This document shows positions 1 through 64,000 of a DNA stretch of 64,000 nucleotides, one piece after another. The notes below the pieces were generated by a model, which was not told the DNA's origin, made no database searches, and was given only the letters and a program-made list of their open reading frames with translations. The translations under genes and the position numbers were made by a program. Source of the stretch: Elephas maximus indicus (Eukaryota > Chordata > Mammalia > Proboscidea > Elephantidae); assembly GCF_024166365.1 (NCBI RefSeq), contig NC_064838.1:73424001-73488000 (forward strand), given 5' to 3'. Within the stretch, counting starts at the first letter, position 1. Every line of letters starts with the position of its first letter.

Positions 1-330
1 GGTGCTGGTGGAAAATATTGAATATAAAATGGACTGTCAAAAGAATGATCGAATTTGTCTTGGAAGAAGTACAGCAAGAATGCTCCTTAGAAGCGAGGAT
101 GGCGAGATTTTGTCCCATGTAATTTGGACATATTATAAGGAGGAACCAGTCCCTGGAGAAGGACATCATGCTTAGCAAAGTAGAGGGTCAGCAAAAAATG
201 ATGGATTAACACAGTGGCCGCAATAATGGGCTCAAACATAGAAATGATAGTTAGGTTGGGCGAAATGGGGCAGTGTTTCATTACGATGCAGATAGGGTCG
301 CTCTGAGTAGGAACTGACATGAAGGAACCT
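1..330 (+). mobile_element. RTE (BovB-like) LINE, 3' end fragment
   Basis: Reading the plus strand gives the decayed C-terminus of an RTE-clade reverse transcriptase, with FGHIIRRNQSLEKDIML followed by KVEGQ (about 126-200). The element tail follows, ending in a GGGTCGCTCTGAGTAGGAAC-like block and a short CTAA/CAA-type tail near 315-330. The same tail occurs at the 3' end of AfroSINEs in this window, as expected if the SINE borrows the RTE machinery. The element continues beyond the left edge. Substitutions break the frame, so it is inactive. Confidence 0.75.
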
Positions 331-716
331 AAGAACAACAATTTAAAATACTAAAAGGTTTTCTCCAGTCTAGATTCTTTGCTTGGAACATTTCTATTTA
401 CATTTGCTGAAAAACTTATGTTTTTCAGCTTATTAGTGTTTTTATTTTAAATTAAAAAAATCTTTATATTATTCAATGTAGTGATTTTTAGTTACCTATC
501 TTCTCCGTGTCCCCCCTTCATCTCATTCTTGTCTTCTTTGGATTGATTATTTTTTGCATTTCACAATTTCTTTGTATCATTTAAGGCAATATGCACTTTA
601 CTTTTTTATGTTTAGTGATAATCTAGGATAATGTACCATACACTTAATTAATCAAAAACTAATTTTATTACAACTTCATCTACTCAAACAATAAAAGGTA
701 TTATATATTTTAACTC
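331..716. other. AT-rich DNA, no feature seen
   Basis: Low-GC sequence with short T and A runs. I see no coding pattern, no repeat I can name and no RNA gene. Confidence 0.5.
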
Positions 717-1010
717 ATATCTTCACAGCTATTGCTGTCTAAGAAACCACCACGAAACTTGGCAGTTTAAAACAATAAGTTATTATCCCCCCAGGATTCT
801 GGGTTGAGTGGTTTGGTTCTTTGCTGGAATGTCCATTTTGAAGTTGCAATCAGATACTGGCTGGAGTCATCTGAAAGCCTATTGGGCTGGATGTCCAAGA
901 ATACTTCTTCACTCCCGTGTCTAGTACCGCAATGCTGCTCCATGGGACCTCTCTCTCCAGCAGACAATTATGGGCTTTTTATGTGACCTACAAGTTCTTG
1001 ACTGAGTTTT
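717..1010 (+). mobile_element. Old placental interspersed repeat, class uncertain
   Basis: A stretch with AAACCACCACGAAACTTGG followed by AGTTTAAAACAATAAGTTATT is typical of an abundant ancient placental repeat. A related stretch is present at 1980-2200 in the same orientation. I cannot assign it to a family from memory (LTR or DNA transposon). The short open frames on both strands are by-products of its higher GC. Confidence 0.4.
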
Positions 1011-1923
1011 CAGCCACTCTACTTGGTGCCATTCACTGAGAAAGAATTTTCTGTAGATTTCCTGGACCTACTTGAGGAGCTGGGAGGTTAATTTCTAGCT
1101 AACTCAGACAGAATTGTGTTGTCCCTTACATTCCCTAGTTTATTCAGAGTTCTTCTGAATCCTCACCTTTAGGGGCCTTGTAGTTTATCTCCTGTTGTCC
1201 ATGAAACACAGAGCCATGAAAGTTGATACAGCATTGTTTTTTTATTTCCTTTGACTAATATTCTGGTAAAGAAGCTACTTCCTTCTGCCTTATTTTTCTA
1301 ATTACTGTTTTTATTTGTGTATGTGTGTGTCTGTGGTATATATATGCAGTTCTTTAATGCATGAAAGAAAAACTTAGATCCACATACCTGTAATCTGTTT
1401 CCAAGTCTGTCTATCTATCTGTTCAACTAGCTCTGTGTGTTGGTTATGATACCTCATCTGCCATGTTTCCAGGCACTGAAGTCTCTGTCATGTTATTTTC
1501 ACATTACTAACTTAAATTTAATCTTGATTATATATATATTTTTAATTTTAGGAATGCTGTTTTTACAGACAGAATAGCTGTATATCAGAGAAGCTAACTT
1601 ACCCAAGGTACCTGTTCTTAGTTGACTGATCCCAGACAGCAACCCCGGCCTTCTCACAGAAAAATCTAAGTGGTTTTTCCTCAACCACATTGTTTTTGAT
1701 TTTTCACTTCTAGAACATCTTAAAACTTTAATCAAAGCCAAAGTGGTAAGTCTTCTCTGTAATATAAAATAATTCTAAACAGATAATAATATTATTTTCA
1801 GAACAATGGTTCCAGATTATATGAAGTAGGGAAAGAGAATTATAACCCCTTTTATTCAAATGTAGTTGATATCTTTATTATGGGTTTTAGGTAACACATA
1901 TATTCACCTAAGCACTATTCCAG
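1011..1923. other. Unassigned non-coding DNA
   Basis: Ordinary AT-rich intergenic sequence with a short TG/TA-rich patch near 1315-1345. No gene or named repeat is supported. Confidence 0.45.
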
Positions 1924-1971
1924 TGTGTGTATATGTGTGTATGTGTGTGTGTGTGTGTGTGTATGTGTATC
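1924..1971. repeat. (TG)n microsatellite, interrupted
   Basis: About 48 bp of TG dinucleotides broken by TATG units. On the plus strand it falls in a spurious open frame of Cys-Val codons. Confidence 0.9.
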
Positions 1972-1979
1972 CACAAAGC

Positions 1980-2200
1980 ACAGCAGTTTGAAATAACAAT
2001 TATTTATTTTGCAAATGAATTTGCAATTTCAGCAGGTTTCATCAGGGACAGCTCATCTCTACTCCATGCAACATCAGTGGAAGCGGCTCAACTGGGAGCT
2101 GAAAGATACGCTTGCATGATGTGCCACCAAGGACTGAAAAAAATGGCTTTGAATTTGGCTGGGCGCTCAGCTGGGGATGTGCACTAGAAGTCTTGTTGCA
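1980..2200 (+). mobile_element. Old placental interspersed repeat, class uncertain
   Basis: Contains AGCAGTTTGAAATAAC, then CAGGGACAGCTCATCTCTACT and CTGGGCGCTCAGCTGGGG. These follow the order of the same kind of ancient repeat seen at 717-1010. The family name is uncertain. The 86-aa open frame across it has no recognisable domain. Confidence 0.4.
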
Positions 2201-3430
2201 CTAACACAATTACTCTTAAGACACTTCTTAAAATAGGGAATGGGGCAGCATACAGTCACTTGCAATTCTGCAATTCTGGTAGAAATTGTTGCCAGCTCCT
2301 TAATTAAGATTCAGTGTGATTCTCTGGGAATTATTCTACATGATTTTTGCCTCTGCTTTCTGAGTCACCCTTGCTCTACCATGAGAAAACTGAGTAGTCA
2401 CCTCAATCAGCTTACTCCTTAGACCAAACTAGTGATATTTCTGTCAGAAAAACATGCTTACAAACATTGTGAGTTTTCCATGAATCTTACTGGAATTTAC
2501 TCCATTAGACAAAACCCACAACTACCAACCTTGGGCTTCCTGTGACTCTGCTGCACTACAGTGCCCTAAAACATTTTAGTAGTCCTATTTATTTTTAACT
2601 AAAGGGAACCTACAAGACTCTCAAGATTTATAGAAGGTCTTTTGTCTCTTTGGATGTTTATTTAAGGCACTGTGTCTTAAATCGTCCTGAAGCCTTAATA
2701 AATGATTTTAGAGTCACAACTTGTGTTGGATCTTTGGCCTGAGGCCCTTTCTTAATTTGAGACTTCTTCGCTGAAAGTTTTATTTTTGAATCCACTGTGT
2801 ACTGACTCCTTTGTACACAATATATTTTTTTCTTCAGCTCATCTCTCTGCTCTTACGTTTTAACATAGGTCATGAAAAGCCAATTAGCATTTTTATATTC
2901 TGTCTGGAAGTTTCTTTAACAAATCTTCCCACAGCAACATTTTGCAAATATTTCTTGATATCTTCTTACGTATTTTATGTTTGATGGTCACATCGGGTCC
3001 TTATTTCATGTGAATTTATTTTATCTTTATTATGTGATTTAGGATCTACGTTTTGTTTTCAAAAGGTATTATCCCCATCAAAATTAATGATTTCCATTAT
3101 TTATCAAAAAATACAAATTATACATGTATCATATGCTATTTATAAACTCAATCACTCATACTTATTGTCAGAGCCCTAATTTCAGAGTAAAAACACCACT
3201 GCAAGTTATGACAGGAGGACAAATATAATTTTTAATTAATTTACCATATATAAAAAATAATCATATAGGAACAATGCAGCCAGATTGGCAAAGTAAGAGC
3301 AAAATAACTTGATACAACACAAAAGAAGAATTTAAATGGGATGAACAAAATAACAAAACAATATTTTAGAAACGTAACCTGTAACCAGTTTGGTTGCTGC
3401 CATTTTGGCAAATTATGCTCAGTATTGATA
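2201..3430. other. Intergenic DNA 3' of the OR2T-like gene
   Basis: AT-rich, with no repeat I can name. For the minus-strand receptor this is downstream sequence. TTTATT hexamers near 3010-3035 read AATAAA on the minus strand and could serve as polyadenylation signals, but the hexamer is common in AT-rich DNA. Confidence 0.4.
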
Positions 3431-4363
3431 TCACATAAAATGTTTTTCCAGCCACCTCCTCAAGGCCCCCTTGACTTCTTTGTTTCTCACACTGTATATA
3501 AGGGGGTTCAAGACAGGTGTGAAGATGGTATAAAAAGCTGAGACCACCTTATCATGGTCCTCTGAACCGTTAGATTTGGGCCTCATGTAGATGAACATGA
3601 TGGTGCCATAGAAGAGTCCCACAACCACCAGGTGAGAGGAGCAGGTCTTAAAGGCTTTTTTCTGCGCTCCAGCTGACTGCCTGCAGAGCACTGCAGCCAG
3701 GATAAGGCTGTATGAGGCCAAAATGAGAGACAAAGAGATCAAGAGCATCAGAATGCAGCAGACATACATGAAAAACTCAAAAATTGTGGTGTCAGCACAG
3801 GCAAGGCGTACCAGTGATGGTGCTTCACAAAAAAAGTGATTGATTTCCCATGAGTGACAGTAAGGGAAGCTCAAAGTGGCACCAGCCTGCATCAGCCCAT
3901 CGATCCCTCCCAGGAGCCAGGAACCTGATGTCATGAGTAAACAGAGCTTCTGACTCATGAGAATGGGGTAGCGCAGTGGGTGACATATGGCCACATAGCA
4001 GTCATAGGACATGGCCGTTAAGAGGAAGCATTCACTCCCTCCCAGAGTGAGAAGGAGGAAGATCTGGACTCCACAGCCAGTGGGAGAGATAGACCTAGTG
4101 TCCATCAGGTAGTTGGCTGCCATTTTGGGAACGATGGTGGAGACCAGCGGCATGTCCATGAAAGAAAGCTGGCTAAGCAGGAAGTACATGGGCATGTGGA
4201 GTTGAGGGTCCACATGAATGAGAATGATCATAAGGGTGTTGCCCATCAGTGAGGTGATGAAGATCATAAGCACCATGGCAAACAGGAATAGGTGGATCTG
4301 TGTGTGGTTAAAGAGCCCTAGAAGAATGAAGTTTATTCCTGTGGTGCCATTGGCATTGACCAT
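3431..4363 (-). CDS. Olfactory receptor, OR2T-like, intact reading frame
   Basis: A single-exon class II odorant receptor, a seven-helix G-protein-coupled receptor of the plasma membrane in olfactory neurons. The 310-aa length is normal. Visible marks are an N-glycosylation site NGT (5-7), GN in TM1 (41-42), LHMPMYF (55-61, usually LHTPMYF), Cys97 and Cys179 for the TM3-ECL2 disulfide, [13 protein letters not shown] (118-130), [10 protein letters not shown] (236-245) and NPLIY in TM7 (286-290). [16 protein letters not shown] and MRPKS...[10 protein letters not shown] segments closely match what I recall of the OR2T subfamily. The ATG has a strong context (GCCATGG) and lies 14 bases after a splice acceptor, so this start is favoured. 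Odd feature: the DRY arginine is Cys122 (codon TGC at 3998-4000), consistent with CpG decay of CGC. The frame is intact but receptor activation may be impaired. The exact OR2T member cannot be fixed. Confidence 0.93.
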
Positions 4364-4377
4364 GGCTCTACTGGTGC

Positions 4378-4406
4378 CTGAAAGATGTAAGAATGATGCA
4401 GAAATG
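4378..4406 (-). promoter_or_regulatory. Splice acceptor of the OR coding exon
   Basis: On the minus strand a pyrimidine-rich tract ending in TTACATCTTTCAG lies directly upstream, leaving a 14-base leader before the ATG. Odorant receptor coding exons are normally preceded by an intron separating non-coding 5' exons, and this fits. The upstream exon and promoter cannot be placed from sequence alone. Confidence 0.6.
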
Positions 4407-4419
4407 AGATTTGTTTAAA

Positions 4420-5158
4420 AGGAAGCTTGTACATATCTTTATGAAAACTTGATCAAATGACTTGGGAAATCTCAGACTTGGAGGACTAATTACTACTTTA
4501 ATCTTTCACTTACAAACAAGATTTTTGCCATAGCATACTACTATCCATCTCTGCTGTTACTATACATTATTTTTTATTCACACAAAATTAGATAACATAC
4601 ATATACAGTGGTACAAATTATACCTCTATTGTTTTTTAATAATTTGTCAGTATGCCACACATAATTTACTCATGGCGTTACGAAATATTACTTATGCAAT
4701 CCGAGTTCTTTACACTTTTGGTATTTCTATATTGAAGGAAACTCAGGTTTATGCACTTTAGTAGGTATTGAGGTCATATGCCTATAGTTATTACTTTTGC
4801 ATGTGTTTTAGATATTTGCTTAATGTATTCTCACATGATTTTCTTCAATATCAAGACAAATTAAAATTTCAAAAGTTTCAAAAAAATTACAACCAATAAA
4901 ACTAAGTTTGATGGGGAAAAAACAAAAGCAAAAATTCTCTATTCCACACTTACATGCAGCCTGTGCTCTAAATACACTAGGCTTTCAGCCGCCACAGATA
5001 CTACTGTACCCATCACCATATCATTTATATTATCATGACTTGCATTCCGGATCATGGTGCCTACATCTCGTTAAGTTTAGAACCCCCTCAACATTTAAAC
5101 TTTTACGTATTATGTTCTTAAACAATGCTGCTGGTTTTAATTTATATATCCATTCTAA
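4420..5158. other. Upstream region of the OR2T-like gene
   Basis: AT-rich, with no repeat I can name. It should hold the intron, 5' non-coding exon or promoter of the minus-strand receptor. I see no distinctive O/E-type or homeodomain cluster that I could defend. Confidence 0.35.
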
Positions 5159-5318
5159 GGGAGCCCTGGTGGCACAGTGCTTAAGCTTTCGGCAGCTAAC
5201 CAAAAGGTTGGCAGTTCAAACTCACCACCCACTCCTTGGAAACTCAATGGGGCAAGTCTACTCTGTCCTATAGGGTCAGAATTGACTTGACAGCACAGGT
5301 GTTTTGGTTTTATCCATT
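5159..5318 (+). mobile_element. AfroSINE, tRNA-derived SINE
   Basis: Starts GGGAGCCCTGGTGGCACAGT, continues with the GGTTGGCAGTTCAAACTCACC box (a B-box-like tRNA segment) and ends with CTGTCCTATAGGGTCAGAAT and a T-rich GTTTTGGTTTT tail. It is diverged, and the GTCGCTATGAG block is partly deleted. Confidence 0.9.
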
Positions 5319-7780
5319 CAAAAAAAGTTAATAATTTCATAAATGAACATAATTCATATTGCATGCAATTTTCATGTAAATTTGGACATCAATAATCTTA
5401 TGCTTTTAAAAGTAGAAAACAAAAACTAATCCATTAATTATGAGTTATCCAAATGATATTCTCATATAATGAAACTGAGGTCCAACATCTCCCACAGGTA
5501 AAATATACAGGTACTCATTCACTTTCAGAATAGCTTCTCTTTTCACTAGAATCTATAACTTCCATTTCTTTTACATCTAAGTATTTTTGGTGGTAGGAAT
5601 GGATGCACATGTAAATGGATTCACCTATTATACTTAGGTAAGTGGTGTCTTTTGCTCACAAATTCAAATTGTCAAAGAGAGCTGTGAATTCAGGATTACC
5701 AACAGTATTATGTTTGGACTTCATTCATAATCTGTGATGTAGTAAATCCTTTTTTAGTTTTTCTGTAACTTATTTGGAAAACTTTGCAAATTTCGTGAAT
5801 GGTCTATGATCTTCAGACCTTTAATACATATTAAAATTTTTTGATTCTTAGTATATACCAACAATGACTTTCATATCATTAAAATATGTAGACGTTCCAT
5901 TTTTCAAAATTGATATAAATATGCTATAATAGTGAACATATCATTCTTTTATGCTTTGTTCCCTCAAATATATATATTTTGAGTGAAATATATATATATT
6001 CAGTTTAATATATTGTTAACTACTGCCAAATTTTATTACATCATATATATGCAATTTATATATATAAATAAAAAAATACATGTATATATATGCAATGTTT
6101 ATTTAAGAATACTTAGCTTCTTTCCAATCTTTTGTTAGTATAACCCATATCCTTGTGCATGTGGCGATATTTTCTCAAGTAAATATTTTACTAGAATATT
6201 TTGGGTTTAAGATAATTGCATCTCCACCTTTTATACTCCAGTCAACTGTCAATTTGTGTGATAATTCCTCCACATATTTTACTGTTAGATGCGATAATTA
6301 ACAGCAATCAAATAAGTGTGAAAATAAATTTAAATTGCATGTCATTTAAGTTACATGGCAGAAACTCTTTTAATCTATTCATCGACCTCTTGGATTTCTT
6401 CTGCAAATTCTCTGTGAATATCTCTTATTCATGGTTTCTAGATTGTTTGGCTTTTTCTTAATAATTTAAAGAATTTCCCATGTATTTTGTAATTTATGTA
6501 TTTAATTATATATATAATTTATATATCTTTATAACTTGTTATTTATATGCATTGTGAATATCTTCTCCAGTTGATTTTATATATTTGACATTTTTGTTAT
6601 TTTGGACTGAAGTTTTGTATTTTACATTACATATATTTGGGATACTTATATGATATTAATAATTTAATATTAATGTTCTGCATTTCATTAATAGGCTACC
6701 ATTTTAAACAATTTCAGTGTTATTTGGATCAAACAACTTGTTATTGGTATATAAGTTGTTTGAATCTATGATCATTGTTGATTTAATATTACATTGTACT
6801 GTCTTTGCATGCATGAATATTAAACATATTAAACTCACAAAATGTATTGCTATAGTTCGTCTTTTAATGTGTAGTCTCTGATTTTTTTTTAAAACAAAAT
6901 AGGGATAATCAGTGTCCTTAAAGGCCACTAAAACATAGGTGTAAAGTAGTCTGTGTCTGTAGATTTTTTTTTTTTTTTAAATAATGTATTCACTTTCCTA
7001 TTAGTTTCAGGTAAGCTGTGTTTTCCTATTACTTTTTAAATTCATATGACTTTCTATTTTTAAGGAAACATTTTCCTTTCCTAATCTATTTTCTTTGTTA
7101 GCGTTTCTTACTGCATTGGGTGGATGGACAGGTCTGTGTCTCTGGCTGCCGCTGAACTGGAGGTCATGACATGCAAAGTTCACTCACTTAAGCCGGCCCT
7201 GGGTCAGTGCACACTGGGTATAGACATATGAGTTACGAGTTGCTTAAATAACACGAAGACTAGGAGTCAGAACTCTAAAGACCTGTCCATATTTTGTTCA
7301 CAAATACGTGTGATATTTGGGGAAGGTCACTTACTTTGCTATGAGCCGCTCTCCTTGTTTCTAGACTGGGAAAATTTGCAGACTTTGGTAGACAGCTGTA
7401 CTGGAGCACTGGTTTCATTTGTTTCCAGCGGGGCTCATTCTCTGCTTCGGCGATTTGATAACCACCTGCTAAGGCCCTGAGCTTAAGGGCAGCTTTCCAA
7501 TGTTTCTCAGATGCCAAGATTCAATGAATATGATTTTGAAAGTCTTCCGTAGATTTAAATTTAAGATGAAATTATTTTAAACTAAGAGTATTTGAAATAT
7601 TATCATATCAGGCATTTTATTTGCTGGACAGTTCATATAATGTGAAATAAATGTATATTTCACATTTAGTCGGCATGAATTACGAAGTTCAGAAAAGTTA
7701 CATGACTGATCTAATAGTAAACATTTAAACTGGTAGCTGCATTCATCTGAAGATTGTCTGAACATAAAAGTACATATTTA
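5319..7780. other. AT-rich unassigned intergenic DNA
   Basis: Long AT-rich stretch with TA-rich low-complexity patches (about 5960-6080 and 6490-6530) and a T run near 6966-6979. A weak MIR-like segment may lie near 7310-7375 (GGAAGGTCACTTACTTTGC). No gene is supported. Short open frames here lack any domain. Confidence 0.4.
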
Positions 7781-7784
7781 ATGG

Positions 7785-7980
7785 CCAGGTTTCTTGAGTT
7801 TGAATACCTATGCCACTGTTTAGTAGTTGGATAAATTTGAGAAATATGCTTAAACCTCAGTTTCATTATGTGCAAAATGAGATGACGTAATAGTATCTAC
7901 TATAGGATTATTTGATAATTACAGAATAAAATGCATATAAGTACACTGGAGAATGCATGCACAAGAAGATAGCTCTATAA
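7785..7980 (+). mobile_element. MIR SINE
   Basis: The order of blocks matches MIR: a 'TTTGAATACCTATGCCACTG' start, CTTAAACCTCAGTTTCATTA, GTGCAAAATGAGATGA, then a TAGGATTATTTGATAATTA segment. It is strongly diverged, as expected of a pre-placental SINE. Confidence 0.75.
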
Positions 7981-8040
7981 AGTTATTGATTATTATCATT
8001 ATTATATTATTATTGGTCATCTATAGATGTTTCCTACCAA

Positions 8041-8889
8041 AAAAGTAAAATTAGTATTTTCCCATAACTCACATGTAATGTAATGTTACTTATTTCATAT
8101 CAAAGAACAAAAATATCATTACGTATCAGTCTTCATTTTTCAGCATAAGTGACATGTTTTCTGTGTTCCTTTAGATTTTTCTGTCTGTCCTCTGTCTACC
8201 ATCTATGAATTTATTTGAACATAGAGGAAACACTCATGACCGTGGTAAATTTAATTATTCCAAGGCTATTAGGTTATTTGATTATTAATTTTGCAATGTG
8301 TTCTCATGCCTTTAATATTCAATGTGTTATAAGAATTGTAACAGATATCATGAAACTTGTCACAAATTCAATAATTCCTCAAAATTCAATCAAAAAAATT
8401 TAAAATAGCAGGTAAAAAGAGAAAATATTATCTGTATTTCACATCAAAAAGGCAGTTGTTCCCAAGTGAATTCAATTCTTTGTAATTCCACACTACCAAA
8501 GTAGAAGAGGGATATGCAGGTCAGATAAACTTCTAGTCGTCTATAATATCTCTGTACAATTTAAAATAGGATAAAAAATTGTTCCCATTTATTTTCTAGT
8601 TGTATAAAGTGGGTAATTGCAGAGAGCTCAGAGTACTTTTAGATCCATTGTCACATTTTTCTGTCTACCTCAATGTGGTGTTCCCAGAATTAGCAAAGCT
8701 TCCCCTTTCTCAAAGGTACACTCTGTGTTACATACCCACCTGTCCAATATTCTGGCCTGGCACTAGTATGTTCATTTCTTCAATTCAATCCAAAACAATT
8801 CCAAGCCAAAATGACTCTTGCTTCACATCTGCATGATATAGATGGAGTAACTCAGACATAACAAGGATTTTTATAACTGTAGCAAACAA
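8041..8889. other. Unassigned intergenic DNA
   Basis: No gene, RNA or named repeat seen. The 62- and 78-aa open frames have no recognisable features. Confidence 0.4.
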
Positions 8890-9070
8890 TGTCCTAAGTA
8901 CTATGTTAACCCTGGATGTGCATTGCCTCATGCAATGTCACAACAATTAAATGAGGTAAACTGTTACTGTTTCAGATTTGCAGATGAAGGAATGGAGGGT
9001 TAGATTAATTTATTTTTCCCTGGTCTCAAAAGTAGGAAGCATGGGTCCAAAATCCTAGTCATGAAGGTAA
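8890..9070 (-). mobile_element. MIR SINE, reverse orientation
   Basis: Shows AATGTCCTAAGTACTATGTT, then the CAACAATTAAATGAGGTA segment and TTTGCAGATGAAGGAATGGA. This is the reverse complement order of MIR. Confidence 0.7.
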
Positions 9071-9189
9071 ACTCCCCACAGTTATTTTGGGCTTGCCAGC
9101 CAGTTTTTTGTTCCAATTATTATCTTAATAGTGACAAAACTTTTTGAATAAAGCAAACAACATAAATAAAGAATGGGCTCTCAAACACA

Positions 9190-9470
9190 TCGTTGCTGTT
9201 AGATGCCATTAAGTCACCTAACACACGGCTACACCAGGCAAAATGCTGCCCAGTCCTGCGCCATTCCCATAATCGGTTGTTGATTGGACTATTGCCATCC
9301 ATCGGGTTCACTTTGGCTGACTTTTCAGAAGTAGATCGCTCGCCTTTTCTTCCTAGTGCATCTCAGTCCGGGAAATCTGCTGGAGCTCACTGGAGCAGCT
9401 GTGAGTTCTGTGAAGTTAGGCAGCTCTCTTATAAACTGTGCGTCTCAGGTTAGTGTATTTAAAATGGGTA
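9190..9470 (-). mobile_element. RTE/AfroSINE-type fragment, reverse orientation
   Basis: Starts GTTGCTGTTAGATGCCATTA, which is the reverse of the shared RTE/SINE 3' end. It continues with TTTTCAGAAGTAGATCGC, a block also found in the longer SINE type at 11673. It is probably a composite of a long AfroSINE variant with RTE-derived sequence. Confidence 0.55.
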
Positions 9471-11210
9471 ACTGTCTTACTTTGTAAAAATGAAAAAAGA
9501 TAGTGCATGTAGAATGTTTAATTAAATTATTTATATTTAGTATGTTATCAATAAAAGATAGCCAACATAAATTTTATCTCTACACAAACTTTTCCCCAAA
9601 GAGAAATTCATGAATAGAGAATTTAATAGAATCAGATATATGCATCCATTTACCTTAGAGTCAGAGTGTTAACTAAGACTCAACTTTCCTAAAAAGCTTC
9701 GTACAGATCGTCCCCGACTTAAGACATATTTGAGTTACAACAAACTGCCCTATGACTATCCTTTTTTTATCTTTGTACATCTTATTGTTAGTAATATGTA
9801 CTACATATAACGTTGTAGCACGTAATTTGTTGATGTTATCATTCTCATGCCAATCCCAAAGACAAATAAAGATTGGATTTATAAAGATATTGATAATAGA
9901 AGGCAAAAATAATGAATATTTTTTAAAAAATAGATATTCTACTTATATCAGAACTGACATGACAGAGTCTTCAGAATGGAACCCTGTCTTACACTGGGAA
10001 ATACCTGTAATATTATTTTCATAATTATAATTTGATAAAGATACGTTAGTGCAATATAAGTATGAAAGGATGTTCTTTCTCACTGGAAATTAATACATAG
10101 TTTAAACTAAATTTTTATAATTTTTATGCATTCAAACATTATACACTCAATGTTTCTTTATGATATGCATTACTGGTAGGGATGCAATGAAAATTAATCT
10201 CAGGGTAAAAGTGAAAAATCCTTTATTAGTCAATTTGGCAATTCGGAGTGAGAGCCAGAGAGCTAGTCTTGTCCCTTGAAGCATTGCCATACGTTGTGGA
10301 TATCATTCTAAAATATGACTAAAAAAGAAGGGATGGGAGGAGACCCTGTAAACACAAAGGGCTTATTTTGCAAGGTTTTCCACAATGTGCGTCCTGAACT
10401 ATTACAGAACTAATAAATTTCCCATGGAACACAATATAACAGCTGGAACACTCTTAGATATCATGCTAATTGTATAAACAAATTGTAAAAAATGTATATG
10501 GAAGAATATAAAAGGAATAGTTATGATGTTATCAAGTGCAATCCAGGTGCTTTAATTTCCATGGTTTCCAAATAGTATGATTGTGATATAGTTTTTTAAA
10601 TTACAGAAATTAAGTGGGCCACAATGAAAGCATTAGCGCATACCATCCCCGGTTGTAAGCACTCAGTCTAGGAGTCGTAGCACTAACCCGCATCAGAGGA
10701 GCCACCATGCAGGAGGTGTGGAATACTCTAAGCCTCTGGTTCCCAGATCACCGTTCGGATCCCCACCAATGCCTCTGTTGCCGGTATAAAATACAAGGCA
10801 CCTGGCTAAAGCCTTAGGGATTCCAGAGCTTCAGGCTGCAGAAATGCTCGTGGGAAAGCATTCGGAAGAATACAGATGACCACATGCTCTCCTCATTTAT
10901 CACCTCCATACAGGATTATTTTAAAATCTCAGGATATTTGATCTCTGAAGAAAATGGCCTGTTTTTATCAACCTGCTAAAGTCAGGATGGGATTATTTTG
11001 GATTTGATGCTTGCCTTATAATATTATTAGTATTAAATGAGTTGCGATGCATAAAGCACTTAACTCATGCCTGGAAAATACACTTAGTCCATAATCCTGT
11101 TAACCTAAACTTTCACAATAACTAATGTGTCAAGAAAGAGCTGGTAATGATGTGGGAATAGAGTGGACTTTTAGACATGTCTTACCCAACAAAAGGCCAT
11201 GACTGAACTG
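9471..11210. other. Unassigned intergenic DNA
   Basis: AT-rich to about 10600. A GC-richer patch at 10615-10880 contains no recognisable gene or repeat. No RNA gene seen. Confidence 0.4.
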
Positions 11211-11214
11211 AACT

Positions 11215-11560
11215 TTTCCAGTCTTGAAACTTTCTAGCTATATATTTTGGGCCTGTTATATAACCTCTCTGAGCCTGAGTTTAATCATCTGTAAAAGGGG
11301 CATCATAATGCCTCTTCCATAGGATTATTTTTAGGGGCTACTGTATAGAATAAGGAGCCCTGGTAGTGCAGTCGTTAAGAGCTCAGCTGCTGACCAAAAC
11401 GCCAACAGCTCAAATTCACCAGAAGCTCCTTGAAAACTCCATGGGGCAGTTCTACTCTGTCCTGTTGGGTCGCTATGAGTTGGAATAGACTTGATGACAA
11501 TGGGTTTAGTTTTGGTTTCGGGTATGGAATAAATATAAAGCACCAGATCTATCAAACAAG
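11215..11560 (+). mobile_element. MIR SINE split by an AfroSINE
   Basis: The left part carries ATAACCTCTCTGAGCCTGAG and ATCATCTGTAAAAGGGGCAT. The match resumes after the inserted SINE with AATAAATATAAAGCACC, the usual MIR end. Confidence 0.7.
11353..11521 (+). mobile_element. AfroSINE inserted in a MIR
   Basis: Complete element from GGAGCCCTGGTAGTGCAGTC to the GTTTAGTTTTGGTTTCGG tail. The flanking repeats TATAGAATAA and TATGGAATAA are a slightly diverged target-site duplication. The element interrupts the older MIR and so gives their relative age. Confidence 0.9.
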
Positions 11561-11672
11561 TATAATTTCAGTATCTCCTTTCTTCTCTGCTTTAGCAGGA
11601 TATGTTGACTTATGAACTGACGTACAGTAATGAGAGTTTTTTTTAATGTCTTTATCTTGCAACAGAAAACAG

Positions 11673-11880
11673 TAAAAATCAGTTAGCATTGAGTTACCTC
11701 TGACTCATGGCAACCCTGTGTGTGTCAGAGTGGAGCTGTGCTCTGTAGAGTTTTTAATGGGTGATTTTTCAGAAGTAGATCACCAGGTCTTTCTTCCAAG
11801 GTGCCTTTGTGTGGACTTGAACCTCCATCTTCTCAGTTAGCATCTGAACATGTTAACTGTACCACCCAGGGGCTCCGCTC
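11673..11880 (-). mobile_element. AfroSINE, long variant, reverse orientation
   Basis: Reads GTTACCTCTGACTCATGGCA, then the TTTTTCAGAAGTAGATCACC block, and ends with TTAACTGTACCACCCAGGGG, the reverse of the tRNA-like head. The extra central block separates it from the short copies elsewhere. Confidence 0.75.
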
Positions 11881-11999
11881 CAGGAGATTATACAGTATAA
11901 GTGTTTGCACCACTCAGGAGCTCCAATATGGGAGGTTATACGATGCTGTGCTACATAATCAAAATATAATAAGCATTAACTGATTGATTTGTTACAGCT

Positions 12000-12840
12000 C
12001 TGCTTATGAACTGGTTAAGGGTTAAGAAAATGGGCTGAATTATTGCAGTGCAATGAATCACTTCTATATGGCTTTTCTAGCCCTGGTCTTGTAACTTCAC
12101 AAAATGATTGTCTGGGCCAAAATTTTGCAAGGTATTAGTAGATTTACTACAAAACTAGTGGATTGAAAATTCACTTAATGGGATTGTGCCCTTTGTGGTC
12201 CAACAAGGAGATTGGTCGCTGTTCCTATTCTGTTAGGCTTATATAAGGGCCAAATCCACAGAGGTTCTGGGGCCCCTCACTACCATCAAAAAGAGCGTAG
12301 AGTGGAGTGCATCCTTTGGACCCAGGGTCCCTGCACTTAGAACTCCCTATATCAAGAAGAGAGAGTTGTAATAGTGAAGACAGGGATGGTGGCCTTGCTG
12401 GTCCATAGAGAGAGAACTGAGTGTGTTTGTGCAGGGGTGTGCCTCCTACTAAAGTACTGCAACACTTGTACCTGCGGGACAGAGACCTGAGTGTGGCTGG
12501 TGTAATTTGCTTCCTTCCCCCTTCGGGCATCGTGGTGGGAACAATACATTCCCTCATGCAGGGTAGGCCTTGGTATCATGGCAGGAAGACAGAGAACCAC
12601 TCTGGCCTGGGTAGCATGGTAGGAGGCAGCAGCATAGGTCAAGAAGGGCCCAGTGGCAGAGGCTCAGGAGATCCTGTGCAGGGGTCTTTCCATTAGTGAA
12701 GCAAGGCCCAGTGAGGCCCAGGGGTAGAACAGAAGCCTCGGAAGCCATGCAGGTGTCCCAGGTAGCATGGTGGTAGCCAGAGGCAGTGGTGACATGAAGA
12801 CAACATTTGACCAGAAACACAATGTGCCAGTACAGTGATA
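12000..12840. mobile_element. Possible LTR/endogenous retrovirus relic
   Basis: GC-richer than its surroundings. It carries a TATA-like GGCTTATATAAGGGCC at about 12237 and then a ...TCCTTTGGACCCAGGGTCC segment. The layout recalls the inner LTR at 18650-19150, where a TATAAAAG box precedes TATCCTTTGCACCTGAGG. Neither boundary is defined and no coding remnant is convincing. It could also be unclassified repeat. Confidence 0.35.
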
Positions 12841-13316
12841 TTAGAAAGAATATGAGTAGTTTGGAAAAGAATAAGCAGATCTGCTTTGAGAATTTGTTTT
12901 ACTGTTTACTGTTTGCTTTCTAGAAATAATAATAGTGGCTTTCACTTTGCCAATATTGTGTAAATGTCTTGATCACAGATGGCCGTAGCACTCATGGAAT
13001 GGTTGATGCCAGTGGTTGTACATGCCTCATTCCTAGTTGTCTGCTAGTCTGAGGCACATCCTGTTTGCATGTGCAATGTGGTTAGATAGACAAACCACAC
13101 AATTATATTATATAATTATACTAGGATTGTCAAACCAATCTATGAAGGGATATTTGAATTTTATTTTCAAACAGGCATATACCTATGGATATAGTCAATA
13201 ATATGAGAAAAAAGAAAATGGAAGTAGAAATATAAGTCAAATTCTGGTAACCCTGAATAAATTAATTAAAAGAGAAAATAATAATATTAAAATCAATAAC
13301 AAAAATCAGAACAGTT
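12841..13316. other. Unassigned AT-rich DNA
   Basis: No gene or named repeat. A short TA-rich palindromic patch lies near 13105-13125. Confidence 0.4.
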
Positions 13317-13332
13317 AATATTTATTGAGTTA

Positions 13333-16300
13333 TTAATTTCTGACAAAACAATAATAGTAGGAGACTTCAACACACCACTTTTGGTGAAGGACAGGACATC
13401 CAGAAAGAAGCTCAATAAAGACACGGAAGATCTAAATGCCACAATCAACCAACTTGACCTCATAGACATATACAGAACACTCCGCCCGACAGCAGCTAAG
13501 TATACTTTCTTTTCTAGTGCACATGGAACATTCTCTAGAAGACCACATATTAGGGCATAAAGCAAGCCTTAGCAGAATCCAAAACATTCAAATATTACAA
13601 AGCATCTTCTCTGACCATAGGGGCATAAAGGTGGAAATCAATAACAGGAAAAGCAGGGAAAAGAAATCAGACACTTGGAAACTGAACAAAACAAAAGACT
13701 GGATTCTAGAAGGCGTTAAGGATGGAATAAAGAAATTCCAATGAGAATGAAAACACTTCCTGTAAAAACGCTGAGACACAGTGAAAGCAATGCTCAGAGG
13801 TCAATTTATATCAATAAATGCACACATACAAAAAGAAGAAAGGGCCAAAATCAAAGAATTATCCCCACAACTTGAACAAATAGAAAGAGAGCAACAAAAG
13901 AAACTCACAGGCGCTAGAAAAAAGAACAAGTACTAAAAATTAGAGCTGAACTAAAAGAAATAGAAAAAAAAAATGAAAAGAATTAACAAGACCAAAAGCT
14001 GTTTTTTTTGAAAAAATTAACAAAATTGATAAACCACTAGCCAAACTGAAAAAGAAAAACAGGAAAGGAACCAAATAACCTGAATAAGAAATGAGATGGG
14101 CGATATTACAACAAACCCAACTGAAATTAAAAGAATCATATCAGATTTCTGTGAAAAATTGTACTCTGACAAATTTGAAAACCTAGAAGAAATGGGTGAA
14201 TTCCTAGAAACATGCTGCCTACCTAAACTAACACAAAAAGAGGTAGAACAGCTAAATAGACCCATAACAAAAGAAGAGATGGAAAAGGCAATCAAACCCC
14301 CCCACCCCAAAAAAGCCCTGGTCCGGACAGCTTCACTGCAGAGTTAGTTAACACCACTACTACTAAAGGTATTTTAGAGCATAGAAAAGGACAGAATACT
14401 ACCAAACTCATTCTATGAAGCCACCATATCCCTGATACCAAAACCACGTAAAGACACCACGAGAAAAGAAAATTACACACCTATATCCCTCATGAACTTA
14501 GATGCAAAAATCCTCAACAAAATTCTCGCCAACAGAATTCAACAACATATCAAAAAATAATTCACCATGACCAAGTGGGATTCATACCAGGTATGCAGGA
14601 ATAGTTCAACATTAGAAAAACAATTAATGTAATCCATGACATAAATAAAACAAAAGACAAGAATCCTATGATTTTATCAATTGATGCAGAAAAGACATTT
14701 GACAAAGTCCAACACCTATTCATGATAAAAACTTGAGCAAAACAGGAATAGAAGGAAAATTTCTCAACATAATAAAGGGCATTTATATAAAGCCAACAGC
14801 AAACATCACCCTAAATGGAGAGAGCCTGAAAGCATTCCCACTGAGACTGGGAACCAGACAAGGATGCCCGTTATCATCGCTCTTACTCAACATTGTGTTG
14901 GAGGTCCTAGCCAGAGAAATTAGGCTAGATAAGGAAATAAAGGGCATCCAGATTGGCAAGGAAGAAGTAAAAGTATCTCCATTTGCAGGTGACATGATCT
15001 TATACACAGAAAACCCTAAGGAATCCTTCAGAAAACTACTGAAACTAATAGAAGAGTTCAGCAGAGTATCAGGATACGAGATAAGCATACAAAAATCAGT
15101 TGGATTCCTCTACACCAACAAAAAGAACATTGAAGAGGAAATCACCAAATCAATGCCATTTACCGTAGCCCCCAAGATGATAAAATAATTAGGAATAAAT
15201 CTTACCAGAGATGTAAAAGATTTAGACAAAGAAAACTGCAAAACACTTCTGCAAGAAACCAAAAGAGACTTACATAAGTGGAAAAACATACCTTGCTCAT
15301 CGATAGGAAGACTTAACATTATAAAAATGTCTATTCTGCCAAAAGGGATCTATACATTTAATGCAATTCCAATCCAAATCCCAACGGCATTCTTTGATGA
15401 GATGGAGAAACAAATCACCAACTTCATATGGAAGGGAAAGAAGCCCGGGATAAATAAGGTATTACTGAAAAAGAAGAACAAAGTGGGAGGCCTTACTTTC
15501 CCTGATTTTACAACCTATTATACCACCACGGTAGTCAAAACAGCCTGGCACTGGTACAACAACAGATACATGGACCAATGGAACAGAATTGAGAATCCAG
15601 ATATAAATCCATCCACATATGAGCAGTTGATTTTTGACAAAGGCCCCAAAACAGTTAAATGGGGGAGAAGACAGTCTTTTTAACAAATGGTGCTGGCATA
15701 ACTGGATATCCATCTGCAAAAAATGAAACAAGACCCATACCTCACTCCATGCAAAAAAAGTGAGCTCAAAATGTATCAAACACCTAAATATAAAATCTAA
15801 AAAGGTAAAGATCATGGAAGAAAAAATAGGAACACTGTTCGGAGCCCTAATACATGGCATAAATAGTATAGAAAACATTATTAAAAATGCAAAACAAAAA
15901 CTAGATAACTGGGATCTCCTAAAAATCAAAAACCTATGCTCATCCAAAGACTTCACCAAAAGAGTAAAAAGGCTTACAGACTGGGAAGAAGTTTTCAACT
16001 ATGACATTTCCGATCAGCGCCTGATCTCTAAAGTCTACATGATACTGCAAAAACTCAACTGCAAAAAGACAAATAACCCAATTAAAAAATGGGCAAAAGA
16101 TATGAATAGACACTTCACTAAAGAAGACATTCAGGTAGCCAACAGATACATGAAGAAATGTTCACGATTATTAGCCATTAAAGAAATGCAGATCAAAACT
16201 ACAATGAGATTTCATCTCATTCCACCAAGGCTGGCGTTAATCCAAAAAACACAAAATAGTAAATGTTGGAGAGGCTGTGGAGAGATTGCAACACTTATAC

Positions 16301-16697
16301 ACTGATGGTGGGAATGTAAAATGGTACAACCACTTTGGAAATCAATTTGGGTCTTCCTTAAAAATCTAGAAATAGAACTACTATAGGATCCAGCAATCCT
16401 ACTCCTTGGAATATATCCTAGAGAAATAAGAGCCTTTACACAAACAGATATATGCACACCCATGTTTATGCAGCACTGTTTACAATAGCAAAAAGCTGGA
16501 AGCAACCGAGATGCCCATCAACAGATGAATGGATAAATAAATTATGGTATATTCACACAATGGAATACTATGCATCGTTAAAGAACAGCGAGGAATCTGT
16601 GAAACATTTCATAACATGGAGGAACCTGGAAGTCATTATGCTGAGTGAAATTAGTCAGTTGCAAAAGGACAAATATTGTATAAGACCACTATTATAA
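13333..16697 (+). pseudogene. L1 ORF2 remnant (endonuclease end, RT, C-terminus)
   Basis: Fragments in several frames follow L1 ORF2 order. The end of the endonuclease appears as VGDFNTPL and IDIYRTLRPTAAKYTFFSSA (13350-13530). The RT follows, with [19 protein letters not shown] (about 14858-14915) and the catalytic block as FAGDMILY (about 14982-15005) in place of FADD. The cysteine-rich C-terminal segment CWRGCGEIATLIH ends in TGA at 16303-16305, where a knuckle cysteine is expected. The last part, EWINKLWYIHTMEYY, ends at 16697. Multiple frameshifts and stops show it is dead. Confidence 0.9.
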
Positions 16698-16745
16698 GAA
16701 CTTGAGAAATAGTTAACTGAGAAGAAAACATTCTTTTGTCATTAC

Positions 16746-16770
16746 GGGAGGGAGGGAGGGAGGGCGGGAG
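16746..16770 (+). other. G-quadruplex-prone tract in the L1 3'UTR
   Basis: Six runs of three G separated by single A or C bases. L1 3'UTRs of many mammals keep a polypurine tract able to form a quadruplex, so this is an expected L1 part rather than a host element. Confidence 0.8.
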
Positions 16771-17693
16771 AGAGGTTTAGATAGTAGATAAGAACTATTT
16801 TAGGTGAAGGGAAAGACAGCACACAATACAGGGGAGGTCAGCGCAGTTGGACTAAACCAAAAGCAAAGAAGCTTCCTGAATAAACTGAATGCTTCGAAGG
16901 CCAGCGTAGCAGGGGCAGGGGTCTGGGGACCATGGTTTCAGGGGACATCTAAGTCAGTTGGCACAATAAAATCTATTAAGAAAACATTCTGCATCCCACT
17001 TCGAAGAGTGGCGTCTGGGGTCTTAAACGCTAGCAAGCAGCCATGTAAGATGCATCAATTGGTCTTGACCCACCTGGATCAAAGGAGAATGAAGAAGACC
17101 AAGGACACAAGGTGATTACGAGCCCAAGAGACAGAGAGGGCTACATGAACCAGTGACTACATCATCCTGAGACCAGAAGAACTAGATGGTGCTCGGCTAC
17201 AACCCATGACTGCCCTGACAGGGAACACAACAGAGAACCCCTGAGGGAGCAGGAGAGCAGTGGGATGCAGACCCCAAATTCTCATAGAAAGACCAGACTT
17301 AATGGTCTGACTGAAATTAGAAGGACCCTGGTGGTCATGGCCCCCAGACCTTCTGTTGGCCCAGGACAGGAACCTTTCCTGAAACCAACTCTTCAGACAC
17401 GGATTGGACTGGAAAATAGGTTGGAGAGGGACGCTGGTGAGGAGCGTGATTCTTGGATCTGGTGGACACTTGAGACTATGTTGGCATCTCCTGCCTGGAG
17501 GGGAGATGAAAGGGTGGAGGGGGTTAGAAGCTGGTGAAATGGACATGAAAAGAGAGAGTGGAGGGAGAGAGCGGACTGTCTCATTAGGGGGATAGCAATT
17601 GGGAGTATGCAGCAAGGTGTATATAAGTTTTTTTGTGAGAGACCTATTTGATTTGTAAACTTTCACTTAGAGCACAATAAAAATTATTTTAAA

Positions 17694-17870
17694 AATATTT
17701 ATTGAGAAATTACTGAGTGAGCTACATCGTTCCTAACAGTCTATTTGCATGATCTCATCGAAGCAGATTCATGAAGATGTTATTTTTAGCTCCCACTGAC
17801 TTTTGATGAAACTGGATCTTAGTAAAGTTAAGTTACTGCCCAAGGTTAAAACCTTAATAAGATTAGACTA
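17694..17870 (-). mobile_element. MIR SINE, right half of the L1 target
   Basis: Joining 13315-13329 to this stretch restores the reverse MIR order: TTAATATTTATTGAG, then GATCTCATCGAAGCAG, TTTTGATGAAACTGGAT and AAGTTACTGCCCAAGGTTAA. It is diverged and was split by the L1. Confidence 0.6.
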
Positions 17871-18385
17871 GGAAAATGGTCTGGTGGTCTACTTCCAATA
17901 ATTAGCCAGTGTAAAACTTATGGATCACAACAGAACATTGTCTGACTCACTTCCTTTGGACAAACCATTAGGAGGGATCAATCTAATGCAGGACCTCATG
18001 CTTGGGGAAATACCGGGCCAGAGAGGGTAAGGGAGACCTTTGTTGAGGCAGACTGGCGCAATAACCACTATAGTCATTGCAAAATTGTACTTGTTTAATT
18101 AATTATTTTAATACATTTTTTACTGCAGTAGAGATATTTTTAATTTTATTGAAGTTTGTAAATAGATACAGTTAAACAAAAAGTCATAGTACAGTGAGAT
18201 GAATTAACTCAAAGGGAAGAGACCTGAGTACAAGTATCCTAGAAGAAGAAATAGAATATTTTTTGACATCTGGGAGCTGACCTGGCACTATCAATTAGGT
18301 TTTTGTATTGCCAGGAGCTGGCCTTGATGTCTGCCTGTTGAACAGACATGGTTTTACAAAATATCAATACGGAAGACAGGAAAAA
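17871..18385. other. Unassigned DNA, possible old L1 3' fragment
   Basis: AATTTTATTGAAGTTTGTAA at about 18140 and the sequence after it resemble old L1 3'UTR sequence, but the match is weak. Nothing else recognised. Confidence 0.3.
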
Positions 18386-19360
18386 GATTCTCCAAAGGTG
18401 TCCTTGTCTCAATCCCTGGAATCTGTGAATATGTTAAGTTACATGGCAAAGGAGAATTAAGATTGTACATGGAATTAAAATTGTTAATCAGCTGACCTTA
18501 AGAAAGAGTATCCTAAATTATCCAGGTGGGTTCATTGTAATCCCAAGGGCCTTAAAAGTGGGAGAGGGAAGAGGAAGAGAGAATCAGAGATAGCAGTGTG
18601 AGAAGGACCCAGCTCAAAATTGTTGGCTTTGAAAAAAGAGGAAGTGGACTGTCATGGATTGAATTGTGTTCCCCAAAAATGTCTGTCAGCTTAGCTGGGC
18701 CATGAGTCCCAGTATTGTGTGATTGTCCATCATTTTATGTGATTTCCCTGTGTTGTAAATCCTCACTATGATGAAACGAGATGGATTAGTGGCAGATATA
18801 CTGATGAGATATACAAGTTTGGATAGTGTCTTAAGCCAATCTCTTTGAGATATAAAAGAGAGAAATGAGCAGAGAGATAGGGGGGCCTTATGCCACCAAG
18901 AAAGCAGTGCTGGGAGCAGAGGGTATCCTTTGCACCTGAGGTTCCTGTGCTGAGATGCTCCCAGACCAAGGGAAGACTGATGTATCACAAGGACCTTCCT
19001 TCAGAACTAACAGAGAGCAAAAACCTTCCCCTGGAGCTGGCACCCTTAATTTGGACTTCTAGCCTACTGGACTGTGAGAGAATAAGCTTCTCTTTGTTGA
19101 AGCCATCCACTTGTGGTATTTCTGTTATAGCAGACTGGAAGACCAAGACATGGATCATGAGTGAAGGAATGTGGTTAGCCTCTAAAAGGTGGAAAGGCAT
19201 GGAAACAGCTCTCTTACAGAGCCTCCAGAGGAAAGAGAACCTTATGAACACCTAGATTTTAGCCCAGTGAGAACAATCTCAGAATTCTTACTTTCAGAAC
19301 TCTAAGATAATAAATTTTGTTAAATGAGTGGTAATTTGATACAGCAGAAATAGGAAACTA
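18386..19360 (+). mobile_element. MaLR-type (MLT1/MST-like) LTR, split
   Basis: The left half shows CAATCCCTGGAATCTGTGAA and GGGCCTTAAAAGTGGGAGAG. The right half, beyond 19150, shows GAACTCTAAGATAATAAATT then GTGGTAATTTGATACAGCAG and ATAGGAAACTA, the usual end of MLT1/MST-type LTRs. A second LTR sits between the halves. No internal coding sequence is left, so it is a solo LTR. Confidence 0.65.
18650..19150 (+). mobile_element. Solo LTR nested inside an older LTR
   Basis: A 501-bp unit starting TGTCATGGATTGAATTGTGT and ending AGACCAAGACA, so it has TG...CA ends. The flanks TGGAC (18645-18649) and TGGAT (19151-19155) look like a 5-bp target duplication with one change, as in ERVL-type elements. 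GATATAAAAG near 18848 is a TATA-like box. No retroviral gene remains. Confidence 0.7.
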
Positions 19361-20196
19361 AGAGATGTGGCCAAGATGGTGGGATAGTCAGACTCTTCCT
19401 GTTGTCCCTCTTACAACAAAGACCTGAAAAAACAAGTGAATTGATTATATATAACAATCTAGAAGCCCTGATCATAAAAGACAAAGCTGAAGAGTTGGAT
19501 TGAGTGGCAGGGAGAAGGAGGGATAATTCAAAAACAGCAAAGAAGTGCCAGTTGTTAGGTTGCCAGTGCCCTGCTGACTAGGTCATCCTGTGCCTGCAGG
19601 CTGAGGTGAGCAGTAGTGTTTGGGATGCACCTCACCATGTTGGGTGAAGCTGGGCAGCAGTGAGTCTGCACACACTTCTGGAGCTAGGTGGAAGCAGCGC
19701 TGGACCTGCAAACGTTAAGTGCAAACATCTAACCTAGCACTGGGAGGCAAAATAAATTCTACTCCCAGAGTTTCACAGTGGAGAACTGGTTACTTCCCCT
19801 CACCCACACCCCACCCTGCTCTGCTCTGAAACCAGTCTGGCAGTATTCAACAACTGTCACTCTCCCTAAGCCAGGAACTCGGGGTGAGTCAGGAGGCCCT
19901 GCCCCTTCAATGAGCCACTGGCATAAGGGGTCCGCACACTTGCAGAATCCTTTACTCCTGCCTAGACCTGTGTGCACTGGGTCAGTGGGTTTACACCTGT
20001 GTGGGCTGATTCAACACCACATGCCATCATTATCATAACAGCAGGGCATACACCTGAAGCCCATTTTCAACTTCAGCAGCCAAGGGGGAGCTGCAGACTT
20101 ATGACATTTGACATGGCCCTGCCTCTTAAGCACAGAACCTCAGCCACCTACCCCAGAGGCCTGAGGGCTGGTGGTAACATTCACTTCATCTAAACC

Positions 20197-20372
20197 AAAA
20201 AAAAAAAAAAAAAAAAAACCCAGTGCCGTCGAGTTGATTCCGACTCATAGTGACCCTATAGGACAGAGTAGAACTGCCCCATAAAGTTTCCAAGGAGCGC
20301 CTAGTGGATTCAAAATGCTGACCCTTTGGTTAGCAGCTGTAGCACTTAACCATTACACCACCAGGGTTTCCT
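20197..20372 (-). mobile_element. AfroSINE in the L1 5'UTR, reverse orientation
   Basis: An A run (about 24 bases) is followed by GTGCCGTCGAGTTGATTCCG, ACCCTATAGGACAGAGTAGA and ACCATTACACCACCAGGGTT. The element is near full length and well preserved, so it is younger than the host L1. Confidence 0.93.
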
Positions 20373-20967
20373 CACTCCGTCTAGCCACTCGTGTAATAGG
20401 GGTCTGAGAATAAACGGTGTCTCCCATTCCCTACAGTCAAAAGGACTATGTGCCCAAGGACCAGCTGCAATACCCCTCACTACATGCTCTAGGGAAAAAG
20501 GAACACACCCTCACCAAGGCATCCAGGGGTAGCCATCAGCCCCCTGCCTTGTTCCACACATACCCCCTACAGCAGCCGGATACCTGTTCCTGCTTCAAAC
20601 ACCAATATGCAGCCCTGACAGTCTGGGACTGTAGGTGAGAGTCTGCACCACACATTTGGTGACTGAAAACCTGGACACCTGTGCCACACCAGAACATATG
20701 GAGAGGAAGTTAAAGGCAATATTAAGAAATAAAATGTTGGTTTAAATTTAGAAAAATAAAGGTAAATTTTAAGGTAACCACAAAGGAAGCTAACAAACCT
20801 ACCCATCAAAATAAGAAGAAAAACATGAGGACTTAGCAAAAACAAAACAAACAATAATGAAAAAATATGAAAAGAGAATACATAAGAAAAACAACTCAAC
20901 AGCACAGAAAATTAAGTGGAACAAAGAAACTTCCAGCACCACCAAAAAAAAAAAAAAGCAACAGCAA

Positions 20968-23900
20968 CAACAAAGTGACAGCACTAAACTCGTACCAATC
21001 AATAATTACACTGAACTTAAATGGACTAAATGCACTAATAAAGAGATGAGTAGTGGCAAAATTGATTAAAAAAACGCAATCTGTCTATATGCTGCCTATA
21101 ACAGACACGACTGAGACTCAAAGACACAAACTAAAACTAAAATGATGGAAAAAAAATATCAAGTAAACAACCACAAAAAAAAGAGCAAGAGAGACAATAT
21201 TAAACTCTGACAAAACAGATTTAAAGCAAAATTCACCACAAAGGATAAGAAAGGACACAGTTTAACGTTTAAAGGGTCAATACACCAGGAGGACATAACT
21301 ATAATAAATACATAAGCACCTAATGAGAGGGCTCCAAGCCACACAAAACAAATCCTAATAGTATTGGAAAGAGAAATAGATAATCCACCATAATAGTAGA
21401 CTTCAACACACCACTTTCAATGAAGAACAGAACATGTAGAAAGAAAATAAAGATACAGAAGATCATAGACATATACAGAAATCTATCCAGCAGCAGCCAA
21501 GTATACATTCTTTTCCAATTCACATGGAACATTCTTCAGAATAAACTGCATATTGGGCTGCAAAGCAAACCTTAACAGAATTCAAAACACTGAAATTTTA
21601 CACAGCATCTTTTCTGATTATAATGACATAAAATTAGAAATCAATAACAGAAACAGCAAGGAAAAAAATCAAATACATGGAAACCGAACAACACCTTGCT
21701 TAAAAACTACTGGATTATACAAGAAATCAAGGATGGAAAAAATAAATTCATAGAATTAAATGAGAATGAAAACATGTCTTACCAAAACCTTCGGAAAACA
21801 GCAAAAGCAATGCTTAGAGGTCAATTTATAACAATAAATGCACACATTCAAAAAGAAGAAAGTGCCAAAATCAAAACATTAACCCTACAACTTGAACAAA
21901 TAGAGAGAAACAAAAGTAGCCCTTAGGCACCAGAAGAAAGGAAATAATAAAGGTTAGAGCAGAAATGAATGATATAGAGAATAGGAAAACAATTGAAAGA
22001 GTAGACAATACTAAAAGACGGTTCTTTGAAAAGATCAACAGAATCAACAAACCATCGGTCAAATTGACAAAAGAAAAAACAGGAGAGGAAGCAAATAACC
22101 TAAATAAGAAATGGAATGGGTGATATCACAACAGATCCAATGGAAATAAAAAGGATCATAACAGAGTACTATGAAAAATTGTACTCTAACAAATTTGAAA
22201 ATCTAGAAGAAATGGACAAGTTTTTAGGAACACACTACTTACCTAAACTAACACAAATTGAGGTAGAAAAATTAAATAAACCCACAAAAAAAGAAGAGAT
22301 TGAAGAGATAATTAAAAAATAAAAACCACCACCAACAAAAAAGCCCTGGCCCAGACGGCTTCACTGGAGAATTCTACCAAACTTTCAGGGAAGAGTTAAC
22401 ACCATTACTACCAAAGGCATTTCAGGCATAGAAAAGGATGGAATACTCGCAAACTCATTCTATGAAGCCAGCATAACCATGATAGAAAAGTCAGGTAAAG
22501 ATCCACAAAAAAAAGAAAATTACAGACCAATATCCCTCATGAATTAAAAAAAAAAAAAATTTTTTTTATAGACCCAAAAATCCTCAACAAAATTCTAGCC
22601 AATAGAATTCAACAACATATCAAAAAATAATTCACCATGACCATGTGGGATTCATACCAGGTATGCAGGGATGGTTCAACATTAGAAAAACAATCAATGT
22701 AATCCATCACATAAATAAAACAAAAGACAAGAACCACATGATCTTATCAACTGATGCAGAAAAGGTATTTAAAAAAGTCCAAAACCCATTCTTGATAAAA
22801 ACTCTCAGCGAAATAGGAATAGAAGGAAAATTCCTGGACATGATAAAGGCCATTTATACAAAGCCAACAACTAACATCATCCTAAATGGAGAGTCTTAAA
22901 GCATTCCCCTTGAGAAGGGGAACCAGACATGGATGCCCTTTATCACCACTCATATTCAACATTGTACTGGAGGCCCTAGCCAGATCAATAAGGCAAGAAA
23001 AAGAAATAAAGTGCATCCAAATTGGTAAGGAAGAAGTAAAAGTATCCCTATTTGCAGATGATATGGTCTTATACATGGAAAACCCCCAAAAATCCACAAG
23101 AAAACTACTACAACTAATAGAAGATTTTGCAAAATATCAGGATATAAGATAAACATACATAAGTCAGTCAGATTCCTCTGCACCAAAAGAGAGAACTTCC
23201 AAGAGGAAATCACCAAATCAATACCATTATAATAGCCCCCAAGAAGATAAAGTATTTAGGAATAAATTTAAACAGAGATGTAAAAAACCTACACAAAGAA
23301 AACTACAAGACACTATTGCAAGAAATCAAAAGAGACCTAAATAAGTGGAAAAACATACCATGCTGATAGACAGGAAGACTCAACATTATCAAAATGTCAG
23401 TTCTTCCCAAAGTGATCTACAGATACAATGCAATCTCAATGCAAATTCCAGTGACAACTTTTAGCATGTGGGAGAAACAAATCACAAACTTCATACGGAA
23501 AAGGAAGAAGCCCCAAATAAGTAAAGAATTAATGAAGAAGAAGAACAAAGTGGGAGGCCTCACACTACCTGATGTTAGAACCTATTATACCACCATGATA
23601 GTCAAAAAGGCCTGGTACTGACTGGTACAACAGACACATAGACCAATATAACAAAATTGAGAACCCAGACGTAAATCCATCCACCTATGAGCAGCTGATA
23701 GTTGACAAAGGCCCGAAGTCCATTAAATGGGGGGAAAAACAGTCTTTTTAACAAGTGGTGCTGGCATAACTGGATATCTGTCTGCAAAAAAATGAAACAG
23801 GACCCATACCTCACATCATGCACAGAAACTATCTCAAAATGATCAAAGACCTAAATATAAAACCTAAAATGATAAAGATCACGGAAGAAAAATAGGGACA

Positions 23901-24790
23901 ATGCTAGGAGGCCTGATACACGACATAAACAGAATACAAACCATAACTAACAATGCAGAAACATCAGAAGAGAAACTAGATAACTGGGGTCTGCTAAAAA
24001 TCAGTTATGCTCATCAAAAGAGTAAAAAAAACAGAACCTACAGATTGGGAAGAAATTTTTAACTATGACATATCTGGTAAGGGTCTAATCATTAAAATCT
24101 ACAAAATACAGCAACACCTCAACTACAAAAAGACAAATAAAAAAGAATTAAAAATGGGCAAAGTATATGAACAGACACTGCACCAAAAAAGATATTCAGG
24201 TGGCTAATGTACACATGAGGAAATGCTCATGATCATTAGCCACCAGAGAAATGCAAATTAAAACTACAAAGAGATGCCTTATCACCCCAATAACACTGGC
24301 ACTAATCCAAAAAAAGGAAACCCTGGTGGTGTAGTGGTTAAATGCTGTTAACCAAAAGGTCGGCAGTTGGAATCCACCAGGCGCTCCTTGGAAACTCCAC
24401 AAGGCAGTTCTACTCTGTCCTATAGGGTCTCTATGAGTCAGAAATGACTCGATGGCGATGGGTTTGGTTAATCCATAAACCACAAAATAAAAATGTTGGA
24501 GAGGTTGTGGAGAGCTTGGACTCTCATGCACTGCTGGTGAGAATGTAAAATGATACAATCACTTTGGAAAACAATCTGGTGCTTCCTTAAAAAGCTAGAA
24601 GTAGAAATACCATAAGATCCAGCAATCCCACTCATAGGAATATACCCAAGAGAAGTAAGAGCAGTCGCAGGAATAGCCATATGCATACCATGTCCATTGG
24701 AGCACCATTCACAACAGCAAAAAGATGTAAACAACCTAAATGCTCATCAACAGACGAATGGGAAACAAATTATGGTGCAGACACACAGTG
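20968..24790 (+). pseudogene. L1 ORF2 remnant, nearly full span
   Basis: Opens with the endonuclease N-terminal segment SIITLNLNGLNALIKR (about 20998-21046). Later endonuclease pieces lie near 21390-21690. The RT follows, with [20 protein letters not shown] (22648-22707), the [20 protein letters not shown] block (about 22925-22985) and an intact [12 protein letters not shown] catalytic motif (23052-23087). The C-terminal region, with PCLKTT-type frameshifts and many stops, continues to about 24790 and is split by an AfroSINE at 24313. The catalytic residues are kept, but the frame is broken repeatedly and the terminus is missing. Confidence 0.88.
24313..24472 (+). mobile_element. AfroSINE inserted in L1 ORF2
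   Basis: Runs from GGAAACCCTGGTGGTGTAGT to CGATGGCGATGGGTTTGG. It is flanked by TAATCCAAAA and TAATCCATAA, a target duplication of L1 sequence. The head has lost part of the GCTGCTAACC block. Confidence 0.93.
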
Positions 24791-24800
24791 CAGCCTACTG

Positions 24801-24885
24801 ACGGAGCCCGGTTCTACTCCGACACCCAACGGGTCACTGTGAGTTGTGTTTGATTCTACTGCAACTGGTGGTGTTTTTTGTTTTA
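24801..24885 (+). mobile_element. AfroSINE-type 3' fragment
   Basis: GTTCTACTCCGACACCCAAC followed by GGGTCACTGTGAGTTGTG and CAACTGGTGG resembles the 3' half of the SINE subtype at 29636. It abuts the broken end of the L1. Confidence 0.6.
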
Positions 24886-24904
24886 TATGAAGATAAGCTG
24901 TAGC

Positions 24905-25394
24905 TATGTTGTTGTTGATGTCTTGCGCTGAATGTTGTTGTTGAGAGCAGTTGCTATTTAGTTGGTTTCCACTCAAAGTAACCTAATTTATAAGACAAAG
25001 AAATTTTCCCTGGTCCCATGCCATCCTAATGATTGTTGGTATGTTTGAGTCCGTTGTTGTGGTTATTGCGTCAATCCATCTTTTTGAGGGATTCCTTTAT
25101 TTTTGTGAGCTTCTACTTCACCTGACAGGACTTCTTTTCCTAGTGATGGGTCTTTCCAGATAATGTGTCCAAAGTAAGTAAGATGAAGTCTTGCCATCCT
25201 CATTCCTAAGGAACATTTCATTGTTTTATTGTAGGACTGATTTTTTTGTTCTTTTGTTAATCCATGGTACATTCAATATTCTTCACCAACACCACACTTC
25301 CACGCATCAGTACTTCTCCTGCCTTCTTTTTTCATTGTCCAGTTTTCACATTCACAGAGGTGAACAAAAAGACCACAGTGTTGAATAGAAGTAG
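24905..25394 (-). mobile_element. RTE (BovB-like) 3' end, reverse orientation
   Basis: On the minus strand 25063-25272 encodes LTYFGHIIWKDPSLGKEVL followed by GEVEAHKNKG. This is the C-terminal signature of RTE reverse transcriptases (FGH...E..LGK.EG...RGRP...W). The tail at 24905-25060 has the TTGTTG reverse of the CAACAA end. Upstream protein sequence continues to about 25394. Heavily mutated. Confidence 0.8.
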
Positions 25395-26770
25395 GGAAAA
25401 GAGATATCCTTGCCGTGTTCCTGATTTTATGGCAAAATCTTTCAGTCTTTCACCATTGAGTGTAATGTTAATTGTTGGCTTTTCACAACTGTCCTTTATC
25501 ATTTTAAGGAAGTGTACTGAGGTGAAGGAAATTCAGAGCTATATGACAGTATTGCACAACAAGCTATTTAATGGGGCCAACACATTGAAAGTCACATGCA
25601 AGGGGGTGGTCCCTGTAGCAGAAGGTCTGTCTTCCAGAGGCTAGAGTCACAGGTAGCATCAGAAGGAGAAGAGAGCAAGAAAGCTCCCAGGGGTGAGAAG
25701 CGATATCCTCCTGCAGCCAGGTGATAAGTCTCTGGGTCAGAGAGCCCTAAAAGCAGCAGAATCTTAGGGTCTTTATAACTACACAAATTTATCTTTTTTT
25801 TTTTTTTTTTTAGGACTAGCAGAAGTTGAGTCCAGTTTTGCAGGGTATGTAAAACAGGCAGGTCCTAAGTGGCTAAAAATCTGCTTATTTGGGCTATTTT
25901 TAAATCAGTTGGACATGTACAAGTTTGAGTTTCATGCCAGTTTTTTTTTTTTTTTCCATATAATACGCCTCAGCTTACTTGAAGAAGTAAATAACTTGGG
26001 GCTAATACACAGAGGCCATTTTTGACTCTCACACAATAGGAAGTTCCCTTTTATTCCTGATTTTTGAGTGTTTTTTTGTTAAATGTTTTTTCCTGCATCG
26101 GTTGATAGATCATCCCCCTCTCCCTACGTTCTATTAATGTGTTGCATTACACTGATTGACTTTTATATATGCTGTACTTGTGGGACAAAGCACACAGGGT
26201 TATGGCATATGGTCCTTTTAATATGCTGCTGGATTGGAGTTTTACTATTTTGTTGAGGATTTCCACAGATATTTCTATGCAATATTTTTTTCTGATGGCT
26301 TTGTCTGGCTAAATATCAGGATGCTGATAGCATCATGGATTGAGTTACAAATTATTCCTTCCTTTTAGTTTTTGGAAAAGTTTGAGAAACGTTGATGTTA
26401 ATTTCTATTTGATGCCTTCTTTATAATTTCTTTGTCATTATTGATATTCTCTATTCGTTGAGACATTCTCCTGTTTTCCTTTAGGTCTTTGACCACGTTT
26501 AACACAGTAGATTTAAACGATTTGCCTAGCAATTCTATGTCATTGGTTCTTCAGGGACTGCTTTCACCGTTTTTGTTTTTTTTTTTTCCTGTGAATTGGT
26601 TTTACTTCCTGTTTCTTGGCATGCCTAGTATTTTTGCCAAACACTGGGCTTTGTGAATTTTATGTGTTAACTCTGAAAAGCAGATTCTCCAGCCTACCTA
26701 GTGCTTGCTGTTATTGTTGAGGGCTGCGGTCATCTGTTTAGTGACATTTCCAAACTATTTATTTATTTGT
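25395..26770 (-). mobile_element. Old L1 fragment, reverse, split by an LTR-like insert
   Basis: The plus strand reads the reverse of L1 ORF2 and 3' sequence: AGATATCCTTGCCGTGTTCC, GTGTAATGTTAATTGTTGGC, and after the insert CCCTTTTATTCCTGATTTT, TATGCTGCTGGATTGGAGTT and TTTTGGAAAAGTTTGAGAAA. It fades near 26770. The two parts join across 25512/26038 within AGGAAG. Confidence 0.8.
25513..26037. mobile_element. Possible solo LTR inserted in the L1
   Basis: The L1 is interrupted by about 525 bp that starts TGTACTGAGG and ends near CTCTCACACA. AGGAAG lies on both sides (25507-25512 and 26038-26043). TG...CA-like ends with a 6-bp target repeat suit a solo LTR, although two extra bases lie between CA and the repeat. 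Two T runs (about 25794-25812 and 25939-25955) lie inside. The family is not recognised. Confidence 0.5.
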
Positions 26771-27586
26771 TTGTATGTATTTATTATTTTGCATAGACTG
26801 TTTTCGTTGCCATGTGTGGTCACTGAAGTCTATCTTCAGTTATTTTAGTGGTCAACCAGTGACCTGATAGAGACCTATTTTGGAGTCAAAAAGAGAAGAA
26901 AAAGAAAACTAAAAACCCTTTCCTGGTCATTGAAGATTGACTCTGAATTAGGTACTCTTTCAATGCTTAGCCAGGCCACCTACAATTGGGCCTTAGTCTA
27001 CACCTCCGTTTGTGCAGAGCCCAAAGATCTGCCAGAGGCTCAAACCTAGGGTCCTCTCAGGTCTTGTTTGAGCATGCATTCAACCTGGGTATGTACATTG
27101 GATCTCTGATCCTTCAGTACATTCAGTATCTCTACAAACAGTTTATTCTCCCATGCATCTGCCTCGTCAGCCTCTTCTTTTCCAGGCTATCAGGTTTGTC
27201 TGCTTCTTTCCCTGTTCTCCATTCCTTACCTAAGCTGGTTATGGCATTATATGTCTTTAAGGCTTTTGACAGACAGATACCACCTGGTAGCCACTCATGT
27301 CTGAGAGGAGTAAAGCCAAGGCCTATCTCAGAGCAGGTTTCTCTGGAACTACCAGATTGGTCAAAATAAACAACATTTTTAGAAAAAAGATCTGTCTTGT
27401 CCACACCCTGGCACCAGCAAGCCACACCAGGAATGTGGGCTGCTGTCTTCATGGCAGCTGCCAAGTGGAGAATGGGGGATAGTAGGTGAATAAACAAAAA
27501 TGCCACAATTTTTCATCAAAATTCAACAGCATCTTTTCTCATGAAGCACTTAATGTTTATTCTGTCAGGTTTTTTTCCCACTTATT
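26771..27586. other. Unassigned DNA
   Basis: A 127-aa plus-strand and an overlapping 124-aa minus-strand open frame (about 26986-27506) have no recognisable domain and look like chance frames in GC-richer sequence. No repeat named. Confidence 0.35.
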
Positions 27587-27597
27587 CATTGCTTCAG

Positions 27598-27769
27598 GGA
27601 AACCCTGGTGGCCTAGTGGTTAAGTGCTACAGCTGCTAACCAAAGGGTCGGCAGTTCGAAGCCTCCAGGCGCTCCTTGGAAACTCTATGGGGCAGTTCTA
27701 CTCTGTTCTATAGGGTCGCTATGAGTGGGAGTCGACTCGATGGCATTGGGTTTGGTTTTTGGTTTTTTT
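27598..27769 (+). mobile_element. AfroSINE, well preserved
   Basis: Complete, from GGAAACCCTGGTGGCCTAGT to GGGTTTGGTTTTTGGTTTTT. The exact target duplication TTCATTGCTTCAG flanks it (left ends at 27597, right ends at 27780). It is among the best kept copies and probably young. Confidence 0.96.
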
Positions 27770-27870
27770 CATTGCTTCAGTGGAGGGAATGAATCCTATA
27801 CCTTCTTAACACACCGTTTTCTGTAACATCCCCTCTCCTGATGTTTTTAAGTGGCCTTTCTCTTATTTCA

Positions 27871-28036
27871 GAAACACTGGTGGCATAGTGGTTAAGTGCT
27901 ATGGCTGCTAACCAAGAGGTCAGCAGTTCGAATCCACCAGACGCTCCTCGGAAACTCTATAGTGCAGCTCTACTCTGTCCTATAGGGTCGCTATGAGTTG
28001 CAATCGACTTGACGGGAGTGGGTTTGGTTTTCTGGT
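27871..28036 (+). mobile_element. AfroSINE, well preserved
   Basis: From GAAACACTGGTGGCATAGTG to GGGTTTGGTTTTCTGG, with the flanking duplication TTTCTCTTATTTCA on both sides. It lies only about 100 bp from the previous copy in the same orientation. The different duplications show two separate insertions. Confidence 0.96.
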
Positions 28037-28059
28037 TTTCTCTTATTTCAGTATTTGCT

Positions 28060-28570
28060 TGGTTGCTGTAAATATTTTAAAACTTCTAAATTTCTAAAAA
28101 AGTTGATTCTAACACTTTTTGCTTTGTCGTTGTTTCTGTGCAGGAACAGGCCCTCCACAGAAGCTATCTGAGGCTATCAACTTGGTCATTTTCATTGACA
28201 TTATCCACATCTCATTTTTTAAAAATATACACAGATATACAATTGATCCAACAACTTTCACTGAAATGTGTATCCTTTTATCACTCCCCATACAAGCACC
28301 TGACATATGTGACTCATCATTGTACACATATGTGTGCATCTGAATTATGTATTCTCTTCCATTGGTCTATAATTATATCAATACAAATTTTTGATATCAC
28401 ATAGAATGATGCATCTCATTTTATTATTTTAAAAATTCCCTTTGAGCTATTACTGTTTTTTGCATCATTTTATATAAATTCTATAGCCAACTTGTAAATT
28501 AAACACGCACACATGCACACACTGATGGGATTCTAATGGGGATTATATTGAATTTATGTAATAATTGAAA
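28060..28570 (-). mobile_element. Old L1 fragment, reverse orientation
   Basis: Contains CTTCCATTGGTCTATAATTA and GATGGGATTCTAATGGGGAT-like blocks, which are the reverse of conserved L1 ORF2 C-terminal sequence. Strongly diverged. Confidence 0.6.
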
Positions 28571-29190
28571 TGATTTATTTTTTCATTGTTCAGTATAATT
28601 CATGGATAATGCACTTAAATATAATTGTTTCATTACAAGTAAGTATGGGTAGCAGCTAGGGGGAGGCATGAGGAATCTTCTCAAGTGCTAATAATATGTT
28701 ACTACTTTCATATAGGTTTGTTCAATTTGCGATAATCTGATTAGTTGTGAATGTACTGTATATGGATTTCTTTATTCTGTATAACTTACACAAATCATCC
28801 TTCAAATTGCTATTTACTTAAAAAAAGTTTGTTAGCTATAGCTATTGAAGTTTAGGCATCGTGTTTAGTCAGGTTTAGGCTCTATTGGAACTCAAAAGCA
28901 TGAAAATGGTCAAAAATACTACAAAAATTAATCACAATAATAAAAGATCAAGGATGTATAAAACTCTGAGGCCAAGATCAAGAAGCTGGGGAGGAGATTA
29001 CCTGAAACTTGAAGCTAGCAACTGGACATGCAACCATATACTTCACTGACTGATGTGGTCTGCAGATGTGAACTTTCATGCAATCTGTGTGAAAAATATT
29101 TAAATATGTTAAAATTCATTAAATTTGAATGCACATTTATTAAAATATGGATTTATTATTTTCGTTTTTGATAAATTAGAATTTCAAACT
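28571..29190. other. Unassigned AT-rich DNA
   Basis: No named repeat or gene seen. Confidence 0.4.
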
Positions 29191-29610
29191 TTATGTAAAA
29201 CACAAATGGTTTACACACTTAAGTAATTTCACCACCAATTCCATTCATAGATATATACAAAATACAAACTCTTGTTTATGGGAAACAGGAGACAAATGCA
29301 ACAATGTTTATAAGTGCATTGTATATAATAGTAGACAACTAGAAATAAAACAAGCATCTATCAGCAACAACACCAACAACAAAAAATGGATAAATGTGTA
29401 GTATAGTCTTAAAATAGAATGCCATTCAATAATAAAATAGAATGGGCTGTCATTTCATTCAACCTGGAGCGTTAGTAATGTCAACTGAAAAAACAATTTT
29501 CAAAAAGATTATCTACAACTTAAGGCCCCTTTATTAAGTTCTACAGCATCTAAAAATATTTTCTAATACCCTATGAATTCTATATTATAATTATAGCAAG
29601 AGAATTAAAA
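29191..29610 (+). mobile_element. Old L1 3' fragment
   Basis: Follows the end of L1 ORF2: CACCAATTCCATTCATAGAT, AACAATGTTTATAAGTGCAT, AATGGATAAATGTGTAGTAT and CAACCTGGAGCGTTAGTAAT. Diverged and non-coding. Confidence 0.65.
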
Positions 29611-29635
29611 AACCAAAAATTCAGAATGATGGTGG

Positions 29636-29940
29636 AGGTATAGGAGGATATGAGGAGTCCCTGGATGGTGGGAACAGTTAACATAGTCACTGCTAACTGA
29701 AACCTTGGTGGTTCGAGTCTACCCAGAGGTATAGGAGGATATGAAGAGTCCCTGGATGGAGCGAACAGTTAACATAGTCACTGCTAACTGAAAGCTTGGT
29801 GGTTCGAGTCTACCCAGAGGCACCTCAGGAGAATGGATTGGTGATCCACATTAGAAAAATAAGCCGTTGAAAACCCTACCAAGAACAGTTCTACTCTGAC
29901 ACACATGGGGTCGCCATGAGTTGGAGGAGCACTAAAGATA
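29636..29940 (+). mobile_element. AfroSINE subtype with a 91-bp duplicated head
   Basis: The tRNA-like head GAGTCCCTGGATGGTGGGAA ... GGTGGTTCGAGTCTACCCAG occurs twice in tandem (29636-29726 and 29727-29817, period 91). A single body follows with AACAGTTCTACTCTGACACA and GGGTCGCCATGAGTTGGA. The GTTCGAGTCTACCC motif resembles a tRNA B box. The subtype differs from the short AfroSINEs in the middle section. Confidence 0.85.
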
Positions 29941-30414
29941 AATTTACTATTTTAGTTGTTGGGTTGGGTGGTGAACTTACAGGTATACACTATATTATAA
30001 ACAAACTGACCGAAGTAAGGCATTCATAGACCAATAAACACATTTTGTCTTGAACCAAAAATGAGTGTTCCTAAAGGCCATTACATATAATTACTATTAA
30101 AATTATTGACAATGGATCCAAAAAAATCTTGTCAGTGAATCTCTAAAATATTTCACAGAAATATACACTTTCTTCCAATACCATTGTTCATGCACTGATG
30201 GCACACTGGTTGTATTTTGCTCTCATGGTTTATATCCCACTTTATATTTAGCAGCAAGTAGTTTAGCAACCCACTGCATTATTTATTATCAACACTCAGA
30301 CTCTAAGAAGTTTTCATATATTACTGATTGGAAAATAAATGATTAAATCCACTTTGGATAACGCTAAAAAAAAAAAAATTTTTTTTTATTAGAGCTAAAC
30401 ATGTGCCTAATTTA

Positions 30415-30700
30415 TGACCAAGCCAATTTCAATTTAGGTATATGTACAAGAGAATTGAGTTCACGTATTCTCAAAAAACACTTGTACAGGAAGCTTTATG
30501 GTAGTTTTATTCATTATAGTCAAACATTTCTGACATCAGCATGGAAATAATTATTCTAAGCCATATGATGGAATTCAGCTTTGTAATAAAAATGATGGAG
30601 ACACTCAAAAACATGGTTAAACCTTTTAAACATGTTTAGGAAAAGAAGCCAGACATCAAAGAGAACTTATTTTCTGATTTAAAAGTTTCGACTCAATGGT
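30415..30700 (+). mobile_element. L1 3' fragment in duplication copy 1
   Basis: Reads CTTGTACAGGAAGCTTTATG, TATTCATTATAGTCAAACAT, then GAAGCCAGACATCAAAGAGA, the end of L1 ORF2. It is shared with 39945-40225, so it predates the duplication. Confidence 0.65.
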
Positions 30701-30799
30701 GATGAGAAATAAGAGCTTCTATTTAATGGTGATAGAAGCCAGAATAATGATTGTAATTGTGGGCCTAAGGCATTAACATGAAAGTAGCATAAGGGATGA

Positions 30800-31490
30800 C
30801 GAATGATGAAATGCTCCACCTGTGGTTTCCCTCAAGCTGTAATGATGACAGTTCCACACTTCCAGTTGTTAATGTCAAGTTTTAGCCCAATTCTGAAAGC
30901 TTCTTATTTCGTAGTATTTCACATCCCATGTGTCCACAAAACTCAAATGTCTGCTTTCTCCCAGTCTCCGGAATCTGCCCAGTCTTTGCCTCTCCACTAA
31001 TATCACCTTGGTCCAAGGTAATATCTTGTCACAGCTGGACTACTGCAATGGCTTTCTTCTGCTCACATCAATTCTCTACCACAACTCTGCAAAGGTAGCC
31101 CATTGTTTTAGGTTCAAAGCCACAGTCCTCACATCGGCTCCAAAACATATACCTATTTTCTGTGTCTCACCAATTTACTCCTTGATCTTTTGTGACTATG
31201 CTGGGCATGTCCCCACCTCAGGGAATTCTCACTTGTTCTTTGCTCTTCCCAGAACATTCATCCACAGATATCCACTTGTCTCTTGTCCTCGACTCCTTTT
31301 AGTTTTTGACAAATGTTGCATTCTTGGTTCTCCCTTCTCTGTTTGACTTAACATTGCAAATATCCTTTGTTTTCCCGATTCCAATTTTCCACTTAGTTCT
31401 TCTTCATGGTGATTAATACTTTTTGGTAAAAAACATACAGAGTTAAAGCATTAAAGCCCTTGTTCAATGAATGAATAAATAAATGGTTGT
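30800..31490 (+). mobile_element. L2 LINE 3' fragment (copy 1)
   Basis: Order matches the L2 3' end: GTAATGATGACAGTTCCACA, CAGCTGGACTACTGCAATGG, CAGAACATTCATCCACAGAT and the AATGAATGAATAAATAAATG end. About 120 bp near 31428 is missing relative to the second copy (40345-41170). The 138-aa open frame here is a relic of L2, not a gene. Confidence 0.75.
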
Positions 31491-31878
31491 ATACGTTTTG
31501 CTCTATATTATAGTTTGGTCATCATATGTATTTTCCTGATATTATGTATTATATGATAAGTTATATTTCATGTGCATTTTATTTCAGAATATTAAAAAAG
31601 GTACTAAAAATTTGTTATGACATGGGAGCATTGTGTTGACAGGGATTAAATCTATTGCTTTAAAAGATAAAGTTGATAATGGCAACCATTCTCTTGCTTT
31701 TACACAGCAAATCCACCCAGTTCCAATAACAATGCTTTACTTATTTCTGAAAAGTGGAGAAACCAAGGCATTATTACATTTATTTATTTTGTAAACATTT
31801 CTTTGGGCTTACATATCTCTAGACAATAGGCTAATCAAATCATGTTGTTCAGTCTCAAACTATAAAGGGTTCCTAAAG

Positions 31879-32808
31879 TCATATTTTCTGTACAAATATC
31901 CATTTTCCCAGCACTCTTCTCATGGCCCCCATGACCTCCTTATTCCTCAGACTGTAGATAAATGGGTTCAGAAGAGGTGTAACGATACTGTAAAACACCG
32001 CCACCACTTTATCTTCCTCAGGGTAATGCAAGGAATGTGGCTTGTATAGGTAAAGAGAGTAGTCCCATAGAATAGGCTTGCCACAATCAGATGAGAGGAA
32101 CACGTGGAGATGGCTTAGTCTGCCCTTTACCTGAACTCATCATTCTTATGCCCGCATAAGAAGCCAAAATGGCTATGAATGGTAGTAGCGAATGATAAGG
32201 CCACTAAAGAGGACAGTATACTCATACTGGGAGGTGTCCTGACACACCAAAGGCAATAGAGATGGAACTTCACAGAAAAAGTGATTAACGATCCGAGATC
32301 TGCAGAATGGAAGTTGAAATACATACAGTGTATGTATTAAAGCATTGATAGAACTACTGGCCCATGCACATGTGACCATGGACAAACAGATCGTCTTGCT
32401 CATGAGCACAGGATAATGTAAAGGGTGACAGATTGCTATGTATCTATCATAAGACATGAAACCAAGAAGAAGAGCTTCTGTTCCACCAAGAGTCAAAAAC
32501 AGAAAGGTTTGAATCTCACAACCTAAAAAAGTAATGGTCTTACTATTTGACAGGAAGTTTGCTGCCATCTTGGGTACTGTGGTGGAGATGTACATCATGT
32601 CAATGAAGGAGAGCTGACTGAGGAGGAAGTACATGGGAGTGTGGAGCAGCGTGTCCAATCGGATGAGGTGGATCAGTATGATATTTCCCATCAAAGCCAC
32701 TGAGAAGATGACAGTAATGGCAACGAAGAGTATCTTGTTCATTTGGCCATATTGGAAAAGGCCAAGATATATAAACTCTGCTCCAAAAGTTTGATTTTCT
32801 GTCTTCAT
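31879..32808 (-). pseudogene. OR2AK2: OR2AK2-like olfactory receptor pseudogene, copy 1
   Basis: The first 200-odd residues are intact: NQT glycosylation site (5-7), LHTPMYF (55-61), Cys97, [15 protein letters not shown] (118-132), [16 protein letters not shown] and [10 protein letters not shown]. They closely match what I recall of human OR2AK2 ([19 protein letters not shown]). In TM5 a one-base deletion at 32189/32190 (relative to copy 2) shifts the frame. Downstream there is a roughly 12-base deletion near the TM5-TM6 loop and at least two more single-base deletions near TM6. The C-terminus ([19 protein letters not shown], ...[15 protein letters not shown]) then reads in another frame to the TGA at 31879. 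A normal protein cannot be made. The orthology call is strong for subfamily, less so for exact gene. Confidence 0.9.
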
Positions 32809-32946
32809 GGCTTAAATCAAAACAAAGCAGACCATATCTGAAAATTCCCTGTAACAACACTGACCTTTGAGAGAAAACAAAATGATTATTAAATGCAGTA
32901 GAATTCCCTTTAATCAGCTTAGGTGACTGTCTCTCCCTGTTTTTAT

Positions 32947-33127
32947 ACAGGAAACCCTGGTAGTGTAGTAGTTAAGTGCAACGACTGCTAACCAAAAGGT
33001 CAGCAGTTTGAATGCACCAGGCACTCCTTGGAAACTCTATAGGGCAGTTTTTCTCTGTGCTATTTTTTATAGGGTACTATAGGTCAGAATCAATTCAACA
33101 GCAATGGGTTTGGTTTTGGGTTTTTAT
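32947..33127 (+). mobile_element. AfroSINE only in duplication copy 1
   Basis: From GGAAACCCTGGTAGTGTAGT to GGGTTTGGTTTTGGG, with TTTTTAT-type flanks. The matching place in copy 2 (about 42655) has no insert, so it arrived after the duplication. A TATTTTTTATAGGGTACTAT segment shows a local expansion of the CCTATAGGGT block. Confidence 0.92.
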
Positions 33128-33604
33128 GCACTGAATCTGTGTCTATTGAGCAATGGGCATTTTGAAAAAATAAAATAAAAATAACGTTTCTTTAAAATTG
33201 ATCACAGAATAAAAATATAATATGGGGATAAAACGTTTAGATGATTTGCCATCATGAGTTATTACTCCCCTTGTAAATATCTTCATGATGATAGACTAGA
33301 GACATGTTCACGTGTTGTGAAAAAATCTTTCACTCAATTCCTTCATATATATAGTTTAGAATTGCACTGTTGGTTAAACATGGTATAATATTCTTTAAAA
33401 AAAATTTCTTGACTCCATTTTTCAATTTTGAATTTGTATTGGCTACACTTTATACATTGTAAGAAAAAAAAATTTTTTTAATTATATTAACATTTGTGGG
33501 TCAGGAATATTTTAGCTCTTCTAAATGAATTGGTGGTTATATAGATAACATCTGTAAGTGTAAATGGGAATTCATTGACAAAGCCCTCCAAAAAAAAAGA
33601 TCGA

Positions 33605-33891
<287 letters not shown>

Positions 33892-34217
33892 ATGCCATAC
33901 CTAAGGGATGGTTGGAGAATGAATCATTAAAATAGAAGTTAAAAATTATTCATCTAAATTTAACTCAAGAAGCATGTCAAAAATGGCATTTTTAATTTTA
34001 CTTAGTCCTGTTATATTAATTGGGGAAATTTACATTTAAACTGCACTTGGAAGAAGTGGCAATTAGTAAAAGTTTATCACTTGCTGCTCAATCAGGATAT
34101 GAAATCAAAAGACTACTGATGGCTTTTTTAAAATTCAGAAGTTTTGGATAATTCTTATTGCAGAACAACGTTAAGAAATAGAAAATAGTTTCAATTAAAA
34201 ACTAGCCAACTTTAATA

Positions 34218-34345
34218 TAAAACCCCTTGTTGTTGAGTTAATTCCGATTCACAGAGACCCTATAGGACAGAGTAGAATTGCCCCATAGGGTTTCCAAGGA
34301 GTGGCTGGTAGACGCGAACTGCCAACCCTTTGGTTAGCAGCAAAG
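34218..34345 (-). mobile_element. AfroSINE, reverse, truncated, copy 1 only
   Basis: Reads GTTGAGTTAATTCCGATTCA, ACCCTATAGGACAGAGTAGA and AACCCTTTGGTTAGCAGCAA, then stops. It is absent at the paired place in copy 2 (about 43422). Confidence 0.9.
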
Positions 34346-35835
34346 CACAAAATTAACTGACAATAACAATTGTTGATTATACACATGCAAGTACTAATAC
34401 AATTCTGGCATATAAAATTCAAGGACTCATCATCAGTTATATTTACCATTAACTTGACTATACTTGGTCCAAGATGCAGTCACATGAACAAACCAAAATG
34501 TAAGTCTTCGTTCAGTAAATGCCTGTCCTTCTCAGAAGCCGAAATGTAAACTAACCAGTTAGGACTTGCCTGCTGGGCTTAACCTAGTTCAGAATGTCCC
34601 ATTAATCCCTTCTTTTTTTCCATCACCAGAAATCTGTTGAAAATGAAACTTCTACAAGATTAATTTGTATATGAGCTCATAAACTATATCTGCTATTCAT
34701 GAATTGGGAAGCTATTGTCTGAAACTTCCTATTCATGAATTGCAAATAAAGCTTATAAGTTCATATGCAAATTTAATCTAGTAGAAATTTTATTTTTTAC
34801 ATTATCTATAGTCAGCCAAGTTTGTATAAACTAAGGCATACTTTTTTTTTTTTTGAACTAACAATATCACGTTAGGAATTTTCATTGTATAAAAAATTTG
34901 TAGAAGTATAGTAAACTTAATATATTTTACAGAAGCAATTTGGAATGATGAGTACACGATAAAAACAGATAAGGGAACTAAAAAATATCAGCTTGGTGAG
35001 ATAATGTGCATGTATTCAAAATCAGTTATGAAAACTAGACAGCTACACATTATATATAGAAATATATATGCACATGCATGTATGCATATATATTTCACTT
35101 GAAATAAAACAATTTACAAAGTATTTTAATTCAACTGCAAAGATTCTCACCACAAATTTGTATCGCTTGAAATAGTTTACAACCTTTCACCATTCCAATA
35201 ATATTGTTGAATATGACTATGCCTTGAACATAATACAAAGTGGCAAGGCAAAAATAAGAAAGAAACATTTTTTTCTACCCCAATCAAGACTACTAGTGAC
35301 GCTTCCAGGGCCATGCTGCCCAGTAGGGGTTGCACTGGACCTTCAAACCCTACCCTTTTCTCGCTTTACAAAGACACGTCTCTTACCTTGCTCTTTTGTG
35401 ATTGCTGTCCTAAGAAAATTTAAAATCAATATATGGCCAAATTAATCTCAGATAACATACCTGGATATTCAACTTTTGCAGAGATCACCCAAATGTAATG
35501 TGGATAATCTAGCCAGCCCAGAAATTGCCCAAATCAAAGGAAATGGGCATGCAAGAAAAATACTATTCACTCTACATAATTTTTCAAATAAAACACATTC
35601 CTTTAAATAGTGTCCCTGAGATTAGTTGTATATTGATCTTTTTGACACGAATTGTAGCAAAGTATTCAAGGTATTATAATATTTTAGGTTAAATTCAGAG
35701 TAATAAATGGCCCAAAAGAGTTATTTGAAATCTGAATGGTTGTTATTATGAACAAGACTGCTTTAACTCTAGCAGGCCATGTTTTTAAAACTGAAAAATC
35801 AGCCACCGTGTTGAAAACCATATTCTTTTTCATTA

Positions 35836-35993
35836 GAAACCCACTGCCATCGAGTTGATTCCGACTCATAGCAACCCTATCGGACAGAGCAGAACTGCCC
35901 CATAGAGTTTCTAAGGAGCGCCTGGCAGATTTGAATTGCCGACCTCTTGGTTAGCAGCTGTAGCACTTAACCACTACGCCACCAGGGTTTCCA
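35836..35993 (-). mobile_element. AfroSINE, reverse, copy 1 only
   Basis: Complete in reverse, from CCACTGCCATCGAGTTGATT to TACGCCACCAGGGTTTCC, with a short TTAGA repeat on both sides. Copy 2 has the empty site at about 47440 (TTCATTAGATGTGTAGACAT). Confidence 0.94.
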
Positions 35994-35999
35994 GTTAGA

Positions 36000-38400
36000 C
36001 ATATAGATTATTTTACATATATACAAAAGTTTAAAATTTTATTTTAATTGAGATATATCATCTTTCATATAGAGATCTGTTTCATTCTCCTAGAAGACTT
36101 TTTTTTTTTTTTTTTTTTTAATAAACCATTAAACAGGGAGTTGGGAAATGGATCTGCAAAATTACATAAAAGATTTTCCTGTCACCCCACTTGGGCACAG
36201 TATTAGAGAGGCACAGCAAGTCTGTCTTTCAAAAATTTTTAAGTTAAATTATATTATTTGTTTGTCATATATATTAAAAAGTCACAGACAAAACTGCATA
36301 TATTAGGAAAATCAAGCTACTTGACACTTCTACAGGATGACAGAAAAATAAATTCACAAAGAAATCCAAAGCTGTGAAATCTCTAATTTGAAACACATTT
36401 TAGGAAGTGTTACCATTCTATGAGCTTGCAGGATTGCTTTTTTTTTTTTTTGCCTCAGCAAATAAGTCTTCAATCATTTACCATGAAAAAATTTAGTAGA
36501 AAAAAGAATCAAATGTTCAAACTCATTTTCTCGTCCTTATATAAGACTTTAAACCTCTCGGTGGACACAGGCTGGCTGCCTAATCGGGGTGGAATTCTTA
36601 TTTTGTTTCTCAGAGACCTTCTGGGAAAACTAGACATCTAGTCCATGATTAAGCACATTGTACAAATTATAAGTGATATTTTACTAGTCCTGGTGTCTGC
36701 ATCCCTAGGGGGAGGGAGGAAAATGAACAAAGGGTCAAGCCTCAAAATATATTTGTTCAAGTGAAAAAAAAAATCAAATAATTGATATTAGCTGATTGCT
36801 TTAAAAATTTTTTTTAAAAGTTAACTATTTTACCTTTAAAATATGTACGTAGATTTTGCCTCCACATAGTAATCAGCTAATGTATAGTTTGATTTTTTTT
36901 CTATACAAAATATGCATGAAATACTGAGGATATTATTAATGTGCTAAATTTTGCAATAATTTTATTCCCAAAATAGGAAGGTTGGCTTGGCCATGGAAGT
37001 AAGGGACTCCGATTTCTGAAAGTCCACAGATCAAATACAGATGCTGTTAAAGTGCCCACGTGTAGATTAGAATTTAGATTTTGGCATGGTGCTCAATAAC
37101 GTTGTTCTATTTCGATGAGATGTACTTAATCTGTAAAAATTGAAGTGAGTTGAAATTTTAACCAGTCAATTCCCTTACCTGATTCTGTGGGATGACATGA
37201 AATAGCTGCTGTGCTCAAGAATGGGAAAAGAAAAATTGCAATGACTTAAGAAGAAGCTCGATGTGGGTTAGATTTTGGGAAAAAAATACACAGGTTTATT
37301 CTCTCTCATGTACAGACAGGGATGTAAGTCACATCGTAAGATCTTATCTTCATTTTTCTCCAATTATGATATATATGTTATTTTATAATTCATAAATTAT
37401 AATTTATAATAATTATTCCTTAATTTGAAATATTTTGTCTCATTATTCTCTAAATCACCTTCCAGAGAAAACTCCAGGGGCCAACAATCACTGAATCAGT
37501 TTTAGGATGAAACACAGGTGTTTAGGAACCCTAATCTCAGATTTTTACTGAACGATTGAGTCCTATGAATAGTCAACATTTGCCTCACATTCAGTCACTT
37601 GTGGAAGGATTTCTAGAATGTCGAAGTGACATTTGTAAGTTTTGAATACTGTGAAACTTGTACAGTTTCTGGCATTTTCTTTAAGAACAAGAGAGCAAAA
37701 ATACAAACATAAAATTGATATGACTGTGGAAGAGGCCTGCACAGGTGAGAAGATCTGCAGTTCAAGTTTCTTAAGTTTCAATGAAAATCTACCTCTGAAG
37801 TTAGGTTTGATACCTTTAAGTGGTGCTTGTTGTTATTGTTTTATTATTATTATCACTTGATATTGTGTGAGAAAAATATTTAAGTGTATTATACACAGAT
37901 AGTTGTCAGCTACTTTGGATAGGTATGAGAACATGAAAACCTAGAACTCTTCCTGTGGCATAAAAAGAGAGATATCTCTCAGGGGCCAAACAACTTACAA
38001 TGTTGTCCAGCATGCTGTAAGCCCTCAATAAATACTAGCTTTAATGATGATTATTAATGATGATGCTGTTTTTACTGCCTTTTTGGATTATTATTTTACA
38101 TAAACTAAGATAGATTCAAGGATGGAAGCATCTCGTCCACTGCTTTGCTCAAATGTGGACACAAATCCTTCTAAAAGCTTTCCCCATCCCAGTGTGACAT
38201 GGTTCTACTAAAGTTTCAAGAGAAAAATAAACAAAACTAGAACTATCTACAGGGAGAATTACTTAAAATAAGCCTTGTACATACAGTCACTCTCTCTGAT
38301 AAGGTTCAAAGAGCTAAAGTTTGGTATTGAAGAAATCTGAAGTATAAGAGAGTAATCAGTAAATAAATAGAGAGAGATAAATGAATGAATGAATAAACAA
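36000..38400. other. Non-coding duplicated sequence, no named repeat
   Basis: Colinear with about 47450-50040. It contains long T runs (36101-36119, 36438-36451) and ordinary AT-rich sequence. No gene, RNA or named repeat seen. Copy 1 lacks about 375 bp that copy 2 has at 49615-50000. Confidence 0.45.
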
Positions 38401-39630
38401 ATAAGCAGAGATATCAAGTTTTTATCAAGTTTGGTTCTCCAGAGCTCTAGTCAAAACCTGATTTTTGTGTGTTCATCTGACATCCTGCAGTTTTGTTGGA
38501 TTTGTATATTAAATCTAATAGTTCATTTTTGTTTTTGTTGGTTTGTTGTGTGTGTGTGTATTCTTTGTTGTTGTTGTTAGGTGATGTCGAGTTTGTTCTG
38601 ACTCACAGCGACTCCTGTGTACAACAGAAGGAAACACTGCTCTGTCCTGTGCCATCCTCACAATCATTGTTATGCTTGAGCCCAGAGTATTTCTTAGGAT
38701 ATTCTGTGTATAAGATCATGTCATTTGAATAGGAACAAATTTACTTCTTTTCAAATTTGAATGCCATTTCCTATTTTTTTTTCCTAACTTTTCTGGCTAG
38801 TATTTACATAATAATATGGAATAAGAGTTGTGAAGTCAAGCATCCTTGATTTGTTCCTGATGTTACGGAAACTTTTAGTTTTTCACCAATGTGTGTGATG
38901 TCAGCCGTGGGCATTTCATAACTGTCCTTAATCAGATACAGTTTCCTTACATTTCTAGTTTGTTGGGTGATTTTATTATGAAAGGGTATTGGAGTGTGTC
39001 AAATGATTTTTCTGCATCAATATAATCATTTTTGTTCATTCTCTTAATTAATTGATATTTATGTTTAACCACTCCTGCATTTATGGGATAAGTTTCACTG
39101 GGTCGTGGTGTATAGTCCTTCCAATATGCTGCCATATTTGGTTTGCTAGTATTTTGTTGCAATTTGCTGCTGAATTTGGTTTGTTAGTATTTTATAGACG
39201 ATTTGCATCCATATTCATAAGGTACATTGTGATTTATTTTATTTTTTTTTGCTTTGGTATCAGGGTGATAATGTCATTCTAGAATGAGTTGCCTTCTATT
39301 TTTTGGAAGAGTTTGAGAAAGATTATTGTTAATTTCTATCTGGTGTCCTTTTATAATTTCTATCTCCTTATTGGCAGTCTCTATTTGTTAAGACATTATT
39401 TTACTGGTTACCTTTAGTCCTTTGTACGTGATATCCATTAGCACCTTGAACATATTTAATACAGTTCATTTATATTATTTCTCTAAGTAATTCCAATATC
39501 TGAGTTGACTCAGGGATTGTTTCAAATTTATTTATTTTTTCCTGTGAATGAGCCATGTGCTCCTGTTTATTTGCATGCCTAATATTTTGTTGTTGCTGTT
39601 GTGGAAAACTGAACATTGTGAATTACAAAC
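38400..39630 (-). mobile_element. Old L1 fragment, reverse, at the end of copy 1
   Basis: Plus strand reads the reverse of L1 ORF2 and the region beyond: ACATCCTGCAGTTTTGTTGG, TATAAGATCATGTCATTTGA, TTGTTCCTGATGTTACGGAA, TTTGGAAGAGTTTGAGAAAG. It ends near 39630, exactly where copy 2 of the duplication begins. It is interrupted by an RTE end at 38565. Confidence 0.75.
38565..38687 (-). mobile_element. RTE 3' end inserted in L1, copy 1 only
   Basis: Reads TTGTTGTTGTTAGGTGATGT, CTGACTCACAGCGACTCCTG, CTGTGCCATCCTCACAATCA. This is the reverse of the RTE tail. The L1 in copy 2 has no such insert at about 50465, so it arrived after duplication or was lost there. Confidence 0.7.
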
Positions 39631-39944
39631 CATAATTATTAAAATTATTGACAATGGATTAAAAACAATCTTGTCAGTGATTATCTTAAATACTTCACAG
39701 AAAATGTATACTTTCTTCCAATACCATTATTCATGCACTGTTTGAGCACTGGTTGGATTTTATTGTCATGGCTTATATCCAATTTTATATTTAGTGCCAG
39801 GTAGTTTAGCAAGTCACTGCATTATTTATGATCAACAATTAGACTCTAAGAATTTCTCTTGTATTGCTGAATGGAATACAAATGATTAAACCCACATTGC
39901 AATAACACATTCATAGCTGTACATGTACTTAAAATATGACCAAG

Positions 39945-40225
39945 CAATTTCAATCTTTGATGTATATACAAGATAATTCAGTTAATATGTTCTCAAAAAG
40001 CATTTATGCAGGAAGTTTTACGGCAGTTTTATTCATGATAGCCAAACATTTCCTGCATCAGAACGGAAACAATTGCTCAGGAACCATACAATGGAATGCA
40101 GCTTTGTAATATAAATGATGGAGTTACAGAGACACACAAAAATATGGTTAAATCTTTTAAATATGTTGACTGAAAGAAGCCAGATATCAAAGTGAACTTT
40201 TTTTTTTCTGATTCCAAAGTTTCTA
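39945..40225 (+). mobile_element. L1 3' fragment in duplication copy 2
   Basis: Paired with 30415-30700. Reads TTTATGCAGGAAGTTTTACG and GAAGCCAGATATCAAAGTGA. Confidence 0.65.
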
Positions 40226-40344
40226 CCCAATGGTGATGAGAAATAAGAGCTTCTCTATTTAATGGTGATAGAAGTCAGAATAATGACTGCGTTTGTGGGG
40301 CCAAGAGATCAACGTGAAAGTAGCACAAGAGATGCTGAATGATG

Positions 40345-41170
40345 AAAACGTTCCACCTGTGGCTTCCCCCAAACTATAATGATGACAACTCCATACTTCC
40401 AATTATTTAGTCCAAGTCTTAGCCCAGTCCTGAATGCCTCTTATTTCGTAGCGTTTCATATCCCAATGTGTCCACAAAACTCAAATATCTGCTTTCTCCC
40501 AGTCTCCTGAATCTGGCCAGTTTTTGCTCCTCCACTAATATCACTTGATCCAAGGCCATATTTTGTCACAACTGGGCTACTGTAATGGCCTCCTTGTGTT
40601 CACATCAATTCTATACTCACAACTCAGCAATGGTTGTCCAGCATTTTGGGTTAAAATCCAGAATCCTCATACTGATCTAATTTATACTACATGTTCTGGC
40701 CCCATTACATCTACCTATTGCCTAAGTCTCATCAATTTACTCCTTGATCTTTTGTGACTATGCAGGGCATGTTCCCATCACGGAAGTTCTCACTTGCTCT
40801 TTGCTTTCCCCAGAACACTTTTCCTCAGATGTCCACTTGATTCTCTTCCTTAACTCCTTTTAGTCTGACAAATTGTCACATTCTTGTTTCTCCCTTCTCT
40901 ATTTTACTTATAATTGCAAACATCTTTTAGTTTCCCTATTCCAATTTTCCACTTAGTTTTTCTTCATGGCAATTAATACTTTTTGATATACTGTACAATT
41001 TATGCATTAATTTTATATATTGTCTTTCTCCTCACAATGAAATGTAAACTTTAAGAGAGCAGACATTTATCTCAGTTTTATATTGCTCAACCCCATATCA
41101 CCAGTGCCTATAATTGCGTCACATACAAAGTTAAAGCATTAAAACTTTTGTTCAATGAATGAAAGAATGA
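40345..41170 (+). mobile_element. L2 LINE 3' fragment (copy 2)
   Basis: Paired with 30800-31490 but more complete. It keeps the L2 end with AATGAAATGTAAACTTTAAG, CCCCATATCACCAGTGCCTA and TTGTTCAATGAATGAA. Confidence 0.8.
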
Positions 41171-41589
41171 GTGGATATATGAAATCTGCTCTATACTACA
41201 GTTTGGTCATCATATATATTATCTAGGTATTATTCATTTTGCAATAAATTATATTTTCTATGCATTTTATTTCAGCAAATTAAAGAAGAAAAAATATTTG
41301 CTATGACATAGGAGTATTGTGTTTAGAGGTACTAAATCTACTGCCTTAGAAGATAAACAACGTAGATAATGTCAACCATTCTCTTGCTTATACATTGTAA
41401 ATCAATCCAGTTCCAATAGTAGTGATTTAGTTATTTCTGAAGAGAGGAGAAATGAAGGCATTTGTCTAATTATTTATTTTGTAAACATTTCTTTGAGCTT
41501 ACATCTCTCTAGACAGTAGGCTAATCAAATCATGTTGTTCAGTCTCAAACTATAAAGGGTTCCTAAAGTCATATTTTCTGTACAAATGT

Positions 41590-42513
41590 CTATTTTCCCA
41601 AAACTCTTTTCATAGCCCCCATGACCTCCTTATTCCTCAGACTGTAGATAAATGGGTTCAGAAGAGGTGTAATGATACTGTAAAATACCACCACCACTTT
41701 ATCTTCCTCAGGGTAATGCAAGGTGTGTGGTCTTGTATAGGTGGAGAGAGCAGTCCCATAGACTAGGCTTGCCACAATCAGATGAGAGGAACACGTGGAG
41801 ATGGCTTTTGTCTGCCCTTTACCTGAGCTCATCTGGTATACCACAATAAGCATCCGGGCACAGGAAGCCAGAATGGCCATGAATGGTAGTAGCAGAATGA
41901 TAAGGACACTAAAGAGGACGGTATACTTATACTAGGAGGTGTCCTGACACACCAAAGGCATTAGAGATGGAACTTCACAGAAAAAGTGGTTAATGATCCG
42001 AGATGTACAGAATGGAAGTTGAAATACATACAGTGTATGTATTAAAGCATTGATAGAACTACTGGCCCATGCACATGTGACCATGGACAAACAGATCATC
42101 TTGCTCATGAGCACAGGATAATGTAAAGGGTGACAGATTGCTATGTATCTATCATAAGACATGAAACCAAGAAGAAGAGCTTCAGTTCCACCAAGGGTCA
42201 AAACCACAAAGGTTTGAATCTTACAACCTAAAAAAGTAATGGTCTTACTATTTGACAGGAAGTTTGCTGCCATCCTGGGTACCGTGGTGGAGATGTACAT
42301 CATGTCAATGAAGGAGAGCTGACTGAGGAGGAAGTACATGGGAGTGTGGAGCAGAGTGTCCAATCGGATGAGGTGGATCAGTATGATATTCCCCATCAAA
42401 GTCACTGAGAAGAGGCCCACAATGGTAACAAAGAGGACAGTGTTCATTTGGCCATATTGGAAAAAGCCAAGAAGTATAAATTCTGTTCCAAAAGTTTGAT
42501 TTTCTGTCTTCAT
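41590..42513 (-). pseudogene. OR2AK2: OR2AK2-like receptor with a single nonsense codon, copy 2
   Basis: The frame is colinear from ATG to TAG over 308 codons including the stop. The only visible lesion is an in-frame TAG at codon 194 (41932-41934). The paired codon in copy 1 is CAG, giving [10 protein letters not shown] as in human OR2AK2. Before it lie NQT (5-7), LHTPMYF (55-61), Cys97, [15 protein letters not shown] (118-132) and [10 protein letters not shown]. After it, still in frame, come [40 protein letters not shown] and [20 protein letters not shown], ending VLGK. The stop falls at the end of ECL2, so TM5-TM7 would be lost. It could be a recent or segregating pseudogene. CAG to TAG is a single C-to-T change. 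A probable splice acceptor (TTTTTATTTAAG) lies just before the ATG at 42516. Confidence 0.93.
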
Positions 42514-42599
42514 GGCTTAAATAAAAATAAAGCAGACAATATCTGAAAATTCAGTGTAAACAACATTGAAGGTCCTTCAAAAGAAAACAAAATGATTAT

Positions 42600-43940
42600 T
42601 AAATGCAGTAGAATTTCCTTGAATCACTTTAGGTGACTATTTCTCCCCTTGTTTCTATGTATGCACTGAATCTGTGTCTGTTGAGCAACGGCCAATTTGA
42701 AAAAAAAAATATTATCTGGAAATAAAAATTTAGATGATTTGCCAACATGAGTTTTTTCTCCCCTTTTAAATATCTTCAAGATGAGAGCTTGGAGATGTGT
42801 TTACTTGGTATGAAAAAAAAAATCTTTCACTCCATTCACTTAAATAATTAAACATGACAGTGATGTTCAAATATGGTATAATATTCTTACAAAAAGAATT
42901 TCTTTCTCCATTTCTCAATTTTGAAATTATATTGGCTATTTTTTTTTTTTATAGGTTGTAATAAATGTTATATTACCATTTGTATGTCAGGAATACTACA
43001 ACTCTTGTAAATGAATTGGTGATTATTTCTATAATATCTGTAATTGTATGTGGAAATTTGTTGCCCACGCAAAAAACAAATATGCAACACCTTTAAGAAG
43101 GGCTGGAGAAAGAAACATTAAAATGTTACGTTAGCAATTATTAATCTAAGTTTAACTCAAGGAACATGTCAAGAATGGCATTTTGAATTTGACTTGGTCC
43201 TTTTATATTAATAGGGGAAATTTACATTTAAACTGCACTTGGATGAAATGTCAGTTAGTAAAATGTTATTACTTGCTCCTCAGTTGAGATATGGAGTCAA
43301 AAGGTATTGATGCCCCATTAAAATTTGAAAGTTTTAGGTAATTGTTATTACAAATATTGCTCAACGAAGTTGAGAAATTAAAATTATTTTCAGTAAAAAC
43401 TAGTCAGCTTTAATATAAAGTGTGACAAATATGAAAATTAATTGACAATACCAACGGTTGATTATACATACATGCAAATATAAATACAATTCTAGCATAT
43501 AGAACTCAATGATCTATGATAAAGTTTTATTTATTGTTGACCTGACTATACTTGGTTCAAGGTGCAGTCACTTATGCTAAGCCCCACATCAGCAAACCAA
43601 ACCTAAGTCTAGTTCCTACAAATGCCTGACCTTCCCAGAAGCCCAAATGTGAGTTAACCAATTAAGACTTGCCTGCTGACCTTAACCTGGTTCAAAACGT
43701 TCCATTAATCCCATCCCCATCACCAGAACTGTTAAAAACAAAATTTTTACAAAATTAAATTTGTATAAGAACTCATAGCCTGTAGTTGCTATTCATGAAT
43801 TAGAAAGCTCTTGTCTGAAACTTCCCATTCATAAATTGCAAGTTAAACTTATGGGTTCATATACAAACCTAATCTTGTAGAAATTTTGTTTTTAACATTA
43901 TCTATAGTCAGCCAAGTTGGTATAAACTAAGGCACATTTG
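42600..43940. other. Non-coding duplicated sequence upstream of the pseudogene
   Basis: Colinear with 32880-34840 minus the copy-1-specific SINEs and the GATA array. It should contain the 5' intron and upstream exons of the receptor. None can be placed by eye. Confidence 0.45.
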
Positions 43941-44779
43941 ACTATAAGTAATCATATCATTAAGTTATATAGGAAAGATACTACACACATTTCATATATT
44001 CTAAAAAGCTTTGATCCTATTGAACCGTCTTTCTTCATTATAGGCCTTTCTCAAAGAACAGTGCTTTTCTCTAAAACTGCAAACACAGTGATATAAAATA
44101 ATGATGGATGTTTGTATAATCCAGAAAAAAACAAAGACTTATTCTAACAACATTATGATTTTTTTGAATGTTCTAACCCATGAAATAGAATATGACAAAT
44201 AAAAATAACAACACAAAAAAGAAAAAAAAATTCTATTTAAAAGCTTTACTGTTTTTGAAAACCTAATAAATGAAAAACATTTAACTTGCTAAAAGTGTTC
44301 GATAAATTGTATAAATTATAATTTATAGTTAGCGACATTCTAATACATATTTTTAATATTCTTAAAATTTTTCACCTTAGTAATAACAATACTCAATGAT
44401 AATAAAATATTATTTAAATATGGTTATCCAAAAAACTGGCTTATGTTTTAAAAATATCAAATGCAAACACATGTAACTGAAAGGACAAAATAAATGTCAT
44501 TGCAAGCTAGTTCACTGTAAACCAATTTATGTAAATAGAATCTAAATTTTAAGATAGGTTATATATTTCAGACCATGATGCAATTTTTTAATAAAAATCT
44601 GAAAGAAAATGATTGAGTTAGAAATAAAAATTAAAAAAAAATGTTGATCAGAGAATGAAGAGGAGGAAATACAACACATAAAATTTTATGGATATAAATG
44701 TGATGAAATAGCGTGATAATTGGGCGTGATAGAAAAACAGGAAAGTAAGAATACAATAGCTGTAGAAGTTATCAGGAGT

Positions 44780-44985
44780 CTTGATTCTGGTGTAGTGATT
44801 TTAGCACTGAGCTGCTACCTGAAAGGCAGGCGGTAGTTGGAACCCACCAGCTGCTGAACAGGAGGAGAAAGATGTGGCAGTCTGCTCCTGTAAAGATTTA
44901 CAGCCTTGGAAACCCTATGGGGCAGTTCTACTCTGTCCTATAAGGTCACTATGAGTTGCAATTGACTCCATGGCAGTGGGTTTAT
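44780..44985 (+). mobile_element. AfroSINE, longer variant
   Basis: Contains AGCACTGAGCTGCTACCTGA, AGAAAGATGTGGCAGTCTGC, AAAGATTTACAGCCTTGGAA and CTGTCCTATAAGGTCACTAT. The AAAGATGTGGCAGTCTGC block is an extra middle section, also found at 45215. Confidence 0.88.
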
Positions 44986-45039
44986 AGAAGTTATATAATT
45001 ATTATATGACTATGTATCATCAATAAATTATATACTCTG

Positions 45040-45115
45040 CCCATTGCCTTGGAGTCAATTCCATTTCATAGTGACCACTGGGCAGAGCAGAACTGCCCCA
45101 TAGGATTTCTAAAGC
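45040..45115 (-). mobile_element. AfroSINE 3' fragment, reverse
   Basis: Reads CCTTGGAGTCAATTCCATTT and GGCAGAGCAGAACTGCCCCA, the reverse of the SINE end. Truncated. Confidence 0.8.
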
Positions 45116-45129
45116 TACAATCAGTACAG

Positions 45130-45325
45130 AAGGAGCCCTGTTTGTGCTGTGGTTGTGTTTGGCTGATAACAGAAGAGGTGGTGGGTTGATCCTACTAGGT
45201 GCTTTGAGGGAGAAAGATGTGGCAGTCTGCTCCTGTAAAGATTTACTGCCTTCGAAACCTACTTTGTCCTATACGGTCACTATGAGTTGGAATCTACTGG
45301 ATGGCAGTGGGTTAATCTTTATAGA
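45130..45325 (+). mobile_element. AfroSINE, longer variant
   Basis: From AGGAGCCCTGTTTGTGCTGT through AGAAAGATGTGGCAGTCTGC to CACTATGAGTTGGAATCTAC. Same middle block as the copy at 44780. Confidence 0.88.
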
Positions 45326-45327
45326 AA

Positions 45328-45430
45328 CAGGCTGCCACATCTTTCTTCCTTGAAGTTCCTGGTAGGTTCCAACCCCTGACCTTTGGGTTAAAGCCCAATG
45401 CTTAACGACTGTACAGCCAGGGCTCCTTCA
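45328..45430 (-). mobile_element. AfroSINE head fragment, reverse
   Basis: Reads GCTGCCACATCTTTCTTCCT, the reverse of the AAAGATGTGGCAG block, then ACGACTGTACAGCCAGGGCT, the reverse of the head. It lies tail to tail with the preceding copy and can pair with it. Confidence 0.82.
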
Positions 45431-45880
45431 ATAAAATATGTAGAGAAGTCTGTTCTTTTTGTGAATTTGATCGTTTGTTCTACATTTTCTCCCACTCTGT
45501 CCAGGACTCTCTGTTGTAATCCCAGTCAGAGCAGAACCCTGGAGACTATGGCCCCTGGAGATCCTTCTAACTCAGAACTGAAGCCACCCCTGAAGTTTAC
45601 CTTTGAGCCAAAGGTAAGACAGGCCTATAAAACGAACAGTATTTGACATCAAATGGGCTACACCTGCCAAAAAACAGAGAGGAGAAGGCAGGAATGGACA
45701 GGAAAACTGGACAAATGGAATGTGGGAATGTGGCATGGAAAGGGGAAAAGTGCTGACACAATAGGGATTGCTGCCAATGCCATGAAAAAAATCGTGTATA
45801 AATCTTTGAATGACAAAGTAATATAAACATATATATGGAAGGAAAAATTTATTTAAAAAAAAGAAAATGGGAACACTGGC
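45431..45880 (+). mobile_element. Unclassified repeat-like block
   Basis: GC-richer stretch with AGCAGAACCCTGGAGACTAT and later GGCATGGAAAGGGGAAAAGT, followed by TATAAATCTTTGAATGACAA. The second part resembles the layout of the L1 3'UTR at 17540-17680 but the match is weak. The 82-aa frame (45398-45646) has no recognisable domain. Confidence 0.35.
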
Positions 45881-46321
45881 AACAATTTCCAAACTATTGG
45901 AATGCCCATTTCATCAGGTGGGGGTCGTTATTTTGATTTTGTAGTTTTTACCCCAAAAAATTTCATGTAAAGAATTATAAATCTAAACAAGAACCCAAAT
46001 TAAATTCTTAGAATAAATAAAAAATTTTAATATCACAAATAAAATCCAATTTACCAAAAATTAATAAAAATGAAAAGAGCTAAGCAGAAAAAATATATAC
46101 AAATAAGTGATACATCGAAAATGAAATAGAAGGCTTAAAATAAAGAAATAATCCCAAAATATTAAAACCTAGTTAAACAAAACAACTTTATTAAATTATT
46201 GGGCCAAAAATGTTGTGAGCAACATTATCAGATATGCAGTAGCATAGTTTTGGTAAAACACGGTAGATCTTTTCAAAACTTGCTAATCATTTCTCACGAC
46301 CTTTGATCATTTTCATACCTG

Positions 46322-46472
46322 TCACAGTCGTTGAGTTAGGGCTGCCTACCAAAAGGTTTGCAGCTCGATTCCACCAGCGGCTCCTTGGAAACCATACTGG
46401 GCAGTTCTACTCTGTCCTACAGGGTGGCTTTGAGTCAGAATAGACTTGATGGAAACGGCTTTTTTTTTTAAC
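46322..46472 (+). mobile_element. AfroSINE, 5'-shortened
   Basis: Reads GGGCTGCCTACCAAAAGGTT, GATTCCACCAGCGGCTCCTT, CTGTCCTACAGGGTGGCTTT and ends in a T run at about 46460-46470. Confidence 0.9.
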
Positions 46473-46479
46473 TAACAGT

Positions 46480-49400
46480 TTCATATTAGGAATTTTTTTT
46501 GTGTAATTTATAGAAATATACTAAACATACAGGAGAAATTTGAAATGAAGGGTACATGATAAAAATGGAGAAAGGAACTAAAAACATCAACTTGTTGAGA
46601 TAATGTGCATATATTCAAAATCGGTTATGAAAACTAGACAGTTACACATTATATACACACATACATACATATGCATATAAGCATATATATTTCACTAAAA
46701 ATAAAACAATTTACAAAATATTTTAATACCACTGCATAAGTTTCTCAACAGGTGTTTGTATTGCTTGAAATACTTTACATAGTTTACAACCTTTCACCTT
46801 TCTAATAATATTCCTGAACATGACTATGTCCTAAGCATAATGTAAAGTGGTAAGGCAAAAATAAGAAAGAAATGTTTTTTCTACCCCAATCAAGACTATG
46901 AGTGATAGCTGCAGGGCCATGCTGCCCAGTAGGGGTTGCATTGGACCTTCAAACCCTAACCCTTATCTCACCTTCCCAAGAAATGTCTCTCACCTTGCTC
47001 CTTTGTGATTGCCGCCCCAACAAAATTTCAATTCAATATATGGTCAAATCAATCTCACATAACTTACCTTGATACTCATTTTTGCAGAAATCATTCAAAT
47101 GTAATCTGAATAATTTGGGCAGCCCAGATACCATGCAAATCCAGGAAATGAGTGTGCAAAAAAAACAATACAATCCACTCTACATAATTTATCAAATAAA
47201 ACACATTCCTTTAAATAGTGTCCCTGAGATTAGTTGTATATTGATCTTTTTGATATGAATTGTAGTAAAGTCTCCAAGGTATTGTAATATTTTAGGTTAA
47301 ATTCAGAGTAATTAGTGGCCTAAAACAGCTATTTGAAATTTGAATTGTTGTTGTTATGAAGGAGACTGCTCACATCCAGCGGGTCATGTTTTTAAAACTG
47401 AAGAATAAGCTACTGCATTGAAAAGCACATTCTTCTTCATTAGATGTGTAGACATCCACATTCTTTTCCAGATATAAAGTAATTAATTTTAAAACTTATT
47501 TCAGTTGAGATATATAGTGTCTCATATAGAGATATGTTTCATTTTCCCAGTAAATTTTATTTGAAATAAAACATTAGGTAAGAAGCTGGGGAAGGGGTCT
47601 GCAAAATTAAATAGATTTCCCTGTCACCCAACTTGGGGATAGTGTTACATACTCACAGCAAGTCCGTCTTTCACAAAGTTTTAAGTTAAATTATATTGTT
47701 TGTTGGTTATATACATCAAAGAGTCACAGAGACAAACCGCATATATTATGAATAATCAAGCTACTTTATTTGGCACCTCTACGGGGTGGCAGAGAACTAG
47801 ATTTGAAAAGGAATCCAAAACTGTAGAAACCTCTAATCTGAAACACATTTCAGGAACTGTTACCACACTACGAGTATGCAAGATTGCCTTTGTTTTTTTT
47901 TTGCCTCAGACAATAAGCCTTCAATCATTTACCATGAAAAATTTTAATAAAAAAAGAAATGTTCAAACTCATTTTCTCATCCTTATATGAGGCTTTCAAC
48001 CTCTTGATAGAAATGGGCTGACTGCCTAATCATGGTGGAATTCATATTTTGTTTCTCAGAGGCCTTCTGGGGGAACTAGGTCTCTAGCCCACAATTAAGC
48101 ACATTGTAGAAATTGTAGGTGATATTTTATGAGGCCTAGTTTTTTTTTTTTTAGTATCTACACTCCGGGGAGAAAAAAAAAAAGAACAAAGGGTCAAGGC
48201 TCAAAATATATTTGTTCAAGTGAAAAACAAATCAAATAACGAATCTTAACTGAATGTTAAAAAAAGAAAAACCAGTTAACTCTATTTTACCTTTAAAATA
48301 TGCGTGTAGATTTAGACTCCACGTAATTAGTAATCAACTAATATTTACTTTGATTTTTTTCTATACAAAATATGCATGCAATACTGAGAATTATATAATG
48401 TAGGAGATATTATGTTAAATACTGCAATAATTTTATTCTCAAAATAAACAAGTTGGCTTGACCATAGAAGTAAGAGACTCAGCTTTCTGGAAGTCCACAG
48501 ATCCAATATAAATGTTTCAGCCCCTAAGGTTTAAATGTCTCCAAGTTCATAAACAGGAATTTAGATTTTGGCATGATGCCCACTTAAAGTTGTTCTATTT
48601 GAATGAGATATATTTAATCTGGAAAAATTAAAGTGAAGTGGGATTTTAACCAGCCAATTCTCTTACCTAATTCCATGGGATGACATAAGACAGCTGCTGT
48701 GCTCAAGTAGGAAAAAGAAATGTGCAATAACTTAAGAAGAAAGGTGATGTAGGTCAGAGTTTAGAGAGAAAATACATAGGTTAACTCTATCACACACAGA
48801 GATATAAGTCACATCAGTAAGTTCTTATCTTCATTTTTCCTCAATTATAATTTATAACATAATTACTTCTTAATTTGAAATATTTTATCTCATTATTCTC
48901 TAAAACACCTTAAAAAGAAACTCCAGTCGTCAAACAATCATTGAGTCAGTCATAGGATAAAACGTAAGCATTCTGGAAACCAAATCTCAGAGTTTAACTG
49001 AAGAATTGAGTCCTATGAATGGTCAGCACTTGCCTCACTTTTGTTCACTGGTGGAAATATACCTAGAATATCAAGGTGACATTTGTAAATTTTGAATAAT
49101 GTGAAACTTGTGCAGTTTTTGGCACTTGATTTTAGAACCAGAAGACAAAAATGCAAATATAAAATCAATATAATCTTGGAAGGGGCCTGGACAGGTAAGA
49201 AGGTATTTGCTCTCTTGATTCAGGTATTAATTATTAACTTTCAAGTGTTACTGGTAATAGCATCTACCACTAATATTGTTTATTAAAAAGTAAATTAGTT
49301 AACACATGCAAACAACTTACAACATTGTCCAGCATGCTGCAAACACTCAACAAACAGCTTTAATGATGATTATTATTGATGCTGCCGTTTTTACTGCTTT

Positions 49401-49995
49401 TTTGATTATTATTTTACATAAACTAAGATTCAGGGATGGAAGCATCACCTGCATTGCTTTGCTCAAACACAGACACAAATCCTTTTAACAGCTTTCTACA
49501 CCCCCGTGTTACATGGTTCTACTAAAAACTCAACAAACAAAAATAGAACTCTCTGCACTGAGAATTACTTAAATAAACTTTATAAATACAGTCACTCTCT
49601 CTGCTCAGGTTCAAAGACTCTCCCAACGACATGATCACTGTTGAGGGCTGACCTCCTTCCAGCCAGGGGCAGCGTTCCTACCTAATAGCCAACACAGGGC
49701 AAATGAATGTTTTTGCCACCACCTGAGAAGCACTGAGTCTATACACATGGGTGCTTGGGCCCAAAATAGTGAACCAAGAGAGAATCATTAAGTCTCTTTT
49801 CCTCCAAATTTAAGCTCTTTAAATTCATACAAATAAGGAAAAAAAAGACCATCCAATTTTTTTGGATCAAGCTTAATGAGAAGTAATTTAAAATAGATTT
49901 AAAGCAAACGTGTCATGAAGAAAACTAATCAAGTGAATCAATTTTTCCCATAGGCATAATTAAGAAGTCATTGACATCTTTTTTTCCCTTAAAAT
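46480..49995. other. Non-coding duplicated sequence (copy 2)
   Basis: Colinear with 34860-38310. It has no SINE at the site of the copy 1 element 35836. No gene, RNA or named repeat seen. Confidence 0.45.
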
Positions 49996-50084
49996 CCAGG
50001 TCAATTTGAAGTTTGGTGTTGAAGAAATGTGAAGCTCAAAAGGGTAATAAGTAAACAAATAGAGAGAGATAAATAAATGAACAC

Positions 50085-50202
50085 ATGGATGGATGGATGG
50101 ATGGATGGATGGATGGATGGATGGATGGATGGATGGATGGATGGATGGATGGATGGATGGATGGATGGATGGATGGATGGATGGATGGGATGGATGGATG
50201 GA
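50085..50202. repeat. (GGAT)n microsatellite
   Basis: About 118 bp of nearly pure ATGG units with one GGGAT slip near 50187. In the minus frame it reads Ser-Ile-His-Pro, which is not a protein. Copy 1 has only a few ATGA units at the matching place (38380). Confidence 0.97.
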
Positions 50203-50269
50203 CAGGCATACAGAAAGACAGACATATGAATGAATGAATAGATGAATAAGTAGATAAAGAGATAGCTAT

Positions 50270-51147
50270 ATCAACAAATCAATAAATAGATGGATAAATA
50301 GATAAATAATAACAAGTTTGGCTTTCCAGAACTGTATTTTTTTGTGTTGATCTGATATCCTGCCATTCTGTTGAATTTGTATATTAAATCTAATAGTTTC
50401 TTTTTGTTTTTTATTTGTATTGTATATTTGTGGGTGTGTGTATGTGAGAGAGAGAAAGAGAGAGAATTCCTTAGGATATTCTATGTATAAGATCTTGTCA
50501 TCTTGAATAGGAAAATTTTTACTTCTTTCCAAATTCAAATGCCTTTAAAAAAAATTTTAGCCTAACTTTTCTGTCTAGTATTTCCAGAAAAATGTAGAAT
50601 AAGAGTTATGAAATCAGGCATCCTTGTCTTGTTCCTGATGTTAGGGAAAACTTGTAGTCTTTCACCAATGCGTGTGATGTTAGCTATGGGTATTTCATAA
50701 GTGTCCTTAATCAGATACGTGTAGTTTCCTTACATTCCTAGTTTGTTGAATGATTTTATTATGAAAGGGTCTTGGATTTTGTCGAATGATGTTTCTGCAT
50801 TCATTAATCAAATCATTTTTCCTTCATTTTCTTAATTAATTGATATTTATGCTTAACAACTCTTGCATTTGTGGGATAAGTTCCACTGGGACGTGGTTTA
50901 CAGTCTTTTCAATATGCTGCTATGTTTGGTTTGCTAGTATTTTGCTGCTGGATTTGGTTTGTTAGTACTCTGTTGAAGATTTGCATTCATATTCATAAGG
51001 GATATTGTGGGGTTTTTTGGCTTTGGTATCAGGATGATTATGTCATCATAGAATCAATTACAAAGTGTTCCCTACTATTTTCTTTTGCAAGAGTTTGAGA
51101 AAGATTAATGTTAATCTGTATTCATTACTTTATTATAATTTCTATCT
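50270..51147 (-). mobile_element. Old L1 fragment, reverse, in copy 2
   Basis: Paired with the copy 1 L1 (38400-39370). Landmarks are ATATCCTGCCATTCTGTTGA, TATAAGATCTTGTCATCTTG and GCAAGAGTTTGAGAAAGATT. It is cut by the RTE end at 51150. Confidence 0.75.
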
Positions 51148-51149
51148 CC

Positions 51150-51690
51150 TTATTGTTGTTGTTGTTTTTGCTAGGTGTGCTCGAGTCATTTCTGACTCAT
51201 AGCCACCCTATGCACAACAAAAGGAAACACTGCCCGATCCTGTGCCATCCTCACGATCATTGCTATACGTGAGCCCATTGTTGCAGCCACCATGTCAGTC
51301 CATCTTGTTGAGGGCCTTCCTCTTTTTCACTGACCCTATTCTTTCCCAAAGATGATGTCCTTCTCCAGAGACTGATCCTTCCTGGCAACATGCCCAAAGT
51401 ATATGAGATGAAGTCTCACCATCCTTGCTTCTAAGGAGCATTCTGGCTGTACTTCTTCCAAGGCAGATTTGTTCCTTATTTTGGCATATCATGATATATT
51501 CAACATTCTTCAGCAATAGATGCCAATTTTTCTTCAGTCTTCCTTACTCATCATCCAGCTTTCATTGCTTGGGTCAGGGGCACCTTAGTCTTCAAGGTGA
51601 CGTCCTTGCTTTTTAACACTTTAAGGAGGTCTTTTGTAGCAGATTTGCCCACTGCTGCTTCCATGGATGTTGATTGCTGAAACAAGTAAA
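51150..51690 (-). mobile_element. RTE (BovB-like) 3' end, reverse orientation
   Basis: Starts TTGTTGTTGTTTTTGCTAGG and continues with GACTCATAGCCACCCTATGC, CATGTCAGTCCATCTTGTTG, CAACATGCCCAAAGTATATG and TTTAAGGAGGTCTTTTGTAG. The minus strand keeps pieces of the RTE RT C-terminus in shifted frames (LGRSTARMLLRSKDGE). About 540 bp, longer than the other RTE ends here. Confidence 0.82.
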
Positions 51691-54385
51691 ATGAAATCCT
51701 TATTGTTTTAGGTTTTATGTTTAGGTCTTTGATCCATTTTGAGTTAGTTTTTGTTTATGATGTGAAGTATGCGTCCTGATTCATTTTTTCTACAGATGGA
51801 CATTCAGTTTTGCCAGTGCCATTTGTTAGAGACTGTCTTTTCCCAATTTAACAAAATTTGGTCCTTCGTCAAAAATCAGCTGCCCATAGTTGGACGGATT
51901 TACATCCGTGTTCTAAATTCTGTTCCATTGGTCTATGTGTTTGTCATCGTACAAATACCAGTCTGTTTTGATTGCCATGCCTGTATAGTAGGTTCTAAGA
52001 TTCAGTAGTGCGAGGCCTTCTTTCTACCTTGTTCTTCTTTAGTAGCACTTAACTTATCCAAGGCCTCTTTCCTTTTCACATTGGGTTGGTGATTAGTGTT
52101 TCCATCTCATTAAAGAATGCTGTTGCAATTTGGATCGGTATTGCATTATATTTGTAGATCACTTCAGGTAGTATTGACATTTTTATGATGTTGAGTCTTC
52201 CTATCCATGAGCATTTTTTTTTTTTCTTCCAATTATATAGGTCTCTTGGTTTCTTGCAGTAGCATTTTGTAGTTTTCTTTGTATAGGTCTTTTATATCCC
52301 TGGTTAGATTTATTCCCAAGTATTTTATCATTTGGGGGGGCTATTATAAATGGCATTCTTTTTGTATTTACTTTTTAAGTTCTCTTTGTTAATGTAGAGG
52401 AATCCAACTGATTTTTTATATGTTGATATTGTACCCTGCTACTTTGCTGAATCCTTCTATTAGTTCCAGTAGTTTTTTTGTGGAATCCTTGGAGTTTTCT
52501 AGGTATAGGTTCATTTCATCTGTGTATAGGGAAAATTTTGCTTCTTCCTTCCACTTTGGATGTCTTTTATTTCTTTCTCTTTCCATATTTCTTTAGTTAA
52601 GACTTTCAGTGCAATGACATTTTGGTTAGCAGCCGAGCACTTAACCAATGCACCACCAGGCCTCCTCTATGTCATCACCTTGAAATTTACCATTAACTTC
52701 CTAAATTTAAAACAGTCTTTTATTTATTGATATCGCTTTGGCTTCCTCTCCATATGGAAGTTCTATAACTACACCATTTCTTTCCTCTTTTTTGTTTTGA
52801 TGTCATCATTTACATATTGATGTCTTTGGTTCCCTGTTTTTAGCCTTTTAGCTTTGTTTTGTTTTTTAAATTCTTTATTTGGGTTGGTATCTGGGTGGTC
52901 TGTCCTGCGTCCAAATATCAGATTATTGTTTAATGTTTTTGTTTCTCTATTCGAAGGACTCTCTTTAATATTTCTCGTAAGTTTGGTCTGGTTTTTACAA
53001 ATTCCCTTAATTTATGCTTATCTGGAAATATTCTAATGTTGCCATTGTATTTGAGAGACAGTTTTACCGAATATAGAATTGCTGACTGGGTTTTTTTTGT
53101 TTTTGTTTTTTTACTTTCGACCTTTTATATAGGTCTTCCCACTGTCTTCTTGCCTACGTAGTTTTAGCTACATAGTTGGAGATTAGTTTTATTGGTTCCC
53201 CTTTGTAGATAGGTGACTTTATTTTTCCTTAGCTGATCTCAGGATTCTTTGTTTGTCTTTGGTCCTTTTTTTTTTGCAAGTTTGTTTATAAGTCTTGGTG
53301 ACTTTCTTTGGGCTCTATCCTGTATGGGGTTCATTGCACTTCTTGGATGAGTATCTTCTTGTCTTTCATGATGATAGATAGCGAAGTTTTCTGCCAGGAT
53401 TACTTTGACAATTGTCTCTGTGTTTTGCATTGCACCCAGCCCCATCCATTGGATCTCTTATCATATGCAAGTTTTTCCTCTTGATAGTGTCCCACATAAT
53501 TATTAGGATTTCTTCATTCTTTTTTCTGATTTTTCCTCAAACAAATTGATATCAAGAGATTTTTCTTTAATTTCACTAATCTGTCTTCCATTGCTTCAAT
53601 TCTGGTCCTATATTCTTCTTTTGAGTTGTCTGTTTCTGAAATTTTATTCTTAATCTTTTGGCTTTCTAGTTGATGTTTTTGTATGGTTTCTAGTTGTTTC
53701 GTTTTTATATTGTTTTCCTGAATTCTTTATCGCTTTTATGAGTTGTAAACAACTTGACAACAATGGGTTTTTTGTTTGTTTGTTGCTTTCTTTCATTTTG
53801 TCAGTGCCTTCCTTGATTTTGTCTATATTTTTCTTGGTTTTGCCTGTGTTTTCACAGGCTGTTTCTTACCTCTGGCAGTTTTTTTGTTCTTTATTTCAGT
53901 CACTTGCTGACTCCATCTTGTCCTGCTTCTTTTTGTGATTTGATATTGTCTGTTGTTTCCGAAGCATCAAGAAATTATTATATCTATTTATTTACTGTGT
54001 GTTTGTTGAACCCTGAAATTTTGTTTTGTTTTGATATATCCAAGTAGGCTGGGCCTGTGTTTTGCTCTGGTCTCTAATTTTGCCATTTTGATGCTCTCAC
54101 TACCTTTCTCAGGGTTGGTGGAGGAATGACTGCATGTGTGAGTGTGGGTCTCTCGTGGGGCTGTTGAGGATATAGGTGGTGTTTCTGTTGAGGTGGTGTG
54201 TTTGTCTGTCCAGCTGGACCCTGGCTGTGGGTGCAGTGGGTGATCTTCCTAGTTTTGGGGTTGCGTGCTGTGTCTGTGCTCTGCTGATTGCAGGGTGGTT
54301 GGGTTTGGGGTATCTGGGTTGTTGGTCCCCAGATGAGTTCTCTGGAAACACTCATCAATGGTTCCAGGTGAGCAGGGTTATGTGG
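51691..54385 (-). mobile_element. L1 retrotransposon, reverse, internally deleted
   Basis: The plus strand reads L1 backwards. C-terminal ORF2 blocks come first (TTTGATCCATTTTGAGTTAG, TCTGTTCCATTGGTCTATGT, TTCTTGCAGTAGCATTTTGT, CTACTTTGCTGAATCCTTCT). After a SINE fragment at 52617 come blocks of the 5' part of the element (AAGTTTGGTCTGGTTTTTAC, TATAGAATTGCTGACTGGG) and a GC-richer 5'UTR-like end to about 54385. The endonuclease and part of the RT appear to be missing. The satellite starts immediately after it. Confidence 0.75.
52617..52668 (-). mobile_element. AfroSINE head fragment, reverse
   Basis: Reads TTTTGGTTAGCAGCCGAGCA and AATGCACCACCAGG, the reverse of the tRNA-like head. It sits inside the L1 at the point of the internal deletion. 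Confidence 0.8.
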
Positions 54386-54391
54386 GGATGT

Positions 54392-54588
54392 TTAGAATTA
54401 GAATATAGAATACAGAAGAATATACATTATAGAAGAATATACACAGTAGACTATACAATACAGAATATAGATTATACAAGAGCACATAATACAGAATTTA
54501 GAACATAGAATGTAGAATAAAGACTATTAGAATACAGATTATAAAATATAGAAAATTATGGACTGCAGAATGTAAAATATAGAATACA
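54392..54588 (-). repeat. Heptamer satellite, A-rich arm (partial)
   Basis: GAATATA-type heptamers, the reverse complement of the TTCTATA array that follows. Nearly identical in order to 62283-62488: ATTATAGAAGAATATACACA and AGAAAATTATGG... both lead to the junction AGAATACACTATATTC. The left part is cut off by the L1. Confidence 0.85.
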
Positions 54589-57465
54589 CTATATTCTATT
54601 TTCAAAGTTCTTTTATATTCTGTATTCTATCTTCAGTGTTCTATGTTCCATGTTCTGTATTTCAAATTCTCTATTTTCTATAATCTATGTTCTTCTATAT
54701 TCTATATTTCATACTTTGCATTCTATATTCAATGTTCTACATTCTATATTTTTCTACATACAATATTCTTCTATATTCTATATTTCATATTCCATATTCT
54801 ACATTGTTATGTTTTAAATTCTTCCATATTCTATGCTCTATATTCTGTATTCTACATTCTAAATTCTTTATTCTACGTTCTTCCATATTCTTCTATATTC
54901 TATATATTTTTCTGTATTCTATATTCCATAGTCTACATTCTTCCTTCTATATTCTATATTTTTCTATATTCTGTATTCTATATTCTTCATAGTGTATATT
55001 TTGTTTTACATTCTATATTCTTATTCCATTATCTTCTATATTCTATAATCTATATTCTTCTATATTCTGTGTTCTTTATGCTTTATTTATATTCTATATT
55101 TTGTATTCTACATACTATATTCTTCTATATTCTATATTTTCTATATTCTATATTCCATCCTCTGTGTTCTATATTCAATGTTCTTTTTCTATATTCTATA
55201 ATTTTCTGTATTCTATACTCTACATTCTATATTCTTCTATACATTCTATATTCTTCTATAGTCTGTATCATATATTGTTCTATATTGTATATTGTGTATT
55301 TTGCATTCTACATTCTATATTCCATTATCTTCTATATTGTATAATGTATATTCTCTATATATGTATTTTTTATTTTATATTTTATATTCTGTACTCTACA
55401 TTCTATTTTCTAAATTCTATATTTTCTATATTCCATTGATTGTATTCTATATTCATTTTTTTCTATAGTCTATATTTTTTAATAATTTTCTGTATTCTAT
55501 ATTCCATGTTGCATATTCTGTATACTCTATTCTACATTCTATATTCTCTTATATTCTATCTTCTATATTTAATTCTACATTCTATATTCCAGAATCTTCA
55601 ATACTCTATAATCCATATTCTTCTATATTCTATGTTCTTTATTCTATATTTTATATTCTACTTTGTACATACTCTATTCTATATTTTTCTATATTCTCTA
55701 TTCCATACCCTGTATTCTATATCACATATTCTATATTCTGTGTTCTATATTCTATGTTCTATATTCAATATTTTTATATACTATATTCTTCTGTATTCTA
55801 ATTATATATTCCATATTCCTACATTCTGCATTCTATATTCTAGTCTTCTATGTTCTGTATTCTATATTCTACATTCTATATTCTTCTCTTATAATCTATA
55901 TTCTTCTATCTGCTATATTCTGTATTGTACATTCTGAATTGTATATTAAATATTCTACAGTCTACATTCTAAATTTTGCAATATTCTTTATTCTTCTCTA
56001 TACTCTATTCCACATTCTATGTTCTCTATTCTACATTTCATTTTCTTCTATATTTGACATTTTCTATTCTAAATTTTTCTGAATTCTATATTCTTCTATA
56101 TTCTATATTTTTTAGTGTTTATTCTACCTTCTAATCTCTATATTCTATATTCTTCTGTAATCTAATATTCTCTTGTATTCTCTATTCTATATTCTCTATT
56201 CTACATTCTATATTCTTCTATAGTCTGTAATCTATATTCTTCTACTTTATTCTATATTCTTCAATAGTATATATCCGATACCTTATATTCCATATTTGTC
56301 CATAGTCTATTTTCTTCTATGTTCTATCTTCTATTTTCTGTAGTCTGTCATCTATATTCTGTATTCTTCTATATTCTGCATTCTATATCCTATATCTTCT
56401 ATATTCTAAATTTTTGCTCTATATTTTCCTATATTCTGTATTCTGTTTTTGTTTTCTATATTCTTCTATAATTATACTCTACATTCTATTGTCCATATTC
56501 CATATTCTTCTATATTCTTTTTTCTTTTATATTCTGCATTGTATTTTCTATGTCCTATGTTCTTCTATATACTATATTCCTCTATATTCTATGTTCTACG
56601 TTCTAAATTCTTCTATATTCTATATTCTAAATTCTCTTATGTTCTATATTCTTTTATATTCTCTTTCTATATTTTTACATATTCTAGGTTCTATATTCCA
56701 TACTCTGTATTCTATATTGTATATTCAAAGTTCTATGTTCTATATTCTTTATTTTTATATATACTATATTTTTCTGTGTGGTATATTCTATGTTCCATAT
56801 TCTATATTCTACATTCTGTATTCTTTTAAATTCTGTATTCTTTTATATTTTACATTCTACATTCCATAATTCTCTGTATTCTACAATCTGTATTCTGTAT
56901 TCTAGTCTTTATTCTATATTTTATATTCTGTAGTCTACATTCTATATTCTAAATTCTGTATTCTATGTTCTTCAGTAATCTATATTCTTCCTTGTATAGT
57001 CTTCTACTGTGTACATTCTTCTATAATGTATATTCTGTATTCTATATCCTAATTCTTCTATATTCTCTATTCCATATTCTGTATTCTTCAATATTCTGTA
57101 TTCTACATTCTACTATATTCTTTTTCTTGTATTTTCCATACCCTTGTACATTCTATATTCTTCTATATTTCGTATTCTATGTTCTCCTATATTCTATATT
57201 TTACATTGTACATTCTATATTCCATTATTTTCTATATTGTATGATTTATTTTTTTATATTATATACTTTTGTGTATTTTTCACTGTATACTTTGCATTGT
57301 ATAATCCGTATTCTACATTGTACATTTTATATTCTTCTGCATTCTATATTCTAAATTTATATTCTATTTTCTTCTATATCCTGTATTCTGTATGCTATAT
57401 TCTTCTATAATGTATATTCTATATTCTTTATTCCAAATCCTCTATACACTGTATTGTTCTGTTTA
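54589..57465 (+). repeat. Heptamer satellite (TTCTATA)n, higher-order copy A
   Basis: Degenerate ATTCTAT, ATTCTGT and ATTCTAC heptamers with frequent 10-base ATTCTTCTAT units. Landmarks recur about 2.85 kb later, for example AATCTATGTTCTTCTATATT (54682 and 57546) and TTTGTACATACTCTATTCTA (55662 and 58482). No gene: all three plus frames spell the same 7-residue cycle FYILYSI, which explains the long open frames. Confidence 0.95.
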
Positions 57466-59878
57466 AAACGTTCTTTTATATTCTGTATTGTATCTTCCGT
57501 GTTCTATGTTCCATATTCTATATTTTAAATTCTCTATATTCTATAATCTATGTTCTTCTATATTCTATATTTTTGTATATTCTATATTCCATACTCTGTA
57601 TTCTATATTTGATGTTCTATATTCTACGTTTTTCCACATACACCATTCTTCTATATTCTATATTTCATATTCTATATTCTACATTCCACATTGTATATTT
57701 TAAATTCTTCCATATTCTATGCTCTGTATTCTATATTCTACATTCTAAATTCTATATTCTTCCATATACTTCTAGTCTATATTTTTCTATATACTATATT
57801 TTTCTGTATTCTCTATTCCATATTCTATATTCTTCCTTCTATATTCTACTATATTCTGCATTCTTCTATATTGTAGTCTGTATTTTATATTCTATATTCC
57901 GTTATCTTCTATATTCTATAATCTATATTCTTCTATAATCTGTGTTCTTTACCCTTTATTTTATATTCCATATTTTGTATTCTACATTCTATATTTTTCT
58001 ATATTACATATTCCATACTGTGTTCTATATTCAATGTTTTTTCTATAATCTATATTTTTCTATACAATTTTCTGTATTCTATATTCTTCATTCTTTACTC
58101 TATATTCTTCTATAGTCTGTATATTTTTCTATATTGTAAATTCTGTATTTTACGTTCTACATTCCATAATCTTCTATATTGTATAATGTATATTCTCTAT
58201 ATTATGTATTTTTGTTCTGTATTTTATATTCTATATCCTGTATTCTAAATTATTTTTCTATATTCCATTGTCTGTATTCTATACTCAATGTTGTTTTCTA
58301 TATTCTATATTTTTATAATTTTCTATATTCTATATTCCATATTGCATATTCTGTAAACTATATTCTACATTCTGTATTTTCTTATATTCCATCTTCTATA
58401 TTCTATATTTAATTCTATATTCTATACTCCAGAATATTCTATAATCTATATTCTTCTGTATTCTATGTTCTTTATTCTACTTTGTACATACTCTATTCTA
58501 CATTCTTTAAGTCTATTCAATATTTTTCTATATTCTCTATTCCATACTCTGTATTCTATATTCCATATTCGATGTTCTATATTCTATATTTTTTATATCC
58601 TATATTCTTCTGTATTCTACATTCTATATTCTGTAAGCTATATTCTACATTCTGCATTTTATTCTTCTATGTTCTGTATTCTATACTCTTCTACATTTTT
58701 ATTCTACATTCTATATTCTTCTGTTGTAATCTATATTCTTCTACCTGCTATAGTCCATATTGTACATTCTAAATTCTATATTCAATATTCTAGTCTACAT
58801 TCTATATTCTAAATTTTTCAATATTCTTTATTCTTCTCTATTTCCTATCCCATATTCTATGTTCTCCATTCTACATTCCATTTTCTTCTATATTCTATAT
58901 TCTGCATTTTATATTCTAAATTTTTTCTGAATTCTATATTCTATATTTTTTATGTATATTCTACCTTCTAATCTCTATATTCTATATTATTCTGTAATCT
59001 ATTCTCTTATATTCTCTATTCTACATTCTATATTCTTCTATATTTTGTCATCTGTATTTTTCTATTTTATTCTCTATTCTTCCATACTGTATATCCTATA
59101 CCCTATATTCCGTTTGTCAATATTCTATTTTCTTCTACATTCTTCTATATTCTGTAGTCTGTCATCTATATCCTTTATTCTTCTATATTCTCCATTCTAT
59201 ATCCTATATCTTCTAAATTTATGCTCTATGTTTTCCTATAGTCTGTATTCTATATTTTTCAATATTCTACATTCTTCTATAATTATATTCTACTTTCTCC
59301 TATTTTCCATATTCCTTATTCTTCTATACTCTATATTCTTCTGTATTCTTTTTTCTTTTATATTCTGTATTGTATCTCCTATGTTCTTCTATATACTATA
59401 TTCCTCTATATTCTATAGTCCATATTCTATATTCTAAGTTCTAAATTCTATATTTTATATTCTATACTGTACTTTCTAAATTCCATATTCTTTTATATTC
59501 TATTTCTACATTCTTCCATAATCTAGGCTCTATATTCCATTCTCTTTATTTTATATTGTATATTTAAAGTTCTATGTTCTTTATCTTTCTATATACTGTT
59601 TTTCTGTATGGTATATCTTATGTTCCATATTCTATACTCTATATCCTATATTCTACATTCTGTATTCTTCTATAGTATGCGTTCTATATTCTTCTATATT
59701 TTACATTCTACATTTCATAATTTTCTATATTCTATAATCCGTAATCAATACTCTTCATTTTATATTTTATATTCTGTATTCTACATTCTTTTCTTCTATT
59801 CTACATTCTATTTTCTATATTCCAAATTCTGTATTCTATGTTCTTCTATAATCTGTATTCTGTATCGTATAGTCCTAT
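57466..59878 (+). repeat. Heptamer satellite, higher-order copy B
   Basis: Follows copy A in order, including the CTATTTCAT/ACATTCTAAATTCT landmarks and the TTTGTACATACTC block. It ends early at 59878, within a segment matching 56967-57015 of copy A, where the GC-rich block begins. About 0.4 kb of the expected copy is therefore missing here. Confidence 0.93.
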
Positions 59879-61597
59879 AGGGTAGCCCGCACGCACGAGC
59901 AGGCCCGAATAGCCGAGCCCCGCAGGTAAGGCGAAGCCTGAAAGGAGAGTCCCGCAGGCCCCAACGGAGAGTCCCGCAGGCAAGAAGTGTCTGGAAAGGA
60001 GAGCCCCGCAGGCATGAATAGGCGCGAACAGAGAGTCCCGCAGGGAAGAATAGGCCCAAACGGAGAGTTCTGCAAGCAAGTATAGGCCCAAATGGAGAGT
60101 CCCGCAGGCAAGCACAGGCCAAAACTGAGAGTCCGGCAGGCAAGAATATCCCTTAATAGAGGAGCCTCACAGGCAAGAACAGGCCCAAATAGCGGAGCCC
60201 CGCACGCAGGAAAAGGCCTGAATAACGGAGCTCCACAGGCACGAAGAGGCCCGAATAGAGGAGCCCCGCAGACAAGAGGAAGCCTGAAAGGAGAGTCCCG
60301 CAGGCAAGAATAGGCCCGAACAGAATCACACAGGCAAGAATAGGCCCGAATTGGGGCCCGGCTGGCAAGAAAAGGCCCTTACACAGTTCCGTGGGCAAGA
60401 ATAGGCCCGAATAGAGGAGCCCCGCAGGTAAGAATAGGCCCGAACAGAGTACCCCAAGAAAGAATAGACCCTAACAGAGAAGCCTGGAGTTAAGAATAGG
60501 CCCTAAAGGAGAGTCCTGCAGGCGAGAACAGACCTGAAAGGAGAGTCCGGCAGCCGAGAAAGGGCCCGAACGGAGAGTCCCGAAGGCGACAACAGGCCCA
60601 TACCGAGAGTCCCGCAGACGAGAATAAGCCTGAAGGGCGATTCCCACAGGCCAGAACAGAGGAGCCCTGTAGGCAAGAATAGGCCTGAACAGGGTCCCGC
60701 AGGCAAAAATAGACCTGAAGGGAGAGACCCGCAGAAAAGAATAGACCCAAATGGAGAGTGCCGCAGGCAAGAACAGGCCAGAACGGAGATTTCTGTAGCC
60801 AAGAATAGGCCCGAACAGAGTCCCGAAGGCAAGAATAGGACCGCACAGAGGAGTCCCGCAGGCAAGAACATGCCCGAATAGAGGAGCCCCACACGCACGA
60901 ACAGGCCGGAATAGCGGAGCCTGGCACGTGCGAACACGCGGAATAGCGGAACCGCCACACAAGAACACTCACGAATACCGGAGCTCCGCAGGCACGAGCA
61001 GAGCCCCGCACTGCCAAACGGCCCCAATAGCAGAAGCCCGCACGTGCGGACACGCCCAATAGCGGAGCCCCGCACGCACGAACAGGCCCGAATAACGGAG
61101 GCCCGCAGGCTCAAACAGGCCCGAATAACGGAGGCCCACAGGCTCAAACAGGCCTGAATAACGGAGCTCCGTAGGCACGAGCAGGCCCGAATAGAAGAGC
61201 CCCGCAGACAAGAGGAGGAACGAAAGGATGCTCCTGCAGGCAAGATTAGGCCCGAACGGAGGTTCCGCAGGCAAGAATAGGCCCAAACGAATGATCCCAC
61301 AGGCAAGAATAGGACCGAACAGAGTGTCCCACAGGCACGAATGGGCCCGAACGGAAGGTTCCACAGGCGAGAATAGGCCCGGACGGGGAGTCCCGCAGGC
61401 CAGGATAGGCCCGAATAGAGGAGCCCCGCAGGTAAGAAGAGGCCCTAACGGAGAGGCCTGTACGCGAGAACAGGCCGGAACAGAGAGTCCCACAGGCAAG
61501 AGCAGGCCAGAATAGAGGAGCCCTGTAGGCAAGAATAGGCCCCGAAGGAGAGTCCCACAGGCAAGAATAGACCTGAACGGAGAGTCCTGCAGAAAAG
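59879..61597 (-). repeat. CpG-rich 32-33-bp minisatellite embedded in the AT satellite
   Basis: About fifty units. One type reads GGAGAGTCCCGCAGGCAAGA then ATAGGCCCGAAC (32 bp). The other reads GGAGCCCCGCAGGCACGA then ACAGGCCCGAATAGC (33 bp). Blocks recur about 0.86-0.93 kb apart (60241/61171 and 60660/61519), so the block is itself a doublet. GC and CpG content contrast sharply with the flanks. Each unit keeps AGAATAG, the A-rich form of the heptamer. Open frames of 225-267 codons on the minus strand arise because the unit lacks stops in several frames, and they are not genes. Confidence 0.93.
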
Positions 61598-62488
61598 AAT
61601 GTAGAATGTTGAGTACAGTATAAAGAATATGGAATATAGAATACACAAAAATATACTATATGTAAATATATAGAAAATAGAAGATTGAATATAGAAAAAT
61701 ATAGAATATAGAGAAATTGCAAATGTTTAATATAGAATGTAGAATATAGAAGATTTTAAAATGTAGACTATACAATATGGAATATAGAATACAGAAGAAT
61801 ATGGTATAGAGAAAAATATAGAATATAGAACATCGAATATAGAATAGAGAGTATGGTATATAGGATATAGGAAAATATAGAATATAGAAAAACATAGAAT
61901 TTAGAATGTGAAATATAGAATATAGAAGAATTTAGAATATAGAATATGGAATATAGAAGGAAATAGTACATAGAAGAAAACTGAACATAGAACACAGAAC
62001 ACAGAAGATGTAATATAGAATGTAAAAGAATATAGAATATACAAGAATATGGAATACAGAAGAATATAAACAAGACTATGGATTATAGAATGTACATTAC
62101 AGAAGAATATAGAATACAGAATATAGAAGAATATTGAATATAAATTTAGAATATAGAAGAATATAGAATATAGAAGGCTATAGAAAATACAAGAAAAAGA
62201 ATATAGTAGAATGTAGAATACACAATATGGAAGAATAGAGAATATAGAAAAATGAGAATACAGAATACAGAAGAATATAGAATATACATTATAGAAGAAT
62301 ATACACAGTAGAAAACTATACAATACAGAATATAGATTATAAAAGAACATGTAATACAGAATTTAGAATATAGAAAGTAGAATGTAGAATACAGAAAATA
62401 GAATATAAAATATAGAATAAAGACTATAGAATACAGATTATAGAATATAGAAAATTATGGAATGCAGAATGTAAAATATAGAATACAC
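61598..62488 (-). repeat. Heptamer satellite, inverted A-rich arm
   Basis: About 0.89 kb of GAATATAGAA-type sequence. Its reverse complement matches two forward stretches. The right part matches 56845-57370 of copy A (shared TACTATATTCTTTTTCTTGT). The left part matches about 63620-63950 of copy C (shared CTATACCATATTCTTCTGTA-type order). The arm ends at the same AATACACTATATTC junction as at 54588. Confidence 0.92.
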
Positions 62489-64000
62489 TATATTCTTCTA
62501 TTTTCCAAGTTCTTTTGTATTCTCTATTCTATTTTCAGTGTTCCATATTCTATATTTTAAATTCTCTATATTCTATAATCTATGTTCTTCTATATTCTGT
62601 ATTTTTGTATATTCTATATTTTATATCCCATACTCTGTATTCTATATTCTACATTTTTCTACATACAATATTCTTCTATATTCCATATTCTATATTCTAC
62701 ATTGTATATTTTAAATTCTTCCATATTCTATGTTCTGTATTCTACATTCTAAATTCTTTATGTTCTTCCATATTCTATATTTTTCTATATACTATAATTT
62801 TCTGTATTTTACATTCCATGTTCTACATTCTTCCTTCTGTATTCTATATTATTCTATATTCTGAATTCTATATTCTTCTATATTGTAGATTCTGTATTTT
62901 ACATTCTATATTCTATATTCCATTATTTCTATATTCTGTGCTCTTTATGCTTTACTTCATATTCTATATTTTGTAGTCTACATTGTATGTTTTTCTATAT
63001 TCTATATTCCATACTCTGTGTTCTATATTCAATGTTCTTTTTCTATATTCTATATTTTTCTGTATAATTTTCTGTATTCTATATTCTACATTCTATATTC
63101 TTCTATAGTCTGTACCATATATTGTTCTATATTGTATATTCTGTATTTTACATTCTATATTCCATAATCTTCTATATTCTGTAATGTATATCTCTATATT
63201 ATGTATTTTTTATTCTATATTTTGTATTCTGTATTCTACATTCTGTATTTTTCTATATTCCATTGTCTGTATTCTATATTCAATGTTTTTTCCTATAGTC
63301 TATATTTTTTTATAATTTTCAGTATTCTATATTCCATGTTTTATATTCCATATTGCATATTCTGTAAACTGTATTCTACATTCTGTATTCTCTTATATTC
63401 CATCTTCTGTATTCTATATTCCAGAATCTTCTATATTCTGTAATGTATATTCTTCTAAATTCTATGTTCTTTATTCTGTATTTTATATTCTGTATTGTAC
63501 TTTGTACATACTCTATTCTATATTCTATATTTATTTCTATTCTATACTTTTTTATATTCTCTATTAATACCCTGTATTGTATATTCCATATTTTATATTC
63601 CAAATTCTTCTATATCCCATATTCCACATTCTAAATTCTATGTTCTTCTATATTCTATATTTTTCTATATTCCATACTCTCTATTCTATATTTGATGTTC
63701 TATGTTGTATATTCTATATTTTTCTCTATACTATATTCTTCTGTATTCTATATTCCATATTCCATATTGTATATTCTACATTCTATATTCTAAAATCTTC
63801 TATATTCTACATTCTGTATTCTATATTTTTCTATATTCTGTGTTCTATATTCAATGTTCCATTTTCTATATTTTTACACATACTTTATTTTTATGTATTT
63901 TATATTCCATATTCTTGATACTATATTCAACATTCTATGTTCTTCTATAGTCCGTATTCCATATTCTCCTACATTCTATATTTTACATTCTACATTCTGT
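62489..64000 (+). repeat. Heptamer satellite, higher-order copy C (runs off window)
   Basis: Restarts at the beginning of the higher-order copy, with AAGTTCTTTTGTATTCTCTA matching 54607 and 57470. It then follows copies A and B through the TTTGTACATACTCTATTCTA block at 63503. It continues past the right edge. Confidence 0.93.

Follow-up and report, generated by a model that had tools for sequence, protein, structure and literature searches.

Probable edge of an old composite satellite beside an olfactory-receptor cluster, built of AT-rich, CpG-rich and inverted DNA

Overview

The final 9.6 kb of the window, i.e., of the whole 64,000-nucleotide stretch of DNA analysed, are probably the edge of an old, diverged and non-coding composite satellite beside an olfactory-receptor cluster, most likely from an elephant. 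An AT-rich TTCTATA heptamer array was found to span 54,393 to the window end (64,000) and to abut the olfactory-receptor cluster, whose flanking OR2T33-like receptor shares 95-96% identity with elephant proteins, in keeping with the afrotherian source guessed earlier. The sequence directly shows the parts of the array, the order in which they stand, how similar they are to one another and the inversion of the arm. That this is an edge we infer, since only 9.6 kb and one boundary are visible; a short isolated array instead of a satellite edge is possible. The first-pass annotation had proposed a composite satellite, of which the AT-rich, CpG-rich and inverted parts stand; the 7.9-kb unit is not established, and the claimed absence of described parallels goes too far.

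Layout of the array

The following parts were delineated:

51,696-54,392, minus strand: left flank, T-rich and LINE-like, abutting the array at 54,392/54,393
54,393-54,583, minus strand: A0, truncated end of an inverted (A-rich) arm, by alignment the counterpart of 62,251-62,482
54,584-57,443, plus strand: C1, copy 1 of the higher-order repeat (2,860 bp), which consists of TTCTATA/TTC units
57,444-59,878, plus strand: C2, copy 2, which ends at about repeat position 2,434, where the CpG-rich block cuts in
59,886-61,600, plus strand: CpG-rich minisatellite, 55 units, 32-bp consensus
61,601-62,482, minus strand: inverted A-rich arm, 0.88 kb, with inverted matches to the higher-order repeat
62,483-63,571, plus strand: C3, copy 3, comprising about the first 1.1 kb of the higher-order repeat
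63,572-64,000, plus strand: T array of doubtful register, running off the window, also with an inverted match to the arm

The left flank at 51,696-54,392 (minus strand) is LINE-like as judged by eye; within the window, 51,696-52,616 matched two other sites at 75-77%, and the remainder up to 54,392 gave short matches only. The A-rich to T-rich junction AGAATACACTATATTC begins at 54,581 and again at 62,480, so that the recurrence reported earlier was reproduced. The succession of parts is broken at 59,878 and at 62,483, and probably a third time at 63,572.

Heptamer array and higher-order repeat

Counting of TTCTATA revealed a strand bias, with 168 occurrences on the plus strand and 0 on the minus strand in 54,588-59,878, and 0 on the plus strand and 34 on the minus strand in the arm (61,600-62,488). 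A 27-mer taken from the array gave 65 matches with at most 3 mismatches in the whole window, all within 54,408-63,838, versus 0 in 100 shuffles; the heptamer array is thereby corroborated. The T array is 77% AT, with nested periods of 7 and 2,860 bp.

The longer period was evident from aligning 54,584-56,990 with 57,444-59,846, which gave 78.9% identity, gaps counted, at an offset of 2,860, versus only 68-72% in the other registers listed; an offset of 2,863 reached 1,323 bits under stringent scoring. In-register alignment of the copies thus surpasses the off-register alignments, as is expected of a higher-order satellite, and the copies of about 2.85 kb proposed earlier are upheld. C1 and C2 are 86.4% identical without gaps (K2P 0.151) and 79.2% identical over the C1-C2 length under stringent scoring, and C3 is, over its first 1.1 kb, 81.3% identical to C2 and 80.0% to C1. 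C1-C2 is not clearly the closest copy pair, the first 1.1 kb of C3 being as near to C2 as C1 is over its length (81.3% vs 79.2%).

Overall, the ungapped divergence between copies is about 14-19%, and each pair shows 31-42 gaps; the C3 values take in a stretch of doubtful register. Drift of this size is expected where homogenisation has lapsed, and it argues against recent homogenisation of the copies.

Open frames on the T strand are the stop-poor heptamer read repeatedly. A search of Rfam returned no family at its gathering score, and a tRNA search found none. The array is thermodynamically weak, with a median of -1.065 kcal/mol per step, a value attained by just 1.2% of the 101-bp windows in 1-54,392.

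A 7.9-kb super-unit is not established

A super-unit of about 7.9 kb had been suggested from the recurring junction. Under stringent scoring, 54,417-54,553 matched 62,279-62,417 at 87.9%, and 54,488-55,685 recurred as 62,388-63,524; together, these recurring pieces amount to about 1.3 kb, made up of the arm end and about 1 kb of T array. Lenient alignment extended the match to 56,109 / 63,934 at 77.1%, favouring continuity. Taken alone, 63,572-64,000 fitted best to repeat position 40-459 (score 97) and next best to 848-1,278 (score 75), and the position expected in register, from about 1,090 on, was absent from the six best fits of a semi-global check. Because the best fit is to another repeat position, the register after 63,572 is probably, but not certainly, shifted.

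The window shows one GC block and one proximal arm. No period is demonstrated by a single recurrence whose left side is cut by LINE-like sequence and whose right side runs out at the window end. The earlier proposal is backed by one strong recurrence of about 1.3 kb, after which the register appears shifted; a 7.9-kb composite super-unit is not established.

Inverted arm and junctions

The arm at 62,150-62,480 matched the reverse of 56,844-57,169 at 84.2%, and at 61,595-61,955 it matched the reverse of 63,580-63,944 at 82.3%. Under stringent scoring, the inverted matches between arm and repeat reached 300-314 bits versus at most 146 in two controls. One control targeted T1 (the T array left of the CpG-rich block) alone, where the 300-bit match lies; the 314-bit match lies in the right-hand array, which was included in Markov simulations (orders 5 to 8, 60 for each order) that scored at most 144 bits versus 314 observed. 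The arm and the higher-order repeat are genuinely related in inverted orientation and share more than heptamers; the inverted arm described in the first-pass annotation is confirmed. With comparable divergence (82-84% identity), it is of similar age to the direct copies. Lenient BLAST scoring (reward 2, penalty 3) gave 508 bits for the arm with a null maximum of 520, and 3 of 35 nulls scored at least 508. An explanation of the arm by heptamer similarity only was overturned by the stringent scoring and the Markov simulations.

By analogy with SCA10 repeats or palindromic AT-rich repeats, the array might be an unwinding, fragile or breakage site, in which ATATTCT/ATTCT-type repeats are combined with hairpin-capable inverted AT-rich arms. 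T1 contains 155 copies of ATATTCT, a named interruption of SCA10 repeats, where an ATTCT stretch is described as unwinding easily (PMC5397023). Compared with dinucleotide shuffles, both A-to-T junctions form much more stable folds (z -5.7 and -5.6); the one T-array interior tested revealed no such excess (z +0.3). Against this, 136 of 150 and 144 of 150 random arm-T joins were at least as stable when 150-base halves were joined, as were 108-141 of 150 when the halves measured 75 or 40 bases. Since such random joins fold as well as the real junctions, the junction hairpin follows from the inverted heptamers. Moreover, 0 of 75 pairs were changed on both sides between the junctions, a comparison of two sequences only. 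Cruciforms need near-perfect arm symmetry; the arms here are about 69-84% matched, and the best inverted pieces of more than 300 bp reach 82-84%, short of the near-perfect arms, pairing better than background, that mark a PATRR. A role as such a site is, therefore, rather doubtful.

Integrity of the assembly

As satellites misassemble readily, the GC block or the inversion could be an assembly join. The copies differ, however, by about 14-19%, and among repeated exact words there were 11 of 50 bases, one of 60 and none of 80, with no exact inverted match of at least 45 bases. Exact repeats this short imply that long reads would place them, and the lack of an exact 80-bp repeat and of an exact inverted 45-mer disfavours an assembly fold-back. 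A fold-back within a read would make near-identical arms, whereas 82-84% was observed, and the final GC unit passes into the arm without a gap. A join is thus very improbable.

CpG-rich minisatellite

The block at 59,886-61,600 comprises 55 units with a 32-bp consensus and an 82% match, and two unit types, of 32 and 33 bp, were distinguished by eye. For 59,879-61,599, a length of 1,721 bp, a GC content of 58.8% and 107 CpG with an observed/expected ratio of 0.72 were determined, which bears out the earlier description of a 1.7-kb CpG-rich block of 32-33-bp units. CpG islands are defined by at least 500 bp, a GC content of at least 55% and a ratio of at least 0.65; the block exceeds all three values.

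These properties would suit a working, repeat-borne CpG island with low methylation, serving as a transcription start or as a host for exchange in AT-rich heterochromatin, a reading modelled on TERRA promoters or ape subterminal spacers. Any binding site would be multiplied by the 55 tandem units; TERRA promoters are described as holding CpG-rich 61-, 29- and 37-bp tandem repeats (PMC6600276), and the spacers of ape caps as less methylated than the satellite (PMC12758386). The substitution pattern of the block speaks against such a role. At all consensus C/G positions except 10-12, which vary between unit types, transitions were found at 38 of 216 CpG sites (18%) versus 44 of 693 other C/G sites (6%), the units not being independent. 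The block shows, hence, the excess CpG decay that an unmethylated island lacks, and its CpGs are decaying like those of methylated DNA. The window contains no tandem pair of TTAGGG or CCCTAA, and the array continues past the window. Also, GCGCNNGCGC, a shorthand for an NRF1-like site, is absent from the block. A working CpG-rich element is, overall, unlikely.

The main CpG is retained in 30 of the 55 units, which could reflect function or unit turnover. For a methylated repeat whose decay is complete, a ratio of 0.72 is high, and it counts against the preferred reading of an old, non-coding satellite. A bolder analogy, and a distinctly improbable one, would be a paenungulate satellite in which a partly unmethylated CpG-rich spacer between opposed AT-rich arms acts as transcription start and exchange point. 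If true, it would provide another, non-primate example of the satellite-plus-less-methylated-spacer plan of ape subterminal caps, here beside a receptor-gene cluster.

Higher-order repeats are typical of many centromeres, and 5 sites in the block differ from the 17-bp elephant/armadillo CENP-B box at no more than 6 positions versus a null mean of 2.2, an excess inside the null range (highest of 200 nulls, 7). The array would accordingly be a centromeric satellite, a reading that is hardly tenable. The CENP-B core occurred in the block 0 times exactly, once with at most 1 mismatch (0.3 expected) and 5 times with at most 2 (4.8 expected), and the best match to the elephant/armadillo box had 5 mismatches versus a null mean best of 5.8; a CENP-B box above chance was, thus, not detected in the block. 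Furthermore, an olfactory-receptor cluster adjoins the array, and for the elephant centromere monomer a length of 936 bp has been reported (PMC4053949). An internal offset of 936 bp in the GC block was considered as a link to that monomer and rejected, other offsets scoring alike.

Separately, the GC unit and the A arm share a weak excess of 7-mers (169 of 20,000 shuffles as high), which hints at a common origin too thinly to be used. Viral contigs gave 0 matches to exact patterns of the AT array and the GC block. In bacterial contigs, 7 single matches to an 18-mer of the GC unit were found, no more than the about 15 calculated for chance.

Proposed origin

For the preferred reading of a diverged satellite edge, a TTCTATA heptamer with TTC insertions would have grown into an AT-rich array, of which a 2.86-kb segment would next have been duplicated in tandem. 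A fold-back or inversion event may have produced the inverted piece, and a separate 32-bp GC-rich minisatellite may have expanded at one break. Slippage, unequal exchange and template switching are the presumed makers of these parts. The locus is presumably heterochromatin and the array probably has no sequence-specific job; any effect would be exerted via bulk properties, e.g., easy strand separation or late or fragile replication.

Comparison with known systems

The earlier statement that no described satellite has such a mix was too strong, human satellite I and the 22q11.2 breakpoint sequence being comparable and ape caps alternating satellite and spacer. Human satellite I (HSATI) is also named DYZ2, and its Alu is GC-richer. 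According to PMC5906017 and PMC7767330, human satellite I combines AT-rich satellite, an Alu and simple repeats of AT-rich heptamers, and a palindromic AT-rich repeat is present in the related 22q11.2 breakpoint sequence. In form only, the present array is alike: a few-kb composite of AT-rich heptamers ((TATATGT)n there) with a GC-richer insert and inverted AT-rich DNA. It differs in its TTCTATA heptamer, in its probable elephant lineage and in its insert, which is a 32-bp CpG-rich tandem repeat and not an Alu; homology is not claimed.

Ape subterminal caps, in which the 32-bp pCht satellite is described as alternating with less methylated spacers (PMC12758386), resemble the array in that a satellite is broken by a different, CpG-bearing spacer. 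There, however, the 32-bp unit is the satellite, whereas here it is the GC-rich interruption, and the cap spacers are described as segmental duplications of tens of kb, unlike the GC block. With the 61-29-37 repeats of human TERRA promoters the block shares CpG-rich short tandem repeats, which form a CpG island in the description of PMC6600276; its unit length is different, and the window holds no telomere repeat array.

An exact-text literature search with four 14-mers of the AT array returned one paper, on human SCA10 repeats. The ATTCT repeat of SCA10, with ATATTCT interruptions, has the identical heptamer, and its ATTCT stretch is described as unwinding easily (PMC5397023), but SCA10 is a disease microsatellite in one human intron, unlike the kilobase-scale higher-order satellite here. 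TMAsat of the manatee and the elephant 936-bp centromere repeat are likewise paenungulate satellites. Their descriptions set them apart, with monomers of about 684 bp (TMAsat; consensus 54.5% AT) and 936 bp (elephant) versus 7 + 2,860 bp and 77% AT here.

Few elephant satellites turned up in the literature searched. Mosaics of such parts are known in other mammals, and the present one may never have been catalogued. Since the inverted piece and the direct copies are of about equal age, the array offers a readable record of a satellite edge breaking, flipping and gaining another repeat unrelated to the first. Were the CpG-rich spacer to prove less methylated, the spacer-in-satellite pattern of apes would extend to another mammalian order.

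Organisation of the Higher-Order Repeat and Its Inverted Arm

The composite satellite, running from 54,393 to the window end, includes the following parts:

54,584-57,443, + strand: first copy (C1) of the 2,860-bp higher-order repeat
57,444-59,878, + strand: second copy (C2)
59,886-61,600, + strand: CpG-rich block
61,601-62,482, - strand: inverted A-rich arm
62,483-63,571, + strand: third copy (C3)

The AT-rich unit is TTCTATA with TTC insertions, and in the left-hand T-rich array (T1, 54,588-59,878) the most frequent TTC-word spacings are 7, 14, 3 and 10 bp. The strand of TTCTATA is strictly maintained, with 168 forward and 0 reverse occurrences in T1 and 0 forward and 34 reverse in the arm. 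Strand pairing in the array is weak: with a median of -1.065 kcal/mol per step, it is less stable than 98.8% of the 101-bp windows in 1-54,392.

Alignment of C1 with C2 in the 2,860-bp register gave 78.9% identity with gaps included versus 68-72% in the remaining listed registers, bearing out the heptamer array in copies of about 2.85 kb reported in the first-pass annotation; off-register controls revealed a minor sub-register of about 210-310 bp. Without gaps, C1 and C2 are 86.4% identical (K2P 0.151), and the two pairs involving C3 are 83.1 and 81.5% identical (K2P 0.194 and 0.214), both values taking in a final stretch of doubtful register.

The inverted arm, likewise noted at first pass, was not separable from plain heptamer similarity in an earlier, lenient test. 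Under stringent scoring, 62,150-62,480 matched the reverse of 56,844-57,169 at 84.2% (300 bits) and 61,595-61,955 the reverse of 63,580-63,944 at 82.3% (314 bits), versus maxima of 146 bits for off-register direct matches of 30 control segments and 144 bits in 240 Markov simulations. The arm thus consists of inverted pieces of the array's own higher-order repeat, put together as a mosaic, and its age is similar to that of the direct copies.

CpG Content and Decay of the CpG-Rich Block

The 1.7-kb block of short units reported at first pass was recovered as 55 units of a 32-bp consensus, matching that consensus at 82% (1,383 of 1,687 aligned bases, with 56 deletions and 28 insertions); two main unit types were distinguished by eye. 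With a GC content of 58.8%, 107 CpG and a CpG observed/expected ratio of 0.72 over 1,721 bp (T1, 0.32; arm, 0.13; right-hand T array, 0.07), the block formally qualifies as a CpG island.

The CpGs of the block are decaying. Excluding consensus positions 10-12, where unit types vary, transitions were found in 38 of 216 cases (17.6%) at the four consensus CpG bases and in 44 of 693 (6.3%) at thirteen non-CpG C or G positions, a threefold excess that points to germline methylation during at least part of the block's history. Full methylation raises the CpG transition rate roughly tenfold; the lower excess leaves room for partial protection or unit turnover, either of which may have occurred. The motif AAGAATA is common to the GC unit and the A-rich arm, with 169 of 20,000 shuffles scoring as high, a weak hint that the unit might derive from the arm.

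The 7.9-kb Spacing

A super-unit of T copies, GC block and A arm with a period of about 7.9 kb had also been suggested. Two pieces were seen to recur at this spacing under stringent scoring (54,417-54,553 with 62,279-62,417, and 54,488-55,685 with 62,388-63,524; together about 1.3 kb), and a lenient alignment extending to 63,934 at 77.1% favours continuity. Against this, 63,572-64,000 taken alone fitted best at repeat position 40-459 (score 97), then at 848-1,278 (75), with the in-register position absent from its six best fits; a second comparison agreed: its in-register matches, 122 and 166 bp long, scored 114-127 bits, versus 191 for position 39. Any further GC block would fall beyond the window. 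The recurrence holds over about 1.3 kb, and a regular super-unit is only a possibility.

Assembly and Junction Folding

Collapsed copies, or a read folded back on itself, would give near-identical arms. Eleven words of 50 bases and one of 60 occur more than once, and there was no repeated 80-base word and no exact inverted 45-mer. A misjoin is unlikely.

The A-to-T junctions beginning at 54,581 and 62,480 both give long hairpins in structure prediction, at z = -5.7 and -5.6, versus +0.3 for one stretch of T-array interior. Random arm-plus-array joins were at least equally stable in 136 of 150 and 144 of 150 cases, so the modelled hairpin is a by-product of inverted heptamers and does not speak for a selected structure. 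Between the two junction sequences, 0 of 75 pairs were altered on both sides. CENP-B boxes were at chance level, and searches for Rfam families reaching the gathering score and for tRNA returned none.

Left Flank

The array starts where LINE-like sequence, recognised by eye, ends (54,392), and the region before it is a receptor cluster, marked by duplications in collinear order, that includes:

3,431-4,363, - strand: intact olfactory receptor frame, OR2T33-like by protein comparison
32,173-32,808, - strand: truncated frame, olfactory receptor-like by eye

Among the matches listed (the best 120 of 7,430, from the 7,988 scored candidates with the most words in common), the intact frame shared 95-96% identity with three OR2T33-like proteins, from Loxodonta africana and Elephas maximus, and 85% with golden mole and aardvark proteins; the database is clustered at 90% identity, and a cluster may conceal an exact elephant match. 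The comparison makes an elephant the probable source of this mammalian window. The surroundings of the truncated frame (31,433-32,946) are duplicated at 41,121-42,658 (88.5%). Duplicated segments, 75-89% identical and strung together collinearly, cover most of 30,080-39,373 and 39,622-51,155, stopping about 3.2 kb short of the satellite. Also present are (ATCT) (33,600-33,891, about 73 copies, 90% matches) and (ATGG) (50,085-50,202, about 29 copies, 98%) microsatellites and a tandem pair of 91-bp copies (29,635-29,820, 95%), which we take to resemble the tRNA-derived head of AfroSINE.

Proposed Origin and Comparison with Known Systems

On the most economical account, each step of which is read from the array's anatomy, the array would have grown through slippage and unequal exchange, a 2.86-kb segment would have been duplicated in tandem, an inversion or template switch would have produced the arm, and an unrelated GC-rich minisatellite would have expanded at a break, with drift afterwards.

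We conclude that the composite satellite edge is real and possibly uncatalogued; no description of this sequence turned up in searches of an open-access paper library, some of them directed at it or at afrotherian satellites. Its significance hinges on genome-wide copy number, position and methylation. The period differs from those of the paenungulate satellites described in PMC8421680 and PMC4053949. Several known systems are alike in form. According to PMC5906017 and PMC7767330, each human satellite I unit joins an AT-rich satellite to both an Alu and a simple heptamer repeat; a palindromic AT-rich repeat is present as well in the 22q11.2 breakpoint sequence, which is related to it. Ape subterminal caps consist of a 32-bp satellite containing less methylated spacers (PMC12758386), TERRA promoters are short tandem repeats rich in CpG (PMC6600276), and an ATATTCT heptamer interrupts the SCA10 repeat, whose ATTCT stretch reportedly unwinds easily (PMC5397023).
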